From Prorocentrum cordatum (taxonomy: Eukaryota > Sar > Dinophyceae > Prorocentrales > Prorocentraceae), in NCBI GenBank assembly GCA_963575745.1, contig CAUYUJ010015748.1, forward strand, positions 221,001-285,000: a DNA stretch of 64,000 nucleotides. The letters run 5' to 3'. The position numbers and the translations under genes are program-made. The notes under the pieces were generated by a model, which saw nothing but the letters and a program-made list of their open reading frames with translations, made no database searches and was not told the DNA's origin. Positions within the stretch are counted from its first letter, which is position 1; each line of letters begins with the position of its first letter. Below are positions 1 to 64,000 of the stretch, piece by piece.

Positions 1-66
<66 letters not shown>
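1..66. repeat. poly-T / poly-A / (AT)n low-complexity edge
   Basis: A run of 34 T is followed by A and then AT dinucleotides. On the minus strand this is an A-rich tract just past the truncated RT of the neighbouring LINE copy, so it may be a retrotransposon tail or an assembly-edge artefact. Confidence 0.8.
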
Positions 67-69
<3 letters not shown>

Positions 70-1740
70 GAAGAAAACGTCTTCCAGAAGCTCCTGAACC
101 TTCTGAGCCAGAATGGTATCCCCGATGTCATCGATAAAGCTCGTGAGCCCCAAAGGGTAGGATTATCCATCGAGCGGGTTCATGGCGTCCAGGTGAGACG
201 TCGTGGGAATACTCGCATGCAGCGCAACACTCATTGCATCCACACCGTTCGCATGGCCTGTGACAAAAATCCTGGGCCCAGCATGGTCACCAGGCATAAC
301 TCCCTGACGCGCCCGCGCACCAGTGCTCGAGGCACGCGACATCTGAATATGAGCATGCTTTACTCGCTGCGCGAAGAAACCGGCCGTCATCGGGCCCGTA
401 CTTTGCAGCGACTCGAGAACAACATGTTGATCAATGCTCCAAAAAGCGTTGGTCCCATCATGGAACCGAGAGAGTGCTAACCATCCCTGCTTCGCTGCGC
501 GCCAAGCGGCAACTCTCTTGATCATCGTCGGCTCCTCCTGGCGACGGCCCGGCAACCCTCCGTAGGCGTACATGGGCTCACGCTGCGGATTTGCCTTGAG
601 CAAGCTCCGGTAGAACGTGCGGCCGACCCCGCACAATATGACGATCAGCCTCTCTCCCGGAATGCCAGGCTTGCCGTTGTCCTTGTTCCTTGTCAAGTCT
701 CGCACCCAGACCCCGATGCCACACCATCGGTGTTTGTCCACACTGATGTGTTTTTGCCAACACGGAGGCAAACGAACGGGCGAAGCAAGGAACACGGTCA
801 ACATCGCCCTCAGCCCCAAGCCCTCGGCGGCGTTTATCTCGCAGCTTCCATTCTGGACGCGCCAGCACACGAATGAGCTCATTCGGCCACGACCACGGCA
901 CCCAATAAGTACTCACCTTGAGCTTATTCGCGCCCAGCTTTAAGCACTCGAGCTCCTGTTGAGCCCAAGTCCAATCATCCCACGCTGGATGGCACGCCGC
1001 TCCGAGGCCAGGCGGAGGTCGGCGAACGCCCTGAATATCAGCGACAAGTCCAAAACATCCGCCATCCTTTCCAACTTGGCTCAAGTGTTGTTCCCAAGCC
1101 GCGTCTGTAGCGGCGTGCACCCGCGCCTTGAATAAAGCGCGACCTCGTCGCCCAAATCCGCGTCGACTCAGGAGACGAGCGAGCTCCCATACCCGCTTCG
1201 TGTCCCTGTCCTGCCAGAGCTGGAACGAGCGCTCGGACAGCCCCGCATCTTCCTCTGCACGCTGCGCCTCCTTCGCCTGCTTAAGACGCTTACGCAACGC
1301 CCGGGTCTGCGCACTCAGTCGGACACACTCGTCGGCATGCGAATCACCAAGACGAGCTCGCAAGTCACGTCGCTGTGCAAGAAGGTCGCTCAATCGCCGG
1401 CGATCGTTGGAAGTGCGCGGGAGGCGCTGCCGTCTCAGCCAGCGCCTCGCTGGCTGCCTTGTTAACCGCCTCCCAGAGCATCCCCCAAGCCTCGTCCACA
1501 CTGGGGGAGTGAAGGGCCTCCTCCAAGTTTACCTCAATGGACCTGCGCGCCTCTTCCACCGCCTGCAGCACAGAGTCGCGATAAACGCCGTGCATGAGTA
1601 AATTATACAGCTGGTTACGATCATCAGGATCACGATTTACCTGGGGACCAGCGGGGTGGAAATACTGTTGACACCGAACAACAACTTGGAAAGGATAGTG
1701 ATCGTAATGGCGCTTCACCGGCACGACTTGCAAGTGCCGC
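63..1740 (-). pseudogene. LINE-type retrotransposon ORF2 fragment, copy A (endonuclease end to RT)
   Basis: Read on the minus strand across frame changes. At about 1733-1660 there is the end of an apurinic-type endonuclease domain (a DHYPF motif, the usual catalytic-His region). A helical linker rich in Arg and Glu follows, then the N-terminal fingers of a reverse transcriptase (PGERLIVILCGVGRTFYR; a YAYGGLPGR stretch near 570-545). At 127-138 lies FIDD, matching the RT catalytic F/Y-x-D-D position. The copy stops at the low-complexity edge, so thumb and C-terminus are missing. No single open frame spans it, so it is a decayed copy. Family assignment rests on motif order EN-linker-RT; the clade cannot be named from this. 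Confidence 0.6.
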
Positions 1741-1839
1741 CCTCCTCGATGGAGGGCCTGGCACGACTCAACGCAGTCCGCGAGCGCATCGTTCCACTTA
1801 TGAGGAATAAGCTAACCGTCTCCCTCTATAATATCATCA

Positions 1840-4600
1840 TACTTATTTCCCCGCCGTCAGTGAGCAGAAGTTCGCACCGTGAATATATGCGCAGCAGCCT
1901 TGCAGTAGAGACGCACATTGCAAGCAATGGCGTTAAACGGGCCCACGTGGAGCAACAGGCCACCCCCATTATCACGTCGCCGAATAGACTTCGATGGCGC
2001 CACCTGCTGCGCAACGCAACCGAACGGTGGGGGGGCGAAGAGGGTGCAAGCGGGCACATTCAGCCCGAAACAATGCCCCATGGTGCGAATCTGACGAGCT
2101 CGAGCAGGAACCTTTTGCCTGGGGTCAGCCCGGGACTTCTCCCCCCCGCTCGCCCCGACAACGAAGCCCAAGGACTTCCCTCATTTGGCTTGCTTGGATC
2201 CATGGGCGTCGAGCCTATGCTCAGAGAACAGGGCGAGCGCTGTCCGCGCGCCCATGCCCACGGGCAGCAAGATCACTGTTTCACCCGGGTGGATGCGCAG
2301 ACCAGCGAGCTCGCCAAACCAGAAGAGGGCGGGGGGAACTATCGTGGCGAAGATGTTCTGGGGGGCGAGTCCAAGGTCGTCAGCGAAGGCATATGACGAT
2401 GAAGACGGCGACCGAGGAATCCGACTATAAGTATCGAGTCAGAGGGCCTGTAGCAAGCGCGCGCGGAAGGCCGATCAGAGGGCGGGTTTGTTTCAGGCGA
2501 TATAGACGCGCGCAGCGTCGTGCGGCAACTCAAAAGCATGAGTGAAACAGCCCGGGCGCCTGTATCTCCCGGAGGACGTCGAAGAGGAAGGCGCGTGAGA
2601 GCGCGGGGGGGGGGGGGGGGGGCATCCTTGACATAGCATGGCGCGCCTCCAACGCGGGCGCGCCCTTCGAGGTCTCTCTGCGCGCGCAGTCCAGAACCCG
2701 ACGAAATAGCGCGATCAACAATCTGGCGCCCAGGGGGGGGCCCGCTTGCGAGAGACGGGCGACCTCGGACGCGACGTACCCGAGGGGAGGGAGTTGGCGC
2801 TGGCCGCTAGCCAACAGCTTGTTATCCGCGTTCGAGAGGGTGAGCGGTCGAGTAGAGAACGGAGGCTTGACCTGACCTGGACCAGAGATTGCGATCTCGC
2901 CCATCGGCAGGAAAGCAACAGGGGGGCGCTTGGAGGCGGAGGGAACCATCCATGCCCAAGCCCAGATAGATACAGCAGGCACATGGCATCGATGGCCATG
3001 CCTCCTCCAGTCTTCCAAACCGAATCAGGAATACCATCGGCCCCAAGGCCGCTATATTTTTCTTTGCAAGTCCACCTGCTCGAATTGCTCGCGCCTTCAG
3101 ACCCGCTGGGCCCCCGTCGGAATGGGCCGGATAAACGGGTCCAGGAACTGGAAGCCGCCCTCCAATGATGGCTGGAACTTAAATACCTCGCCCCAATATA
3201 CTGCGAGCTCCCCGGCGAAATCCGACGGCTCCGTGTCCGTCCCTCCATAGTCGTCAATCCGCCCTCGAAGGTAGATGCGCCTGTGACTTGGCCGCCGCGC
3301 AGCCGCGAGCTCACGAACGCGCGCTGCGCCATTGGCCCTCTGGGGGGCGGAGAAGTCAGGGGCACTCTGCAATTCCTGTGCATCCCCGCTGCGAACTTCC
3401 CTCGGGAGGTTTGAGAGGAGAGAATGAGCGCCACCCGCTGAAAGACCAGGTGGTCGCGCAAGTCGCACAACACTGGCCACGCGCGAAGGGTGCGAACAAC
3501 AATCTCGCAGCGCTCGTCACGGTGGGCACGGAGACGCGCCAGCGTCCATGCAATCTTCTACAGGGCGGTGTTTGGGCCGAGGAGCTCCGTTGCTTGTTCT
3601 GCGCCCGTGGCAGCCTCAGGGATAACCTCCTTCGCATCATCCACCCTCGTAGCAGGCGCATCAGGACAGGCGCCCCTCAAGGCAGAAAGAGTAGGGGGCA
3701 ATGCCGAGCTAGGGGTGGCTCGGGGCCCGCCTCGGGGCGCTGGGGCGCGAGGGCCTTGGGGCGGAGGTGAGGGGGGCGAAAACGCAGATATGGTCACTGG
3801 AAGACCTCGGGCCGAGAAGGTCCCGCGCGAGGCCAGCAAGAGGGCTGCGGTCGAGGACGTCGGAGGCGGGGGTTGACATATAAATTCGATCGAGCCGACC
3901 AAGAGAGAAACCTTCCTGGTGATGAACGGATTTGCGGGTGTAATCAGGTTGGTGAAACTCTGAAATGCCTGGGAATGCCTCGTCGAAATACTCGCCATAA
4001 GAGTTGGGGCCCATTTCCAAGAGGCCTTCGGTGAGGCGCAATCTCCCTTCGCCCGTCGTGGGGAAGTTGAAGTCGCCCCCGAGAAGGGAGGTGGCGACTG
4101 AGCTGCGACGCAGGCGACGCTGGACAGCTCGCAGCACTCTGCGGGCATGGTAGAACGACCAGCTCGGATCAATATGCGCGTTCACGACGTCCAGGCCCCC
4201 CCCCCCCCCGCGCGTGCGCAGGGCCCCAATCCCCCCAATGAGACTCGAGCTGACCTGGGCTTGTTGAATCGCGCCGCCAGCCTCTCATGCGCCGTGAATA
4301 AGATGCCCCCCACGTTGGCAGTCCCGAGGACTGAGCCAGCGAATTCCCAGGAAGGGTTCAGCTTTCGCAGCTCAGTCAAATTTTCGGGCTCGCCGTGCGT
4401 TCCGCGCAGGATGATGGCGTCGCATCTCCGCGACATGGCCTTCAGCTTCGCCCAGGTAGCAGCTTGCAGATCCGGGCAAATTCAAATTGAATCAAAAGGA
4501 GCGCGCGCATTCCACGATGCAGTCTTCGAGCCGCTCGAACAGGGGAGATGAAGGGAATCAGCGAGGGGGGGCGGGCGGGGCAGACGAGTCTGGGGGCCCG
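1840..4600 (-). pseudogene. LINE-type ORF2, copy B: endonuclease plus reverse transcriptase, frameshifted
   Basis: Minus strand, several frames. Endonuclease/phosphatase fold at 4436-3709: GGDFNF, then RLDRIY, then SSSDH, the three signature blocks of the exonuclease-endonuclease-phosphatase family. A linker at 3480-3100 is followed by RT blocks: an ADGIPDSVW stretch near 3035 (the x-DG-IP block), RPLTLSNADNKLL near 2850-2812, and the catalytic FADD at 2376-2387. The frame changes several times and stops interrupt it, so it cannot encode a working enzyme. It is a different copy from the one at 63-1740, because both contain the RT catalytic region. The ORF1-like remnant and SL relict upstream suggest that 6.24-1.84 kb was one element. 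Confidence 0.65.
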
Positions 4601-4649
4601 TCGCCGGAGGAGGGGGGGGGCGAGGAGGACGAGGACGAGCGGGGTGGCA

Positions 4650-6060
4650 AATCATAATAATATTGAACGGCCAGGCGCTGGCTGCCAGCTCGCTGCGACG
4701 GCCTGGCAGCCCCTGGAGAAGGAGCATGTAGACCAGCATCTGCACCCCAAACTATCTGACAAGGGCGGCCGGCCCGAGCGCGGGGGCATTCTCGCGCAGG
4801 ACATTATCATTGGAACTCCGTCACGCGACCAATCAGCTGCGTGACTTCCCTTTTCGGGGATGTTCCACCAGGCGAAGCACGAATGCGCGGGCTCGGACGT
4901 GAACCCAGCAACTTCGTTCCCCTTGGTCCAAAAGAGCTCGAAAGTGTCCTCTCGGGACGTCAGGTGGATGAGCCTCTGGAATCCCCGAGGCGGTAGTTCG
5001 AAATCTGGCAGCCATACTTTTTGAATAGGTTGAGGGTCTCCTCCCAAACACGACTGGCAGCCCTCTGCTTTGCTTTCGCATCGGCAGGAAGGCCTTGGCG
5101 AATGCGAAGGGCGGGAACACTGAAGAAGCCCAGGGGTCCTGCCAGCTCACTTGCTTGTCGCTCATGAGCCCGGAGAAAGCACGAGCAGAGGCTGCGCTAC
5201 TGAAGACCAGGCCTCTTCGAGACTCCCGCCAGCTGCGGCAGAACATCGCGTCGAAGCTGCTCAAGGACCATCGGGCACAGGACCAGCTCCCAGTGAGCGG
5301 CCTTCTGCGTACCCGTGATGCATCTCGGGGACGTGCCAACCAACCTCTTAGTCTCATTGATGGGCACGGCACCGGGTGAAGGGCCAGCGGAGGAGCCCCC
5401 TGAACTTGCAGAGCTCGCTTCCGAGCCGCATGAGTCTTTCTTGATACGCTCGATTTGTTTTGCGAGGCTCTCGGCCTCCTTCTCAAGCTGGGCACTCCTG
5501 CTGGTGGCACCGAGAGCAGCCCAGGGTTTCTGACGAAGTGCTCCATCGGAATCGGCAACAGAATGGGAAACACCATCGCAAGGTAACGTTTATATCGGCT
5601 CGAGCTTGGTCTCGATGGCGGCCAACCTCGCGCCACCATCAGGTTTGTACTTGACAGACTCCTGCGTGATGTTTGACTGAGAAGTCTGGATCTGTGCTGC
5701 CATCTGAACTCCGAGGGAGGACGAGACGGCGGACATGTCTCATTGAGAACAGACGTCAAGGCAGGGGCGACATGCTGGGCAATGCGCGCGTAGTTCAGCT
5801 TGGTGTCGTCGATGAACGACGTGGAGCAATCATGCGAGTCATCCCTCTCCTCATCATCGGCATTGGAGCGGCTGCGGTCTCCACTGCCCGAAAATATTTC
5901 ACGAACACTCGAGCCGTCACGTTTATCGCGTCTCCCATGCCCACGACGCGTTCTCCTCGGCTCCGACGTTGAACAAAAGAGCTGGCTGGAACGTTCTTGG
6001 GAAGGCGAAAGCTGTCTTCTTTGAACACGTCGACCCATCGCAGAAACGGGCCCCGGAAGG
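4650..6060 (-). pseudogene. ORF1-like remnant upstream of the LINE endonuclease
   Basis: Minus strand, broken frames. Around 5500-5260 one frame reads a charged helical segment (AQLEKEAESLAKQIERIKK) then a Ser/Gly linker, INETKRLVGTSP and a long non-stop stretch. Around 5000-4850 another frame reads REDTFELFWTKGNEVAGF. A coiled-coil-like segment followed by a small globular domain, directly upstream of an endonuclease-RT ORF, is the usual place and build of a LINE ORF1. I do not recognise a zinc knuckle or a clear RRM. The assignment rests mainly on context. Confidence 0.4.
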
Positions 6061-6215
6061 ACAGCTCAGAGGTGCGATGAAGCGGAACGGGCAAAATGCC
6101 GACATGACGCGTGCCTTGGCGCACGATTAGGATGTGAGGCCTAACCTCAGAAGGGACGTTTGGACCACCCCTCGGCAGCGTCCAAGTTCGAAGCGCCAGT
6201 GTCGCACGCTTTGAA

Positions 6216-6237
6216 CTTGAGCCAAAATGGCTACGGA
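6216..6237 (-). other. relict dinoflagellate spliced-leader sequence heading the LINE
   Basis: The minus strand reads TCCGTAGCCATTTTGGCTC plus AAG: all 22 positions of the dinoflagellate SL consensus. It lies at the 5' side of the ORF1-like remnant and points in the same direction. An SL in genomic DNA means that a trans-spliced mRNA was reverse-transcribed and reinserted. Confidence 0.85.
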
Positions 6238-6300
6238 GGAGGAGGGGGAGGCGGAGGAGGAGGAGGGGGAGGAGGAGAGGGAGGAGGGGGAGGGGACAAG
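6238..6300. repeat. (GGA)n microsatellite
   Basis: GGA/GGGGA units begin directly after the SL relict. It may be the target into which the LINE cDNA inserted. Confidence 0.9.
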
Positions 6301-6464
6301 CTAAGTGCGCTCGCGTCATATCTGACGTCCTACCCCTCCCTCCCATCCCTTACCATGGCGCTGATTTTCTCTATCCGCGGACGCGTGTCGTAGCGGACCT
6401 GTGGCTCCGCGCGCGCGTGCGTAGTGGGTGGTGGTGCACGTGCGTGCGTGCGTGCGTGTGTGCA

Positions 6465-6655
6465 TGTCTGTCGTGGTGGTGGCGGTGGTGGTGGTAGTGG
6501 TGGTGGTGGTGGTGGTGATGGTGGTGGTGGTGGTGGGTGCTGGTGGTGGTGGGTGGTGCTGGTGGTGGTGTTGGTACTGGTGCTGGTGCTGGTGGTGGTT
6601 GTGGTGGTGGTGGTGGTGGTGGTGGTGGTGGTGGTGGTGGCGGTGCGGCGCGGTG
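6465..6655. repeat. (GGT)n microsatellite
   Basis: TGG/GGT trinucleotide run of about 190 bp with few interruptions. It produces Gly, Val or Trp runs in every plus frame; no gene is implied. Confidence 0.95.
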
Positions 6656-6676
6656 GTGGCGGGCGGATGGGCGCGC

Positions 6677-6895
6677 GAGAAAAAGGCCCGCGCTGGGGCG
6701 AGAACGCCATCCTGAACGACGGAGGCCAAACACCGATCCGAAAATGAGGCCCACGCTGCAGCGGGAGCACGATTCGGAACGATTCGGGAGCAGAAATGAG
6801 GCCGGCGCCTCAACGAGAGCAGCATTTTGGGAAAAAATGACGCCGGCGCCTCAGCGAGAGTCGTTTCCCGGGATTTCCCGGGAATCCTGTGCAAA
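6677..6895. repeat. degenerate tandem repeat, about four units of 45-65 bp
   Basis: Units share AAATGAGGCC-GCGCTGCAGCGAGAGCA-like sequence. They begin near 6677, 6740, 6790 and 6834 and become more alike toward the right end. Confidence 0.6.
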
Positions 6896-6975
6896 AAAAC
6901 AGTACGCGGAGGGTGCGCGGCCATCACCCGGACGCCATCAGGGGAAGAGGGAGAGTATTTTCATATTGAGTAATT

Positions 6976-7022
6976 GTGGAGGAGGAGGAGGAGGAGGAGG
7001 AGGAGGAGGAGGAGGAGGAGAA
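6976..7022. repeat. (GGA)n microsatellite
   Basis: Near-perfect run of about 15 GGA units. Confidence 0.95.
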
Positions 7023-7217
7023 GCGACAGGAGGGCCTTGGCCCGCGAGCTCCTTCCACGCCTCGGGCTCCTCGCGCCGGGCCCTCTCGTCGAAGGGCCGC
7101 ATCTGCTCCCAGCCCTCGCTGCGTTTTCGACCACTGGGCTACACGCAGGAGTGGCCCTGGGTACGGCAGGTTTGCGCGGCGCTGGCGCGCGCAAAGGTTT
7201 TTGACACCGCGTCGATC

Positions 7218-7262
7218 ATTCAACCTTGAATCGATCGGGTCCCCGATCGTTCAAGGTTGAAT
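7218..7262. repeat. imperfect hairpin, arms of about 21 bp
   Basis: ATTCAACCTTGAATCGATCG (7218-) pairs with its near reverse complement at 7242-7262, leaving a loop of only a few bases. Confidence 0.6.
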
Positions 7263-7544
7263 TCCGTCGGGTCCAATGGCGTTACCGCGTCCTTCGGTGC
7301 TTCCGCGTCGCAGATCTCAACCTTGAACGCCTTCGCCGGCGTCGCCGGCGCGGCGTCGCCGCATGAACCTACCGTACACGTCGGTCGGAAGAGGTGGGTA
7401 AAAGCATGAAGTAAGAAGGCGTTGGAAGTAGACTGAGCTTCCGCCCACCCCCTGAAGACGAAGGTGAAAGGAACACCACTCGATCCTTGAAGTTGGGAGG
7501 CGTCCCAAGGAGATAGGATGCTGGGAATCTCCATAAACCCATGT

Positions 7545-7730
7545 CCAACGACCGACGGGTATGAGTGACCTGTGATGCGCCGTTTTTTTGGGGCCGCGGG
7601 GAGGCCAAGCAGAGGCGCGCAAGACGCTACTATCGCATCGCGCTCAGCGATTTCGGGTTGGGCCAGTGAGCCCGCACCACAGGTCACTCCGGTGAAGGGC
7701 CACTCTTACGTGTGGTCGAACCATGGACCC
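7545..7730. mobile_element. MITE-like repeat (copy of the element at 28745-28935)
   Basis: Shares with 28745-28935 the core CGCAAGACGCTACTA, GCCAG and CAGGTCACTCCGG and the end sequence GGCCACTCTTACGTGTGGTCG. The left end carries a diverged reverse complement of the right end. No ORF. Confidence 0.5.
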
Positions 7731-7744
7731 CTTGTTACCCATCT

Positions 7745-7870
7745 GCCTCGGGCGGTTTTCGCAGGTCATCGGCGATTTTCTGGCGGTTTCTGGCGGTCCC
7801 CGGCGGTCTTCTGACGGCCTTCGGCGGTCGTCGTCGGTTTCCGGCGGTCTTCTGCGGCTTCCTGCGGCTT
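7745..7870. repeat. GGCGGTCTTCTG-type minisatellite
   Basis: About ten units of 9-13 bp built around GGCGGT(C/T)(T/C)(T/C)C. Confidence 0.75.
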
Positions 7871-7964
7871 TCGGCGAGAAAGCTGGATGGTTTCGGTTAA
7901 ATAGGGGCCCATGATCGAACACCTGAACCCTCGTACAAGGGGCCCAGTGGGACACACACACACA

Positions 7965-8084
7965 AGCACAGACACAGACACAGACACAGACACAGACACA
8001 GACACAGACACAGACACAGACACAGACACAGACACAGACACAGACACAGACACAGACACAGACACAGACACAGACACAGACACA

Positions 8085-8131
<47 letters not shown>

Positions 8132-8155
8132 CACACACACACAAGCACACACACA
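7965..8155. repeat. (CAGACA)n then (CA)n microsatellite
   Basis: About 20 hexamer units, then about 30 CA units. It lies in the inferred intron 3' of the Roco COR exon. Confidence 0.95.
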
Positions 8156-8296
8156 CATGAATCGACACAGCTTCGAGAAATTGCCATATTTGTCTTTATC
8201 TCCTGGATCTTCCCCTTCCCCTCCTGTTCCCACATTTTTCCATATTTCCTGAAGCTCCACGTGTATTTGTGTTTGTGCCGATGTTTCCCTCCTGAC

Positions 8297-8653
8297 CTCG
8301 GTGTGGTCGCGAAGCCCAAAGTCGCGGATAAAGCAGGAGGCTGCGTCGATCATCCACTGCGGATCGAGGATGACGAGGTCTTTCAGGTCCGGGACGCCCC
8401 CCCACCACAGGACGGCGTTCAGCGAGTGGAGGAACTGGAGCATCGAGGCGACCTCCTGCTCCAAGGTGAGCCCTGAATGGGGCATACCGTGGGCCTCCGC
8501 CAGCTCCCGGACCTTTCCAAGGGAGGCGTGGCGCTGGCGACTCGACAAGCGCCGCAGCGCGTCGTAGACCTGCAGCCACGCCAGCGGCACCCGCTGCCTC
8601 ATCGAGGGAAGCCTTGCGGCGGCCCGCTCCAGAGCCTGGACCAGCTCGCGGAT
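8297..8653 (-). CDS. Roco family protein, COR-domain exon (partial gene)
   Basis: This minus-strand exon encodes about 119 residues from IRELVQALERAA through VYDALRRLSSR and LEQEVASMLQFLHSLNAVLWW to DLVILDPQWMIDAA. The hydrophobic LH-x-LN-x-VLWW block and the DLVILDPQW motif are the signature of the COR (C-terminal of Roc) domain, which follows the Roc GTPase in Roco proteins and mediates dimerisation. The exon ends at GAG|GTCAGG, a canonical GT donor. The Roc G3/G4 exon lies 200 bp upstream, separated by a MITE-like element. Further exons are not found: the downstream intron holds microsatellites. Roco proteins are signalling GTPases; substrates or partners cannot be told. Confidence 0.7.
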
Positions 8654-8655
8654 AG

Positions 8656-8854
8656 CAGAGGAAGAAGAAACGACATCACAATAATCTGTCGACGCTCCAC
8701 GCGGATCTCGTGGATCGGCGCTGGGCCCCCCTCCCTGGCACGCGGAGCGCGCCGGTGGCGGCGCGGGGGGCGCCGCCAGGGGGATTCAGCGCCGATCCTG
8801 GGAATCCGCGCGGACCGTCGAAAGTTTATGATTGTGCCGCTTTTTGCTCTTCGA
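8656..8854. mobile_element. MITE-like element forming a Roco intron (introner-like)
   Basis: About 199 bp with inverted ends (GCGGATTCCCAGGATCGGCG on the minus strand against GCGGATCTCGTGGATCGGCG on the plus strand) around a GC-rich palindromic centre. GATAG occurs at 8651-8655 and 8855-8859, directly at both borders, as a target-site duplication would. It separates the Roc and COR exons almost exactly. A relative lies at 54075-54240. Confidence 0.6.
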
Positions 8855-9299
8855 GATAGACTCGTCGCCCACGTAACCCTTGGAGTTCTCCACAGCGAAG
8901 AAGCAGGTCCCGCCGGCGCCCCCCCCGCTGAGCGCCATGCGGACGACGGAAGGCGGGCAGCGCTGCTCGATGTGTGCATGCAGCTGGTCGCTCACGCTCC
9001 GCAGCTCGGCCGCAGAGACGTCGCCCTTCCGCGTCCCGACCAACAGCACTGGGGCGTTCTCGGCGAACGCCGCTATCGCCAAGAGGTGGTCGGTCACTCT
9101 CTTGACGTGCACGGGAAACGCCTTGAGCAACTTTGGGATGGAGAAGACCACCATGTACACCGTGGCGGCGGAGGACATAAGGCGCTCGACCAGCTGCACG
9201 AAGACTGGCTGGCCCCCAGTGTCCTGAACCCGCAACACCAACTTCGGCTTGCCGAAGTCCGGGTGCTGCCGCGCGGCGGCGTACTGGATGACGAGGTCC
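8855..9299 (-). CDS. Roco family protein, Roc GTPase exon with G3 and G4 motifs (partial gene)
   Basis: Minus strand, about 148 residues open without stops. LRVQDTGGQPVF carries the G3 DxxGQ motif; LLVGTRKGD fits the G4 (N/T)KxD position; the exon ends GTCFFAVENSKGYVGDES, the usual G5-like strand near the Roc end. The acceptor is CCTCCAG| at 9300-9305. The P-loop (G1) is not in this exon. A Roc G1 exon is present at 29779-29935 on the same strand but 20 kb upstream, so it may belong to this gene or a paralogue. With the COR exon at 8297-8653 this gives a Roc-COR module. It is certain as a family member, uncertain as a complete gene. Confidence 0.7.
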
Positions 9300-9338
9300 C
9301 TGGAGGCCGCCGGCAGTGGGCTGGAAGGTGCCTCTGGA

Positions 9339-9558
9339 GGCCTCCCACATTGGGTCCGAGCAGATGGGGTGTCGGAGGATCGCGCCGCATCGCTGCCGCA
9401 TCGCCGAAGCATCGGCGACGCATCGGCGCCGCATCGGCGATGCATCGCAGCCGTCGGCATGGCGAAAATCGGGCTCCGCATCGAGCCGCATCGCTGGTGC
9501 ATCGTCGATGCTGCGCGATCCTTGGACCCTATCTGCACGGGCCCCCTCAGGGAGGCCC
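9339..9558. mobile_element. palindromic MITE, 'GGCCTCCCA' family, copy A
   Basis: Begins GGCCTCCCACATTGGGTCCG and ends with the approximate reverse complement (GGGAGGCCC at 9550-9558). The middle repeats GCATCGGCGATGC-type palindromes. Other copies are at 15505-15690, 60735-60900 and 61626-61819. It sits in the intron upstream of the Roc exon. Confidence 0.7.
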
Positions 9559-9559
9559 A

Positions 9560-9680
9560 GGGCCTCTGCCGCGGGGCCCTCCTCCCCCGCCCGCGCCGCT
9601 CCAGGGCCGCCCGCCGCGGCCGGAGAGCGCCCCGCGCCGATGGCGGCGGGTGCCACCGCGCCCTGGGTGCTGCTGCAGTC
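9560..9680 (-). CDS. possible Ala/Gly-rich exon upstream of the Roc exon
   Basis: The only GC-rich single-copy stretch between two repeats. The minus frame is open and reads an Ala/Gly/Pro-rich linker (AVAPAAIGAGRSPAAAGGPG). Similar Ala-rich linkers occur in exons at 60.3-61.1 kb. There is no domain, and splice sites are not certain. Confidence 0.2.
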
Positions 9681-9689
9681 AAAACTCAT

Positions 9690-9845
9690 ACGGTGGGGGC
9701 ATTGGGCAAGGAACCCTCAGAGAAGGAATCCAGGGTCTGGAGGCCAGTGGAACTCCAAGTGAGGCTCGGCCATGGATATCACCGCCACCCTCATCAAATA
9801 AGGAATCCTCCAGGGTCTGACGCCTCCTGGACACATTGTCGCGGC
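9690..9845. repeat. dispersed repeat (copy of 14925-15090)
   Basis: Shares AAGGAATCC(A/G)GGGTCTGGA, GCCAGTGGAACTCCA and AAGGAATCCTCC(A/G)(G/A)GGTCTG with 14925-15090. CGGTGGGGGCATTG at its left end is the reverse complement of the right end of the other copy, so the full element has inverted ends. Confidence 0.6.
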
Positions 9846-10039
9846 GTTTCGAGCGGGGCCGGCCACCCAAAGTGGTCAAGGGCGGGCCGAAGAGGCAAAG
9901 GCGCAAGCGTTCCCTAGGGAAGGCTACGCATCCTCATCGTCCATTTCGGCTGTAGATGCCAGGTCTCTGACGACCTGATTACCCGAAAGCTCTTCCTCGA
10001 TTTCGGCCTCCGGGGCGGATGATCGGGCCAAGGGGCCAT

Positions 10040-10460
10040 CAGCAATAGATCATGGACGGAAGCCTACCCCGACCCGCCAATTGTTGCTCGATCCTGGTCT
10101 CTGGCCCATAGATGCATTATCGAGCCGCGGGGACATCAAAAATGGATCGTGGGAACAGAAAAACCGCCCCCGGGTCGGGCATGAATTTATGGGGAGCGAT
10201 AAATGAGGGGGAGGGAATTGTGCACCTCTCGTACTCCTTTGGGGCTCCAGCGGGGCCCTGCAGGGCCCCGGCAGGGCACAAAAGGCGCACCTTTCTTCAC
10301 CCTCCGAATCCCTGAGATCCGACGGCGCGAAAAAATTGAACCATCGGCGCGGGGCCGTGGAACCCATCTTCTTATGCAATTTCCTGAGCGGGATCGATCT
10401 GCGAGGGCCCTGGGGCGCGGAACCGGGCAAAAAGCCCGGCTCGAAAACAACTGAGATGGG
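10040..10460. repeat. dispersed repeat stretch with the 'GATCCGACGGCGCGA' and 'GGGCCC' modules
   Basis: GAGATCCGACGGCGCGA at about 10314 recurs at about 16710 and 29623, and inverted near 14080. The CTGCGAGGGCCCTGGGGCGC module at about 10400 recurs at 13790 (inverted), 19815 and 29685. No gene seen. Confidence 0.55.
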
Positions 10461-10474
10461 ACGCACATGGACAT

Positions 10475-10665
10475 ACTAATACTACATGTCCTCCTTGGAG
10501 GCGCGCGTCCGACCCGAACATGTAGTATACCCATCTTGTAGTATATGGTTTCCCGAGCGGTGTGGCCAGAAAGCGCACGCCACGACGCATATACTATAAG
10601 ATTTCTCGGTGCGCGCGTCGCCCCTGGGGGGGCGACGCACATATAGTATAAGTATGTTGGGGTGT
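10475..10665. repeat. two nested hairpins with TAGTATA motifs
   Basis: ATACTACATGT at about 10481 pairs with ACATGTAGTAT at about 10518. ACGCATATACTATAAGA at about 10588 pairs with TATAGTATAAGT at about 10644 around a GCGACG stem (GCGCGTCGCCCC against GGGGCGACGC). Confidence 0.5.
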
Positions 10666-10689
10666 TGCCGATGAGATGTCAAGATCTGA

Positions 10690-10830
10690 GGGTTCATCTC
10701 AGGGTCCAGAGGCTGCGCCCACTCCGCCTCCTCGCTCGTCGGCGGGCGTCGGCCTGACGCCCTCTCGGAAGCCGCCGTTTCTCGTCCGTCCGCGGACGTC
10801 GGCCCGACGCCCTCTTGGAACCCGTTGCCC
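10690..10830. repeat. two-copy tandem repeat
   Basis: GACGTCGGCCCGACGCCCTC at about 10795 repeats GGCGTCGGCCTGACGCCCTC at about 10745. No coding signal in this stretch. Confidence 0.5.
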
Positions 10831-11097
10831 TGCCCTGGGGCGATGGCGGCCGGCACCCATCGCTTTTTGAAAGCAGGTATATCTCGGATCCCCATGCAGT
10901 CGAACCGAGGTCTGAGATCCCGGACGTCCAGCCGCTCCACTCGTTCCGGCGCGTGGGCCCCAAGAGGTCTGGACCGCCCCCCGAGGCCTGGCTCCTCGCC
11001 CCGAGGCGTTCCGTGACGCTCCCGGGGCTCGGCGGGGGCCCCCGGAGGCCGAAATCCGCCGAAAACCGCCCGCTCCAAGTTTTGCCTGGAGCGTCGG

Positions 11098-11475
11098 ATC
11101 TCTCCGGGGGCGGCCAAGAGGGGGGCCTCCAAGAGGGGAGGCGCAAATCATGGCCGGCGGCATGCGCGCGGCCAAGGACGCAATGCTATAAGAAGAAAAA
11201 GAAGGCGCCACGAAACCTGGGGAAACATCATGGCCCACGCCATGTCGTCCAACCCCCCAAACATCCGACGTCTCGATTTTTCAAAACACAGGCCACCGAC
11301 CTCCCGACCACTTCCCCAGGACCAGTTTTTCATCCCGAGTCGTTTTTTGACGGTCCCGAGGCCCGGTGAGGGCCCTGAGAGGCCGAAACCTACGAAAAAC
11401 CTCCGTCACGATTTTTTCGAGACGCCCGATGTCTGGGCCCCCCTAATCATCACCCCCTGGCCGCCCCCGGTCTCT
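11098..11475. mobile_element. MITE-like element with GGGGGCGGCC ends, split by a dispersed module
   Basis: CGGGGGCGGCCAAGAGGGGG at the left and CCCCCTGGCCGCCCCCG at the right are inverted. The internal GGCGCAAATCATGGCCGGCG and CATGGCCCACGCCATG are shared with 56506-56692 and 61300-61487. The copy is longer because the dispersed module at 11270-11420 lies inside it. Confidence 0.6.
11270..11420 (+). repeat. dispersed GC-rich module (about 150 bp), type copy
   Basis: The order of blocks is: CCGACGTCTCGATTTTTCA, ACCTCCCGACCACTTCCCCA, GGACCAGTTTTTCATCCCGA, TTTTTTGACGGTCCCGAGGC, GGCCGAAACC. The same series is found, in either orientation, near 11690, 13320, 13920, 14510, 16110, 16545, 21170, 24360, 28150, 29440, 54380, 57190 and 58550. 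It is absent from the copia element and the 14-kb insert. No coding capacity. Confidence 0.75.
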
Positions 11476-11689
11476 GAGGAAGCGGCCGGGGCCTCCAGGG
11501 CCGCGGCTGGCCAGAAGTCGCAGCTCGGCGGGCGCCTTACAGGGGCGGTGCCCCCGGCCCGCCGTGCCCCCCGCCTCTCGGTGCCACTCCTGGGCCTCGC
11601 GGCCTCTCGGGCCTCGAAGGAATAATTACAGCAGAAGCTCGACCACAAGAAGCCCCAGGCATCGGGCGTCTCTCAAGCCTCCAAGGAGC

Positions 11690-11830
11690 TTTTTCGTAAA
11701 TTTCGGCCTCTCAGGGCCCTCGCGGGGCCTCGGGACCGTCAAAAAACGACTCAGGATGAAAAACCGGTCCCGGGGAAGTGGTCAGGAGTTCAGGGGCCCG
11801 TGTCCCGAAAGAATCGAGACGTCGGATGTC
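11690..11830 (-). repeat. dispersed module, inverted copy
   Basis: Reverse-oriented relative of 11270-11420: CGGGACCGTCAAAAAACGAC then AGGATGAAAAACCGGTCC. With the type copy it forms a long imperfect inverted repeat about 300 bp apart. Confidence 0.7.
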
Positions 11831-11844
11831 TGGGACCTTCCGCA

Positions 11845-12000
11845 AGAAACCCAACCCTTAGACCCCAAGACGTCCATTGATTTGTGGTGTGGGAACGTCT
11901 CGCCGTCCGTAGCAGAACCATGGAAGCCCGAGAAACCCAGGGCACCCTGAAGGCAAGCAGGGTGTGTCTTGGCATGGGGTTCCACTGTAGACAAGCGCGT
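11845..12000 (+). repeat. dispersed repeat 'CAAGAAACCCAACC...CTTGGCATGGG'
   Basis: Shares GACCCCA(A/G)GACGTCCATTGA, AAACCCAGGGC and TCTTGGCATGGGGTTCCACT-type blocks with 59930-60090 and 60530-60690. Confidence 0.65.
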
Positions 12001-12239
12001 TCCACGGCTCGCAAAGTAACTGCCCGCAAACTCGCCATCGTTCGGACGTCCATTCCCCCCGTGCATTTGTTTCGATATCGTGCGTGCTGTTTTGGCAAAG
12101 TGATCCAAGACGCTCCTCGATGGCCCTCGCCCAGGAACAACGCACACGTCCGAGCGATGCCTAGCAAATGGCCTGGATCCGCCGCGGTGGATTTACGATT
12201 GTAACCGACTGATGGGGGAGAGATGGTCTTTCCTGAGAA

Positions 12240-12560
12240 ATGATTCATGTTCGGGTTTGGGTTCGGGCAGAGGGGAAATCAAAAGCTCGAGTTCAAAACC
12301 CCCAAGACACCAAAGTTCGAAATACATTCAAGACGGCCTCCTGGCACAACGACGACTTTTCCCAAACTGAACCCACACTTCCCTCAACATTTTTTTTTTT
12401 TGTGAACTTCAATGTTTCGAACTTGTTTGTTGAACTTTTGAACTTGTTTCAGACTTCTCCCTCACCGCTGCCGAACTTGTCTCTCGCCGCCGAACTTGTT
12501 CCTAACCTTTTTCCGGACTTCAGGATTCCAGCAATGTTGCACTGGAACGTTTGTTAAAAC
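12240..12560. repeat. AT-richer stretch with GAACTTGTTT-type repeats
   Basis: GAACTTGTTT, GAACTTTTGAACTTGTTTC and related units recur about eight times between 12400 and 12510. No gene recognised. Confidence 0.5.
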
Positions 12561-13029
12561 ATTGGCCTCACACTTTTCCGAACTTGGGATATTTGGATAT
12601 ATAAGGACCGTTCGCGCCCCCTCAGCCTGTTACGAATGTATGATCCATGGCATCGAAGCCAGCATGTGTTTTTCGAACGGTGGCTACGTATGTGCTCTTC
12701 GAGCAGTGGAGCGCGCTCGGTGAGCAAGGGGTGCTCTCGAGCCCACCCCGCACCTCCCAGGGAAGGCCGGGGCCGTCTCTCGGAGATGGACAGACCCCCC
12801 TTTAGTAAAACGTGGTTTAGTGAAAACGACCTGAGGCCCAAACCTGGCGGGCGCAAGCCTGGAAAATAACGGCCACGGCGCCCTCTCGAGAACCGAAAAC
12901 GGACAATTCACTAATCGACGTGTCACTGTTGGGGGGTTCTGTCCACCCCCGAGTCTCAGGGGAGGCGGAAGAAGGTGCCGATGCCATTGCTCTCCCGACC
13001 TCTCCCGGGCTTAGCTGCCCCGCTACGCA

Positions 13030-13205
13030 ACACGCGACACGAAGCGTATTGGTACGGAACTCAGCACGTGGACTGAAAACGTAGGTCCGACGCGATACGT
13101 TCGCCGAAACGTGGGCGAATACGTGGAGCCAACACGCAACGTATTGACACGGACGTCTTGAACACGGCACGCGTTGCGTATCAAAACCGGCGTATCGAGG
13201 TAGCT
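13030..13205. repeat. diffuse repeat of ACGTATT / ACGCGATACG words
   Basis: Words such as GCGTATTG, GATACGTTCG, GAATACGTGG and AACGTATTG recur with short inverted pairs. It is single-copy in the window, and its function is unknown. Confidence 0.35.
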
Positions 13206-13319
13206 AAGCTCCCGGGGTGCGTTCTGGCCTCGAGGAGAATCCAGCCGTGGCGACGAGGGCCTCCGCGAGGTCCACTGCGGCAAGAACGAGGCAAGGGTAG
13301 TGGCATCTCGGCACCACCA

Positions 13320-13480
13320 AACATCCGACGTCTCGGTTTTTTCAAGACACGGGCCCCCGAACTCCCGACCACTTCCGCAAGACCAGTTTTTCATCCCGAA
13401 TAGTTTCTTGACGGTCCCGAGGCCCGGTGAGGGCCCTCAGAGGCCGAAACCTACGAAAACCCGTCACGATTTTTTCGAGC
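13320..13480 (+). repeat. dispersed module copy
   Basis: Near-identical over its length to 11270-11420, with one internal deletion after GGCCGAAACC. Confidence 0.75.
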
Positions 13481-13619
13481 CGATGTCTGTCTGGGCTTCC
13501 TCCTCTGAACCTCGGACCAGGGCAACCTTTCGCAGCATTCGACCTGGAGCCGCGCTGCCACGGGCGAGCCAGGCGCTGCCACGACGGCGCTGGAGCTGCG
13601 CCTGGTGGCGGCGCGCACC

Positions 13620-13735
13620 AAAGGGGGTGGAGGGGGAAGGCTTCTTGTAGGAGGCTGCTTCTTAGAAGGCGCCCTCTGGACAAGGCCCGCGCCGTCTGAG
13701 AAGCAGGGTGCTTCTGAGAAGCCTCCCCCCCTCCC
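13620..13735. repeat. GAAGCCTCC / TTCTGAGAAGC repeat
   Basis: Repeated AGGCTTCTT, TTCTTAGAAGGC and TTCTGAGAAGCC words, with inverted symmetry. Relatives lie near 24880-24990 and 28255-28400. Confidence 0.5.
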
Positions 13736-13919
13736 CCTGCCCAGGAGATCTTGGCTTCACGATTCTTTCGAGTCGGGGTTTTCGCACGGTTCCGAGCCCC
13801 AGGGCCCTCACGGATCGATCCAGGAAGGAAAATGGCGCAGACAGAGGGGGGCAACGGCCCCGATCGTGCTTGTCTACGATGTTTCGATGTGTTCCGAGAC
13901 ATCCGGCGGCTCCAACTCT

Positions 13920-14060
13920 TTCAAGACACGGGCCCCCGACCTCCCGACCACTTCCCCAGGGCGGGTTTTTCGTCCCGAGTCGTCTTTTAACGGTCCCGTG
14001 GCCCGGCGAGGGCCCCGAGAGGCCGAAAACGATGCAGAGCCTCCGTCTCGATTTTTTTCG
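13920..14060 (+). repeat. dispersed module copy
   Basis: CAAGACACGGGCCCCCGACC, GTCTTTTAACGGTCCCGTGG and GGCCGAAAACG match the type copy at 11270-11420. Confidence 0.75.
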
Positions 14061-14280
14061 AGACGCCCGGTGTCTGGGTTCGCGCCGTCGGATCTCAGGG
14101 TTCAGCTCTGCGCGTGGCCGAGCGCCTGCGGCAGCAGCGTAGGGACCGGTGGCAGGGCGGGGGGGCCGGCGCCGCGTCCGGGGCCACTCGCAGGACGCAC
14201 TCGTCAGGTCGGGCGGCGGCGGGCGGCGCCAGCCACGGTGCCTCCTCGCCCTCGTCGGCGGCACCCTGAGGGGCACGGAG

Positions 14281-14430
14281 GCCGTTCACGGATGGGTAAG
14301 AGAGGGAGGAGGAGGAGGAGGGGGAGGAGGAGGAGGGGGAGGAGGAGGAGGAGGAGGAGGAGGAGGAGGAGGAGGAGGAGGAGGAGGAGGAGGAGGAGGA
14401 GGAGGATGATGATGAGGAGGAGGAGGAGGA
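14281..14430. repeat. (GGA)n microsatellite
   Basis: About 130 bp of GGA units with a few GGG and GAT interruptions. Confidence 0.95.
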
Positions 14431-14576
14431 CCCCCCCATCCTCACGGCGGCAGCACAATCCCCAGACCCCCTCAGGCCATGAGAATCACGACAGGAAGAT
14501 TCTCGCTGCTTCCGGCCTCTGGGGGCCCTCGCCGGACCTTGGGACCGTGAAGAAACGACTCAGGGCGAGAAGCCGG

Positions 14577-14716
14577 CCCCGGGGAACGGGTCGAGACCTC
14601 TGGGGGTCGACGTTGTGGAAAAATCATGACGGCGGGGGTTTGGGCCTGCCCCGGGGAACGGGTCGAGACCTCTGGGGGTCGACGTTGTGGAAAAATCATG
14701 ACGGCGGGGGTTTGGG
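14577..14716. repeat. perfect 68-bp tandem duplication
   Basis: 14577-14644 and 14649-14716 are identical, separated by CCTG. The unit is itself part of an inverted dispersed module. Identity indicates a recent duplication. Confidence 0.9.
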
Positions 14717-14924
14717 TTCACGGCGGCAGCACAGCCCAGAGCCGACCGAACTGACAGCGAAACCGCAGCCGACCGCAGCCGACAGGCCGCAGGCAGCCCA
14801 GAAAGGGCGCAGCGGCGCAGCAACGACACGACGACGAACTGAACCGAATCGATCGACCGCAACGACTTGAGGTGCAACCGAACCGACCGAACCGCGGACA
14901 CCCTTGGATACTCAAGACGGCGGA

Positions 14925-15090
14925 GGTATTGAACAGAGAATCCTGGGATAAGGAATCCGGGGTCTGGAAGCCAGTGGAACTCCATTTGGGTATCGGTCAA
15001 GGGTATCGCCAACGCCCTCATCAGCTAAGGAATCCTCCGAGGTCTGAAGCCTCCTGGGCACATTCCTCCAACAATGCCCCCACCGTACGA
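14925..15090. repeat. dispersed repeat (copy of 9690-9845)
   Basis: Same block order as 9690-9845; it ends CAATGCCCCCACCGTACG. The stretch from 15090 to 15500 that follows is moderately AT-richer, single-copy and shows no gene. Confidence 0.6.
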
Positions 15091-15504
15091 TTGGACCCTG
15101 ATCGATACATGAAATTGACGCATTCCTGCCGCTTTGCTGCACCATCCACCGCGAGGAAAGGCGCCTGCCTGCAACTTTCCCTCGCGCTGCCGAAACACCG
15201 GCCACCTTGGATGTCTCTCACAACGGCCAGGGTGGTTCGTTTGTTTTGCATGTTTGGCAACGTACCTACCCTCCTCGTCTTGAGCTTTCACGTTCTCATC
15301 AGTGTTCGGTGTAGTTTGGATGCAACTTCTGAGACTTCGCAAGCATGTTTGTTTTTAAATTGTGCTGCCGTTTCCCATGCATGTGTTATTACGTCTTCAA
15401 TTATGTTTTGAGCTGCCTCCTTTCAGTCTTCGTGTCTAAGTCACACGCAGTTGCATACATTGATGTTTCTGTTTAGCTGTCGAACCGAATTATACTTCAA
15501 TCCA

Positions 15505-15690
15505 GGATGGGGTCAGGTTCGATGAGGCCGGAAGATCGGGCAGCATCGCCAATGCATCGGCGACGTCAGCGATGCATCGGCGCCATCGGCGTGGAGAATT
15601 TCTGGCTGCGCATCGATCCGCATCGTCGACGCACCGGCGATGCGGAGCGATCCTTCGACCCCATCTATTCGGACCTCATCTGGGAGGCCC
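15505..15690. mobile_element. palindromic MITE, 'GGCCTCCCA' family, copy B
   Basis: The ATCGGCGA(C/T) core and the right end GCGATCCTTCGACCCCATCT then TGGGAGGCCC are intact. The left terminal repeat is worn. Confidence 0.6.
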
Positions 15691-16109
15691 AGTACTTCCG
15701 TCTGCAATTTGCCAGAGAGCAAGAGCTGCAAACGAGCGCAACAGAACAACGCCCTGGGGGTCTTCCCGGCGGCCCCGACCTCTGCGCTCGGCGCGGTCGC
15801 TGCGGCGCTCTCCTGGGGATCCAAAAAGGCTTTCTGAGACCGCTGCTCCCCTCCTGGGGCATGTTCTGACTCCCCAAACTCAAACGCACTGAAAAGTTCA
15901 AAACGGATTGTTTCTAAATGTTCTACAGAGCGACTCAGGATGAAAGACCAGTGCTGGAGTATGGGCCGAGATCTTCAAGGACCGTGTATGGAACAAAATC
16001 AGAACATCGGATGTCTAGGTTCGAACTCCGAGGTGACTCCACCCGTGGTGACGAGGGCCTCCCAAGAGACCCAGAGAGGCGAAATCCGGATGTCTTCAAC
16101 AATGACGGC

Positions 16110-16240
16110 CCCCCTGGAAGTCCCGACTACTTTCCCAGGGCCAATTTTCAATCCCGAATCGTTTTGTTGACAGTCCCGGGGCTGGGCGAGGGCCACCGTA
16201 GGCCGAACATGGCCAGAAACCTCTCGTCGTATTTTTCGTA
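16110..16240 (+). repeat. dispersed module copy
   Basis: TCCCGACTACTTTCCCAGGG, CCAATTTTCAATCCCGAATC and TTGACAGTCCCGGGGCTGGG align with 11270-11420 at lower identity. Confidence 0.65.
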
Positions 16241-16544
16241 CGACGCGACCCCGAAAAGCGACGGCGGGAGAAATTGCAACCTCGTAGAACATCAGGACTG
16301 GAGGGCGAGCGTCTCTGGCAGGCTCGGGACATTGACGGCCGGGGACTGGGACGTGGACAACGTGTCGCGCCGAAGCGCGGTGGGCCAGAGATGGCGGAGC
16401 GACACACTCTCCAAAACTTACCGACCGTAGATTTCCGACGCGAATCCAGCCGCAGCGATGACGAGGGCCTCCCAGGAGGCCCAGACAGGGGAAAACGAAG
16501 AAGGGCAGCAGCACCCATACATGGGTGTCTTGATTTCTTCCATG

Positions 16545-16660
16545 CGGGGTCCCTGGAAGTCCCGACCTTTTCCCCGGAAACAGCTTCTCATGCCGAGTCG
16601 CACTTTCACGTTCCCGTGGCTGGGCGAAGGCCCTCGGAGGCGGAACGCTGCCAAACACCG
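16545..16660 (+). repeat. dispersed module copy
   Basis: TCCCGACCTTTTCCCCGGAA and CATGCCGAGTCG then TTCCCGTGGCTGGGCGAAGG: a diverged copy, followed by GAGATCCGACGGCGCGACAA near 16707. Confidence 0.6.
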
Positions 16661-17339
16661 CCCGTCGTGCCTCTTGCACACCGCGAGGGGCACGGGTTCC
16701 CGCGAGGTCTGAGATCCGACGGCGCGACAAACATTGAACATCGTCAAGGATAAGGGGGCCGAACGGTCATTCACTGTCCCTGGGCGCGTGGCTGAAGTGG
16801 GGTTCCGCGGTGCGAATTGAATTGCTATACAATTGTCGTTGTTGGACCCCTAGAGGCACTTTGGCGCTCTCGCCTCGGCGAAGGCTGCATATCCTTTGAA
16901 ATTGAAGCTCTCGCTCGAAGGTTTCGGGGCTGCGCCCAAACAACAACGCTCTCGCGCGATAGTTCCGCACAGTTTACTCCGAGAGGCCTTGGCCAGAGAG
17001 GGCCCAAACCTCAGGAAGTGCGTTCTCGCCTGAGACTTCCTCGCGATTTAGCACCACAAGGGGTCGCGTGTGACTTCCTCGCGATTCAACACCACAAAAG
17101 GTCCTTCAGCACCAGGTTGCTGCCACTCGCGGGTGCCGGAGCGGCTTGTTCGCTTTATACATGTTCGCAACTCAGCGCCGTAATTCGCCGGCCCAACGGG
17201 CCAGAGGCGTGCTAAGATCTCCGGTAACTGGTTAACAATACCTCTATACTTCGCGCGCGCGGAGCGGCCCCTGGGGGTCCCTGGCCGGAAAGTACCCCGG
17301 CAAGGTCCCGGGACACTCCTGGCAGACTCGGGTCAGAGA

Positions 17340-18290
17340 TGGTTTTCCTCCTGGGTGCGGCCTTCCACGCTCCCCGGAGCGCGCCAAGAGGGCCCCAACA
17401 GGCTTCCAAGACGGTCCAAGAGGGTTCCGAATCGCCGAACGATCGGCCCAAGACGCCCAACACGGCCTCAAGACGGCCCAAGAAGCTTCCAAGACGTCCC
17501 AAGAGAGCCCCGACCCTTTCCAAGAGGGCCCAAAAAGCCAAAATCATTGATTTCCGTTGGGTTTTTCAAGGTTTTTGGCTTCCTCGCCTTTTCGCCTTTC
17601 CGACGCTCCAAGACGGCCCAAGAAGCCTCCAAAACCACCCCAAGACGGCCCAAGAGGCCTCCAAGAGAGTCCCAAGACCGCCCAAGAGGGCCCCACGACA
17701 GCCCAAGAGGCGCCCAAGACGGTCCAAAAGGACCCCAAGAAAGCCCCAAGAGGGGCCCAACATGGAGACCACGAACCGAGAACCCGAGCCTTCCGCTCCA
17801 AGAGGCCTCCTGGAGGCTCCAAAAGGCCCCAAAAGGCGACAAGGGGCCCGAAAGAGACCCCAAGAGGCTCGACAACGACTCCGGAGTCTCCAAGAAGCCC
17901 TCGAGAGGCATCCAACGAGATCCCAATGAACGTCCACGAAGCCTCAGAGCGCCAAAACCATTGATTTCCGTTGGGTTTTTGAAGTTTTTTGACTTCCTCG
18001 CCTTTTCGCCTTTCCGACGCTCCAAGACGGCTCAAGAAGCTTCCAAGACCACCCCAAGACGGCCCAAGAGGTCTCCAAGAGAGGCCCACGACCGTCCAAG
18101 AGAGCCCCACGACAGCCCAGGAGGCGCCCAAGACGGTCCAAAAGGACCCCAAAAGGGTCCCAAAAGAGGCCCAAGATGGAGACCACGAACCGAGAATCCG
18201 AGCCTTCCGCTCCAAGAGGCCTCCTGGACGCCCCAAGAGGCTCCTAAGAGGCCCCAACCAGCGACAAGGGGCCCGAATAATGCAGAGAAA
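17340..18290. repeat. CCAAGA-GGCCC minisatellite, including a ~400-bp higher-order duplication
   Basis: Units of about 12 bp (CCCAAGACGGCC, TCCAAGAGGCCT). The blocks 17530-17930 and 17945-18290 are copies of each other, each containing ATTGATTTCCGTTGGGTTTT and CGCCTTTTCGCCTTTCCGAC. The period keeps frames open on both strands. Confidence 0.85.
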
Positions 18291-18659
18291 AACTGCAGAA
18301 TGTTGTCTTGTTCCCTGCGATCGTATTCACGAGCCGCCACCTTCCGAAACAGAAGGTTCAGGCGGGCAAAGAATGTTTCCCGCCTGCGAAATCACCCAAA
18401 GCCAGCCATCCATAAACAAAAAAACGACCCAGCAACACCCCATTGACAAAGATCACACGGGCACTCGACAGCCGTGCACCAATACGGGCCGGCGGAATGA
18501 GCGAAGCGATTAAATAAGGGTCCTCCAAAACGTTCTTGCTCCTACTTGCGTATGCCGGAACGGCCGTTTCGCCTTAGACTTCCTCGCACTTCGGCAGCAC
18601 ATGGGAATCCGTCAGAGCAGTCTTGCTGCTACTTGCGGAGGCCCTGGGGGGCCCCAGGA

Positions 18660-19063
18660 CGCTCCAGGGATTTGTGTTCGGGGAGCGCTTTTCGGACCCT
18701 GGCCCTAAGGAAGCCCCAAAGGAATTTTTCTGTCTTGGGATGTGTTCGGGGAGCGCTTTTCGGTCCCTCCGTTCGCAAGGGGCCCTAGGAGATGCTATTC
18801 TGCATTGGGGTATGTGTTCGGGGAGAGCTGTTCGGCCCTCCCGCCCGCAGGAGGCCCAAATACGCACTATTCTGCATTGGGGGTACGTGTTCGGGGAGCG
18901 CTTTCGGCCCCGCCTCCAGGAGGTCCCCCAGGAGGCGCCGTCAACATTGGGATCTGGTTTCGGGGGGCGCTTTTCGGCCCCACCCCAAAGGAGGCCCCAA
19001 GGAGGCCCATGAGGCGCTATTCTGCACATATCTATATATCAATATATGTATATATATATATAC

Positions 19064-19101
<38 letters not shown>

Positions 19102-19200
19102 GGTTTCGGGGAGTGCTTCTCGGCCCCGCCCCAAAGGAGGCTCCAAGGAGGCGCTATTCCGTAATTATTGGCATCTGGTTTCGTGGCGTGCTTCTCGGCC
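18660..19200. repeat. tandem repeat, ~70-75 bp unit, seven copies
   Basis: GTGTTCGGGGAGCGCTTTTC starts units near 18674, 18743, 18818, 18886, 18955, 19101 and 19175. The sixth follows a (TA)n insertion at 19028-19100. Confidence 0.85.
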
Positions 19201-19799
19201 CCTCGCAAACTTCGCCCTCATAGGCTTCGCCGCACCCTCGGCTGGCGCTCGACTCCTTTGTGTGTGGTTTACGTGTGTTCTTATCGATTGCCCCTCGGCT
19301 TGTTCTCGACTCCGTTGCGTGTTTACGTATATTCCTATAGATCGCCCCGCGACTAAGGCTCGAATACCTCTTGTTTCACATCTGCTCCTGCAGATTACCT
19401 TTCTCCCAGGGCTCGAACCTCTCGTGTTTGGACCAAAACACCGCTCCCCAAAGTCGCACTGATGGTTTCATGTATCGTGCGAGCTGAAGGTGGGAACGTG
19501 CCTCGGGAGAGGCTTTGGATGGACCTCCTTGGGCAGGAGATCAGAATGTGGGAATGTCGCCCCCCCCTTTCGAAGTATGGCGCGTGAGGGCCCACATTGC
19601 TTTGACGAACATTCGGCACCTGTTGCGGGTTCGATGCGCAATGTGTTAAAAAAGCGGCGCCTGCGGTGGGCTTCTTCAGAGCCTCGCAAACTGCCGACTA
19701 CTCCGCCCCTCCCCCTTTACTCTTATCCGCACTTGCGGGGTGCTACGTCAAACAACACACAGCCAGAACCCTAAACCCCATCTGTCCGCAGCTTTTCCC

Positions 19800-19880
19800 G
19801 AACCACATCGATCTGTGAGGGTCCCGAGGCCCGAAACCGGGCACAAACGCCCGGCTCGAACACATCGAGATGCCATGATC
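19800..19880 (+). repeat. dispersed 'GGGCCCGAGG-CCGGG' module
   Basis: TGAGGGTCCCGAGGCCCG then GGGCACAAACGCCCGGCTCG. Relatives near 10400 and 29685, inverted near 13790, 26070 and 27800. Confidence 0.55.
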
Positions 19881-20149
19881 CTAGGGGGGGGCGCCTCGGT
19901 TTGGAGGCTGCCCGGGGCCCGGAACCCTGGAAGACAGCGTCAACATGACTTAGACGCGCGGCGCGTCTGGCGCGCTCTCGCTGCAGCGGGGGCACACTTT
20001 CGTCGATTCGGGCGGGACTCAGATGTTGGCGTGCCTGTCGCATTCTCGTGCAGGCCCCGTGCCTGTCCGCGGCTGTGTTTTGGCACGTCGCCGTTCGACG
20101 GAACAATGCGCGTCGAGATCGAGGGGGGAGGTGTGAGGATCGAGGACGA

Positions 20150-20350
20150 CCGGGGATTTGATCGAGGAGGAATATCGAGCATCGAGGGTCGAGGAGGAGG
20201 AGGGGGAGCATCGAGGAGGAGGAGAAGAAGCATCGGGGATCGAGGAGGACCGACGAGGAGGATCTAGGATCATGAATCGAGGCGGAGGAGGGGGAGAGTA
20301 GAAAGAGGAGGAGGAAGAGGATCGAGGGGGAACAAGAATCATCATCGATT
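20150..20350. repeat. GAGGA / ATCGAGGA-rich repeat
   Basis: ATCGAGGAGGA-type units interrupted by GGGGGAG. From 20350 to 21000 the sequence is pyrimidine-rich, then AT-richer, with no gene recognised. Confidence 0.6.
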
Positions 20351-21169
20351 CGTCATTCCATCGCCGCAGATTGCTATCAAGGTGCTTTGGTGGGCTCACA
20401 CCTCTCTTTGCTGCTCACCCCCATCCCCCGCTCATAATCGTCGTCATCATGCTCATCCTGTCCACCTTACTCTTTCGCCCTTCTTCGCCCTCTGCGCCGC
20501 CCACCTACTCCTTCACCTTCTTCCGCAATCAATGCATTGCTCTTTTCAGGCCTTCCCTTCCCCCCCCCTCCTCCCCGCCCTCCTCGACGCCCTCCTGCCC
20601 TGTCGGCTACTGCACCTGCGCGTCCTCCTCGGCCTTCTGCCTCATCCTGCTTGTCCCCCTCCGCCCTTCCCCATAATTGCAGAGTCGCTCCCATGATCTA
20701 GTTGCCCCCCGTCTTCCCTCATTCTCCACCTACTTCTTCACCGCTCCAAGGACTCCTTTCTCCCCCTGGTCATCGCCGCCTCTAATGCTACTTTGCGCTC
20801 GCCCTCGTCATCGCTGCTCGCATCAACGCCACAACTTCCAGCGTGCGCGGTCGAAATTGTGAAGCAATACGTCCTCCCTGCAATGGAAACATAAATCGTG
20901 TCTGAATATAAGAGAACGTGTCTGTGTTCATATTCGTTCAAACTTGCTACCGTCGACGCGCAGAACACAATGTATGATAATTACTGTTTTTCGCCGCTGA
21001 GGTTCAGACGCGTGTACCAATGATTGAAACGTGACACATGTATAGGACCTCCTGCCCTGCGCGAGAGTGCCAAACATTTAGACGCATTATCTTGTCTTCC
21101 AGAGAGCTGGATAGACCTAGAGAAAATCGGTCAAGAAAGAGGGATGGAGGCAAATCCGCTGAGAATCTG

Positions 21170-21290
21170 TCCCGAGACCCCTCCAGGAGTCCACCTGGTA
21201 CAGCGTTTCCATCTGGATCCGTTCTTGACGGTCCCGGGACCCGAAAACGGCCCCTGGAGGCCGAGAAAAGAAAACCACCTTCTCGAACCC
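21170..21290 (+). repeat. dispersed module copy
   Basis: CCGTTCTTGACGGTCCCGGG then GGCCCCTGGAGGCCGAG; a diverged relative of 11270-11420. Confidence 0.6.
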
Positions 21291-21343
21291 AGAATCTCGA
21301 ACCTCGCCCGCCCTCTTTGCTCGCCAGAAACAATGTTAGGTAG

Positions 21344-21487
21344 GGCGTGTCCCCCTACAGGCGGATATTTTGGACGAAAAATTTTTAGAATCGGAAATCA
21401 TTCAAAAATAACCCGAACATTCACATAAGCTTGTCCCCGGACTATTTTTGACAATTTTTGCAATGTCCTCCTGTAGAGGGACGTGCC
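21344..21487. mobile_element. MITE-like element with ~45-bp inverted ends
   Basis: The left end GGCGTGTCCCCCTACAGGCG and the right end (reverse complement) GGCACGTCCCTCTACAGGAG align, and similarity continues inward through A/T-rich sequence. Total 144 bp, no ORF. Confidence 0.65.
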
Positions 21488-22341
21488 GGACTTGACACAT
21501 GGTGCTGGGCTACCTCAGACCCCCAGGCGACTTTTTTTTTTTGATGCGCAAGCGCCCATATGAGCTCGACCATAAGCCGTGAACCCACAGCAGCTGCACA
21601 AAGAACAACATGACAACATGGTTCAAACCTGTCGTCCTTGAATCAGCGCCAGATGCTTTCGCGCCAAGCGCAAAAACCTACTCCCTGCGGGATCGAGCAC
21701 CATCCGTCAACTTGCGGCCCCTCCTCGAACGCGTCTAAAAAGCGGTCTCGTCTGAGGGAATAGCGGTCTCGTCCTCGATGGATCGGGAAGATTGCGTCTT
21801 GCCATCGGCGTAAGCCCGCGGACGGCTGTGGAAATACAGACGAAGGCGGCTACGATGGCGAAGGTCGGCGGACACGTGCAGAAGCAAACTCTTGCTTCCC
21901 AAACCTGCTTCACGAATTCACTGACGAACAACCTCCCAACCGAATATATGATTGAAGCTGTCACTGACATGGTCTGCGACGGCGGCATCGAATCACACAT
22001 GGGAGGGCGTTTCCCCATCCCACGCCCAGCCCATCGCGACGTGGTGCAAACACGCCTTTGGGCGCACGGCAGCGTATCCGCGAAGAAACCCGGGTCCAAC
22101 AAGGGTGACACGGACCTGAGACATCGAAACTGAGAATCGCAAGGCCAGCCGGGAGCACCGCACGAACCAGCCTGCCCTGGGCGAGCTCTTGCAGTGGACC
22201 GGGGCCCAGATTAGAAAGCAAGAGGCGGTGCGTCGAGCGCAGATGTGGGGGAAGGGTTCGGAGAAATTATGGCGAGGAGGGCGAGCAGGGTGAGGGCAAG
22301 ACGGAAAAGGATGACAGAAAATCTTGCTGCCCAAGCAAATA

Positions 22342-24093
22342 TCACTTCTCTGAGTCGCCGATGTCGCCGTACGGAAACTGATCGTAATCCGCTATTGTTG
22401 GTCCAATCATCCCGTTGTCTTCGTAAACTCTGGTCCACGATGAGACGAAGCACTCCGTCCACCCGTACTTGTGCGCAACCATGAACACCATGTGCGAGAT
22501 GACCCAGGCCCCGTAAACCACCGTCGCGAAGACCCGCTCGAAGGTGTCCAGCTCGGGCCAACACTCGCGGTCTGGCGCGGTCCGGAACGTGTAGCCGCCG
22601 TCGTACTGCCCGTCCTGCCAGTCGCTGTCGGTGTCGGGGACCAGCGTGCACGCCAACAATAAACACAAGAAGGTCTGAGTGATGACCAGCGCCTGGAGGG
22701 CGAAGTTGATGAGGATGTACCAGTCCATCAGGGTCAGGTACGACTTCACAGGCAGCCAGGACGAGGTGACCAGTTTGTACCCGACAGTTGTCAGCAAGAG
22801 CAAGAACTGGATTTCCGACCGTGCGTTGAAATCGTCCGGGACCGATGCGTAGGAGGCCACCGTCATCAGGCTGATGGAGAAATTGATGACCACTACGTTC
22901 CACAGGTAGAACGTGGGCACGCGCCTCACGTGGACCACGACCTCGAGCACGGACCTGAAGGAGTCGTCGCCGAGCTTCCACGCCATCAGCCGCACGGCCG
23001 GCACCTTGCATCCCTCTACGTGCACCTCCCGGTCCACTTTCCACTCCGAGGGTGTGGCGTTGTCACCGGTGAGCCATCCCGCCGTCTCATCCTTGAGCGG
23101 TGCCATCTGCTGGCGCCAGATCGGCTCCTCGCCGTATATGCGTATCCTCAGCATCTGCTTGTCGAAGGGCATGTCCGCCAGCTCGAGCCTTTCAGTGAAC
23201 GTGGCCTGGAACTTGTACTTCTCGAAGACATGACCTCCAACGGCGCTGCAATACTCCAACATGCGTATGTGCTCGACGACTTCCGCGTTCGTGGTGGCGT
23301 TTCCGAATGTGAACGCGGGCTTGAACAACTTCTCATCGCTGTCCCAATCCGGCTGCCTGATGTGCTGTATGAGCGTGGGCGCCACCTCTATCTCCTGCCC
23401 ACTCTCCAAGAGGATTGTCGTTTTACCAGTCGTTGAATATTTCCATGCCCCGACCACCTGGCAATTTTTTTCCACCTTGACTTCGCCGTCAGAGTAGTAG
23501 TAGGCTTCGGTTCGAAAATTCTTCAACATCGGATCGACATAAAACATCTGCACAGTGAATGTGGCAGTGAATTGCTCCCGAACCGCATCGATCGATGACA
23601 CTTCCAACACATTGACTCTCATGTTGACCTTGATAGCACGGCGCGTGCCGATCCGGATCTTGTTTCCGCAGCAATACTGGTTCACCCCTTCCGGCTTCGG
23701 CAGGACTTCCGCGGCCAGCGGGTTTATCGGGCTGTGGGAAAATCTTTTCTGCTGCATGGTGACCTCATACCTCATCTCCTCCTCCACCACATCCAAAACG
23801 TCATTCGATCCGCGCGAATGGCGACGTTGTCGCCAGCTTTGTCCAGTGGGCCGGCTATCAAATGATAGTCCACTCTGCACCGATGACTGGCGATCGAAAA
23901 ACTTGTTACTAAAACGACGGACAAATCGTCTCGGAGAGGCATCGCTCCCCACACGACTCTGTCCGGGCGAAACGTCCGACTGCAAACTGTAGCAGGACGA
24001 TGCAGCGGGCGACGCTGGCTGCTCCGTGGGGTCTGCGTGCTTGTTGCCCGGAGGCTCGCCCATGCCCAGAGGTGCCGCGCGGCGCTTGCGCAC
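22342..24093 (-). CDS. pentameric ligand-gated ion channel subunit, intronless retrogene
   Basis: 583 residues, single exon. Residues 1-130 are a basic Ser-rich N-terminal region without an obvious signal peptide. About 140-390 is the ligand-binding beta-sandwich, with the conserved loop ADMPFDKQ at 306-313. M1 is near 393-417 (TFYLWNVVVINFSISLM), M2 near 425-447 after NARSEIQ, M3 near 453-487 and M4 near 517-541 (FATVVYGAWVISHMVFMVA). These are the four membrane helices of the Cys-loop superfamily in canonical order. The two Cys that flank the FPF loop in animal receptors are absent, as in prokaryotic members and 'Pro-loop' channels. It would form a plasma-membrane or organelle pentamer; ligand and ion selectivity cannot be told. 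The reading frame is intact, so the retrocopy may be functional. The ATG lies 24 nt after the SL relict. Confidence 0.88.
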   Translation of the reverse strand: MRKRRAAPLGMGEPPGNKHADPTEQPASPAASSCYSLQSDVSPGQSRVGSDASPRRFVRRFSNKFFDRQSSVQSGLSFDSRPTGQSWRQRRHSRGSNDVLDVVEEEMRYEVTMQQKRFSHSPINPLAAEVLPKPEGVNQYCCGNKIRIGTRRAIKVNMRVNVLEVSSIDAVREQFTATFTVQMFYVDPMLKNFRTEAYYYSDGEVKVEKNCQVVGAWKYSTTGKTTILLESGQEIEVAPTLIQHIRQPDWDSDEKLFKPAFTFGNATTNAEVVEHIRMLEYCSAVGGHVFEKYKFQATFTERLELADMPFDKQMLRIRIYGEEPIWRQQMAPLKDETAGWLTGDNATPSEWKVDREVHVEGCKVPAVRLMAWKLGDDSFRSVLEVVVHVRRVPTFYLWNVVVINFSISLMTVASYASVPDDFNARSEIQFLLLLTTVGYKLVTSSWLPVKSYLTLMDWYILINFALQALVITQTFLCLLLACTLVPDTDSDWQDGQYDGGYTFRTAPDRECWPELDTFERVFATVVYGAWVISHMVFMVAHKYGWTECFVSSWTRVYEDNGMIGPTIADYDQFPYGDIGDSEK

Positions 24094-24117
24094 GGAACCC
24101 GCGGCGGCTGGGCCCGC

Positions 24118-24139
24118 CTTGAGCCAAAATGGCTACGGA
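24118..24139 (-). other. relict spliced leader upstream of the channel gene
   Basis: The minus strand matches the 22-nt dinoflagellate SL consensus at every position (TCCGTAGCCATTTTGGCTC, then AAG). It joins directly to the 5'UTR of the channel CDS. Confidence 0.92.
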
Positions 24140-24206
24140 GTCAGACCCCCAGCCGGCTTAAGGCCTGCGACGCCCCGACCACCTCCCAGGGACCTAGGGC
24201 TCCCAA

Positions 24207-24349
24207 CTTCGCGCTTCGCGCTGCGCGAAGCGCGAAGCGCGAATAACTTCGCGCTCTCGCGCCGCCCTCCCAGAGGGAGAATAGGAGGACGAGGAGGAGG
24301 GGGAGAAGGAACGAGGACCGCGAAGCGCGAAGCGCGAATAACTTCGCGC
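24207..24349. repeat. GCGCGAA palindrome and its repeat
   Basis: 24207-24221 and 24223-24237 are perfect 15-bp inverted arms (CTTCGCGCTTCGCGC) with a 1-nt spacer. CGCGAAGCGCGAATAACTTC recurs at about 24230 and 24326. Confidence 0.85.
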
Positions 24350-24359
24350 CCTCGAGGGA

Positions 24360-24480
24360 GCCCTTGGGGACCGGCTGTTCATCCTTAGTCGTTTCTGGAC
24401 GGTCTCGGGGCACGGCGAGGGCCCCTCGGAGGCCGAACACGTTGAAAAGCGTCAGCCTTTGATCTTTTTTGAGGGGCCAC
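24360..24480 (+). repeat. dispersed module copy
   Basis: GGGGACCGGCTGTTCATCCT then TTTCTGGACGGTCTCGGGGC: a relative of 11270-11420. Confidence 0.6.
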
Positions 24481-24879
24481 GAAGAGGGGGATAGGCATGG
24501 GGGAAACATCGATCTGGAATCGGCGACACCTCGCCGACAGATCGGCGGTAGGCCCCCGCTCAATCGTGAATTCGCGCGCTCCTGGGCACTCTGGGGCTAC
24601 CAGGCCCCTGTCGGCCATGACTGGGCGATTGGGGGTCGATGCGTCCCCCCCGATTCGGCGGCGAGCCTCGGGGGGAAGTTTCTCCGACCTCTCCGCATCT
24701 CAGACCTCCAGGCGCCGCGGGGGATGCCACGGCGGGCGCTCCTCAGCCTCACCACGGGGCCTTTGGGCTCCTCCTCCGCCTCCCCGCTGGTGGAACCCCC
24801 GCGCTGGGCGGTTGTGGGCGTCTTCCCCTCGTGCTCCTCCTCTCTGCGGCGAACCTGGGGGGAAGTGAGAAAGAGCGGG

Positions 24880-24990
24880 CCGTCTGAGACCTTTCTGAGC
24901 CTTCCCCGAAGACACCGAGAGCTGCTCAGAAGGCCGGAGGACTTCCGTGAAGCTCCGCCGCCGTCTGAGAAGGCCTCCTCCTTCTCACTT
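24880..24990. repeat. TTCTGAGAAGG-type repeat
   Basis: GTCTGAGACCTTTCTGAG and GTCTGAGAAGGCC words, relatives of 13620-13735 and 28255-28400. From 24480 to 25430 I see no confident gene, only GC-rich open frames on both strands. Confidence 0.4.
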
Positions 24991-25429
24991 CCCCCCCTCG
25001 CTCGCCGCCGACCTCATGCCTATCCCCCCCCTACTGATGCCCCCGACTCGGCCATGTGGTCAACAGGGCCGTCACCTGGCTATCCGGCCGCCGTCTGGGA
25101 CGATCCAGGCACCCCCGCCACGCCCTCCACGAGGCGCAGCTGCTGGAGAGCGTCCCGAGGCCGGAAAGCCGCCGAGAAGCAGCGAAGACTGCCGAAAGCC
25201 CCGAACCCTTCGGACCCCGAGGACGGTGGACCCCTGGGGGCTCCACGACGTCGGGGGCTCCTCCTCGGCGGCGGCGGGCGGCGGCGCCGCGCCCGGCGCC
25301 GCAGGCCTGCACGCCTCCGCGGCCGCGCGGGGGGCGTCGAGCATCGACGCTTCGGGCGCCAGCGGGGCGCCCGCGGCGCCCAGCCTGAGGGGCAACGGTT
25401 CGCCCCGAGAGGAACTTCGAACCCGAGAC

Positions 25430-25630
25430 GTTCCCCCTCCCCTGAGCCTAGCCCTGCTCCTGCTCCTGCTCCTGCTCCTCCTCCTCCTCCTCCTCCTGCT
25501 CCTTCTCCTCCTCCTGCTCCTGTTCCTCCTCCTCCTCCTCCTCCTTCTTCTTCTCCTGATTATCCTCCTCCTCCTTCTCCTCCTCCTCCTTCTCCTCCCT
25601 CTCCTTGTCCTGATTCTCCTCCTCTTCCTT

Positions 25631-25665
<35 letters not shown>

Positions 25666-25712
25666 CCTCCTCCTCCTTTTCCTCCTCCTTTCCCTCCTCC
25701 TCCGAGCCGGAG
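25430..25712. repeat. (CTCCTG/CTC)n pyrimidine microsatellite
   Basis: About 280 bp of CTC, CTG and TTC triplets, giving Leu or Pro runs in translation. Confidence 0.95.
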
Positions 25713-25919
25713 GGGCAACGATTCGAATAGCAGATCGACTACTGAGTGGGCTTACCCCAAACGTATGATCTTCGTTGGATCTGCGAATAGTACATGGAAA
25801 GCTTCTGGATCTACTAACAGCCGACGTATGCTTGGTAGATTCGGTGAAGATGAAGATGTTTGGGTAAATAAATTCTGTGGCCGACCTCCGCTTCGAACGA
25901 TACGCCCCGAGAAAACTTC

Positions 25920-26100
25920 GAAGCCGAGACGTTCCCCGCACCCTGAGCCGATCCCCCCCGCCTGACATTGCCCCTGACAGCCCTGCGAGCGCCGCGACGC
26001 ACTGCAGCGGGCACCCCGAGTCGCCCCCCCGACCTCTGGCGCGAGGGGGGCCCTGGTCTGGGCGCCTCGATTTCTTCGAGCCCCGCGTTTGGACGCCCGA
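25920..26100. repeat. segment duplicated at 27615-27800
   Basis: TGACAGCCC(T/G)GCGAGCGCCGCGA, GCAGCGGGCACCCCGAG and CCGACCTCTGGCGCGAGGG are shared with 27615-27800. The other copy has about 30 extra bases in the middle. Confidence 0.7.
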
Positions 26101-26397
26101 AATGGGAGTCGCTGTCGGTGTCGCCGCGGCCTGTGCCCATTTGAAACAGAAGGCCGCCTGCCCAACAGCGGCCGCTGTTGGTTTGGGACAACATCTGTTG
26201 TTGGACATTGTGCCCATTCTTTCCGTACCCATTTCGGGCGTCCAAAGTTTGCGCCCGGCTCTGGGCCGGAGGGGCCCTGACAGATCGATGCGGCTCGAAA
26301 GAGGGCGCAGACAAATGGGACCAGGGCTCCGATCTGGACTTCCGCGTCCTCGTGGCCTTTCGGGCCCCAGGATCCCTCCCTCATGTGTTGATTACTC

Positions 26398-26630
26398 ATA
26401 AGCCGAATTCCAGCCATGCGCTCGAAGCCGTGCTCGGACAAGATCGGCGCATACATGCCGAGCCCCAGCTGGCACAGAAAGGCGACGACCTCGGGCTCGC
26501 AAGCTGGGGCAAGGTCGGCTGCGGGCGGGGCCGCCGAAGCAACACCCCGTGTGCCCGTCGGAGAAGCTGCATGACCTGCTCGCTGGCGAGCCGCGCGCTG
26601 TCTCGCGCGGCGGGCTGCCCGGACTGAGAT
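26398..26630 (-). CDS. possible SAM-domain exon (partial gene)
   Basis: Minus strand, open for about 75 codons in one frame. A Pro/Ala linker (GVASAAPPAADLAPACEPE) leads into VVAFLCQLGLGMYAPILSEHGFERMAGIRLM, which fits the first helices of a sterile alpha motif: the (L)-x-x-LGL-x-x-Y pattern, then the EHG/ENG turn and IRLM. The frame ends at ATGA|GTAATC, a canonical donor. SAM domains mediate protein or RNA binding and often accompany signalling domains. It lies on the same strand as the Roc exons at 29.8 and 9.3 kb, so it could be an exon of the same gene, but no splice connection can be shown. Confidence 0.45.
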
Positions 26631-26644
26631 GGCATTGTCGCCTT

Positions 26645-26760
26645 CGCGAACCTGCTGACTATGCCAATCATGGCTGTGCCAACTTCGCTGAATATCATCC
26701 GGGAACGGTGCTGACTATGCCAACCATGACTGTGCCAACCTCGTTGTTGCTGTCACTCGG
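26645..26760. repeat. two-copy tandem repeat, ~56-bp unit
   Basis: TGCTGACTATGCCAA(T/C)CATG(G/A)CTGTGCCAACTTCG occurs at about 26653 and 26709. The region 26800-27250 beyond is AT-richer, with GATTACAAAAAGAT(C/A) twice (27076, 27180) and no gene. Confidence 0.65.
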
Positions 26761-27614
26761 CCAAAGCCCACCCATAATGCCACTCGCTCATCTCAGAAAT
26801 GTGAATGTGGAAAAGAAATCAAGAAAGAAACTGGGAGGGATAGATACGGTAAGGGCAATGGCCTCCTGTCGGCCCGCCGCTTGACCCAGAGCTGCTTGAG
26901 CCAAACGGGATACGGACGCCGGTGGGGATACGCGAAATGTCAATAATTCCTGTCGTATTCCGCAAGAAAGGGGATCCGGTTGATTTCCGCCGTAAAGGAA
27001 TTTCTGCTGTAATCCGAAATCGATTTTCCGCCGTCAAAGGAACTGACGCGTTACAGAAGGATCCCATGTGTGGTGGATTACAAAAAGATCCATGTGACTG
27101 AAATGGAAGAACGTTTCTTTTTGAGTCGAGTGCACATCAAGATATATTTATGTATTTTGTCATCTGATTCCCGACGTCGCGGATTACAAAAAGATATCGT
27201 TCGTTCTTTCGTTGGAAATAGGCGCTCAAATCGCCAAGGCCTGTATCGTGCCTGGCGCTCCTCCTCCTCCTGCTCCTCTTCCTCCTTCTGGGAAAGGGAC
27301 CAACAATTGGCGATGCATCGCCGACAGACCGGCGATGGGCCCCCGATGGCGAATCCGCACGCTCGCTTCTGGGCGGCGTGGACTATCGGTGCCCCATCGG
27401 CGATGAATAGGCGATCGGAGGGCGGTGCATCCCACCCTGAGCCTGAGCCTATCCTCGTCCCCTGTGGTTTTCGGATTATGAAACTCGGCTCTCCAGTAGC
27501 CGTTCGGGACGATCCGGGCACCCTCAGAACGCTCTCGGCTTGGCGCAGGTGCTGGAGAGCATCCCGAAGCTGGAGCACAGCCGAAAACCGACGAAAACGC
27601 TAGAAAACTCCGAG

Positions 27615-27800
27615 CCCGAGATGCTGCCCCCTGAGCCGACCCCCTCCGCCGAAAGTTGCCCCTGACAGCCCGGCGAGCGCCGCGACGTACTCGTCGGCGA
27701 CCCGCTGGTGGGGCTGCAGCGGGCACCCCGAGCCGCCTCCGACCTCTGGCGCGAGGGACCCGAGCCTGGCGTCTCAATTCTTTCGAACCAAATGTTTTCG
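27615..27800. repeat. second copy of the 25920-26100 segment
   Basis: See 25920-26100. The minus frame reads VADEYVAALAGLSG across it, which could be a duplicated exon scrap. Confidence 0.6.
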
Positions 27801-28254
27801 TTGCCTTTCGGGCCCAGGGACCCTCACATCATATCGATGCGGCTCGGGAAATGGCTCAGAAAGATGGGGCCCACGGCTCTGTGGTCGTGGTGTTTTACGA
27901 TGTTTCGATGTTGTGGCTCTGTCTGATCTCAGGGGAGGACAGGAAGAACCCAGCGCTGAGAAACAGCTCGGGATGGAAAGCTGGTCACGGGGAATGGGTC
28001 ACGACTTCCAGGGAACCGGAGCTGCTCCCGACCTGTGTTGGCGGCGCCCACAGGGGGGGGCCGCGAGGGGGGTAGGGGCGTGGAATGCCCAGGTCCCCTC
28101 GGGTCGTGAAGAAAATGCGGCGAACAATGTCTATGTTTTCTGCCCTTTTGGGCCGTCGCCGGGCCCCAGGACCGTCAGAAACTGGGGTCCTGGGAAATGG
28201 GTCGAGACCTCGAGCCTCCAGGGGTCCACGCAGTGAAGAGAGAACACGACGCCT

Positions 28255-28400
28255 GGGGTCTAGCAGGGGGGCGGCCTTCCAAAAAGGTGGCGGGGCTCCT
28301 GAGAATGCAGGGGGGCTTCGTAGAAGCCCGCCCAGCTTCCAAGAGATCTTCTTCAGAGCCTCTGGTGCCTTCTAAGAAGGCCCCCCGCCCTCTCAGGAGG
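28255..28400. repeat. GGCTTC / TTCTAAGAAGGCC repeat
   Basis: CTTCGTAGAAGCC, CTTCTAAGAAGGCCCC and CTCAGGAGGCC: the same word family as 13620-13735. Confidence 0.45.
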
Positions 28401-28744
28401 CCACCCCCCTCGCGCCACGCCCGCGTGGGCGCCACCAGCTTTGGAATGACCTTGACATCCAAGCTTTGCACTTCTCCTCGCACCTGGCGTTCTCGCCCGG
28501 TTCTGGGCCCTGGGGCCCTGGCGCATTGAGCTGGCTCGCAAGCATGCAACAAGAGATAGGGCTGCACTTGTGATCTCTCGCGACGCATCTGATCCCGGGG
28601 GAGGGAACCTGGACCAGTGAGGTCATGATGCGATCGACTCAGGGTACATGCGCTCCTAGAACCCTTGAGCATCCGGCGGCCCGACACCGCGGAAATTTGA
28701 GGATGGCTGGGGCGCATCGTTGCCATGATTTCTCTTGTTCCACT

Positions 28745-28935
28745 GTCGGCTACACGCAAGAGTGGCCCTGGGTGAGAGTGAGCTTTGGTGCGCGGCTTCC
28801 TGTGGGCCACGGGGGAACCGAACACCAGCGCGCAAGACGCTACTACCGCATCGCGTTCGGCGATCGGGAGACCCCAATGGGCCAGCACCAAAGGTCACTC
28901 CGGAAAAGGGTCACTCTTGAGTGTAATCGACTACA
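28745..28935. mobile_element. MITE-like repeat with inverted CTACACGCAAGAGTGGCCCT ends
   Basis: GGCTACACGCAAGAGTGGCC on the left faces GGTCACTCTTGAGTGTAATC on the right, about 190 bp apart. Isolated left-end sequence also occurs at 7138-7163, and a second copy at 7545-7730. Confidence 0.6.
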
Positions 28936-29439
28936 GGGGGAAACAAACCCTGGTTCCTGGGTAACTCCGCCCAAGACCAGCTCTTCATCCTGGGCTGTTT
29001 TTTGACATCCTGGAGGGGACAGCGATGCCAAACGCGGCGCCAACCTGAGGCACGGTGAGACGAAGCACAAACCATGACAAAATCGGACCGGGACACATCG
29101 GTGATCTCTCTGAAACTCTGCCGTTATGGAGGATGTCCTGGGCGTACTGGGCGCCGCTGCCGTTCCAGACCGCCCTGGCACGGTAGAGACCGTTCCGGAA
29201 CGCTCCCGGGCGCAGCCTATAACCGACCCCCTGGCAAACCATCCCATTCCGCGACGTCCCCATCGCCTCTCAAGCTTTCCCCTGGCCGCACACATACGCC
29301 TTGGGACGCGGCGAGGGGGGCGTCACAGAAGGGGATGGTGTGCTAGGGGTCGGTGGTCGGTGAAGCCGCCCCTGACGCTCTGGAGTGAATCCTCCCAGTC
29401 TGATAGCCCGCACTGTCCGAGCTCGTCTCCCCCAGGACC

Positions 29440-29570
29440 CTCTTTTCAAGACGCTGTCCCCGGAAGTCCCGACACGCCTCCCAGAGCCAGCTGCTTCTCT
29501 CGTGAGTTGTTTTTTTGTTGCGGTCCTGGGGCCCGGGGCCCGGCGAAGGCACCCAGAGGCCGAGAGCTAC
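29440..29570 (+). repeat. dispersed module copy
   Basis: CAAGACGCTGTCCCCGGAAG, AGTTGTTTTTTTGTTGCGGT and CCCGGGGCCCGGCGAAGG resemble 11270-11420. It is followed by GAGATCCGACGGCGCGACAA near 29623. Confidence 0.6.
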
Positions 29571-29778
29571 GAAAGGCCGCCGTCTTGACTCTGGCAGCAC
29601 GCTGCAAGTCTGGGTTGCCCCTGAGATCCGACGGCGCGACAAATTGAAACAATCGCAATTCTCGAGCTGGCTCGGTCTGCGAGGGCCACGCAGCCCGAAA
29701 GCAGGCGAAGGCGCCAGGCTCGGAAGAGTGGAGACGCCAGGATCTCCGGGGAGGTCTGGCCTTCCCTCACGGCGAGAC

Positions 29779-29935
29779 CTCGAGGTCCTCGTGCCGGAGC
29801 TCGACGTCCAGCGTGCCGGCGCCGACGGTGCTCTTCTGGGTCGCCTCGAAGGTCTTCCCGGACATCGCGCCAATCGTGCTCGTCTTTCCCTCGCCGCCGC
29901 CTCCCCGCACCATCAGCCGCACGTGCGGCCAGACC
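29779..29935 (-). CDS. Roc GTPase exon with P-loop (partial gene)
   Basis: Minus strand: VRLMVRGGGGEGKTSTIGAM, then TFEATQKSTVGAGTLDVELRHEDLE. GGGGEGKTS is a Walker A/G1 loop (GxxxxGKT); QKSTVGAG matches the switch-I region of Roc domains. The exon ends GAG|GTCTCG, a canonical donor. The Roc G3/G4 exon and COR exon lie on the same strand at 9.3-8.3 kb. If they are one gene, the intron would be about 20 kb and would contain the channel retrogene; a separate Roco paralogue is equally possible. Upstream is (TCC)n sequence with no obvious acceptor, so the start is uncertain. Confidence 0.6.
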
Positions 29936-30085
29936 GGGAGGAGGGGGAAGAGGAAGAGGAGGAGGGGGAGGAGGAGGAGAAAGAGGAGGAGGAGGAGGAG
30001 GAGGAGGAGGAGGAGGAGGAGGAGGAGGAGGAGGAGGAGGAGGAGGAGGAGGAGGAGAAGGCGGAGGAGGAGGAAGACGAGGAGG
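29936..30085. repeat. (GGA)n microsatellite
   Basis: GAG/GGA run, with GAC and GCG interruptions at the right. From 30110 to 31130 I see no convincing gene; the open frames there lack any recognisable motif. Confidence 0.9.
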
Positions 30086-31139
30086 ACGAGAGGGGGCGGG
30101 AGGCAATGAAGGGAGACCACAACATGGGAGGAGTGAGGAAGACGGGTGAAGATGACCAGGGGGAAGACAACAATAATGCGATAATGAGGGAACTGAGGTT
30201 GAGGAGACAGGAGGGGACGCAGGAACAGTAGGAAGAACGGAGCAAGATGGAGGAGGACGAGGACGACTGGTCCCCCGTGGCTCTGGGGCGTGACTGCGCG
30301 CCCAAGGATGGCAAACGAGTATGCTGTGGCGCTGCTGGGCGGGCCATGTGGGGACGAACACCTCCCAGAGGCGTCGCCCAGCCAGCTCGCGCCCCCAACA
30401 AACCCACATCAGGGCGGGCGAGGGGGACCGACCGCGCCGGCTGCTGGGCGAAGCTCGGCCGCCCGGGCCAGGGTGCCTGGCTGGCGTCTGCACCCCGCCT
30501 GGGCCGATCGGAACCGCCAGGCCAGCGAAAACAACCAACCCGCACAGGATGGCACGGCTCCGCGGCACGGCACCTGCCCGAAGCCAGACATGACTCTCGG
30601 GGCGACGCAAAGTCTTCGGGCAAAGCGTGGCACGGCACGGCAGACGACGACACCGCACCGCGACGACACCGCACCACGGCGCGCATAGAATCGCAGACTG
30701 ACCCCGCGTGAGAGAAAGCGAGGCCGCAAGCCACCGCCGTCCAGGAAGGCACAGTGCGCCGAATCCCACCCGCCCTTTCGGGCGGGAGTGGTTCAGCGAG
30801 CTTCGTCTTCCAACCCCTTATCTTCCTCTTCGGGGAGGGGTTCGCTCCTCCCCCTACCCCCCACTCCTGGCTTTGGAGGGAGGGGTTGCGAGACGTTGGA
30901 GCGTCCCCTGCGTTCTCCTCCACATCTCCCCGATCAGGGCAACTCATATGGGCATCGTTTCTGGATGGGCTGGTGAGGTCACACGAAGCGTCTAGAATGA
31001 CTGCATTCACGGTCGCCGCCACTGCTAGCAATCCTCCCGCCACTGCTCAAACAGCACCGCGCAAGAGGACGGCGCGAGCGGGGAGAACGGATGAGCAGGG
31101 AGTAAGCAAGAAGGAATAGGAGTGAGGAGCGAGCGGGTG

Positions 31140-31444
31140 AGGAGGAGCAGGAAGACGAGAAGGAGGCGTAGGAGGAGAGAGAGGATGAGGAGGAGGAGGA
31201 GGAGGCGGAGGAGGAGGAGGAGGAGGAGGAGGGAGAGGAGGAGGAGGAGGAGGAAGGGGAAGAGGAGGAGGAGGATGAAGAGGAGGAGGAGGACAAGGAG
31301 CAGGAAGAGGAGGGGGAGGAGGAGGAGGAGGAGGGAGGAGGAGGAGGAGGAGGAGGAGGAGGAGGAGGAGGAGGAGGAGGAGGAGGAGGAGGGAGGAGGA
31401 GGAGAGGGAGGAGGAGGGGGAGGAGGAGGAGGAGGAGGAGGAGG
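31140..31444. repeat. (GGA)n microsatellite, copia target
   Basis: About 300 bp of GGA/GAG units reaching to the edge of the copia LTR. The same repeat resumes for about 12 bp after the other LTR (52478-52489), so the retrotransposon entered this microsatellite. Confidence 0.95.
31440..31444. repeat. copia target-site duplication, left
   Basis: GGAGG immediately outside the LTR, matching 52478-52482. A 5-bp duplication is usual for Ty1/copia, but in a GGA repeat it could also be chance. Confidence 0.6.
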
Positions 31445-31533
31445 TGCAACGCTCCTTTGACACAAATGAGCTGCGGACGTCAAACGATATCGATAAGAAC
31501 AGATACCACCGATTGTGCACGTGAAGGGAAACA
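31445..31533 (-). repeat. 3' LTR, 89 bp
   Basis: Identical to 52389-52477. On the minus strand it starts TGTTTCCC and ends GTTGCA, the TG...CA ends of LTRs. Exceptionally short for a copia LTR. Confidence 0.9.
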
Positions 31534-31542
31534 CCCCCTCTC
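31534..31542 (-). other. polypurine tract
   Basis: GAGAGGGGG on the minus strand directly abuts the 3' LTR, the expected plus-strand priming site. Confidence 0.7.
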
Positions 31543-31749
31543 GGACGCAGCGGACAGCGGGCCAAAGCTCCACTCCCGCGGCGCCAAGGCCGCGCATGCC
31601 TGCAGGCCTCTCGCCCGCCAGGTCCGTGCACGGCCGACCACTCTCAATGCACGTCGTCCGCATCTCCCGCATCAGTGCGGGACCTCTAGGTCCGTGGAAA
31701 AGAAAAGGGAAGAAAAGAAAACTCATGCATCTGCCCGGCGCCATACACC

Positions 31750-33564
31750 CTAGAGAGTGCGATGGAGCCGGCTGCCCTCGTCGCGCACCTTAAAGCCCAT
31801 AGCCTCAAAATGCCGCCTCAGATGTGTCTGGTCCAGCGCCTTTGTGAACGCATCGGCCGGGTTCTGGAGTCCCGGCACATGCTTGATCTCCACTTTGCCT
31901 GCCTTGACCTGGTCCTGCAGCCACAAGAACCTCGTGTCTATATGGCGGACAGCGCCAAGGCCTTGCCGCGTGGCGATGCCCTCGGCCGCCACGCTGTCAC
32001 TGCGCAGTAGTGGCCTCTCTAGATGCTGCAAGCCGAAGTCGTGGAGCATTGACTGAAGCCCCAGAGCGTGGCTCGCACCCTTCAGCATCGCATAGTACTC
32101 GGACTCCCCTGAAGACAGCGCGACCGTGGTCTGCTGAGTGGAAGCGTGCTTCACGAGATGGGAGCCGAGCGTGAGCATCATGCCACTGCGCGACTTCCTG
32201 GTGGTAGCCTCGCCAGCCCAGTCAGCGTCTACAAAGATCTCGATGCGCGTGGGGACCTCCTGCAGCTTGAACACCAGCGAGCCGGCCCTGGCCTGCTTGA
32301 GATATCGTCCCAGGCGCTTCAAGTCTATCATGTCCGACTCGCGTGGCGTCTTCATCGACTTGGCCAGAGAAGACGCTATGTAGCTGAGGTCCGGCCTGTC
32401 CTGCCCGATGTAGCTGGCGCGCATGACCAGCGAGCGGTAGAGCTTGGACTGTGCGTCGTCGAGCGTCTGGGACTGCGAGGCTTCTATCATCTCGGTCACG
32501 CTCTTCTTGACCGCAGGCGTCTGCACCGGCTTGGCGTCGCACAGGTGCAGGTCTCGAAGGATCATGTCGACGTGACGGACGTCAGACTCGATACGTGCTT
32601 CGCCTGCGGCGGGATCCCAGATGAGCACGCGGTTCAGGTAGACCGTGCTCTGGACCCCTTCGGCCGCCGAGGAGAGGCGGCCCGTGACCTTGTAGTCATA
32701 CTTCTTCAGCAACTCGTCGAACCAGGCCTCGTCGTCTGCATACATCAGCACGCCGAAGTCGTCGCCATGCACCTCGAGGGCAATGTCACGCCCTGGGTGC
32801 CACAGGATGGCGGGGCTCGACTTCCCCTGCAGGAACTCGACGGACTTGAGCAGCTCGACGTAGTCTCCCTGCCAGACCTGGCTCGCATCCATCGTGCCGT
32901 ACATCGTGCGAAGGAGAAGCCCGACGAGCGGCTCCTCCTCGCCCTGACGCTCCTCGGGTGGAAGCTCCACCCAGAGGCGCCTCTGCACGTGCCCGTAGAA
33001 GTGGGCATGCGACACGTCGTAGAACTTGTACAGCACCTCGCGGGGCTCCGAGCTCTGGAACTGCTCGAACGCCCTGCTGAGGAAAAGGCTGACCAGCGCC
33101 TTGAACGCCTCCAGCGGCGGCGTCCCCGAAAAGAGGTCCTGCTGCGGCGGCAGCAGCCCCTCGGCGCGCCGGCGGACCTTCATCTCCCGTGCCACGAGCC
33201 TCGAGCGATACAGCGGTCGCTCGAGGTCCCCCTTGTTGGTGTCAATCCACCGCGTGTCGATGGCGCGACCTCCCTCCGCCTCCATCTCGCGGCGTGGAAC
33301 CTTCTTCCACACTCCGCGGCTACGGCGCCACTCCAGCTCCTCAGCCCTGGCCTCCTTCACCTTCAGCGGGTCGAGGAAGCCCCCGCGGACGTCGTCCACG
33401 AACGCCTCCGCCTCCTGGTCCATGTCCTCGGCGTGCGGCGAGGGCCCGGCGGTGAAGCCCGCCAGGTCAGACAGCGATTCTCGAGCTCGAAGTTCCTCCC
33501 TGAGGCCGCGAAGGATGGCTCTGACCAGGCGGGGTGGGTACACCTGCGCCCTCCCACAGGTCAC
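31750..33564 (-). CDS. pol: copia pol, reverse transcriptase and RNase H part
   Basis: 604 codons of open frame, 5' end cut by the insertion (the displayed first codon is a GTG inside the terminal repeat). An RVT_2-type RT spans about 85-330: DVSHAHFYG (first catalytic Asp, 183) and VHGDDF (residues 265-270), which replaces the usual YVDD. RNase H spans about 440-560: VDADWAG (Asp 446/448), SSGESEY (Glu 487), RSDS (Asp 523) and HIDTRF (Asp 543). All catalytic acids are present. It ends at the stop 31750, about 200 bp before the PPT. From 31543 to 31749 there is only untranslated sequence. Confidence 0.92.
   Translation of the reverse strand: MTCGRAQVYPPRLVRAILRGLREELRARESLSDLAGFTAGPSPHAEDMDQEAEAFVDDVRGGFLDPLKVKEARAEELEWRRSRGVWKKVPRREMEAEGGRAIDTRWIDTNKGDLERPLYRSRLVAREMKVRRRAEGLLPPQQDLFSGTPPLEAFKALVSLFLSRAFEQFQSSEPREVLYKFYDVSHAHFYGHVQRRLWVELPPEERQGEEEPLVGLLLRTMYGTMDASQVWQGDYVELLKSVEFLQGKSSPAILWHPGRDIALEVHGDDFGVLMYADDEAWFDELLKKYDYKVTGRLSSAAEGVQSTVYLNRVLIWDPAAGEARIESDVRHVDMILRDLHLCDAKPVQTPAVKKSVTEMIEASQSQTLDDAQSKLYRSLVMRASYIGQDRPDLSYIASSLAKSMKTPRESDMIDLKRLGRYLKQARAGSLVFKLQEVPTRIEIFVDADWAGEATTRKSRSGMMLTLGSHLVKHASTQQTTVALSSGESEYYAMLKGASHALGLQSMLHDFGLQHLERPLLRSDSVAAEGIATRQGLGAVRHIDTRFLWLQDQVKAGKVEIKHVPGLQNPADAFTKALDQTHLRRHFEAMGFKVRDEGSRLHRTL
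33548..33552. repeat. 5-bp direct repeat flanking the 14.1-kb insert, left
   Basis: GCCCT, repeated at 47678-47682. The two copies sit in matching codons of the integrase and RT frames, so removing the insert with one copy rejoins pol in frame. Confidence 0.7.
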
Positions 33565-33588
33565 TTAGCACACTTTTTGGGTAACTAG
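33553..33588 (+). repeat. left terminal inverted repeat, 36 bp
   Basis: Starts CCCACAGGTCACTTAGCA and ends GTAACTAG. Pairs with 47636-47671, with two mismatches. Confidence 0.9.
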
Positions 33589-33690
33589 TATTTTGTTACC
33601 TTTTTACCCGCAAGTTCGCTTTTCACCTTTTCACCTTTTTTCAGTTACCTTTTCACCTTTTCACCTTTTCACCTTTTCTATATTGGTCAG
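33589..33690 (+). repeat. left subterminal CACCTTTT repeats
   Basis: GTTACCTTTTTACC, AGTTCGCTTTTCACC and then (TTTTCACC)n. GTTACCTTTTTACC and AGTTCGCTTTTCACC recur in the same orientation in the right end (47550-47635). Confidence 0.8.
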
Positions 33691-33756
33691 TGTCGTTGCA
33701 TGTCTACAGATAACGATAGAATGTGCAGGAGGGCGGGTCGCGGGCAGGTCGCGGGA

Positions 33757-34007
33757 CGCTTACGGGACGTTTGCGGGAAGTTTGCGGGAAGTTTGCGGGA
33801 AGTTTGCGGGAAGTTTGTGGGAAGTTTTCGGGAAGTTTCGGGAAGTTTGCGGGAAGTTTGCGGGAAGTTTGCGGGAAGTTTGCGGGAAGTGCTCGGGAAG
33901 TTTCGGGAAGTTTCGGGAAGATCGCGGGAAGATTGCGGGAAGATTGCGGGAAGTTTTCGGGAACTTTCGGGAAGTTTCGGGAAGATTCGGGATGTCCGCG
34001 GGATGTA
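33757..34007 (+). repeat. GGGAAGTTTGC array 1
   Basis: About 21 units of 10-11 bp (GGGAAGTTTGC, GGGAAGTTTC, GGGAAGATTGC). One of four arrays, all in the same orientation and all inside the 14.1-kb element. Confidence 0.9.
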
Positions 34008-34282
34008 TAGGAATCCAGACAAAGGTTTCCAGGAATGCCCAAATCTTCTCCATCCACACCGCCGCCCTCTTTTCCTCCCCATCCGTTCTCCCTATCCATA
34101 GTCTTCCATACCTGTCTACTGGAGCGGCTCCCCCTCTGCTGGCGCCGCCGCTCTGGTTCGAAGCCCCATCGCCCAGGCGATCCCCGACCCTCGGACGCGT
34201 CCACGCGCAGCTGGAGGCATGTCGCAACCAGCTCCGAGCTCCCAGGACACCGTTTGCAATTCCCTGAGCCCTGTTGATTCCT

Positions 34283-34402
34283 ATAACACGGCTAACAAAA
34301 ACACGGCTAACAGAAACACTGCTAACAGAAACATGGCTAACATAAACACGGCTAACAGAAACGCTGCTCATTCCTCATCCCTAAAACACGGCTAACAGAA
34401 AC
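34283..34402 (+). repeat. 16-bp tandem repeat AACACGGCTAACAGAA
   Basis: About seven units, with one interruption, directly upstream of the ATG of the next gene. Confidence 0.85.
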
Positions 34403-34410
34403 AGCTCAAG

Positions 34411-34822
34411 ATGGACCAGAGGAGTCCGACACCGACGGAGAAGGGTCAACGAACGCTGCCTGCGCGGTGGGCCCCATTTACGCAGTCCGTGGCTGACGCT
34501 CCGCACCAACAGGTGCGATTCAAAATCAATGGCCCCAGGTTCCCCCACGATGGTCCCGAGTGTTTGAGTTTGGTTGCCTCCAGAGGTTGCCGAGCCCGCT
34601 GATCATGAGACCATCTCGTCCGACGAGGCGCCCCTCCAGGAGCCCTCCGCGCCCGCTGCGGCGCCCGCTGCGGCGGCCGCCGCGGCCGCCGAGCGGGCCG
34701 ACGTCACCGAGTCCGCGCAGCTGACCGCTCGAGACTCCCAGACCGTCCCCTCGCTCCCAGACGCGCTGCCGCCGCCGACCGCTTCACAGATCGAGGAGGA
34801 TCCAATGGGAGACATTGAATGA
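34411..34822 (+). CDS. small two-exon cargo gene, ~112 aa, unknown function
   Basis: ATG at 34411 gives 34 codons ending CACCAACAG|GTGCG. An intron of 73 nt (34513-34585) ends CCTCCAGAG|GTTGCC and the frame continues for 78 codons to TGA at 34820. AGGT is repeated at both splice borders, so the exact cut is ambiguous. The product is acidic and low-complexity: an Ala run (PAAAPAAAAAAAAER) between Glu/Asp/Ser segments, ending EEDPMGDIE. No domain is recognised. It is the first gene inside the element, after a 16-bp tandem repeat whose last bases are GCTCAAG just before the ATG. Confidence 0.5.
34513..34585 (+). other. intron of the small cargo gene, 73 nt, AGGT direct repeat at borders
   Basis: GTGCGATTC ... 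CCTCCAGAG. A phase-0 removal keeps the downstream frame open. The length matches the 84-nt intron at 38648-38731. Confidence 0.5.
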
Positions 34823-34954
34823 TGCATGGGGGGATGGAGAAAAAACATACTGGCCCGTCTGTGCCCAACCCACCCACTTACATCGTCGGTCGCCCCCCCT
34901 CCCCCTCCTCGTCCTGCACTGTTCCCTCCCCGCCCCCTCCACGTCGACAATCAT

Positions 34955-35158
34955 CGGAATTCCGTTCGCCTTCAGCCCGTTGCTCGGCCCATTCGCGCGC
35001 ATGTGTGACTTGGCGGCGGGAATTCCACGTTCGAGCGCGCCCTGATCCACAGCCCTGTCGCGTTGGATCAGGCCGCGTTCGAACGTGAAACTCCCACCGC
35101 CAAATCACGAAGCCATAACAAAGAGCCGATCAACGGGTGGGAGGTGAACGGAATTCCG
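34955..35158. mobile_element. fold-back MITE, 204 bp
   Basis: CGGAATTCCGTTCGCC (left) and GGTGAACGGAATTCCG (right) are inverted. Further inward, TGACTTGGCGGCGGGAATTC to TGATCCA pairs with TGGATCAGG to CGCCAAATCACG over about 44 bp at roughly 80 percent. The loop is only about 14 bp. Confidence 0.75.
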
Positions 35159-35485
35159 AGGTGCGGTGGAGGATGAGAATGGGCATGGCACGTTGGTGAG
35201 ACCAGGACTTCAGGCGGTCAGCTGCTGCACTAGTTGAGCACGGCGACCATTCAGTGGCCGCCGCAGATCCCGATCGGCAGGCCCGAAGCGGGTACAAGGG
35301 TATATCAGTAGACTGATACTACGCACCTGCAACTACTACTGCCACTACCACGACCACTAGTCCTGCCAAGGCCACGGCCACTAGTGTTCGCTACTACCTC
35401 TGCTACTGTGTGACATTGTTAGTGTTCATCGTAGCTGCAGTGGTGGTGGTAGTGGTAGTGGCAGTGGTAGTAGTCAGGATGAGAA

Positions 35486-36036
35486 GGCCGAACGGCCATT
35501 CATTGTCCGTGGGCTCGTAGCTGGAATGGGGATCCGTGGTGTGGATTCTGCTTGTTGCGGTGTTAGGCTGGTGTTGTGTGTTGTCGTCGTCACACGGGCG
35601 ACCCGCCCCGCGACCCGCCCCGCGACCCACCCCGCGACCCGCCCCGCGACCCGCCCCGACCCACCCCGCGACCCACCTGCGACACACCCCGCGACCCACC
35701 CGCGACCCACCCCGCGACCGCCCCGCGACCCACCCCGCGACCGCCCCGCGACCCACCCCGCGACCCACCCGCGACCCACCCGCTACCCACCCACCCACCC
35801 GTGAAAATCCCTGCGACCCGCCCGCGGCCCACCCGCGACCCACCCGCGACCCAACAACGACCCACCCGCGACACATGTGCGACCCACCCGCGACCTACCC
35901 ACATTTTTTAACGAACAAATGTGCGCCTAGTGATCGCTCGTTGTATATGTTGTGAAAGTTTGGCGCCTGCGGCGGGCTTCTCCAGAATCTCGCGGACTGC
36001 CGACGTCACCCTCGCCCGTATCCGCAATTTTGGGGT
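35486..36036 (+). repeat. left inner long inverted repeat of the 14.1-kb element
   Basis: The head GGCCGAACGGCCATTCATTG, GATCCGTGGTGTGGATTCTG, the minisatellite array, CCCACATTTTTTAACGAACA and GGCGCCTGCGGCGGGCTTCT correspond, inverted and in the same order, to 41550-42285 (which lacks the first ~30 bp). The head and tail also occur at 16759 and 19649. Confidence 0.75.
35590..35908 (+). repeat. CCCGCGACCCAC minisatellite
   Basis: About 26 units of 11-13 bp (CCGCGACCCACC). Its complement fills 41700-42055. Confidence 0.95.
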
Positions 36037-36119
36037 GTTGCGTGTAATGGTTCCATGGGCCGTCTTCCTCTTGCTCCTTCGCATCCTCCTCCTCATTAGT
36101 TTCCTCCTCCTCATCCGCC

Positions 36120-36200
36120 TCCTCATATCCTCCTCCTCCTCCTCCTCCTCCTCCTCCTCGCCCCCGTACTTCGCATCCTCCTCCTCCTCCTCCTGCCCGT
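36120..36200 (+). repeat. (CTC)n microsatellite
   Basis: TCCTCC run in the upstream region of the next gene. Confidence 0.85.
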
Positions 36201-36332
36201 CTTCGCATTCTTTGTGGTTCGTCGTCAGAGCCGTCACCGTCCGTCTCGTGCACCGCCCTGGCCTGACCACCTACGTCATAACCCTATGTACGTAGCTGTT
36301 CGGTCCGAGTGCGATGGCTGCACACGAGCAGC

Positions 36333-38024
36333 ATGTCTGATATCAAACGTCAGCAGCTCACGAGCATCTTTTCCAAGTTCGTGAGAAAAGCCACGTGGAT
36401 CACATACGGTGAGAACATCAAGCAATCGCAGATCGACAAGCGACAGATTCGAGAGCAGGCTCCGCTGTTCAATGCGCTGCTGACGGACACTGCGATTCAA
36501 ACGTTCCCGTCATAGCCCCCCCTCTAATTGTGCACCAGCCCCCCCCCCACACATATCCAATGACATCAACATCAATATCACCATCATGCTGAGCCTCATC
36601 ATCATCGTCAGCATCGTCATCGCCAACATCAATGCAACCATTATCGTCTCGTTAGTCCATATCATTTTCGCCGCGATGATCTCCACCCGTCATCGCGTTC
36701 ATTAATGTGGTCACATGGGGGGTAACACTAACACAATGCGTTTTTATCGCAGCTCTGCAGAGGAGTTCAGTGACGACCTGCACTTCAACAAGAGCGACGT
36801 GGAGCCGTCGCTGCGCAGCGTTGCCGAGACCAACCACATATCGTTCCGAGACGCTGCGGAGCTGACCGAATGGAGTGAGACGACAGGCCGACGGTTCCGA
36901 ACCACGTGCAGGCACATCGCTGTGTATCGCGGACGGGCTTCCCCACCACAATGGTTCGTTGCTCTATTTGGTGACCGCGGAGGTGGTGCTGGCGAGGACA
37001 ACGACAATGATGAAGAAGGAGAAGAGGAGGAGCCCGTGTGCGAACCCGACGAGGACGACGAGGACGAGGAGCCACCAGTCGCGAAGAAGGCACGGAGAGG
37101 CAAGCCAGCTGCCAACGACGTGGTCGTGGGCAAGCCCGCCAGCTCCGACGCCGCCCTCATGAAGAAGCCCAGCGCCACGTTCGATGGCGATCACGAGACG
37201 GCCTACATGTTCAGCTGGGACAAGGAATCACGGCTCGCTGCAAGGAAGCCCACGACTGCTCCGACCAGCACGCCACCAGAGATGGCAATTCGAACTGAAC
37301 GACCACACGGTGCCAATCCCGAGGATGCGGTCATCGCGGTGTGGGCTGATGGCATGAGGAGGGGGGTTCCGCAGATGACAGTGAAGAGGTGGGACGCGAT
37401 CCACGGAGTTGTCAAGGCCCCTGATGGTCACGATGCGACAGGTGTCAAGACCATCCCCAGCAAGACGTCGAACCCGAACGGCATCGACCTGTACGACGGC
37501 GTGGACAAGGATGGCAACAGAGTGTGGTGCTTCTTCCGCTCGAACAGGCCCAAAGGGAAGCCCGAGCAGAGGCTAATCGCCGTCCGCGTCCACGGTCAGG
37601 ACCAGCTCACGCAGGGTGACACCCAGTGGTGGCAGGAGGCAGGTCAGCCCCCCTCAGAGCTGAAGGACTTGGAGAGCTCTACGCTGCTACGTGGGCGAAC
37701 GACTTGGCGAAGCGCTACTGCGACGGCGTGCTGACGAGGGAGCAGGTGCACGAGAACAAGGAGAAGATCAAGTACAACTACATGAAGATGATGAAGTCCA
37801 AGGTCGTGAAGAGGCCAGCATCGGCCAGTTCGCCTACGCCAGCTGGCGGCAGCTCGTCAGCGGCCGCGCCCAGCGACGGCGCCATCGGCGCGGACCACGT
37901 GGTGCTCGACGGCAAGGTTCCCGACGGCAATCGCACCACGCCGCCTCGCTGGAAGGCGGGTGCAGTTGTAGAGGAGAGCCCACCCCTGAGGCCGACCATT
38001 GAGGCACCGCCCATGTTCGATTAA
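36333..38024 (+). CDS. cargo gene B: acidic/basic, probably nuclear protein, unknown function; one frameshift
   Basis: Exon 1 36333-36502 starts MSDIKRQQLTSIFSKF. The intron 36503-36752 (GT...CGCAG, 250 nt, ATC-rich) is removed in frame. Exon 2 reads SAEEFSDDLHFNKSD..., then an acidic run (DNDNDEEGEEEEP, DEDDEDEEP), the basic KKARRGKP (NLS-like), and a globular part VIAVWADGMRRGVPQMTVKRWDAIHG ... ELYAATWANDLAKRYCDGVL. The frame must change by -1 near 37665-37700: either a frameshift, an unusual micro-intron of about 32 nt, or a sequence error. The C-terminus is Pro/Ser-rich and ends APPMFD. No known domain. It lies between the inner inverted repeats, upstream of gene C in the same direction. 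Confidence 0.55.
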
Positions 38025-38149
38025 TAGCCTGGTGTATATACGTATGGCATCGGCAACTCACATCCGCAAAGATCGGGCTGTGGGCGCACAGGGGGTCTGA
38101 AGGACGTCTGAGGAAACCCGCGCCATGTTTGCGATGAGTCCACGGGGGT

Positions 38150-38232
38150 CCCACGGGACATTCACGGGATGGTTTCGGGAAATTTCGGGAAGTTCCGGGA
38201 AGTTTCGGGAAGTTTCGGGAAGTTTCGGGAAG
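38150..38232 (+). repeat. GGGAAGTTTC array 2
   Basis: About seven units, just after the stop of gene B. Confidence 0.85.
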
Positions 38233-38533
38233 CGCTCACGATCGTGCGAAGGCTAGCTCGAAGGAAGCTGCCAGACGTTTGTCAAACATGGACCGTTCAG
38301 GTTACGGCGCGCCCAGAAAAAAACTAACAGAACATTGCATTGCTTTCGCATTATGCTGAACCCCCCCCCCGCACACACCAACTTCGTCCTATCATGCTGG
38401 CCAACCCCCCCCCGTTGACCCACCTCGTTATGTTCGCATCGGTGTTCCCAGTTCATTCCCACCCCCACTCGGTTGGGGAGGATGAGATGGGGGTGGCCCG
38501 ACGCCTCATTGCCCCACTACCATCCGCCGACAG

Positions 38534-39130
38534 GCCACGGGCGAGGGTATCGAGTTCAACGAGCTGATCGGCACCAAGTTCGAGGGGATGGCGAAGGCGC
38601 TGGAGGTCGAGTGCGCGGAGACGGCGCGCATGCGGCCCGTCATGCAGGCCATGTGGCGTGCAATTATTAATTAATGTTCCCACTATTCTTCCATGTATCG
38701 CCTTCCTGGTTCGCCTGCTTGTGTCGTCCAGGCTAACATGGGCACCGCCGCCAACCCCATGCACTGCTCCGTGCAGACCGACCTGCTGTGCACTGAGACG
38801 GAGCTCACCCAGGCGTTCAGGCTGATGATGGCCTCGCAGCCCGCCGAGGGCACGACGCCTGATGCACCAGATGATGCAGTTGAGTCTGCTGAGATGGCGG
38901 CGCTGAGGCAGAAGCTCGAAGATGAACGTGACCCAGTCCTCGAGACGATCGCTGGCGAGGGCTTTCGAGTGGAGTCAGGCACGCCAATGTACAAGCGCTT
39001 CTACCTATGGCTCCTGAACAACAGTGAGGAGAAGCAGCGGTACGACGCTCTCGACCGCGACGAGAAGGCATCGCGGCGGTCTCAGTGGGCGATGAAGAAG
39101 TACGACACCTACACGGAGATGGGGTCATAA
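38534..39130 (+). CDS. cargo gene C: unknown function, 84-nt GC-AG intron
   Basis: The exon 38534-38647 (ATGEGIEFNELIGTKFEG...ARMRPVMQ) begins after CGACAG|GC and ends ATGCAG|GCC. An 84-nt segment ends GTCCAG|GCTAAC, and the frame continues ANMGTAANPMHCSVQTDLL ... YLWLLNNSEEKQRYDALDRDEKASRRSQWAMKKYDTYTEM to TAA at 39128. CAGGC stands at both borders, so a GC-AG intron is inferred. The 5' start exon was not found; a Met is available at 38588. The product is Met/Glu-rich and helical, with a charged C-terminal block. It may be joined to gene D. Confidence 0.5.
38648..38731 (+). other. 84-nt intron with GC donor and CAGGC border repeats
   Basis: Without removal the frame stops at TAA (38671). 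With removal 'PVMQ|ANMGT' is continuous in frame. GT donors nearby give a stop or the wrong phase. Confidence 0.55.
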
Positions 39131-39139
39131 CTACAATCA

Positions 39140-39291
39140 CAGTCCAACTGGAGAATGATGAGGATGAGGAGGACGACGGTGATGAGGATGAGGCTGAGGA
39201 GGATAAGGAAGAAGAGTATAATGAGTAAGACGAGGAGGAGGAGGAGGAGGAGGAGGAGGTGTAGGAGGAAGAGGATGAGTTTGAGGAGGAG
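39140..39291 (+). repeat. GAT/GAG acidic microsatellite between genes C and D
   Basis: Reads as an Asp/Glu run in one frame but contains TAA and TAG in that frame. It is either a repeat-filled intron or a decayed acidic linker. Confidence 0.6.
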
Positions 39292-40188
39292 GGCGGCGAC
39301 GGGACACAATTGCGCATTCCAAACTGCATCCCCGAGGACTACCACACGAGGGTGCAGAAGACCATCAAGAGCGAGCAGGCCATCTACCGCTGGTTCAACT
39401 TCGACATGCTCGTCCAGGGGCAAGGAGGCGGTGCGTTCCCGAGCCGAGCTGTGATGGCAGGATGCAGGAGCATCGCGCTCAACGCGATGAAGAAGGGGCC
39501 CAGGTTCGTGAGGATCAACTCCGACTCGAATCGGATCGAGTTCAAGAAGCGCATCGACGAGGAGCGCCATGGCACACGTGACGAGTGGGCTTCTCATGAG
39601 GAGGAGCGGAACATGGCGCGTGGAAGCGGGAGCAGCGGGAGCGGCGCACCGACGCCTGCACCGACGCCTGCACCGACGCCTGCACCGACGCCTGCACCAG
39701 GGCCCTGCACAGCTGTGGATACGCCGACTCCAGTCACAGCCAAGGGCAAGGCCAAGCCTCACAACGGCAAGGCCAAGGCCAAAGGCAAGGCACAGCCGAC
39801 GGGCAAGAGCAAGGCCGCCAAGGCTTCGCCGCCACCCACCGCCAAGTCGCTGGCCAAGCACGCCACAGACGTCACCCTGCGCTACGGCATGGCGATGAAC
39901 GTCGCGAGGAATCTGCTCGAGAGGATCGACACGCAACCATCCATGGACTGGGCTCGGTCGGAGAAGTTCCGCGGCAAGCTCAAGCGCTCGATTGATCAGG
40001 TGGACAAGGTCGTGAACCAGTACGAGGAGATCAAGAGCGCAGTGTCAGTGGGCTCCACGCTCGCGTTCGGCGACGGCGTGGACTTCCACTCGGAGATGAA
40101 CAAGTACAACCAGATGACATCTGCGCTGGATGAGCTCGAGTCCCAGAGCAAGCGCATCAGGGACACGGCCTACTCCGACTCCGACTAG
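39292..40188 (+). CDS. cargo gene D: basic Lys/Ala-rich protein, unknown function (5' end open)
   Basis: Open from GGDGTQLRIPNCIPEDYHTRVQ to TAG at 40186. A globular part reads EQAIYRWFNFDMLVQGQGGG ... RSIALNAMKKGPRFVRI. A linker of five TPAP repeats follows, then a Lys/Ala/Gly-rich low-complexity segment (GKAKAKGKAQPTGKSKAAK), then a helical C-terminus (NQYEEIKSAVSVGSTLAFG ... LDELESQSKRIRDTAYSDSD). No ATG precedes the globular part in frame, so it is probably the 3' portion of gene C or has an unseen first exon. Basic low-complexity tails suggest nucleic-acid binding; that is inference only. Confidence 0.5.
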   Translation, partial: GGDGTQLRIPNCIPEDYHTRVQKTIKSEQAIYRWFNFDMLVQGQGGGAFPSRAVMAGCRSIALNAMKKGPRFVRINSDSNRIEFKKRIDEERHGTRDEWASHEEERNMARGSGSSGSGAPTPAPTPAPTPAPTPAPGPCTAVDTPTPVTAKGKAKPHNGKAKAKGKAQPTGKSKAAKASPPPTAKSLAKHATDVTLRYGMAMNVARNLLERIDTQPSMDWARSEKFRGKLKRSIDQVDKVVNQYEEIKSAVSVGSTLAFGDGVDFHSEMNKYNQMTSALDELESQSKRIRDTAYSDSD

Positions 40189-40547
40189 CTGATGGGGGTC
40201 GGGGTGTACGAACGACAGCAACCTTTTGGAAAATGAGTTGCTGTGTAACTTCTGTTAGAGAGGTTTCGAGGTAACTTGTGACAGGGAAGCGCACGTGCAC
40301 ACGTCTCAAGGTTGTGTTTTTGCGCAGTCGCCTGGTTAATGCAGCACTGTTGTCTGAGATGACGGCAGTGTGCCAATCTGCCAGGCCAGGAGTTCGTTGC
40401 TGGAACGTTTGTCTGGTGCTAGGGGAGCAAAATGTCAAGGCAGTGAGGGCATTGCTCGATCAGTTGCATAGTTGGCGCCCGCATTTCGGTCAAGCTGCGC
40501 GAATCGCAGCCTGATTTGACCCCGCGTGGACGGAAACAGCACGCAGA

Positions 40548-40785
40548 AATACCCAGGGATGTTTCCGGGAAGTTTCCGGGAAGTTTCCGGGAAGTTTCGG
40601 GAAACTAGGGCTCCCGTCCAATACATCCTCACAATTTTGGCCGGGATATTACCGGGAAGTTTCCGGGAAGTTTCCGGGAAGTTTCGGGAACTTTCAGATG
40701 TGTGCGTTTCCGAGCCGCCGACGGGAAGTTTGCGGGAAGTTTGCGGGAAGTTTCGGGAAGTTTCGGGAAGTTTGCTGGACGGTGA
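40548..40785 (+). repeat. GGGAAGTTTCC / GGGAAGTTTGC array 3, two blocks
   Basis: 40556-40606 and 40648-40778. Units alternate between TTTCC, TTTGC and TTTC spacers. From 40800 to 41400 no gene is recognised. Confidence 0.9.
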
Positions 40786-41407
40786 AGGTTTGGGGTCACG
40801 ACGGCTAGAAAAAAATCATCTTTTTGGATTTCCCCAGACAGTGCTAATGCAACTTGTGGATGTGTGCGCCCGCGAGTATGCTCGACGCGCAGTTCTGGAC
40901 ACATTGTGGGTGACGAGCGGGCAGCTATCGTGTGATCTCGTGGGACGTGCTCACAAAGCTCGGAGTTCTTCTGGCAGATTGCATCACCTTGACCACAGCT
41001 CATCACCGCCACGGAAGAGTAATGCGAGCCAGTTTCCAATTTCTACACGCCTTACTCCCCGTCCCTGCGTTCCTACGCGTGCTCATCCCCTCATATCATT
41101 ACCCCCCTTTTTCCTTTTACTAGTTCCCCAGTCGCTTCCCCCCATCTCGCCTTCGGACCTCGCCTCCGACCTCCGACGCCCAAGATTGCCATCACAGTTG
41201 GCGTTTAGTGCCAGACGTGACCGCGCCTCGCCACACCAAGCCTCGAACGTCTGCTGCACGGGGGAGGGGTGCAGGATCGCACGAGTGGAGACCCGAGGCT
41301 CAGCCATAATCAGTGTGTGGAATAGTCGCAGCATGTACGATTTAAATATTTGCGACGTGCCAGGGCAACCCCTAAATACTCCTAGATTACGTTAGCTACT
41401 AACGCAC

Positions 41408-41512
41408 CTGAATCGTCACTGTCGTCGTCGTCGTTGTCGTCGTCGTCGTTGTCCTCGTCCTCGTCCTAGTCATCGTGGTCGACGTCGTCGTCATCCTCGT
41501 CGTGGTCGGGGC
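41408..41512 (+). repeat. (GTC)n microsatellite
   Basis: GTCGTC/CTCGTC triplets. Confidence 0.85.
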
Positions 41513-41699
41513 AAACTGGCAGATGCGCATGTGTGTAAAATGTACGTCGGACTCCGCAGATGCGGATGAGAGTGAGGGCTCGGCGGGGACGTCGGCAGTC
41601 TGCGATACTCTGGAGACAACCGCCGCAGGCGCCCAAGTCTCACACATTATGCAACGAGCCCGTCGCAGGTGCCGATTTTTTCGTTAAACCAATGTGGGT

Positions 41700-42055
41700 A
41701 AGTAGCGAGTGTGCCGCGGATGGGTCGCAAATGGGTCGCAGCTGGGTTGCTGTTGGGTCGCAGATGGGTCGCGGGTGGGTCGCAGGTGGGTCGCGGGGTA
41801 GGTCGCGGGTGGGTCACGGGTGGGTCGCGGGTGGGTCGCAAGTGGGTCGCGGGTGGGTCGCGGGGTGGGTCGCGGGTGGGTCGCGGGGTGGGTCGTGGGG
41901 TGGGTCGTGGGTGGGTCGCGGGTGGGTCGCGGGTGGGTCGCGGGGTGGGTCGCGGATGGGTCGCGGGGTGGGTCGCAAGGTGTGTCGCGGGGTGGGTCGC
42001 GGGTTGGGTCGCGGTGTGGGTCGCGGGGTGGGTCGCGGGGTGGGTCGCAGGTGGG
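41700..42055 (+). repeat. GGGTCGCGGGTG minisatellite
   Basis: About 30 units of 11-13 bp, the complement of the array at 35590-35908. Confidence 0.95.
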
Positions 42056-42084
42056 GCGACGGCAACAAACAACACCACCGCCCA

Positions 42085-42087
42085 CAA

Positions 42088-42131
<44 letters not shown>

Positions 42132-42245
42132 ACCACATCAACAACAACAAGAACAACAACAACAACACCACCACCAACAACAACAACAACAAAGAAACAA
42201 CAACAACCACAACGACAACAGCCGCAACAACAGCAACAACGCATC
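42085..42245 (+). repeat. (CAA)n microsatellite
   Basis: CAA/ACC triplets giving Asn, Gln or Thr runs. Confidence 0.95.
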
Positions 42246-42406
42246 AACACAACAAGTATGATCCTCACCACGGATCGCCAGCTTGACAAGCTGATGATGG
42301 CAGGAGAGCCCCCCCCCACCCCGAATTGTCGAGCTCCCCCTATATCATACTGGTCTGAGCAAAAGGGGCAAACCCCAAAACAAATGACAACACCCTGGCC
42401 CTTGTT

Positions 42407-42425
42407 TCCGTAGCCATTTAGCTCA
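42407..42425 (+). other. degenerate spliced-leader relict before the transposase ATG
   Basis: TCCGTAGCCATTTAGCTCA: the first 13 bases are identical to the SL, then one deletion and one substitution in the remainder. The transposase ATG follows one base later at 42427. Confidence 0.7.
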
Positions 42426-42426
42426 T

Positions 42427-44487
42427 ATGGTAGCGTTTCGCAAGCGGAGGCGCAGCAGGTTTACAGCGAGTGTTGTTCGCTCGCGAGCTTGGGAGCTTCG
42501 CGAGTGGGAGCGCGGCCAGACAGAGGGCAGCCAGCACGGAGCTCTTGCGTTGGAGGAGCATCTGCTTTCACAATACGCAAGTGGGGCGCTGGATGCGAAA
42601 GCTTTCTGTTTGACGTGCCATTTTGCAACGCAAGCAGGTGTGACAGGAGGGGACATTTCGCAATACGCCCACCCGCCAACCGCTCAGACAGGAAAGTTTG
42701 CTCAGCACCTTCGGTCGGTTCTCCCTGAATCTGAAGCAGCACCTGAGTACCACCATCTGTCAGTGCCAGTTTATCGGCGCGGTCGGAGGGAAATTAAACA
42801 AATTGTGGTTTCGCCACCGCACGAGGTGTTGAATGCCGAAGTGGTGAAGATCGACGAGACACCAGCGGGGATACCGTTTCCACCGCCAGAAGAATGGTCG
42901 GGAGTATATCGGAACCACCCGTTCCGTGTCATCGATGGCGATGGTCGGCGAACGTTTCCGATCGCATTGTACCTCGATGGCGTGAAGTACACTCGTGCGA
43001 TCGGCCCTGGGAGAAGTGATACGGTGCTTGGGATAACAGTATTCAACCTACGGACGCTTAAGAGACACCTTGTGGCCGTTGTCTCCAAGCAGCAGGTGTG
43101 CCATTGCGGGTGCAGGGGCTGGTGTACATATCGGCCCATTTTCGCATACATTCACTGGTCATTGGCTGCCGCAGTTGTCGGTCTACGCCCGATGCTCCGC
43201 TGGGATAAGGCGCCATGGCCGAACGAGTGTAAGAGCAAAGAGTTGTTTGACGCTTGCCCACGCATGACAGCTAGATTTTTGCTATGCCAGATCAAAGGCG
43301 ATTGGGCTGAGTTCACGCAGACCCTGGGGATGCCAACGTGGTCGTCTCACCATCACCCTTGCATCTGGTGTGCAGCAACCAAAGACAGCCTCTGCGAATA
43401 CGACGGTGTATGTTTGTATGATAGTGCGTGGGGCGAGCCTCAGATCAGTTATGATGGCGCGTGTGAGCGCTGCGAGATAACGATCAACGTGACAGATGAT
43501 CGCGTGCGGGGTCTTCTGCTGGACATTGGTGGTTTGCAGTTCGACAGGAATCGTTCGGTGCAAGGTCGGTATTTGGCGTGCGATGTGCCAGCGCTGGGAC
43601 TGAAACGATTTGACAGGTTGGAACCGTCTGACGACGTTCCAGACACGGGTGCGTTCGAGGAGATTCCAACCCCATTTGTATGTATTTTCTGGAGAAAAAA
43701 CAAAGACAACAGGGGGCGTCTTGGGGATAGAACGCATCATCGAAATCCATTGTTTTCGCGTGACATTGGAACTAGTCCAGAAGTAACGTTGCACATCGAC
43801 ACCTTGCACACTGTATACTTAGGGGTGTGCTCACGATTTGTTCATGCAACGTTGTGGGGCGCTATCAACGCCAACATCTGGGGCCTGGGTTGCGGTAGCG
43901 ATGGGTTAAAGGAAGAAGCGTTGAAGTTAATGTTCAATAATTACAAAACATGGTGCAGCCAACATGGCGAGATCCCATTGAACGCTCAATGGAGCACCCT
44001 TACTGTTGGAATGATTGGGGGGCCCGATTCAATCTTATTGAAGACGAAGGCTGCTGAAACTGGCGTGCTGCTGAAATGGGCGGTTCGGTTTTGCGAAACA
44101 GAAAAGCACAAGTTCGACACGGGCCCGATTTTGTGGACAGCAGGTAGAGCGCTTTTGGAATATATGAACATTTTACGGGCATCACCCCAAACCGTCTCAC
44201 ACAATGTATGCCAGCGTTTGCTTGACCTGTGCGTGCGTCATCTCACACTCATGCAGGACGCTGGTGTTGGCGACATACCAAAATGTCATTTGTTTGTGCA
44301 CATGACACTCCGCATACCATTGTGCGGCAATCCAAAATATTATTCTACATTCCATGACGAATCGTTGAATCTGATTCTGGCAGGCGTGGCAGCCTCGTCT
44401 CACCGATCGACCTGGGAAAGGTCGATATTCGATAGAATTCGATTGCTTCCGCTTGTTTGCAAGGGGCACCCGTTTGCAGCAGTGTGA
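42427..44487 (+). CDS. putative DDE-type transposase, 686 aa, intact
   Basis: Single open frame. The N-terminal ~110 residues are basic (FRKRRRSRF) with CLTCHF. A core starts at PIALYLDGVKYTR (Asp near 183) and continues GRSDTVLGITVFNLRT, KQQVCHCGCRGWCTYRPIFAYIHWSL (a CxCxC motif near 223-231) and WSSHHHPCIWCA. HIDTLHTVYLGVCSRF (Asp near 457) has the D-x-x-H-x-x-x-LG pattern that closes the core in several eukaryotic DDE superfamilies with long insertions. A later acidic candidate is in TFHDESLNL. My assignment is from these motifs plus its position in an element with terminal inverted repeats; the exact superfamily is not identified. The intact frame suggests recent activity. The downstream stretch 44488-46940 shows no recognised gene. 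Confidence 0.6.
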   Translation: MVAFRKRRRSRFTASVVRSRAWELREWERGQTEGSQHGALALEEHLLSQYASGALDAKAFCLTCHFATQAGVTGGDISQYAHPPTAQTGKFAQHLRSVLPESEAAPEYHHLSVPVYRRGRREIKQIVVSPPHEVLNAEVVKIDETPAGIPFPPPEEWSGVYRNHPFRVIDGDGRRTFPIALYLDGVKYTRAIGPGRSDTVLGITVFNLRTLKRHLVAVVSKQQVCHCGCRGWCTYRPIFAYIHWSLAAAVVGLRPMLRWDKAPWPNECKSKELFDACPRMTARFLLCQIKGDWAEFTQTLGMPTWSSHHHPCIWCAATKDSLCEYDGVCLYDSAWGEPQISYDGACERCEITINVTDDRVRGLLLDIGGLQFDRNRSVQGRYLACDVPALGLKRFDRLEPSDDVPDTGAFEEIPTPFVCIFWRKNKDNRGRLGDRTHHRNPLFSRDIGTSPEVTLHIDTLHTVYLGVCSRFVHATLWGAINANIWGLGCGSDGLKEEALKLMFNNYKTWCSQHGEIPLNAQWSTLTVGMIGGPDSILLKTKAAETGVLLKWAVRFCETEKHKFDTGPILWTAGRALLEYMNILRASPQTVSHNVCQRLLDLCVRHLTLMQDAGVGDIPKCHLFVHMTLRIPLCGNPKYYSTFHDESLNLILAGVAASSHRSTWERSIFDRIRLLPLVCKGHPFAAV

Positions 44488-45243
44488 ATGTGGATTGCGC
44501 TTCGCGCATGAGTGGACGTGTTAGCGAACACGCGTGCCGAGACAGCGGGCTTGTATTCCAAATGTATGTAGTAATGAGACATGGGTACCATGACACGCCG
44601 TACTGTCGTAACTCCTATTGTGCGTGGTGGCTGGTGCACTAGGTGTGCAAACATGCATGCGGGCTTGTGTACACAAAACACATGTGATAATATACGATAT
44701 GTGTGTACACGACATCCGACCAACACTGCATTGCATTGCATATGCATGTGTCTGGACATGTGCCTGTATCCCGCCCTGAAACCATGGCACCCGACTATAC
44801 GACCACATCTACACACACGTCCCAACACCATGAATCCGTAGGCCGTCTCTCATCAACCTTCCCCTGCGTCTCCTCATCCTCCCCGTCATCAACCTCATCC
44901 TTCCCACCCTCTTCCACTGGAGCGGCGCTAGGCCGCATTAGTTTCACACGTGCCCTTTGTTGAAGCGGCGTTTGGCCGCACATGCACCAGTTGAGCAAAC
45001 TGGCTCGACGCTGGTTGGTGCGACGCGGACTGTTGCGACTTGCGGCAAGTTGACCCAAGGCTCTCTTCGCCGCACGCCACTCCCCAACCCTTCTATGTCC
45101 CCCACGCCGACCGCGTCATTCCGCACCCTGCTCCCCCATGGGTCCCGTCTCTGTGGCCGTGCGGGGTCGAGGGGTTACGGCAACGTGGGCCAATCGAGGC
45201 CGCCGTTCGAGCCCCGTCCAGAGACGACGCTCAGGTTATTCTG

Positions 45244-45300
45244 CCACGTGGCCCATGGCCCTGTCAGGTGCTGCATGTGGCAGGGCCATGGGCCACGTGG
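45244..45300. repeat. perfect 20-bp inverted repeat with 17-nt loop
   Basis: CCACGTGGCCCATGGCCCTG at 45244-45263 and its exact reverse complement at 45281-45300. Each arm is also internally palindromic (CCACGTGG, CCATGG). Confidence 0.95.
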
Positions 45301-45415
45301 TGACGAGTTCCAATGTCGGCCGATGTACGAGCTGGGCCCAAGTAGGAGAGGCACCTATGAGAGACGGAGGGGGCAAGCTGATGCATATGAATATGAAAAT
45401 GGGGAACTAGAGCTC

Positions 45416-45419
<4 letters not shown>

Positions 45420-45447
<28 letters not shown>
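45420..45447. repeat. (TA)n microsatellite
   Basis: AT dinucleotides; CAA-type repeats follow at 45505-45565. Confidence 0.95.
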
Positions 45448-45450
<3 letters not shown>

Positions 45451-46589
45451 CGAGATACGCATACAGGCATGCACAACCACAGAGAGAGAGAGAACGATAT
45501 ATACCAACAACACCAGCAACAACAACAACAACAACACCAACAACACAACCAAACAAACAACATCCACACATAAATCTAGCTACTCGAGCATCCGTGGCCT
45601 GGCCCGTTTGCGATGCCCCTCGGGTCAGAACCAAGAATACGAGTACCACATTGACCATTCCATTGAGGCAGGGGTTTCATATGTAATGGTGGACGGGATT
45701 ACGTTATTCCACAGGGAGGTGTACGAAAATATGCAGCGATCGCCACTGGCCGAGGATATGGGGGGTGAATGTGAGGATGAAGGGAGGATGTGGGAATGGG
45801 GTGAAGATGACGGGGGAGGGGGGAGGGAATGCATTGGAAGTGGCGCTGTAGACCAAGGTGGAGGTGGGGACGGGGAGGGAGGGAGGGTTAGGAGGGGGGG
45901 GCACGCACACTCATGAAAACACATCTCCCAAGACGGCCTGGTTGCAACACTGGCCGTTCACCTAGGGCCAGGCGGCGATAGATGTACGCATCGGTCTTGC
46001 GCGCACGAGGCGGTAGGGCGATGGGCGAGGGTTCCGAGGGGGGGGGGGGGCGTGATTCTCGGGCACGCTCGAAACTCAGGCCCTGCATTCTGAGAGTGCA
46101 GGCGCGAGCGTGTCCGACCCATCCGCCCCCTCGGGAGGCCGACCCCATGGCTCTGCCAAACGAAGACCAGGCACGGTGGAGGCGCCTGCAGCTGGAGAAA
46201 AAAAGCCACCGAGCGATCGAACGACATGAAGATACACGTATCTCAAAAGGGTCGAGAGTACAGAGGGGGAAACGGATGGCAATGGAAGGAAATTAACAAA
46301 TAGACAGAGAGTGAGAGAGAGTGTGTGCGATAACGAGAGATACACAACGCGAGAAAGACGGATAATATGGAAGTACACTAATCGCGATGGTATGCCATGC
46401 TATGCCCTGCTGTGCTCGACTCCACCCGCGCCCACTGCTACGCAATTTCTGATCCGCCCCCCAAAAAACAATCCGCAACGCTATGCCACGAAATGTTAAG
46501 ATGCAGCGCTGTACGCCGTTATGGTATGAGGTTCCGCGCTCATACACCACGGGACTCATTCCACGCACGACGTTGACCATCATATAAAG

Positions 46590-46632
46590 ATAAATGTATA
46601 TATTTATGTGTATATATGCAAACATATATATA

Positions 46633-46667
<35 letters not shown>

Positions 46668-46668
46668 C
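46590..46668. repeat. (TA)n-rich tract
   Basis: TATATG/TATA repeats of about 80 bp. Confidence 0.9.
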
Positions 46669-46944
46669 ATGCGAAGGCAAGCAAGTTGTGCGACGTATCC
46701 GCGTGATACTGACCCAAAATAAAAACGTGCTTCACTATCTTGCAACATTCGCCACCCGCCAGATGCGCTGCACAATGTCGCAACATTCACGGCTAAGCAC
46801 GCTGCGCAACATCGCGGCGTCGCGCGCGCCGCCTCACCATACTGCCACGCATCGGCTGTGGCACAACGCCAGAACAGCATAACACAACAATAACATTACA
46901 AACCAACCAACGGGAGATCACGGCGCGCTCGAGGGAACAACGCG

Positions 46945-47075
46945 GGAAATGTGCGGGAAATCCACGGGATGTTACAGGAAGTTTGCGGGAAGTTTGCGGG
47001 ATGTTTGCGGGAAGGTTCGGGAACTTCGCGGGAAGTGTTCGGGACGTTTGCGGGAAGTTTCGGGAACTTTGCGGG
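46945..47075 (+). repeat. GGGAAGTTTGC array 4
   Basis: About twelve degenerate units (GGGAAGTTTGC, GGGATGTTTGC, GGGAACTTCGC), near the right end, in the same orientation as array 1 at the left end. The region 47080-47545 holds no gene I can support. Confidence 0.85.
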
Positions 47076-47549
47076 CGCTCGCAGGCGCGCCGCACATGCT
47101 AGCGCGCCGCCGTTCCGCCCGATCAGAGCCCGTCGCCGCGCGGGGGAATGTCGCCCTACAGTGCGAACCGCCTCCCTCGGCATATTCCTCGTCGCTCCTC
47201 CCCCTCCCTCCGATTTCTCGCGTCGCGCCGATCGGCCCTGGCCCGTTAAACAGCAGGAGCTGCCGCGCGAGAGTTACCAGTGAACGGCCAAATCTGCGGC
47301 GCCTCCGCCGACCCTCTCTCGTCGCCCACCGCCCCACGCATGCGCGTCGCGCGTCGGGCGCGCATTGCGCGGCCACGCGTCGAAACAAGAGACTGCGCGC
47401 AGGCGGTGTCGTTCCGCGCGCAATGGCGCGATCGCGCTGCCGAAGTGGCCGCGGGCGTCGCGCGCCCACGCCATCTTTTCCTAGATGTGCGCACTTTTGA
47501 TAGTCCACCCTGCGCAGTCACGCAAAACGCCGACAACCCGCACGCGTAA

Positions 47550-47635
47550 AAAGTTACCTTTTTACCTTTTTGCCTTTTTGTAGTTCTCTTTTTATGGCGC
47601 AGTTCCCTTTTTTCCTAAAAAGTTCGCTTTTCACC
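47550..47635 (+). repeat. right subterminal T-rich repeats
   Basis: AGTTACCTTTTTACCTTTTTG and AGTTCGCTTTTCACC, in the same orientation as at 33590-33640. Confidence 0.75.
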
Positions 47636-47671
47636 CTAGTTCCCCAAAAAGTATGCTAAGTGACCTGTGGG
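47636..47671 (-). repeat. right terminal inverted repeat, 36 bp
   Basis: Reverse complement of 33553-33588, with two mismatches. Confidence 0.9.
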
Positions 47672-50238
47672 CTTAGAGCCCTCTTGTCACCGAGCAAGTG
47701 CACGTGCCGGTAGGGTTCGCCGCCGATGGACGGGCAGCGGCACTCCCCAGCAAGGATGCCGGCCAAGACCTGTGAGTTCGTCAGCCAGCCCGTCTCCTTG
47801 CGCACGAATGCCTCGCGCCCATCGGGCCCCCGAGAGTGGAGGCCCCAGCGGCACATCGGGCCGCGCACCAAGTACACGCCCGGCAACTCCTTGACCCTCT
47901 GGACGCACGGCCGCGACCAGGAGGATGCGCCCCAGGGGTGCTCGTGCAGGAAAAGTGCTCCTCGCTGATGCCTGCTCTCGCACACCTTCATGGAGAACTC
48001 CAGGTGTGTCTCGCCCTCGAGGACCTCGGAAGCCACGATGCCCTCGTCCCGCTTGAAGTTGCTGAGCTGCCTGAGCTTGGAGAAGACCGTGCACGGCGGG
48101 GAGGTCACCGTGAGGAGAGGGTCGTCCTCCAGCAGCTTCTTCATGGCTGCTCGGCGGTGGTCCTCGCGAAGCAAGTCCCAGCCGGTGTAGAGGTCCGCCG
48201 CGAGGCCTGCTGTCAGGCCCACGCCGAGCGCCTTACCCTTGAAGCGCTCGGGCGAGTAGACCTCTGCGAGGTCGACCCCGTTGATCTCGGTCAACAGCGC
48301 GGACACCTCCTTCAGCTCCTTGATCGACATGGCGTTGTCGCCGATCAGGTCCGTGGCGCTCACCAGCGCCAGGATCTCCCAGTAGACCTTGCCCTTGACC
48401 TCGTCAAAGGCGCCGACGTCCATGGAGCTGCCAGCCCGCGCAGCTGGCCCTGCCAAGTCCTCCATGTCGCCTCCTCCTCTAGCCCCCTCTGGGCTAGGCG
48501 CGGGCTGCACCAGCCCGGCGGACACTGCCGCGCTCGCCGGTCCAGCCGACGAGCTCGAGCCTCCATCCACGATCATCTGCCCGTGGAGGTCCGGCTCGCT
48601 CCCGGCTCTCTTGGGCCCCCTTGGCCCGTCTCGCAACTGCGGCGGGCGGCGCTCCTCGGCGGATACGCTCGCAGCACGCTTCCTCGATGCTGCCGGTGGC
48701 GTCGCCGGGGCGCTCGCACGTGGACCTGCCCTGGCCACGTCCGCGCCGGGTCCTGCCGCGGCGCCTCCCCCGCCGCTGGCCGCGGCGGCTCCTCCGCCGC
48801 TGGCTGCGGCCGCTCCAGGCTGGGGCGCCGGCTGCGCCGCGCTCTCCTCCGCCTGAGCCTCGCGAGCACTCGCCCTCAAGTGGTGCTCCGCCAGTCTCCG
48901 CTGGCCTGCCGAGTCCTTCATCAGCTCGGCCTCGATGCGATCGCGGCACTCTTGAGAGTGCGCGACCCGCGCCGACCCCCTTGCCATGAGGTCTGCGCAG
49001 CCTGGACACCCCGGAGTGGCTCCGAAGCGTTCGATGTCCTTCTTGAGTACGTAGCGCCTCCTGACCACGGTGTCGTGGTCCTCCTGCGTGTCTCTGGTCA
49101 CGGTGATCGGGCCCACGGGCTGCGCGAGCAACACCGCGGGGGAAACCTCCCACGGCAGTCCAGCAAGCCTGCCCCATGACCCTGGCGCCTCCGGTGACCA
49201 TGCCTGGGCTCGATGTAGGCGCTTGAAGCCCTGGGCCCGCACCACACCCGACTGCGTCATGACGAGCAGCGCGCCTGTCCGCGAGTGGTAGCCCACGAAG
49301 TGCCCCACGAGCATCTTGGGGGCCAGCGTACTCCTCTCGTCTCCGACTCCGAGAGGTCGATAGTGCACCCTCTCGCCGAACTCCGCCGCGAACTTCCTCC
49401 AGGGGCGGCCACGCCTCCGCTGCTCGGCCGACATGCCGTCAACGCCGAGCCTGAACTTGGAGATGGAGTCCGCGGCAAACTGGGGCAGCCACCTGACGAT
49501 GGGATGCCCGGGCGAGATCTCGAAGCCGAAAGACTTCTGCATGGAGAAGAAGTTCGCTCGGATGACCTTCTTCACCTCCTTCACGCTGGCTTCGACCTCG
49601 CCGTTGCTCTTGTGCTCGCCCTTGGGCGACTCCTGCGGGATGCACTCGACATGCTGGCCCACACCAACCATCACTGCATTCTTGATCGCACAGATGCTCG
49701 CCTCGCCGTCGGACTTGAGCACGACGCGGCGGTGCCCGAGGTGCTTCAAGAAGCCCACGAGCCACTTGACCACGAAGTCGGACGCGGTCTTGTCCTTGAC
49801 GGCGGTCGCCCCCTTCATGCCGTACTTGCGGTCCGTCACCACTAAGATGGGGATGGAGCCGTCGTCCTCCACGTCCTGGACCTTCTCCCCGATGAAGGCG
49901 AAGTCCATGCTGACGACCGGGTCGGCGTCATCACGATCCTCAGGTCGCCGGGCGTGCTGGGCGCCCAGGCCGGCTGCCCGCGCGCACTCCTCGCACCACG
50001 AGCGGTAGACCGCGTGTCCGGATGCCAAGTGCTGCTCCCGCTCGGCCTGCGTCGGCGCCCTGCCACGGCGCGCGACGCGAGCGGGTGCCACTTCCGGCGC
50101 CTGCTGCTCCTCCTCCTGGCCCACGTCTAAGTCCGTGAACGGCGCTGGGCCCGGGCTCCCAGCAACAGCGCCGCCTCCTCCCGGCCTTGCGGCCAGGCCT
50201 GCCGGTGAGGGACTGGCGACCCGCCGTCGACCGGGCAC
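47656..50238 (-). CDS. pol: copia pol, integrase part, truncated by the insertion
   Basis: 860 codons of open frame, ending in a stop created inside the insert terminal repeat. A zinc-binding region HLASGH...WCEEC (His 70 and 75, Cys 82 and 85) is unusually compact. The integrase core has Asp 112 (SMDFAFIG), Asp 177 (LKSDGEAS) and Glu 214 (SNGEVEAS). After the core comes a C-terminal extension with several Ala/Gly-rich linkers (AAASGGGAAAASGGGGAAAG), then LLEDDPLLTVTSPPCTVFSKL, a conserved-looking block between IN and RT. It is in the -1 frame relative to gag-protease and overlaps it by 112 nt, so expression probably needs a -1 frameshift near 50238. Confidence 0.9.
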   Translation of the reverse strand: MPGRRRVASPSPAGLAARPGGGGAVAGSPGPAPFTDLDVGQEEEQQAPEVAPARVARRGRAPTQAEREQHLASGHAVYRSWCEECARAAGLGAQHARRPEDRDDADPVVSMDFAFIGEKVQDVEDDGSIPILVVTDRKYGMKGATAVKDKTASDFVVKWLVGFLKHLGHRRVVLKSDGEASICAIKNAVMVGVGQHVECIPQESPKGEHKSNGEVEASVKEVKKVIRANFFSMQKSFGFEISPGHPIVRWLPQFAADSISKFRLGVDGMSAEQRRRGRPWRKFAAEFGERVHYRPLGVGDERSTLAPKMLVGHFVGYHSRTGALLVMTQSGVVRAQGFKRLHRAQAWSPEAPGSWGRLAGLPWEVSPAVLLAQPVGPITVTRDTQEDHDTVVRRRYVLKKDIERFGATPGCPGCADLMARGSARVAHSQECRDRIEAELMKDSAGQRRLAEHHLRASAREAQAEESAAQPAPQPGAAAASGGGAAAASGGGGAAAGPGADVARAGPRASAPATPPAASRKRAASVSAEERRPPQLRDGPRGPKRAGSEPDLHGQMIVDGGSSSSAGPASAAVSAGLVQPAPSPEGARGGGDMEDLAGPAARAGSSMDVGAFDEVKGKVYWEILALVSATDLIGDNAMSIKELKEVSALLTEINGVDLAEVYSPERFKGKALGVGLTAGLAADLYTGWDLLREDHRRAAMKKLLEDDPLLTVTSPPCTVFSKLRQLSNFKRDEGIVASEVLEGETHLEFSMKVCESRHQRGALFLHEHPWGASSWSRPCVQRVKELPGVYLVRGPMCRWGLHSRGPDGREAFVRKETGWLTNSQVLAGILAGECRCPSIGGEPYRHVHLLGDKRALSPQVT
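47678..47682. repeat. 5-bp direct repeat flanking the insert, right
   Basis: GCCCT, as at 33548-33552. Confidence 0.7.
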
Positions 50239-52100
50239 AGGTCCCAGCTCTCGCGGTGGTCGCCGAACGAGACTCTCCTGACGTGGCCTCCCTCGTTCTT
50301 CTTGATGTAGCCTGCGTAGATGCCCTTCTCAACGTACAGAGGCACCACGCCCGACTCGCTCCACGCAGCATCACGGATGAGAGCGTCGACGCGGTTCACG
50401 ATGTCCGAGCCGGCCGGGAGGATGTAGCCACCCTCCTTTGTCAGCCAGGTGGCCCGACCCGTGCGGTGAGTCTGCGAGGCCGAGACCAGCGGCTTGTGGA
50501 TGCTGGCCAAGCGCGCCTTCAGTCTGATCGGCTCGCTCCACTCGGATCGCCCTTGGATGCATGCCCCGCCCGAGTCGGCTATGATCTCACCGCTGGCCGT
50601 CCGATAGCTCGCGTTCGGATCGGCCGGGAGCCGCTCGCCCTTGGTGTTCTCAGGGAAGGTGGTCACGGCCGCGCCCGAGTCGAACGTGAACCTGATCCAC
50701 TCCTGGTCGTCGACGGTCTCGTCGAAGCTGTTGAGCTCGAACGCGCACAGCTCGAAGGAGCCGAGGTTCGTGGAGCCCACCTGGCTCGCTGAGGGCGGAA
50801 GGCTGGTGACCGTGCTGTTGTTGCCGTCCTCCCAGTTGTCTCCGCACACCGGCTGGCCCGAGCTTGACGCGGCACCGGGCTCGAAGGAGTTGGTGTCCCA
50901 GCGGCGGTTCTTGCCCTTGGACTTGTCCTTGTCTGTGTCCTTGCCCTTACCTTTGCCTTTGCCGCCCTTGCCGTCGCCGGTCTTCCCGCCAGGCAGGCGG
51001 GCTGTGCACTCATTCGACGTATGGCCCCAGCCACTGCAACGCCAGCATTGCACCATCCGATTGTCACGCGGCTTGGGAGTCTGGCCCTTCTTGCCGTTCT
51101 TGTCACCCTTGCCTTTGGACTTGCCCTTGCCTCCTTTGTACAGCGAGTCAACGTCCATCGGGTCACCTCGCTTCCGTCGAAGGAGGGCACCTTGCGACTG
51201 TCTCGGCTCCAGGAAGCTCCGGATCTCCTCTACGACCTTCTCCGACGTGTCTAGCCTACGCTTGTTCATCGCGAGGTGGAGTTCGAGCTCTTCCGGCACC
51301 ATGGTCTCCAGGGCCGCGACCTTCACGTCGTCGTCGACCACCTTGCCCATGCCATCTGCCTTCTTCCTCTCGTACCGGCGGATGAGCTCCTCCCATTCCT
51401 CGAGCTTCGCGTACAGGTCGCTGAGGGTGCACCGCTGCGGGTTCATGATCTGCTTCAAGAGAACGCGGCGCTTGCCCCCTGACGCTGGGTCCCAGCGCCG
51501 GATGAGCTTCCTCATCGCCTCAGCGCCGTTGCCCTTGGGAGTGTTCATCACTAGGGCAAAGCTCTCACCCTCGGTCAGCGTCTGGAGTGCGACGTACAGC
51601 TGGCTGACCTTCTCGCGGAGGTCCGGAATGAACTCATCTTCGTTATCATCGTCGCTGCCGAACCGCGCCTCCAGAACCTCCATGCTGATCACCGTGGTCT
51701 CCTGCGCCTGGTCCTCCACCCACTCCAGCAACTTGCGGAACTGCTCTCCGAAGATCGCCGTCAGGTACGCATTGGTCTTGCGGTACCACTCCAGGAACTT
51801 GGCTTCCTCATTCTTGAAGATGGAGGGCTTGCCTAACCCCTTGGTGTCTACATGGGAGAAGGCCGGCGCAGACGACTTCTCCTTGCGTTCTTCAGATAGC
51901 TTCTGCACAGCGTCGCCGAGCTGCTCGGCCAGACGTGGTAGATCCCACTGCGCCTGCACCTGCCGAGCGAGCTCCGTCCTGATCTGCACGTTCTGCTGCT
52001 GCATCTGCTCTGCCTGCTGTGACAGCTGGGCGTTCTGGATCCTCAGCGCTTCCACAGCGGACTGCAGGCTAGCCAAGGCCTGCCTCTCCTGCTCATTCAT
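50127..52100 (-). CDS. gag: copia gag plus protease
   Basis: 657 codons. The N-terminal ~75 residues form a Gln-rich coiled coil (LSQQAEQMQQQNVQIRTEL). The capsid-like helical region is about 100-310 (FLEWYRKTNAYLTAIFGEQF; MRKLIRRWDPASGG). The nucleocapsid zinc knuckle CWRCSGWGHTSNEC (CX2CX4HX4C) is near 349-363, in a Lys/Gly/Asp-rich context. The aspartic protease is near 470-590: FTFDSGAAVTTF holds the D-S-G active site. The last ~35 codons read past the point where pol takes over. Gag packages the RNA; protease cleaves the polyprotein. Confidence 0.93.
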   Translation of the reverse strand: MNEQERQALASLQSAVEALRIQNAQLSQQAEQMQQQNVQIRTELARQVQAQWDLPRLAEQLGDAVQKLSEERKEKSSAPAFSHVDTKGLGKPSIFKNEEAKFLEWYRKTNAYLTAIFGEQFRKLLEWVEDQAQETTVISMEVLEARFGSDDDNEDEFIPDLREKVSQLYVALQTLTEGESFALVMNTPKGNGAEAMRKLIRRWDPASGGKRRVLLKQIMNPQRCTLSDLYAKLEEWEELIRRYERKKADGMGKVVDDDVKVAALETMVPEELELHLAMNKRRLDTSEKVVEEIRSFLEPRQSQGALLRRKRGDPMDVDSLYKGGKGKSKGKGDKNGKKGQTPKPRDNRMVQCWRCSGWGHTSNECTARLPGGKTGDGKGGKGKGKGKDTDKDKSKGKNRRWDTNSFEPGAASSSGQPVCGDNWEDGNNSTVTSLPPSASQVGSTNLGSFELCAFELNSFDETVDDQEWIRFTFDSGAAVTTFPENTKGERLPADPNASYRTASGEIIADSGGACIQGRSEWSEPIRLKARLASIHKPLVSASQTHRTGRATWLTKEGGYILPAGSDIVNRVDALIRDAAWSESGVVPLYVEKGIYAGYIKKNEGGHVRRVSFGDHRESWDLCPVDGGSPVPHRQAWPQGREEAALLLGARAQRRSRT

Positions 52101-52380
52101 TGCAGCTGCCTGCGCTTGACGTAGTTGAGGTACTCACCGAGCACCGCCCAGAAGCCCTTGAGAAACTTCTGCTTCAGCACCTTCGCCACCACGTGGCGCC
52201 AGCGGCGCTGCACTCTCCCGTCGGTCTGCTTGACCGAAGCCTCTGCCTCGTCCGTCACCAGCAGCCACACGCCAGCAGCACCGATATCGCCGCTCGACGC
52301 CGTGGCTGGCGTGGGCAGGGCGGGCCGCGCGGGAGCGCGGCCGGGGCTGGTGCGCGCGAGCGCCGGATAGACCGACGCTC
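52097..52380 (-). CDS. possible small ORF upstream of gag (no ATG)
   Basis: Open from the PBS to a TGA that overlaps the gag ATG (ATGA). The C-terminal half (GVWLLVTDEAEASVKQTDG ... VLKQKFLKGFWAVLGEYLNY) looks like ordered protein rather than chance, but no ATG starts it. It might be the leader of an in-frame extended Gag after a frameshift, or chance. Confidence 0.25.
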
Positions 52381-52388
52381 CGCTACCA
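52377..52388 (-). other. primer-binding site
   Basis: TGGTAGCGGAGC on the minus strand starts directly at the LTR border. TGG at the start complements tRNA CCA ends. It resembles the initiator-Met-type PBS (TGGTANCAGAGC) of many copia elements, with one G for A. Confidence 0.75.
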
Positions 52389-52477
52389 TGCAACGCTCCT
52401 TTGACACAAATGAGCTGCGGACGTCAAACGATATCGATAAGAACAGATACCACCGATTGTGCACGTGAAGGGAAACA
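52389..52477 (-). repeat. 5' LTR, 89 bp
   Basis: Identical to 31445-31533. Carries GTATCTGTTCTTATC (52436-52450 on the complement). Confidence 0.9.
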
Positions 52478-52482
52478 GGAGG
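52478..52482. repeat. copia target-site duplication, right
   Basis: GGAGG, matching 31440-31444. Confidence 0.6.
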
Positions 52483-52644
52483 AGGAGGACTATAATGAAC
52501 TGGAACTCTGGGAATCCAACGGATCTCTCGACCAACCGAGCCTGACTTCGTAAGCAATGCTGCAGAGCATTCGCAAGGATTCGGAGACCCACTGTATGCC
52601 ACTATCTGAAACTCTGCCCAGCGCCGTCCTCTGCAGAGCACCGC

Positions 52645-52695
52645 TGACTAGAAGGAGAAGGAGGAGGAGGAGGAGGAGAAGGAGGAGGAGGGGGA
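52645..52695. repeat. (GGA)n microsatellite
   Basis: AAGGAGGAGG units. Confidence 0.9.
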
Positions 52696-52834
52696 CCCAT
52701 GTAAACCCAAGACCCATCAATGATATTGCAATGAAGCCTCCCTCCGAGTCCCCTCTTCTTAGGCACCTACAAGCAACACTTTGATTTGGGGGATTGTTCC
52801 GTTGGGAAAAAGCCGATTGTAAACCCTCAACCGT

Positions 52835-52965
52835 GCCAGAAAACCTTCCCTGGGACTTCAACGTCGCGAATCACCGCTACTCCTGTGTCTCGACGACCCT
52901 GTATCGTGTCAGAACACCATTTCTGGGATTTCAACACCAAAAATCAACATAACTGTTGTGCCCTG
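52835..52965. repeat. two-copy degenerate tandem repeat
   Basis: GTGCCAGAAAACCTTCCCTG and GTGTCAGAACACCATTTCTG begin the two units, each continuing GGA(C/T)TTCAAC. Confidence 0.5.
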
Positions 52966-53164
52966 GCAGCCCGATATCATGAGAACACATATTTTGTATG
53001 CTAGTTATTCCCTACCTAGGCTCTGCCTAGAAGGGTTCTTACTTTCTTTGCTTAAAGGGGCCGGGCAGTGGAAACCGCCCCGGGCGGTTCCCCCGGTCCC
53101 CTGGGAGCCAAGCAAAAACAACATCAAAGGTAAAAACAAACGCGCGGTTCCCCCAGTTGCGCTC

Positions 53165-53440
53165 CCTGGGTGCCAAGCAAAAGCAAAAGCAAAGGCAAAC
53201 GCGAAGGCAAAAGCGAAGTCATAGCAAAAGCATAGCATCACATAGCATAGCATGCGATAGCATAGCATGCAATAGCATAGCATAGCGCAACATAGCATAG
53301 CGCAGCATATCATAGCATAGCATAGCATAGCCTAGCCTAGCCTAGCCCAGCCCAGCATTGCACAGCACAGCATAGCATAGCATAGCAGAGCAGAGCATAG
53401 CATTGCGCAGCACAGCACAGCACAGCAACACTCCTAGGTA
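53165..53440. repeat. (AAAGC)n then (ATAGC)n pentanucleotide-type repeat
   Basis: AAGCAAAAGC/AAGGCAAACG units up to 53220, then CATAG/CATAGCATAGC units with CACAG variants to 53440. Confidence 0.9.
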
Positions 53441-54070
53441 GAGTCGCACTGGGATAATCCAAGAGAGCCCTTGAAACTGCTGTCGACCTCACAGAACGAC
53501 TTGGCGCAGTGCTGAAGCGAGAGCCACATGTTTTAACGACCCGCCCTCCAACCGTGAAGCTCTTCCAGACTACTTTTGAGACGCCTGCGCGCGGCGTTCA
53601 GGCCAGAGCCATATCTTGAAAACCACCCACCCTCCATGCGCGAAGCTCTGTCAAACTTGAGGGTCATAGGCAATAAGGAAGTCTCCGGCGAAACGCCCGG
53701 CCCACCCTCTCGACCAGCCTCGGGGTGCGACAGGGAGGAGACAGCGGCAGCCCCATGGAGGGAATCGAAGGCCCGCAGCTCCTCGACGGAGGAGAAGGAG
53801 GAACACGAGCAGGGGATAGGGGGAAGGAGGAAGCGGCGGCGAAGGAGGAGCAGGTACGAGGAGAAGAGAAGGGGGGGGGGCAGGAACTCGAGGAGGGAGA
53901 GAAGCAGGCGCCGAAAGGGAGGGTAACAGGACCACTCCGCTCTTGCAGGCCGCCAGCGCGGCGCGCAGGTCCGCCTCGGCCCGTTCCTGCTCCGCTCCTC
54001 TCGTGGCGGGGGGGGGATGCCCAGAGGCATCGGCCACCCCTGCGGGTACTCTTTGGAGGGCAGAGCACTT
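53440..54070. other. no supported gene; purine-rich GC sequence
   Basis: GAGGAGG-rich stretches give long open frames on both strands, but no domain or splice structure is visible. Confidence 0.4.
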
Positions 54071-54074
54071 ACAT

Positions 54075-54240
54075 AAAATATAAACGTTCGGAGGTCCGCG
54101 CGGATTTCTTGGATCTGCGCTGCCCCCCCCCCCCCCCCTGGCGGCGCCTCCGGCGCCGCCCCTGGCGCGCTCCGCGCGCCAGGGATGGGGGCCAGCGCCG
54201 ATCCAAGCAACCAGCGCGGAGCTACGAAAATACATTTGCA
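54075..54240. mobile_element. MITE-like palindrome (relative of the Roco introner)
   Basis: GTCCGCGCGGATTTCTTGGA and GGATCTGCGCTG on the left face CAGCGCCGATCCAAGCAACC on the right. The centre TGGCGGCGCC/GGCGCCGCC matches 8656-8854. Confidence 0.65.
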
Positions 54241-54379
54241 TGCCGTGTTCCTCGATCCCCCCCCCTGCCGAGCCTCCAGCTGCACCATGCTCCAGGAGGA
54301 GGGGCGGGGAGGGACCCTGACATCCTCGCGTCGTGGATCAAACAAAAGCTGCGGCCTCGGCCTCCAAGTGCCCTTGCTG

Positions 54380-54460
54380 GGCCCTGGGACTGTCAAACAA
54401 CAGCTCGAGATGAAACACCTGGACTCATAGCAGCGTTGCGGAAAAATCACGGCGACGGAT
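54380..54460 (-). repeat. dispersed module, inverted copy
   Basis: CTGGGCCCTGGGACTGTCAA then CAGCTCGAGATGAAACACCT. Confidence 0.55.
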
Positions 54461-54664
54461 GTCTGTGAAGGAGGAGGCGGAGTAGGAGGAGGAGAAGGGG
54501 GAGGAGGGAGGAGGAGGAGGGAGGAGGAGGGAGGAGACTTGTTCTCCATAACGCCTTCGAGCTAGATCCAAGGAGTGCCCCGAAAACCAGAACCCCTCAT
54601 GTAGCTCAAGTGATCCATATTTCAGCGTATTGGCTACGCCCCCCTTTTCATTATGCACTGCAGC

Positions 54665-55790
54665 GTCTTATTTTAGCAAGGAGGGGAAGGAGGAGAAGGA
54701 GGAGGAGGAGGAGGAGGAGGAGGAGGAGGAGGAGTAGGACACTCTCCTTCTCCAACTGCTCCTCCGCCTCTTCTTCGTCCTGACCCTCCCCCTTTCCGTT
54801 CCTCGTCCCTCGTTCCTCCTCCTCCTCCTCCTCCTCCTCCTCCTCCTTCTCCGCCTCCTCCTCCTTTCAGCCATCTCTTCCTCATCCTCCGCTTCTCATT
54901 CCTCCTCCTCCTCACCTCTTCTCCGTGCTGATATCCTCCTTCTCCTCCTCCTCCTGATCCTCCACCTCTGCTTACACTCCTCCTCCTCCTCCTCCTCCTC
55001 CTCCTCCCTCCTCCTCCTCCCTCCTCTCCCTCCTCCTCCTCCCTCCCTCCTCCCTCCTCCCTCCTCCCTCCTCCTCCTCCTCCCTCCTCCTCCCTCCTCC
55101 TCTCCTCTCCTCCTCCTCCTCCTCCTCCTCTCCTCCTCCTCCTCCTCCTCCTCCTCCTCCTCCTCCCTCCTCCCTCTCCCTCCCCTCCTCCCTCCCCTCC
55201 CTCCTCCCTCCTCCCTCCTCCCTCTCCCCTCCTCCCTCCTCCTCCTCCCTCCTCCTCCTCCTCCTCCTCCTCCTCCTCCTCTCCTCCTCTCTCCTCCCTC
55301 CTCCTCTCCTCCTCCTCCTCCTCCTCCTCCTCCTCCTCCTCCTCCTCCTCCTCTCCTCCCTCCTCCTCCTCCTCCTCCCTCCTCCTCCTCCTCCTCCTCC
55401 TCCTCCTCCTCTCTCCTCCTCCTCCTCCTCCTCCTCCTCCTCCTTCCTCCTCCCTCCTCCTCCTCCTCTCATCCTCCTCCTCCTCCTCCTCCTCCTCCTC
55501 CTCCCTCCTCCCTCCTCCTCCTCCTCCTCCTCCTCCTCCTCCTCCTCCTCCTCCTCCCTCCTCCTCCCTCCTCACTCCTCTTCCGCCTCCTCCTCTCCTC
55601 CTCCTCCTCCTCCGCCTCCTCCTCCTCCTCCTCCTCCTCCTCCTCCTCCTCCTCCTCTCCTCCCCCTCCCCCTCCCCCTCCTCCTCCCCCCCCCTCCTCC
55701 TCCTCCTCCTCCTCCTCCTCCTCCTCCTCCTTCTCCGCCTGCTCCTTCTGAACCTCCCCCTCCTTCCCCCTTTCCTTCCTCCTCCACGTC
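54665..55790. repeat. ~1.1-kb purine/pyrimidine tract, mostly (CTC)n/(CTCCCTC)n
   Basis: Purine on the plus strand for 54676-54735, then almost uninterrupted pyrimidine to about 55740. The long open frames here are repeat artefacts. Confidence 0.95.
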
Positions 55791-55934
55791 TCCACTTCCT
55801 CTGCATGCGCTGGGCATGGCCTGGCGAGCAGCGACGGCACCCATGGGCGGAAACGGGGCGGGGGGCGCTCCTGCGCCCCCCGTGACGGCAGGAGAGCGCA
55901 CCCGCACCCCCGACGGAGGGCCGAGGCACCCTGT

Positions 55935-56010
55935 GCGAGGCGGGGATCTATCCAGATGCCCACCGCCTGGCGTCGACGTCTTGGTGCCCCAGCGGGCGGT
56001 GGATATGGAT
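55935..56010. repeat. small palindromic repeat (copy 1)
   Basis: TATCCAGATGCCCACCGCCT faces GGCGGTGGATATGGATAT. Confidence 0.55.
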
Positions 56011-56019
56011 ATGGATATA

Positions 56020-56175
56020 TCTCTCACTATATATGTATGTTTAAATATACATATATGTGTGTATGTGTGTATGCCTGCATGCCTGCATGCATGTATGTGC
56101 GTATGTATGTATGCATGTATGAATGTATGCATGCATGTATGTTTGTACGTATGTGTGTATGAATATATACACGTC
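56020..56175. repeat. (ATGT)n / (TATG)n microsatellite
   Basis: GTATGTATGT with TGCATGCC variants. Confidence 0.9.
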
Positions 56176-56374
56176 ACTCGTTTCTCATCGTGCTCATTTC
56201 TAATTGTGCTCGTTTCTAATTGTTCCTGGCCCCCTGTGGCCAGGAAGAGGCCCAGGATATAACAATTACAAGGGAAAGGATCTTGGGCCTCCAAAAAATC
56301 AAAGAACTCTCGAATACTTAGAAATGAACCATGTGTGTATATATATATATATATAGTATTGGCCCCCAGGGGCC

Positions 56375-56445
56375 CGAAGATATCCAGATCCACCACCTGT
56401 GGAGGCCCGCGACGATGGATCCCCCAGGCGGTGGTTATGGATACA
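56375..56445. repeat. small palindromic repeat (copy 2)
   Basis: GATATCCAGATCCACCACCT faces AGGCGGTGGTTATGGATAC; same family as 55935-56010. Confidence 0.55.
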
Positions 56446-56505
56446 TCCCTGCCTCGGACCCTGGGAGGGCGAGCTTCGCGAGTGCCTCGAGTCAAACCTC
56501 TCATC

Positions 56506-56692
56506 GGGGGCGGCTAAGAGGGGGGCGTCCAAGAATGGGGGGCGCAAATCATGGCCGGCGGCATATGCGCGGCCCAGGGGGGTGGGCGGGGGAAGTAACG
56601 AAATAAGAAGAGACGCCATGAGATGTCATGGCCCACGCCATGATATCCACACACCCCGAATCATCACCCCCCTCTTGGCCGTCCCCGATCTC
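56506..56692. mobile_element. MITE-like element with GGGGGCGGC ends
   Basis: CGGGGGCGGCTAAGAGGGGG on the left faces CCCCCCTCTTGGCCGTCCCC on the right. Shares GGCGCAAATCATGGCCGGCG and TCATGGCCCACGCCATGATA with 11098-11475 and 61300-61487. Confidence 0.7.
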
Positions 56693-57189
56693 ACCCTCGT
56701 CACGCGCGCGCGCCCAGGAACCCCTCCGGAAATGAGGGGCAGCGCTAGGGGGGGCCGGCTCAGGGGGGAAGCACCGACCTGGAATCGGCGATACCTCGCC
56801 GATAGGTCGGCCAGATGCCCCCGATCGCGCAAATCCTGGCGTTCCTGGGCGGGGTCGGCTATCGGGCGCTTCTCGGCAAATCACTGGGCCATTGGGGTCG
56901 GATGCATCCCGCCCCGATCGGAGGGTACGCAAGGGTAGGATAACAAAGGGTGGGGTCGAGAATCAGTTCACATAGCTGGTTTTCTTGGCGCCTCCTTGCG
57001 CCAGGAGGCGCCCATGCATCGAGGAATGGGTCTGGCGGCGGGGCGGAAACCAGCTGCACGCGGAAACCCTTTCCTCATCCTACCCTTTCGTCCGGCCCGA
57101 CCCGAGCCTATCCCCTCTTTCGTTGGCCCTGAGACCAGGAGCCCCTCCAGGACAGGCTGTCCCCGATAGGGACCTCCCTTGCGCCGATG

Positions 57190-57330
57190 TCCCAGACCTC
57201 CGACGCCTCAGTTTTTCAACACGGGGCTCCCGGAGCCCCGGAGCACTTCCCCCGGAGGCGTCTTTTGCCCGGTGGATCGCGTTTTGGCGGCCTCGGGGCC
57301 CGGCGAGGGCTCCCATGGCGCCGACAACGA
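57190..57330 (+). repeat. dispersed module copy
   Basis: CTCCGACGCCTCAGTTTTTC, CCCCGGAGGCGTCTTTTGCC and GGCCCGGCGAGGGCTCCCAT align with 11270-11420. Confidence 0.6.
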
Positions 57331-57584
57331 TACAAAACCTCAGCCTTGTGGTTATCCCGACCATGCTGTGGAGTCGAATCTTCGTTTTGAAGAGGCAGCG
57401 CCCCACGTTCCTCTCCCCTCCTATTCTCTTCCTCCCCCTCCTCCCTCCTCCCATCCTCCCTCCCCCGCTCCCCTCATCCCTCCTCCTCCTCCTCCTCTTC
57501 CTCCTCCCTCCTCGTCCTCCCTCCTCCTGTCCCCTTCCTCCCTCCTCCCTCTTCCTTCCCATACTTGCCTCTGCCATCCGCACT

Positions 57585-58215
57585 TGGCACACCCCTCACA
57601 CGTTTCGTGGCCCCATAGAGACTAGGCCCCATAGGGAGCTCCACCGAATACCCCCGTGGCTGCGCTCGCATGCCGCCCCCCCCCCCCCCAACACCACTTT
57701 CGTACACCCATCACGCGCCACCACAGGGAGTTCCACCGAAGGCCCCAGTGGCTGCGTTCGCATGCCGCCCCCCCCCTCACCGTTGGCACACCCCTCACGC
57801 GATCTGTGCCACAGGGAGCTCCACCTACGTAAGGCCCCATTGGCTGTGTTCACATGCCGCCACCCCCCACCCTCTTCAATTTGGCACACCCCTCACGCCT
57901 TTCGCGGCCCCATAGGGAGTTCCACCGATGGCCCCAATGGCTGCGTTCGCATGCCGCAACCCCGCGAACTTTGCCACCCCCCTCACACGTTTCGAAGCCC
58001 CATAGGGAGCTCCACCTAAGGCCCCAATCGCTGCGTCGTCATGCCTTCTGCCGCTTCGCCCGGTGCTTGTCAGCCGCAACGAGCTACATCAGCATGCAAT
58101 CCGTTTCGTCTGACCTCCGTACCCCCTGCAAGCGGCCCCAGCGGCAGCACCCGCATGGCGGCCCCGCCCCATTACGGCGCTCCTTTCACGCATGTCGTGG
58201 CCCCGTAGGGAGCTC
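57585..58215 (+). repeat. ~115-bp satellite, about six copies
   Basis: Each unit has GGCACACCCCTCACACG, CCCCATAGGGAGCTCCACC, GGCCCCA(A/G)TGGCTGCG and TCGCATGCCGCCCC. Units start near 57585, 57700, 57785, 57885 and 57975, with a worn copy near 58175. Confidence 0.85.
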
Positions 58216-58549
58216 CACCTAGGGCGGCTCTCAGAACGGCGGTCCTCACAACTGCATATGGTTGGGTCCTTCGCCAGGGCCGTTCTTTCTCGGGAGCCGA
58301 TTTTTTCCCTGGATCGTGTCTGCGCGGCCTCGGGGCACACGTTCGCGGATAATCCAGCCGTGGTGACGATGACTCTCCAGGACGACCAGCGGAACCGGTA
58401 CCTCGTTCTCCTCTCAGGACGAGCACCCGTATCTGTACTGGTACCGATGAAATACCTCCGTCTTGATTTTCGTCAGTGCGTTGGAGGTCTGGGGCCAACA
58501 TGTCCTGACCGCTTACCACACTCCGACCCCACCTCCCAGGACAGCCGAC

Positions 58550-58680
58550 GTCTCGAGCTTCTCGAGGCGCGGGCCCGCTCCCGACCTCCCGACCACCTCC
58601 CCGGGACCATTTCTTCTTCACCCCGCGGCGCCTCTCGACGGCCCCGAGGCCCGGCGGGGGCCCCGAGAGGCCAACCACGA
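58550..58680 (+). repeat. dispersed module copy
   Basis: CGACGTCTCGAGCTTCTCGA, ACCTCCCGACCACCTCCCCG and CTCGACGGCCCCGAGGCCCG match 11270-11420. Confidence 0.7.
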
Positions 58681-58914
58681 CGAGAGCCCTCCGCCCCGAT
58701 TGCTTCGAGGCGCCCGATGCCTGGGCTGGGAGGCCTGAAGCCTAGAGAGGCCTCTCTCGCCAGGCCCGCGCTCTCGATCGTCAAGGGCTTGACGACGTCT
58801 GACGTCCCCCGACTCGCGCTGGAGCGGTCGCGATTTGCTCCAACTTTCTCTGGAGATCCCTGGATTTACGAGGATTCACCAAGATTATAGCCTGGATCTA
58901 CCTCGACAGGCATG

Positions 58915-59035
58915 CAGGCTTGACTTTGACCTTGACCTTGACCTTATTTGCACTTACCTGGCTCCTGACCTTGACCTTGACCTTGACCTTGACCTTACCT
59001 TGACCTTGACCTTGATCTTATTTGACCTTACCTTC
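58915..59035. repeat. (TTGACC)n hexamer repeat
   Basis: TGACCTTGACCTTGACC in three blocks, separated by TTATTTG-type spacers. Confidence 0.95.
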
Positions 59036-59099
59036 TCTGCGGCTCCATCCCCACGAGTCGATTGGCGAAAAGTCGTCAAGCCCTTCGGGACCCGCGGCG

Positions 59100-59250
59100 C
59101 GCCCGAGCGGCTCCTGTCGGGGCCCTGACCGCGGCCACCGCGGGCACTGGGCCGCCAGGGGCAGCCGGCGGCGCGGCGGCGGCAGCGGGGACGGCGGGCG
59201 CCGCGGGCGGCGCGGCAGCGCCAGCGGGGGTGCCCCTGGCCTTCCGGCGT
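59100..59250 (-). CDS. possible Ala/Pro-rich exon
   Basis: The minus frame reads ARGTPAGAAAPPAAPAVPAA with no stop; composition is like the exon at 60300-60455. It could be a 3' exon of the same gene; splice sites not resolved. Confidence 0.2.
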
Positions 59251-59447
59251 CTCGGTTCTTCGAGCCGCCTCCGCCCCGTTCGGCTTCGGGCCCTCGCGGG
59301 CCCTCGCGGGCCGAGCCGGCTCGAGGAGCGGCGCGCAGGAGCTCGTGCTCGGCGTGCCGCAGCGGCAGCCCCGACGGCACGCGGTGCCCTGCAGGCGGAG
59401 GGCGTGTCGGGCCGCTCCGCGGGGCGGGAGGCGCGGGAGGCGCGGGA

Positions 59448-59560
59448 GGAGGAGGAGGCGGAGGAGGAGGCGGAGGAGGAGGAGGAGGAGGACGAGGAGG
59501 AGGAGGAGGAGGAGGAGGAGGGGAGGAGGAGGCGGAGGAGGAGGAGGCGGAGGAGGGCTC
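59448..59560. repeat. (GGA)n microsatellite
   Basis: GGAGGAGGC/GGAGGA units. Confidence 0.9.
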
Positions 59561-59674
59561 GGGGCGTGGCTGCCCGGGGGCCAGCAGGCGGAGAGCGCGT
59601 GGCGCCGAAGCGCGGCGGGCCAGGATCGGCGGAGCGGCACGCTGGGTCAGAGTTCTTGCCCGCCCGGCCACGGC

Positions 59675-59905
59675 AGTCGTCCAGGATTGTGTTTCCCATG
59701 ATTGAAAATCATGGCAAACGCGATTGTGGCTCATTGAATGCTGTTTTTGGTACGCAACTTGCGTTCCCCATAACTCAGAATTCGAATTCTGGGGAAATCG
59801 CGTTTCCCGTGGAATTTGTGCCGGGGGCAGTGGTCCAGGATCGCGTTTCCCAAAATTCGCCCTTTTCAAATTGTTGAATTATGGGAAACGCAAGCCCGGA
59901 CGGCA
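59675..59905. repeat. cluster of short palindromes around GCGTTTCCC
   Basis: CATGATTGAAAATCATG, CAGAATTCGAATTCTG and GCGTTTCCC...GGGAAACGC occur within 220 bp. Confidence 0.6.
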
Positions 59906-59929
59906 GCCACCGACCACAGGAAACCTTCC

Positions 59930-60090
59930 ACAAGAAAGCCCAACCCTGAGACCCCAGGACGTCCATTGACTCTTGGTGTGGAAAGGTCACGCTTTCCACC
60001 GCAAAACCATTGAAACCCAAGAAACCCAGGGCCCCTGGAGGCGAGCAGGGCGTTTCTTGGCATGGGTCCCCACTGTACACTGTACGATGC
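59930..60090 (+). repeat. dispersed repeat (copy of 11845-12000)
   Basis: GACCCCAGGACGTCCATTGA, GGTGTGGAAAGGTCACGC and TTTCTTGGCATGGGTCCCCA. Confidence 0.75.
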
Positions 60091-60299
60091 ATCACGTTTT
60101 GACAGGGGGCATTTCGCAACGGGGTCGCAAAGATGACATGCAATAGTTCATCGTGTGGCGCATGGCGCGCTGTAGCCACGTGCTGATACCGTGCGACGGG
60201 CGCATCCCGCACGCACGATTGCACGAACTACGTGCGCACACTCTTGACACCCCCTTTTGCAAAGGACCCCCTCGCCCGAACCCGTACGTTTCTTGTCCG

Positions 60300-60455
60300 C
60301 GCCGTCGGACCTCAGGGCTGGTGCCCGCGGCCTTCTCGGGAGGCGGCTGCTCCGCGGCGGCCTCCGCGGCGGGCGCCGGCGCGGCGGCGGGGGTGCCCTT
60401 CTTGGACTTCGTGGCTGCGGCCTTGCGGGGAGCCTCGGAGGAGGAAGCGATAGCG
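60300..60455 (-). CDS. Ala/Lys/Pro-rich exon of the 60.3-63.2 kb gene (likely)
   Basis: The minus frame is open: AIASSSEAPRKAAATKSKKG, then TPAAAPAPAAEAAAEQPPPEKAAG. A basic AKSKK segment followed by an Ala/Pro/Glu linker resembles the linker in the exon at 60920-61289. No domain. Confidence 0.35.
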
Positions 60456-60464
60456 GTGCCGCCA

Positions 60465-60545
60465 CAAGAAACCTTTTACAAGAAACCTTCCACAAGAAAC
60501 CTACAGTGGAGGCCAGTCCACAAGAAACCTTCCACAAGAAACCCA
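60465..60545. repeat. CACAAGAAACCTTC tandem repeat
   Basis: About four units of 14-20 bp. Confidence 0.75.
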
Positions 60546-60690
60546 ACCATGGGACCCCAGGACGTCCACTGACTCTAGGTGTGGAAAGGTCACGCTTTCC
60601 ATGGCAAAACCATCGATGCCCAACAAAACCCAAGGCACCCTAAAGGCAAGCAGGCTGTTTCTTGGCATGGGTCTCCACTGTACTCGCCCT
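60530..60690 (+). repeat. dispersed repeat (copy of 11845-12000)
   Basis: GGACCCCAGGACGTCCACTG and TTTCTTGGCATGGGTCTCCA, as at 59930-60090. Confidence 0.75.
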
Positions 60691-60734
60691 GGAGAGCCCT
60701 AGTCGCCACGGCCGGATTCTCTTGGAAGTTAGAA

Positions 60735-60900
60735 GCCTCCCAAATTGGGTCCGACTAGATGGGGTCGGAGAATCGCGCCACATCGCCAGTGCATCGCCGA
60801 CGTCGGCGACGCACTGGCGCCGTCGGCGTGGAGAACATCGGGCTCCGCATCGAGCCTCATCGGCTCCGACCCCATCTGCTCGGAGCCCATCTGGGAGGCC
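60735..60900. mobile_element. palindromic MITE, 'GGCCTCCCA' family, copy C
   Basis: GCCTCCCAAATTGGGTCCGA on the left and CATCTGGGAGGCC on the right, with GCATCGCCGACGTCGGCGAC inside. Confidence 0.75.
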
Positions 60901-60919
60901 TGGATCTGGTCAGAACGTA

Positions 60920-61289
60920 CCCCTGTAGAGGTCTGGGGAGCAACGGTCTCCATCCCTTGCTGTTCACTCGGAGCCGGCTGCGCCGCCGCGGCGGCGGCGG
61001 CCTCCGCGGCAGGCGCCGGTTGCGCGGCGGAGGCGGAGGCGGCCGACTCGCTGGTAGAATCATAAATGTAAAGCTTGCACGGGTGCCTGCAACAAGTCGA
61101 TATCGGCTTGCAGTGCTCCTTCTTGAGCTGGTAAGGGAACTTCTTGAGAGCTGCATGCCCGAAGCTGGGGTGCCCGTTGCTGACCGTGATGGCCGAGTAC
61201 CCCTTCAGCTCTACGGTTCTCTTCAAATTCTCGAGCGTTGTGTGGGACCGCCAATTTCGGATGATCTCGGCGTCTCCCTGCCCGCACAT
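60920..61289 (-). CDS. exon with conserved-looking Cys/His segment, unrecognised gene
   Basis: Minus frame: MCGQGDAEIIRNWRSHTTLE, then LKRTVELKGYSAITVSNGHPSFGHAALKKFPYQL, then KEHCKPISTCCRHPCKLYIYD, followed by an Ala-rich linker. The WRSHTTLENLKR-x(n)-GYSAITV layout resembles small sugar- or protein-binding modules, but I cannot name the family. Four Cys in HCKP-STCCRHPC could form disulfides. The exon lies downstream of the exons at 62093-62471 and 62864-63163 on the same strand. Confidence 0.45.
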
Positions 61290-61299
61290 GTCTCGGGGG

Positions 61300-61487
61300 C
61301 GTCCAAGAGGGGGACGTCCAAGAAAGGGGGGTGCAAATCATGGCCCGCGGCATGTGCGCGGCCCCAGGGCCGGGTACGTAACGACATAAGAGGAGGCACC
61401 ATGAAGTCTCAGGACATACCATGGCCACGCCAGGATATCCCCCCCCCCTGGTCATCAACCCCTCTTGGTCGCCCCCGAATGTCGATG
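61300..61487. mobile_element. MITE-like element with GGGGGCG ends
   Basis: TCGGGGGCGTCCAAGAGGGG on the left faces CCCCTCTTGGTCGCCCCCGA on the right. The internal GTGCAAATCATGGCCCGCGG matches 56506-56692. Confidence 0.75.
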
Positions 61488-61625
61488 TCTGTGTACTCCA
61501 GCCACCGTCCACCCCTGCCCGTGACGGAGGGCCCTGAGCTTTCGGCCACAGCGGGCGGCCCCGCCGCAGAGGCAGCGGCAGCGTTCGCGATGGGCCTGTC
61601 TGGCGACGTCAACTGACCACTAAGA

Positions 61626-61819
61626 GGCCTCCTGGAGGGGCTCCGAGCAGACGGGGGCCGGAGGACCGCACCGCATCGCCACTGCATCGGCGATGCATTG
61701 CCGATGCATCAGCGATGCCTCAGCCCACATCGGGCTCCACGTCGGGCCGCATCGCGGATGCATCGCCGATGCGGCGCGATCCTCCGACCCCATCCACTCC
61801 GACCCCGTCTGGGAGGCCC
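61626..61819. mobile_element. palindromic MITE, 'GGCCTCCCA' family, copy D
   Basis: GGCCTCCTGGAGGGGCTCCG on the left and GTCTGGGAGGCCC on the right. The middle holds GCATCGGCGATGCATTGCCG and GATGCATCGCCGATGC. Confidence 0.75.
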
Positions 61820-61974
61820 AGGGCCGCCGCGCCGACCCTGACTGGGACCATCCTGGGCCCGCCGTGGGCCATCCTGGCTGGGGCCGGCCCAGGAGCGACG
61901 AGAAGCCTCCCAGAGGCCCAGAAAAAGGGTAAGCAGAAGCGTCTAAAAGCCGACCCTCGACCTCCGATCATCGA

Positions 61975-62026
61975 CCCTCGATCGTTTAACGGGCGAGGGT
62001 CGATGAGCCCGTTAAACGATCGAGGG
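61975..62026. repeat. perfect 20-bp inverted repeat with 12-nt loop
   Basis: CCCTCGATCGTTTAACGGGC (61975-61994) and its exact reverse complement (62007-62026). It lies in an inferred intron. GACCCTCGA also repeats just before it. Confidence 0.95.
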
Positions 62027-62092
62027 CACACCTCCTGAGCCCAGGATGGGGCCGGCCAAGATCGTGACGCGGTCAGCTGGCGTCGTCCGAGC

Positions 62093-62471
62093 CTGGAGAT
62101 GTACCCGTGGCTCCACGTGATGTCTCCATTGGGCAGCAAGGTTGCGGACACCGCTCCGCTGAGGGTGTTGCCCCGTATGGTGTAGCTTTCACAGGCAACG
62201 GATCCTGGCTGCGCGCCGGGCCCAGGCTTCTTCTGGTTTCGAAAGAACGTCACTTTGTCGCCAACCTGGGCTGCTCGGAAACGGTCCACGATCTGGCTGG
62301 GGTCCCCACCGATCTCGAAAGAGAAGTAATCCGCGTTCAGTGGGGTGCTGCCCAAACCAGCACTGGGCGCCGATGGCGCCGCGGCGGCGTGGCTGCCACG
62401 CCTGACCACCAGCCGCCGTGGGTCGCTGTGGGGCACGAGGATGCACTGATCGCGGTCGCCGACGGCTAATT
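62093..62471 (-). CDS. exon of an unrecognised multi-exon gene
   Basis: Begins after CCTCCAG|AATTAGCC. Reads LAVGDRDQCILVPHSDPRRL, then ADYFSFEIGGDPSQIVDRFRAAQVGDKVTFFRN, then SYTIRGNTLSGAVSATLLPNGDITWSHGYISRL. The last block has the even spacing of beta strands. It ends TCTCCAG|GCTCGG, a possible GC donor. Follows the exon at 62864-63163. Function unknown. Confidence 0.5.
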
Positions 62472-62863
62472 CTGGAGGCATTTGCTTCTTCTGGAGGCAC
62501 TTTCCGAAACCAAGGACCAGGTCGGTGGACGTGCTCTTCGGTGAGATGGTGCCGTCGCTGTTGCCTGCCAGCTCTTTTACTTCCTTCTCCTCCTTCCTTC
62601 CATCCTGCCTTCCCTGACCAAGAAAAATACATTCCCAATCCCAAAATCATGGATTCACCGAGGATTCGAAAAACGGTCAAAGACTTCGGGGTACGGTTTG
62701 CGTTCGTCGATGTCCCCCTGAAAAAACCCTTCCCTGAAGTCTCCCTCCCCGAAGTCTCGAAGAGCCTGCGTTTTGCTTTGACCCCTCGCGTTTCCGGGAT
62801 TAGGCGTCTGTTTTGAATTAGTGATTCTCTCGTCCCACCTTTGAATTTGCAGTACCAGCTCAC

Positions 62864-63163
62864 GTCGTAGTGCAGCGGCCCCCACAGCATGACACGATTA
62901 CCCGAGCAGTCGAACTCGCGGAACGTCGCTTCAAGACCAAGCCGCGGACTCCCGACGAGGTGGATTGTGTCCCCCTTGGTGCTCCACTGGAAGCGCGACG
63001 CGTCCGAGAGCGGCGAGAGCTGGAATTCGGCCGTCTCGCTCTTGTTCGAGAAAGGCGCCCCGTTCCATGACGACTTGCCGTTTTTCAGCTTGTCGCCGGG
63101 CCAAGTGTTGAATCTCTGCGCCCGCAAGGCACGCTCGCTGGCGGCGTGCACCAAGAGGAACTC
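62864..63163 (-). CDS. exon of an unrecognised multi-exon gene
   Basis: Minus frame EFLLVHAASERALRAQRFNT, WPGDKLKNGKSSWNGAPFSN, KSETAEFQLSPLSDASRFQW ... FDCSGNRVMLWGPLHYD, then CACTACGAC|GTGAGC, a canonical donor. Beta-rich with several Trp; no named family. Upstream is (TCTC)n, so the acceptor is approximate. Confidence 0.5.
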
Positions 63164-63179
63164 CTCCCCGCCGGTCTCT

Positions 63180-63375
63180 CTCCGTCTCTCTCTATCTTCC
63201 TCTCTTTCTCTCTCCCTCTTTCTCACTCTCTCCTTTCCCCACCCATCTCTATCTCTATATCTGTCTCTTCCATCATTATGTCCTGTCTCTCTCTCTCTTC
63301 TCTCTCTCTCTCTCCCCCTCCTTATTTCACCCTTTCTCTCTCCTTCCCTCTCTCCCCCTCTCTCTCTATCTTTAA
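63180..63375. repeat. (TCTC)n microsatellite
   Basis: CT-dinucleotide-rich tract with CCC and AT interruptions. From 63400 to 64000 only GC-rich repeat-like sequence is seen, including GGGGCCATGG/CCACGAT inverted words near 63670-63705. Confidence 0.9.
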
Positions 63376-64000
63376 GTGTGACTGTACGCTTCTCTTTGTT
63401 GTGGCTGTTCTTGCTGGAGCTCTCCAGGGCTGTCTGGAGCGCCTCAGGAGGCGTCCAGAAGCTCGGTGGCACCGTCAGAGGCCCTGGAGGCCGTCTTGGG
63501 GGTGGCTCGGGCCTGTCACGAGCCGCCCAGAGGGCTCTGTGAGGGCCGTCGCGCGCCATCTGCGGCGGCCCGCAGGCGCGCCCCGGGGCCCCGGGACACA
63601 CATTTGCGCTCGAGGGCGTGGCCCCCGACACCCCCAGGCCCGGTTGCGCCGCGACATGAAAAGAAGGGGCCATGGCATCCAGGAAAAGATCGTGGCCCCG
63701 GCCACGATACCCCCCCTAAACCATCACACCCTAGGGAGCCCACAAAGGACGTACGCGCCCAGCTATGTACATGACCACGGCCCCTCGATCTGCGAGACCG
63801 GCCGCGTGATACGAACCTTCGGGCGATGCGTACTCTCGAAACCAGCGTGGATTCATGTACGTGTACGTCCTTCTTTCGCTCCTGACACCCGTTGGACCGC
63901 CCCCGGTTTTCCTGCAGCGGCGAAGTGGCTAACATCGCGAGCGCGAAGCCAGGACAAGGTTGACACGCTCAGGCGAATTACCACCCGACGTAGCAGATGG

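Follow-up and report, generated by a model that had tools for sequence, protein, structure and literature searches.

An apparently undescribed lineage of DNA transposons with a predicted RAG1 fold, CCC ends, and 2-bp target duplications in Prorocentrum cordatum

The window analyzed here, a stretch of 64,000 nucleotides from contig C14899 of Prorocentrum cordatum (genome searched: 4.128 Gb in 21,875 contigs), contains a DNA transposon of 14119 bp on the plus strand, at positions 33553..47671. We consider it very probable that this is a cut-and-paste element of an apparently undescribed lineage of DDE transposons with the RAG1 fold (the CMCT clade). The 14-kb insert is a multi-copy transposon, with over a dozen copies and fixed ends (5'-CCCACAGG...CCTGTGGG-3') that are common to 15 contigs with 13 different left flanks, and sites lacking it were also found in the genome. 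The original prediction of a poorly described kind of element with its own transposase is upheld.

The left terminal inverted repeat (TIR), which begins CCCACAGGTCACTTAGC and whose boundary was set by flank comparison, lies at 33553..33588 (plus strand), and the right one, placed by the TIR match, the junctions, and an exact terminus search, lies at 47636..47671 (minus strand). As first described, they agree at 34 of 36 positions; when the 200-bp stretches around the ends were shuffled 200 times, the highest agreement was 24. The element had been drawn to 47677, six bases beyond its true end at 47671. A 16-base terminus has 31 exact matches in the 4.13-Gb genome, against 0 for the reversed control, and 26 of them form 13 pairs spaced 14 to 15 kb apart, so that further copies with the same two ends do exist. 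The remaining five are single termini: one at a contig end (C4349), one near a contig start (C20689), two with an altered right terminus (C10827 and C19448), and one (C10225) that by eye resembles a lone diverged right end. No short nonautonomous copies with the same exact ends were present among the 31 matches. The left 248 bp aligned over all or nearly all of their length at 17 places, 15 of them at ≥96% identity (window counted), one at 90%, and one at 84%. Outside CCCACAGG the flanks diverge at once, except in three pairs of contigs sharing a left flank (C13364/C4349, C10827/C7880, and C19448/C15598). C7113 has only the left end in common with the window's element, with no longer alignment among the matches listed.

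The element interrupts a copia pol frame on the minus strand, as had been noted. The 3' half of this frame (31750..33564) matches RVT_2 (E = 2.3e-6; 27.9 bits, slightly below the Pfam cut-off of 31.6), and the 5' half (47656..50328), for which Pfam gave nothing at E ≤ 1, was recognized by frame continuity. Joined with one CT, the flanks form a single open frame through 1200 bases, and the element plus one CT measures 14121 bp, which is divisible by 3. A genome search with these joined flanks returned 37 rows. Two of them are the flanks of the window itself and one is a weak match; the other 34 were uninterrupted copia sites with 93 to 100% identity (33 covering all 259 bases and one covering bases 6 to 259), the best differing at 1 of 259 bases. 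The empty site (...GCGCCCTTAGAGCCCT...) carries one CT only. Because the joined flanks match 34 uninterrupted sites, the insertion is precise, the target duplication is the CT at 33551..33552 and 47672..47673, and the longer GCCCT direct repeat once taken for the duplication is copia sequence. The six-base asymmetry formerly ascribed to the right end is likewise absent, since both GCCCT and TTAGA belong to the host. The host copia is itself multi-copy and little diverged over the 259 bp at these 34 places. The two copia half-frames lie between identical 89-bp direct repeats (31445-31533 and 52389-52477 of the window), which are possibly very short LTRs or portions of such LTRs.

The other copies also rule out a GCCCT duplication. 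Both junctions could be read on 15 contigs (13 different left flanks), and 12 of these have a matching dinucleotide on both sides: CT, TA, AG, AA, AA, AG, CT, CA, TT, AT, and CG, plus GA in C13433, nine kinds in all. The third base agrees in none of 11 matched pairs (the C13433 pair is not among the 11). The target duplication is therefore 2 bp long and has no fixed sequence.

The predicted 686-aa frame is present at 42427..44487 (plus strand), and its assignment as the transposase draws on 74 homologues, motif columns, a structure model, and the RAG1 fold. D184, D292, and C312xxC315 are conserved in 63 to 64 of 64 alignment rows, and H621-H625 and E645 are kept in most of the rows that reach them; H461 is a further motif residue. 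The solved structures nearest to the predicted model are RAG1, BbRAGL, and Transib, with similar motif spacings; the TM-scores of the eight best Foldseek matches (0.36 to 0.49, rmsd 11 to 15) indicate a loose whole-chain superposition, and the structural alignments show about 10 to 12% sequence identity. The protein is thus predicted to have the RAG1 core fold, with D184, D292, and E645 as catalytic residues and C312, C315, H621, and H625 as a zinc site. This link rests on predicted fold and motifs because there is no sequence-level match to RAG1 or to a CMCT profile: the transposase profile retrieved no RAG1 from PDB sequences at E ≤ 10, and none of the 64 members matched a Pfam transposase model at E ≤ 1, PF02992 (Transposase_21) included, a search by which distant members may be missed. 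Two pattern matches came out of viral contigs, without confirmation of either as a relative, and no viral fold matched the transposase model at E ≤ 0.001.

A genome search for transposase relatives listed 6477 candidates, a figure that is not a copy count; 65 of these were scored, and among the matches listed 31 of 45 diverged transposases are free of stops. Ends of the form 5'-CCCA..TGGG-3' were read in three families, the window's and the 47% and 44% families, the two diverged families ending in 5'-CCCAGAGG. The 47% family has two copies of 18.3 and 18.6 kb with ends CCCAGAGG...CCTCTGGG, flanked by duplications of GG in C19455 (within a run of G and hence weak alone) and AA in C19822; the left end of a third copy is lost in N. 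The 44% family has ends CCCAGAGGTC...GACCTCTGGG and a TG duplication in C15441; the flanks in C17707 do not match (AA versus TT), and no right end was found within the first 1368 bases in C2344. On the evidence of these three families, 5'-CCCANAGG ends and 2-bp duplications are likely to be marks of a wider group.

Of the alternative placements, the one that deserves the most thought is that of an ordinary but diverged CACTA/EnSpm element, with the same enzyme class, the same two-protein logic (TNPD plus a TNPA-like partner), and drifted termini, which we regard as unlikely. A common fold unites the RAG1, Transib, and CACTA transposases, most of which come from animals, plants, and fungi as far as is known. 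En/Spm likewise has accessory gene products and repeat arrays near its ends. To our knowledge, no CACTA, Mirage, or Chapaev structure has been solved, and for that reason their lack among the fold matches tests nothing. The 2-bp duplications fall within the 2 to 5 bp of the clade, and the C(2)C and H(3-4)H motifs are shared with EnSpm (the CMC group) according to PMC12730594. Against a CACTA origin stand the CCCANAGG ends, which replace CAC in all three families, duplications of 2 rather than 3 bp with the discordant third base, and the 64 of 64 proteins lacking a Pfam transposase match. CACTA had at first been set aside on its ends; these do differ, but the motifs and predicted fold place the enzyme in the wider RAG1/Transib/CACTA clade.

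It is very unlikely that the element is Transib- or ProtoRAG-like, that is, a protist's close relative of the RAG1 ancestor. The nearest solved structures and the similar motif spacings speak for such a kinship. Against it, sequence identity to RAG1 and ProtoRAG (BbRAGL) is about 11%, and no CACTA structure is known from the PDB that could compete. Transib and RAG elements start with CAC and make 5-bp duplications, and Transib has one gene, whereas the window's element has CCC ends, 2-bp duplications, and three genes; moreover, no RAG2-like partner was recognized among its ORF-A and ORF-B frames, none of which reached a Pfam cut-off. Other large elements differ more plainly. MULE and KDZ elements make duplications of 8 to 11 bp. 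Polinton/Maverick elements make 6-bp duplications and carry DNA polymerase B, integrase, and capsid genes, none of which was matched in Pfam by the five element frames scanned. The CMCT clade, whose lineages include Plavaka, ESTA, and Lanisha, usually has CA..TG ends, a point against placing the CCCA..TGGG elements in it. According to PMC12730594, PlavakaA and ESTA also make 2-bp duplications, but PlavakaA terminates in TGT..ACA and ESTA duplicates TA only, in contrast to the CCC..GGG ends and nine dinucleotides among 12 copies found here. The ends thus count against an ordinary CACTA, Transib, or PlavakaA element. With its enzyme predicted to have the RAG1/Transib/CACTA fold, we would classify it as an undescribed lineage close to or inside the CMCT clade. 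Among the titles and abstract openings listed for dinoflagellate DNA transposons, outside Repbase and most subscription papers, there was no description of this lineage.

Two further genes precede the transposase on the same strand. ORF-A (36715..38024) is a 438-codon frame in six other copies (435 aa from the first Met) and is frameshifted near 37674-37677 in the window. Its status was scored in 16 entries (the window and 15 others): six have the single 438-codon frame, five more have a single frame of 430 to 513 codons, C13364, C7880, and the window's copy have a broken frame, C13433 has a degraded one, and the signature of ORF-A was not found in C7113. Because its ORF-A is frameshifted, the window's copy may not be autonomous. 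ORF-B comprises frames of 151 aa (38675..39130) and 307 aa (39265..40188), probably the two exons of a single intron-containing gene, since C2532, a diverged element, has one 474-aa frame in their place. These genes had been taken for cargo, i.e., captured host genes, a reading that we now find very unlikely. ORF-A has no homologue among 7999 and 288 database candidates scored and, like ORF-B, no Pfam match reaching the cut-off, which would be compatible with capture. However, an ORF-A relative lies within 30 kb of at least 24 of 45 diverged transposases (<70% identity), in each of the 24 cases upstream, on the same strand, and 4.0 to 7.8 kb from the transposase. A relative of ORF-B occurs in the same order in all three stretches read between ORF-A and the transposase (in the 66%, 47%, and 44% families, with E values for the second part of 2e-57, 3e-18, and 7e-32). 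Comparison of these loci indicates that the transposase has ORF-A and ORF-B as conserved partners and that the three-gene plan (A, B, and transposase on one strand) recurs in diverged families. In the 44% family, an extra 276-aa frame lies between ORF-B and the transposase (C15441:24882-32616, sense position 4429).

That the window's junctions are assembly joins or a chimera has next to no probability, since its flanks meet exactly in the 34 empty copia sites and 12 of 15 contigs have matched duplications, even though a few other contigs do resemble joins or real recombinants. The three contigs without matching 2-bp flanks are C15546 (TA versus CA), C7880, which combines the left flank of C10827 with the right flank of C16119, and C15598, which combines the left flank of C19448 with the right flank of C15546 and C20689. 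Crosswise flanks of this kind (C7880, C15546, C15598, and C20689) would be expected either from assembly joins that link near-identical copies or from recombination.

Recent movement of the element family is likely, as judged from its copies. Over the first 8.5 kb, 13 other copies share 96.4 to 98.5% identity with the window's copy (C15450 only from its position 189 onward and C7880 as two segments), and for C13433 the figure is 87.3%; the transposase frame is uninterrupted in 6 of 15 same-family places (the window's included) and split, partial, or interrupted by stops in the rest. Of the earlier description as autonomous or recently mobile, recent mobility stands, and the autonomy of the window's copy is in doubt. 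Pooled pN/pS among young copies (0.81 for ORF-A and 1.00 for the first part of ORF-B) shows no clear constraint; dN/dS against the 87% copy (0.55 to 0.60 for ORF-A and 0.82 and 0.68 for the two parts of ORF-B) is weakly suggestive of constraint.

On balance, we lean toward a broader reading, in which these elements would form a RAG1-fold lineage of superfamily rank, defined by 5'-CCCANAGG ends, 2-bp duplications, and the A-B-transposase order, that has multiplied in this genome to give numerous diverged families whose transposase frames are open. Such a lineage would rank among the larger and least described RAG1-like recombinase reservoirs known. RAG1 is the enzyme that shuffles human antibody genes. 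A lineage from a protist, having ends, a duplication length, and partner genes of its own, would offer an independent point from which to ask how transposases of this class determine their stagger and acquire partners, and which portions of the RAG1 core are ancient. It would also give a name to mobile elements that, in a very large algal genome, go unrecognized by the Pfam library applied here.

The element also contains direct repeats near its ends and between its genes. The unit CGGGAAGTTT occurs 29 times in one orientation and 0 times on the other strand, in arrays near 33.7-34.0, 38.1-38.5, 40.6-41.0, and 46.9-47.1 kb. Counted in plus-strand bins, these comprise 13 repeats at the left (33553..34052), 3 exact repeats and 6 of CGGGAA between ORF-A and ORF-B (38053..38552), 11 exact repeats between ORF-B and the transposase (40553..41052), and 2 exact repeats and 7 of CGGGAA at the right (46553..47052). 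In the stretches read, two relatives have one-sided units of their own, CGGGAACATT (13) and GGTCATCCGA (20), and the commonest words of a third are only simple repeats. We hypothesize that the transposase would cut at the CCC termini, possibly via a hairpin step such as that through which RAG1 and Transib cut, and that the ends would then be joined across target strands staggered by 2 bp. The ORF-A and ORF-B proteins could serve as accessory factors and may bind the direct repeats, a putative role modeled on TNPA of En/Spm, which binds direct repeats. Separately, arrays of the CGACCCACCC type lie inside the element at 35569-35892 and 41691-42077 of the window, about 6 kb apart and in opposite orientations, and are up to about 95% complementary over 56 to 70 bp.
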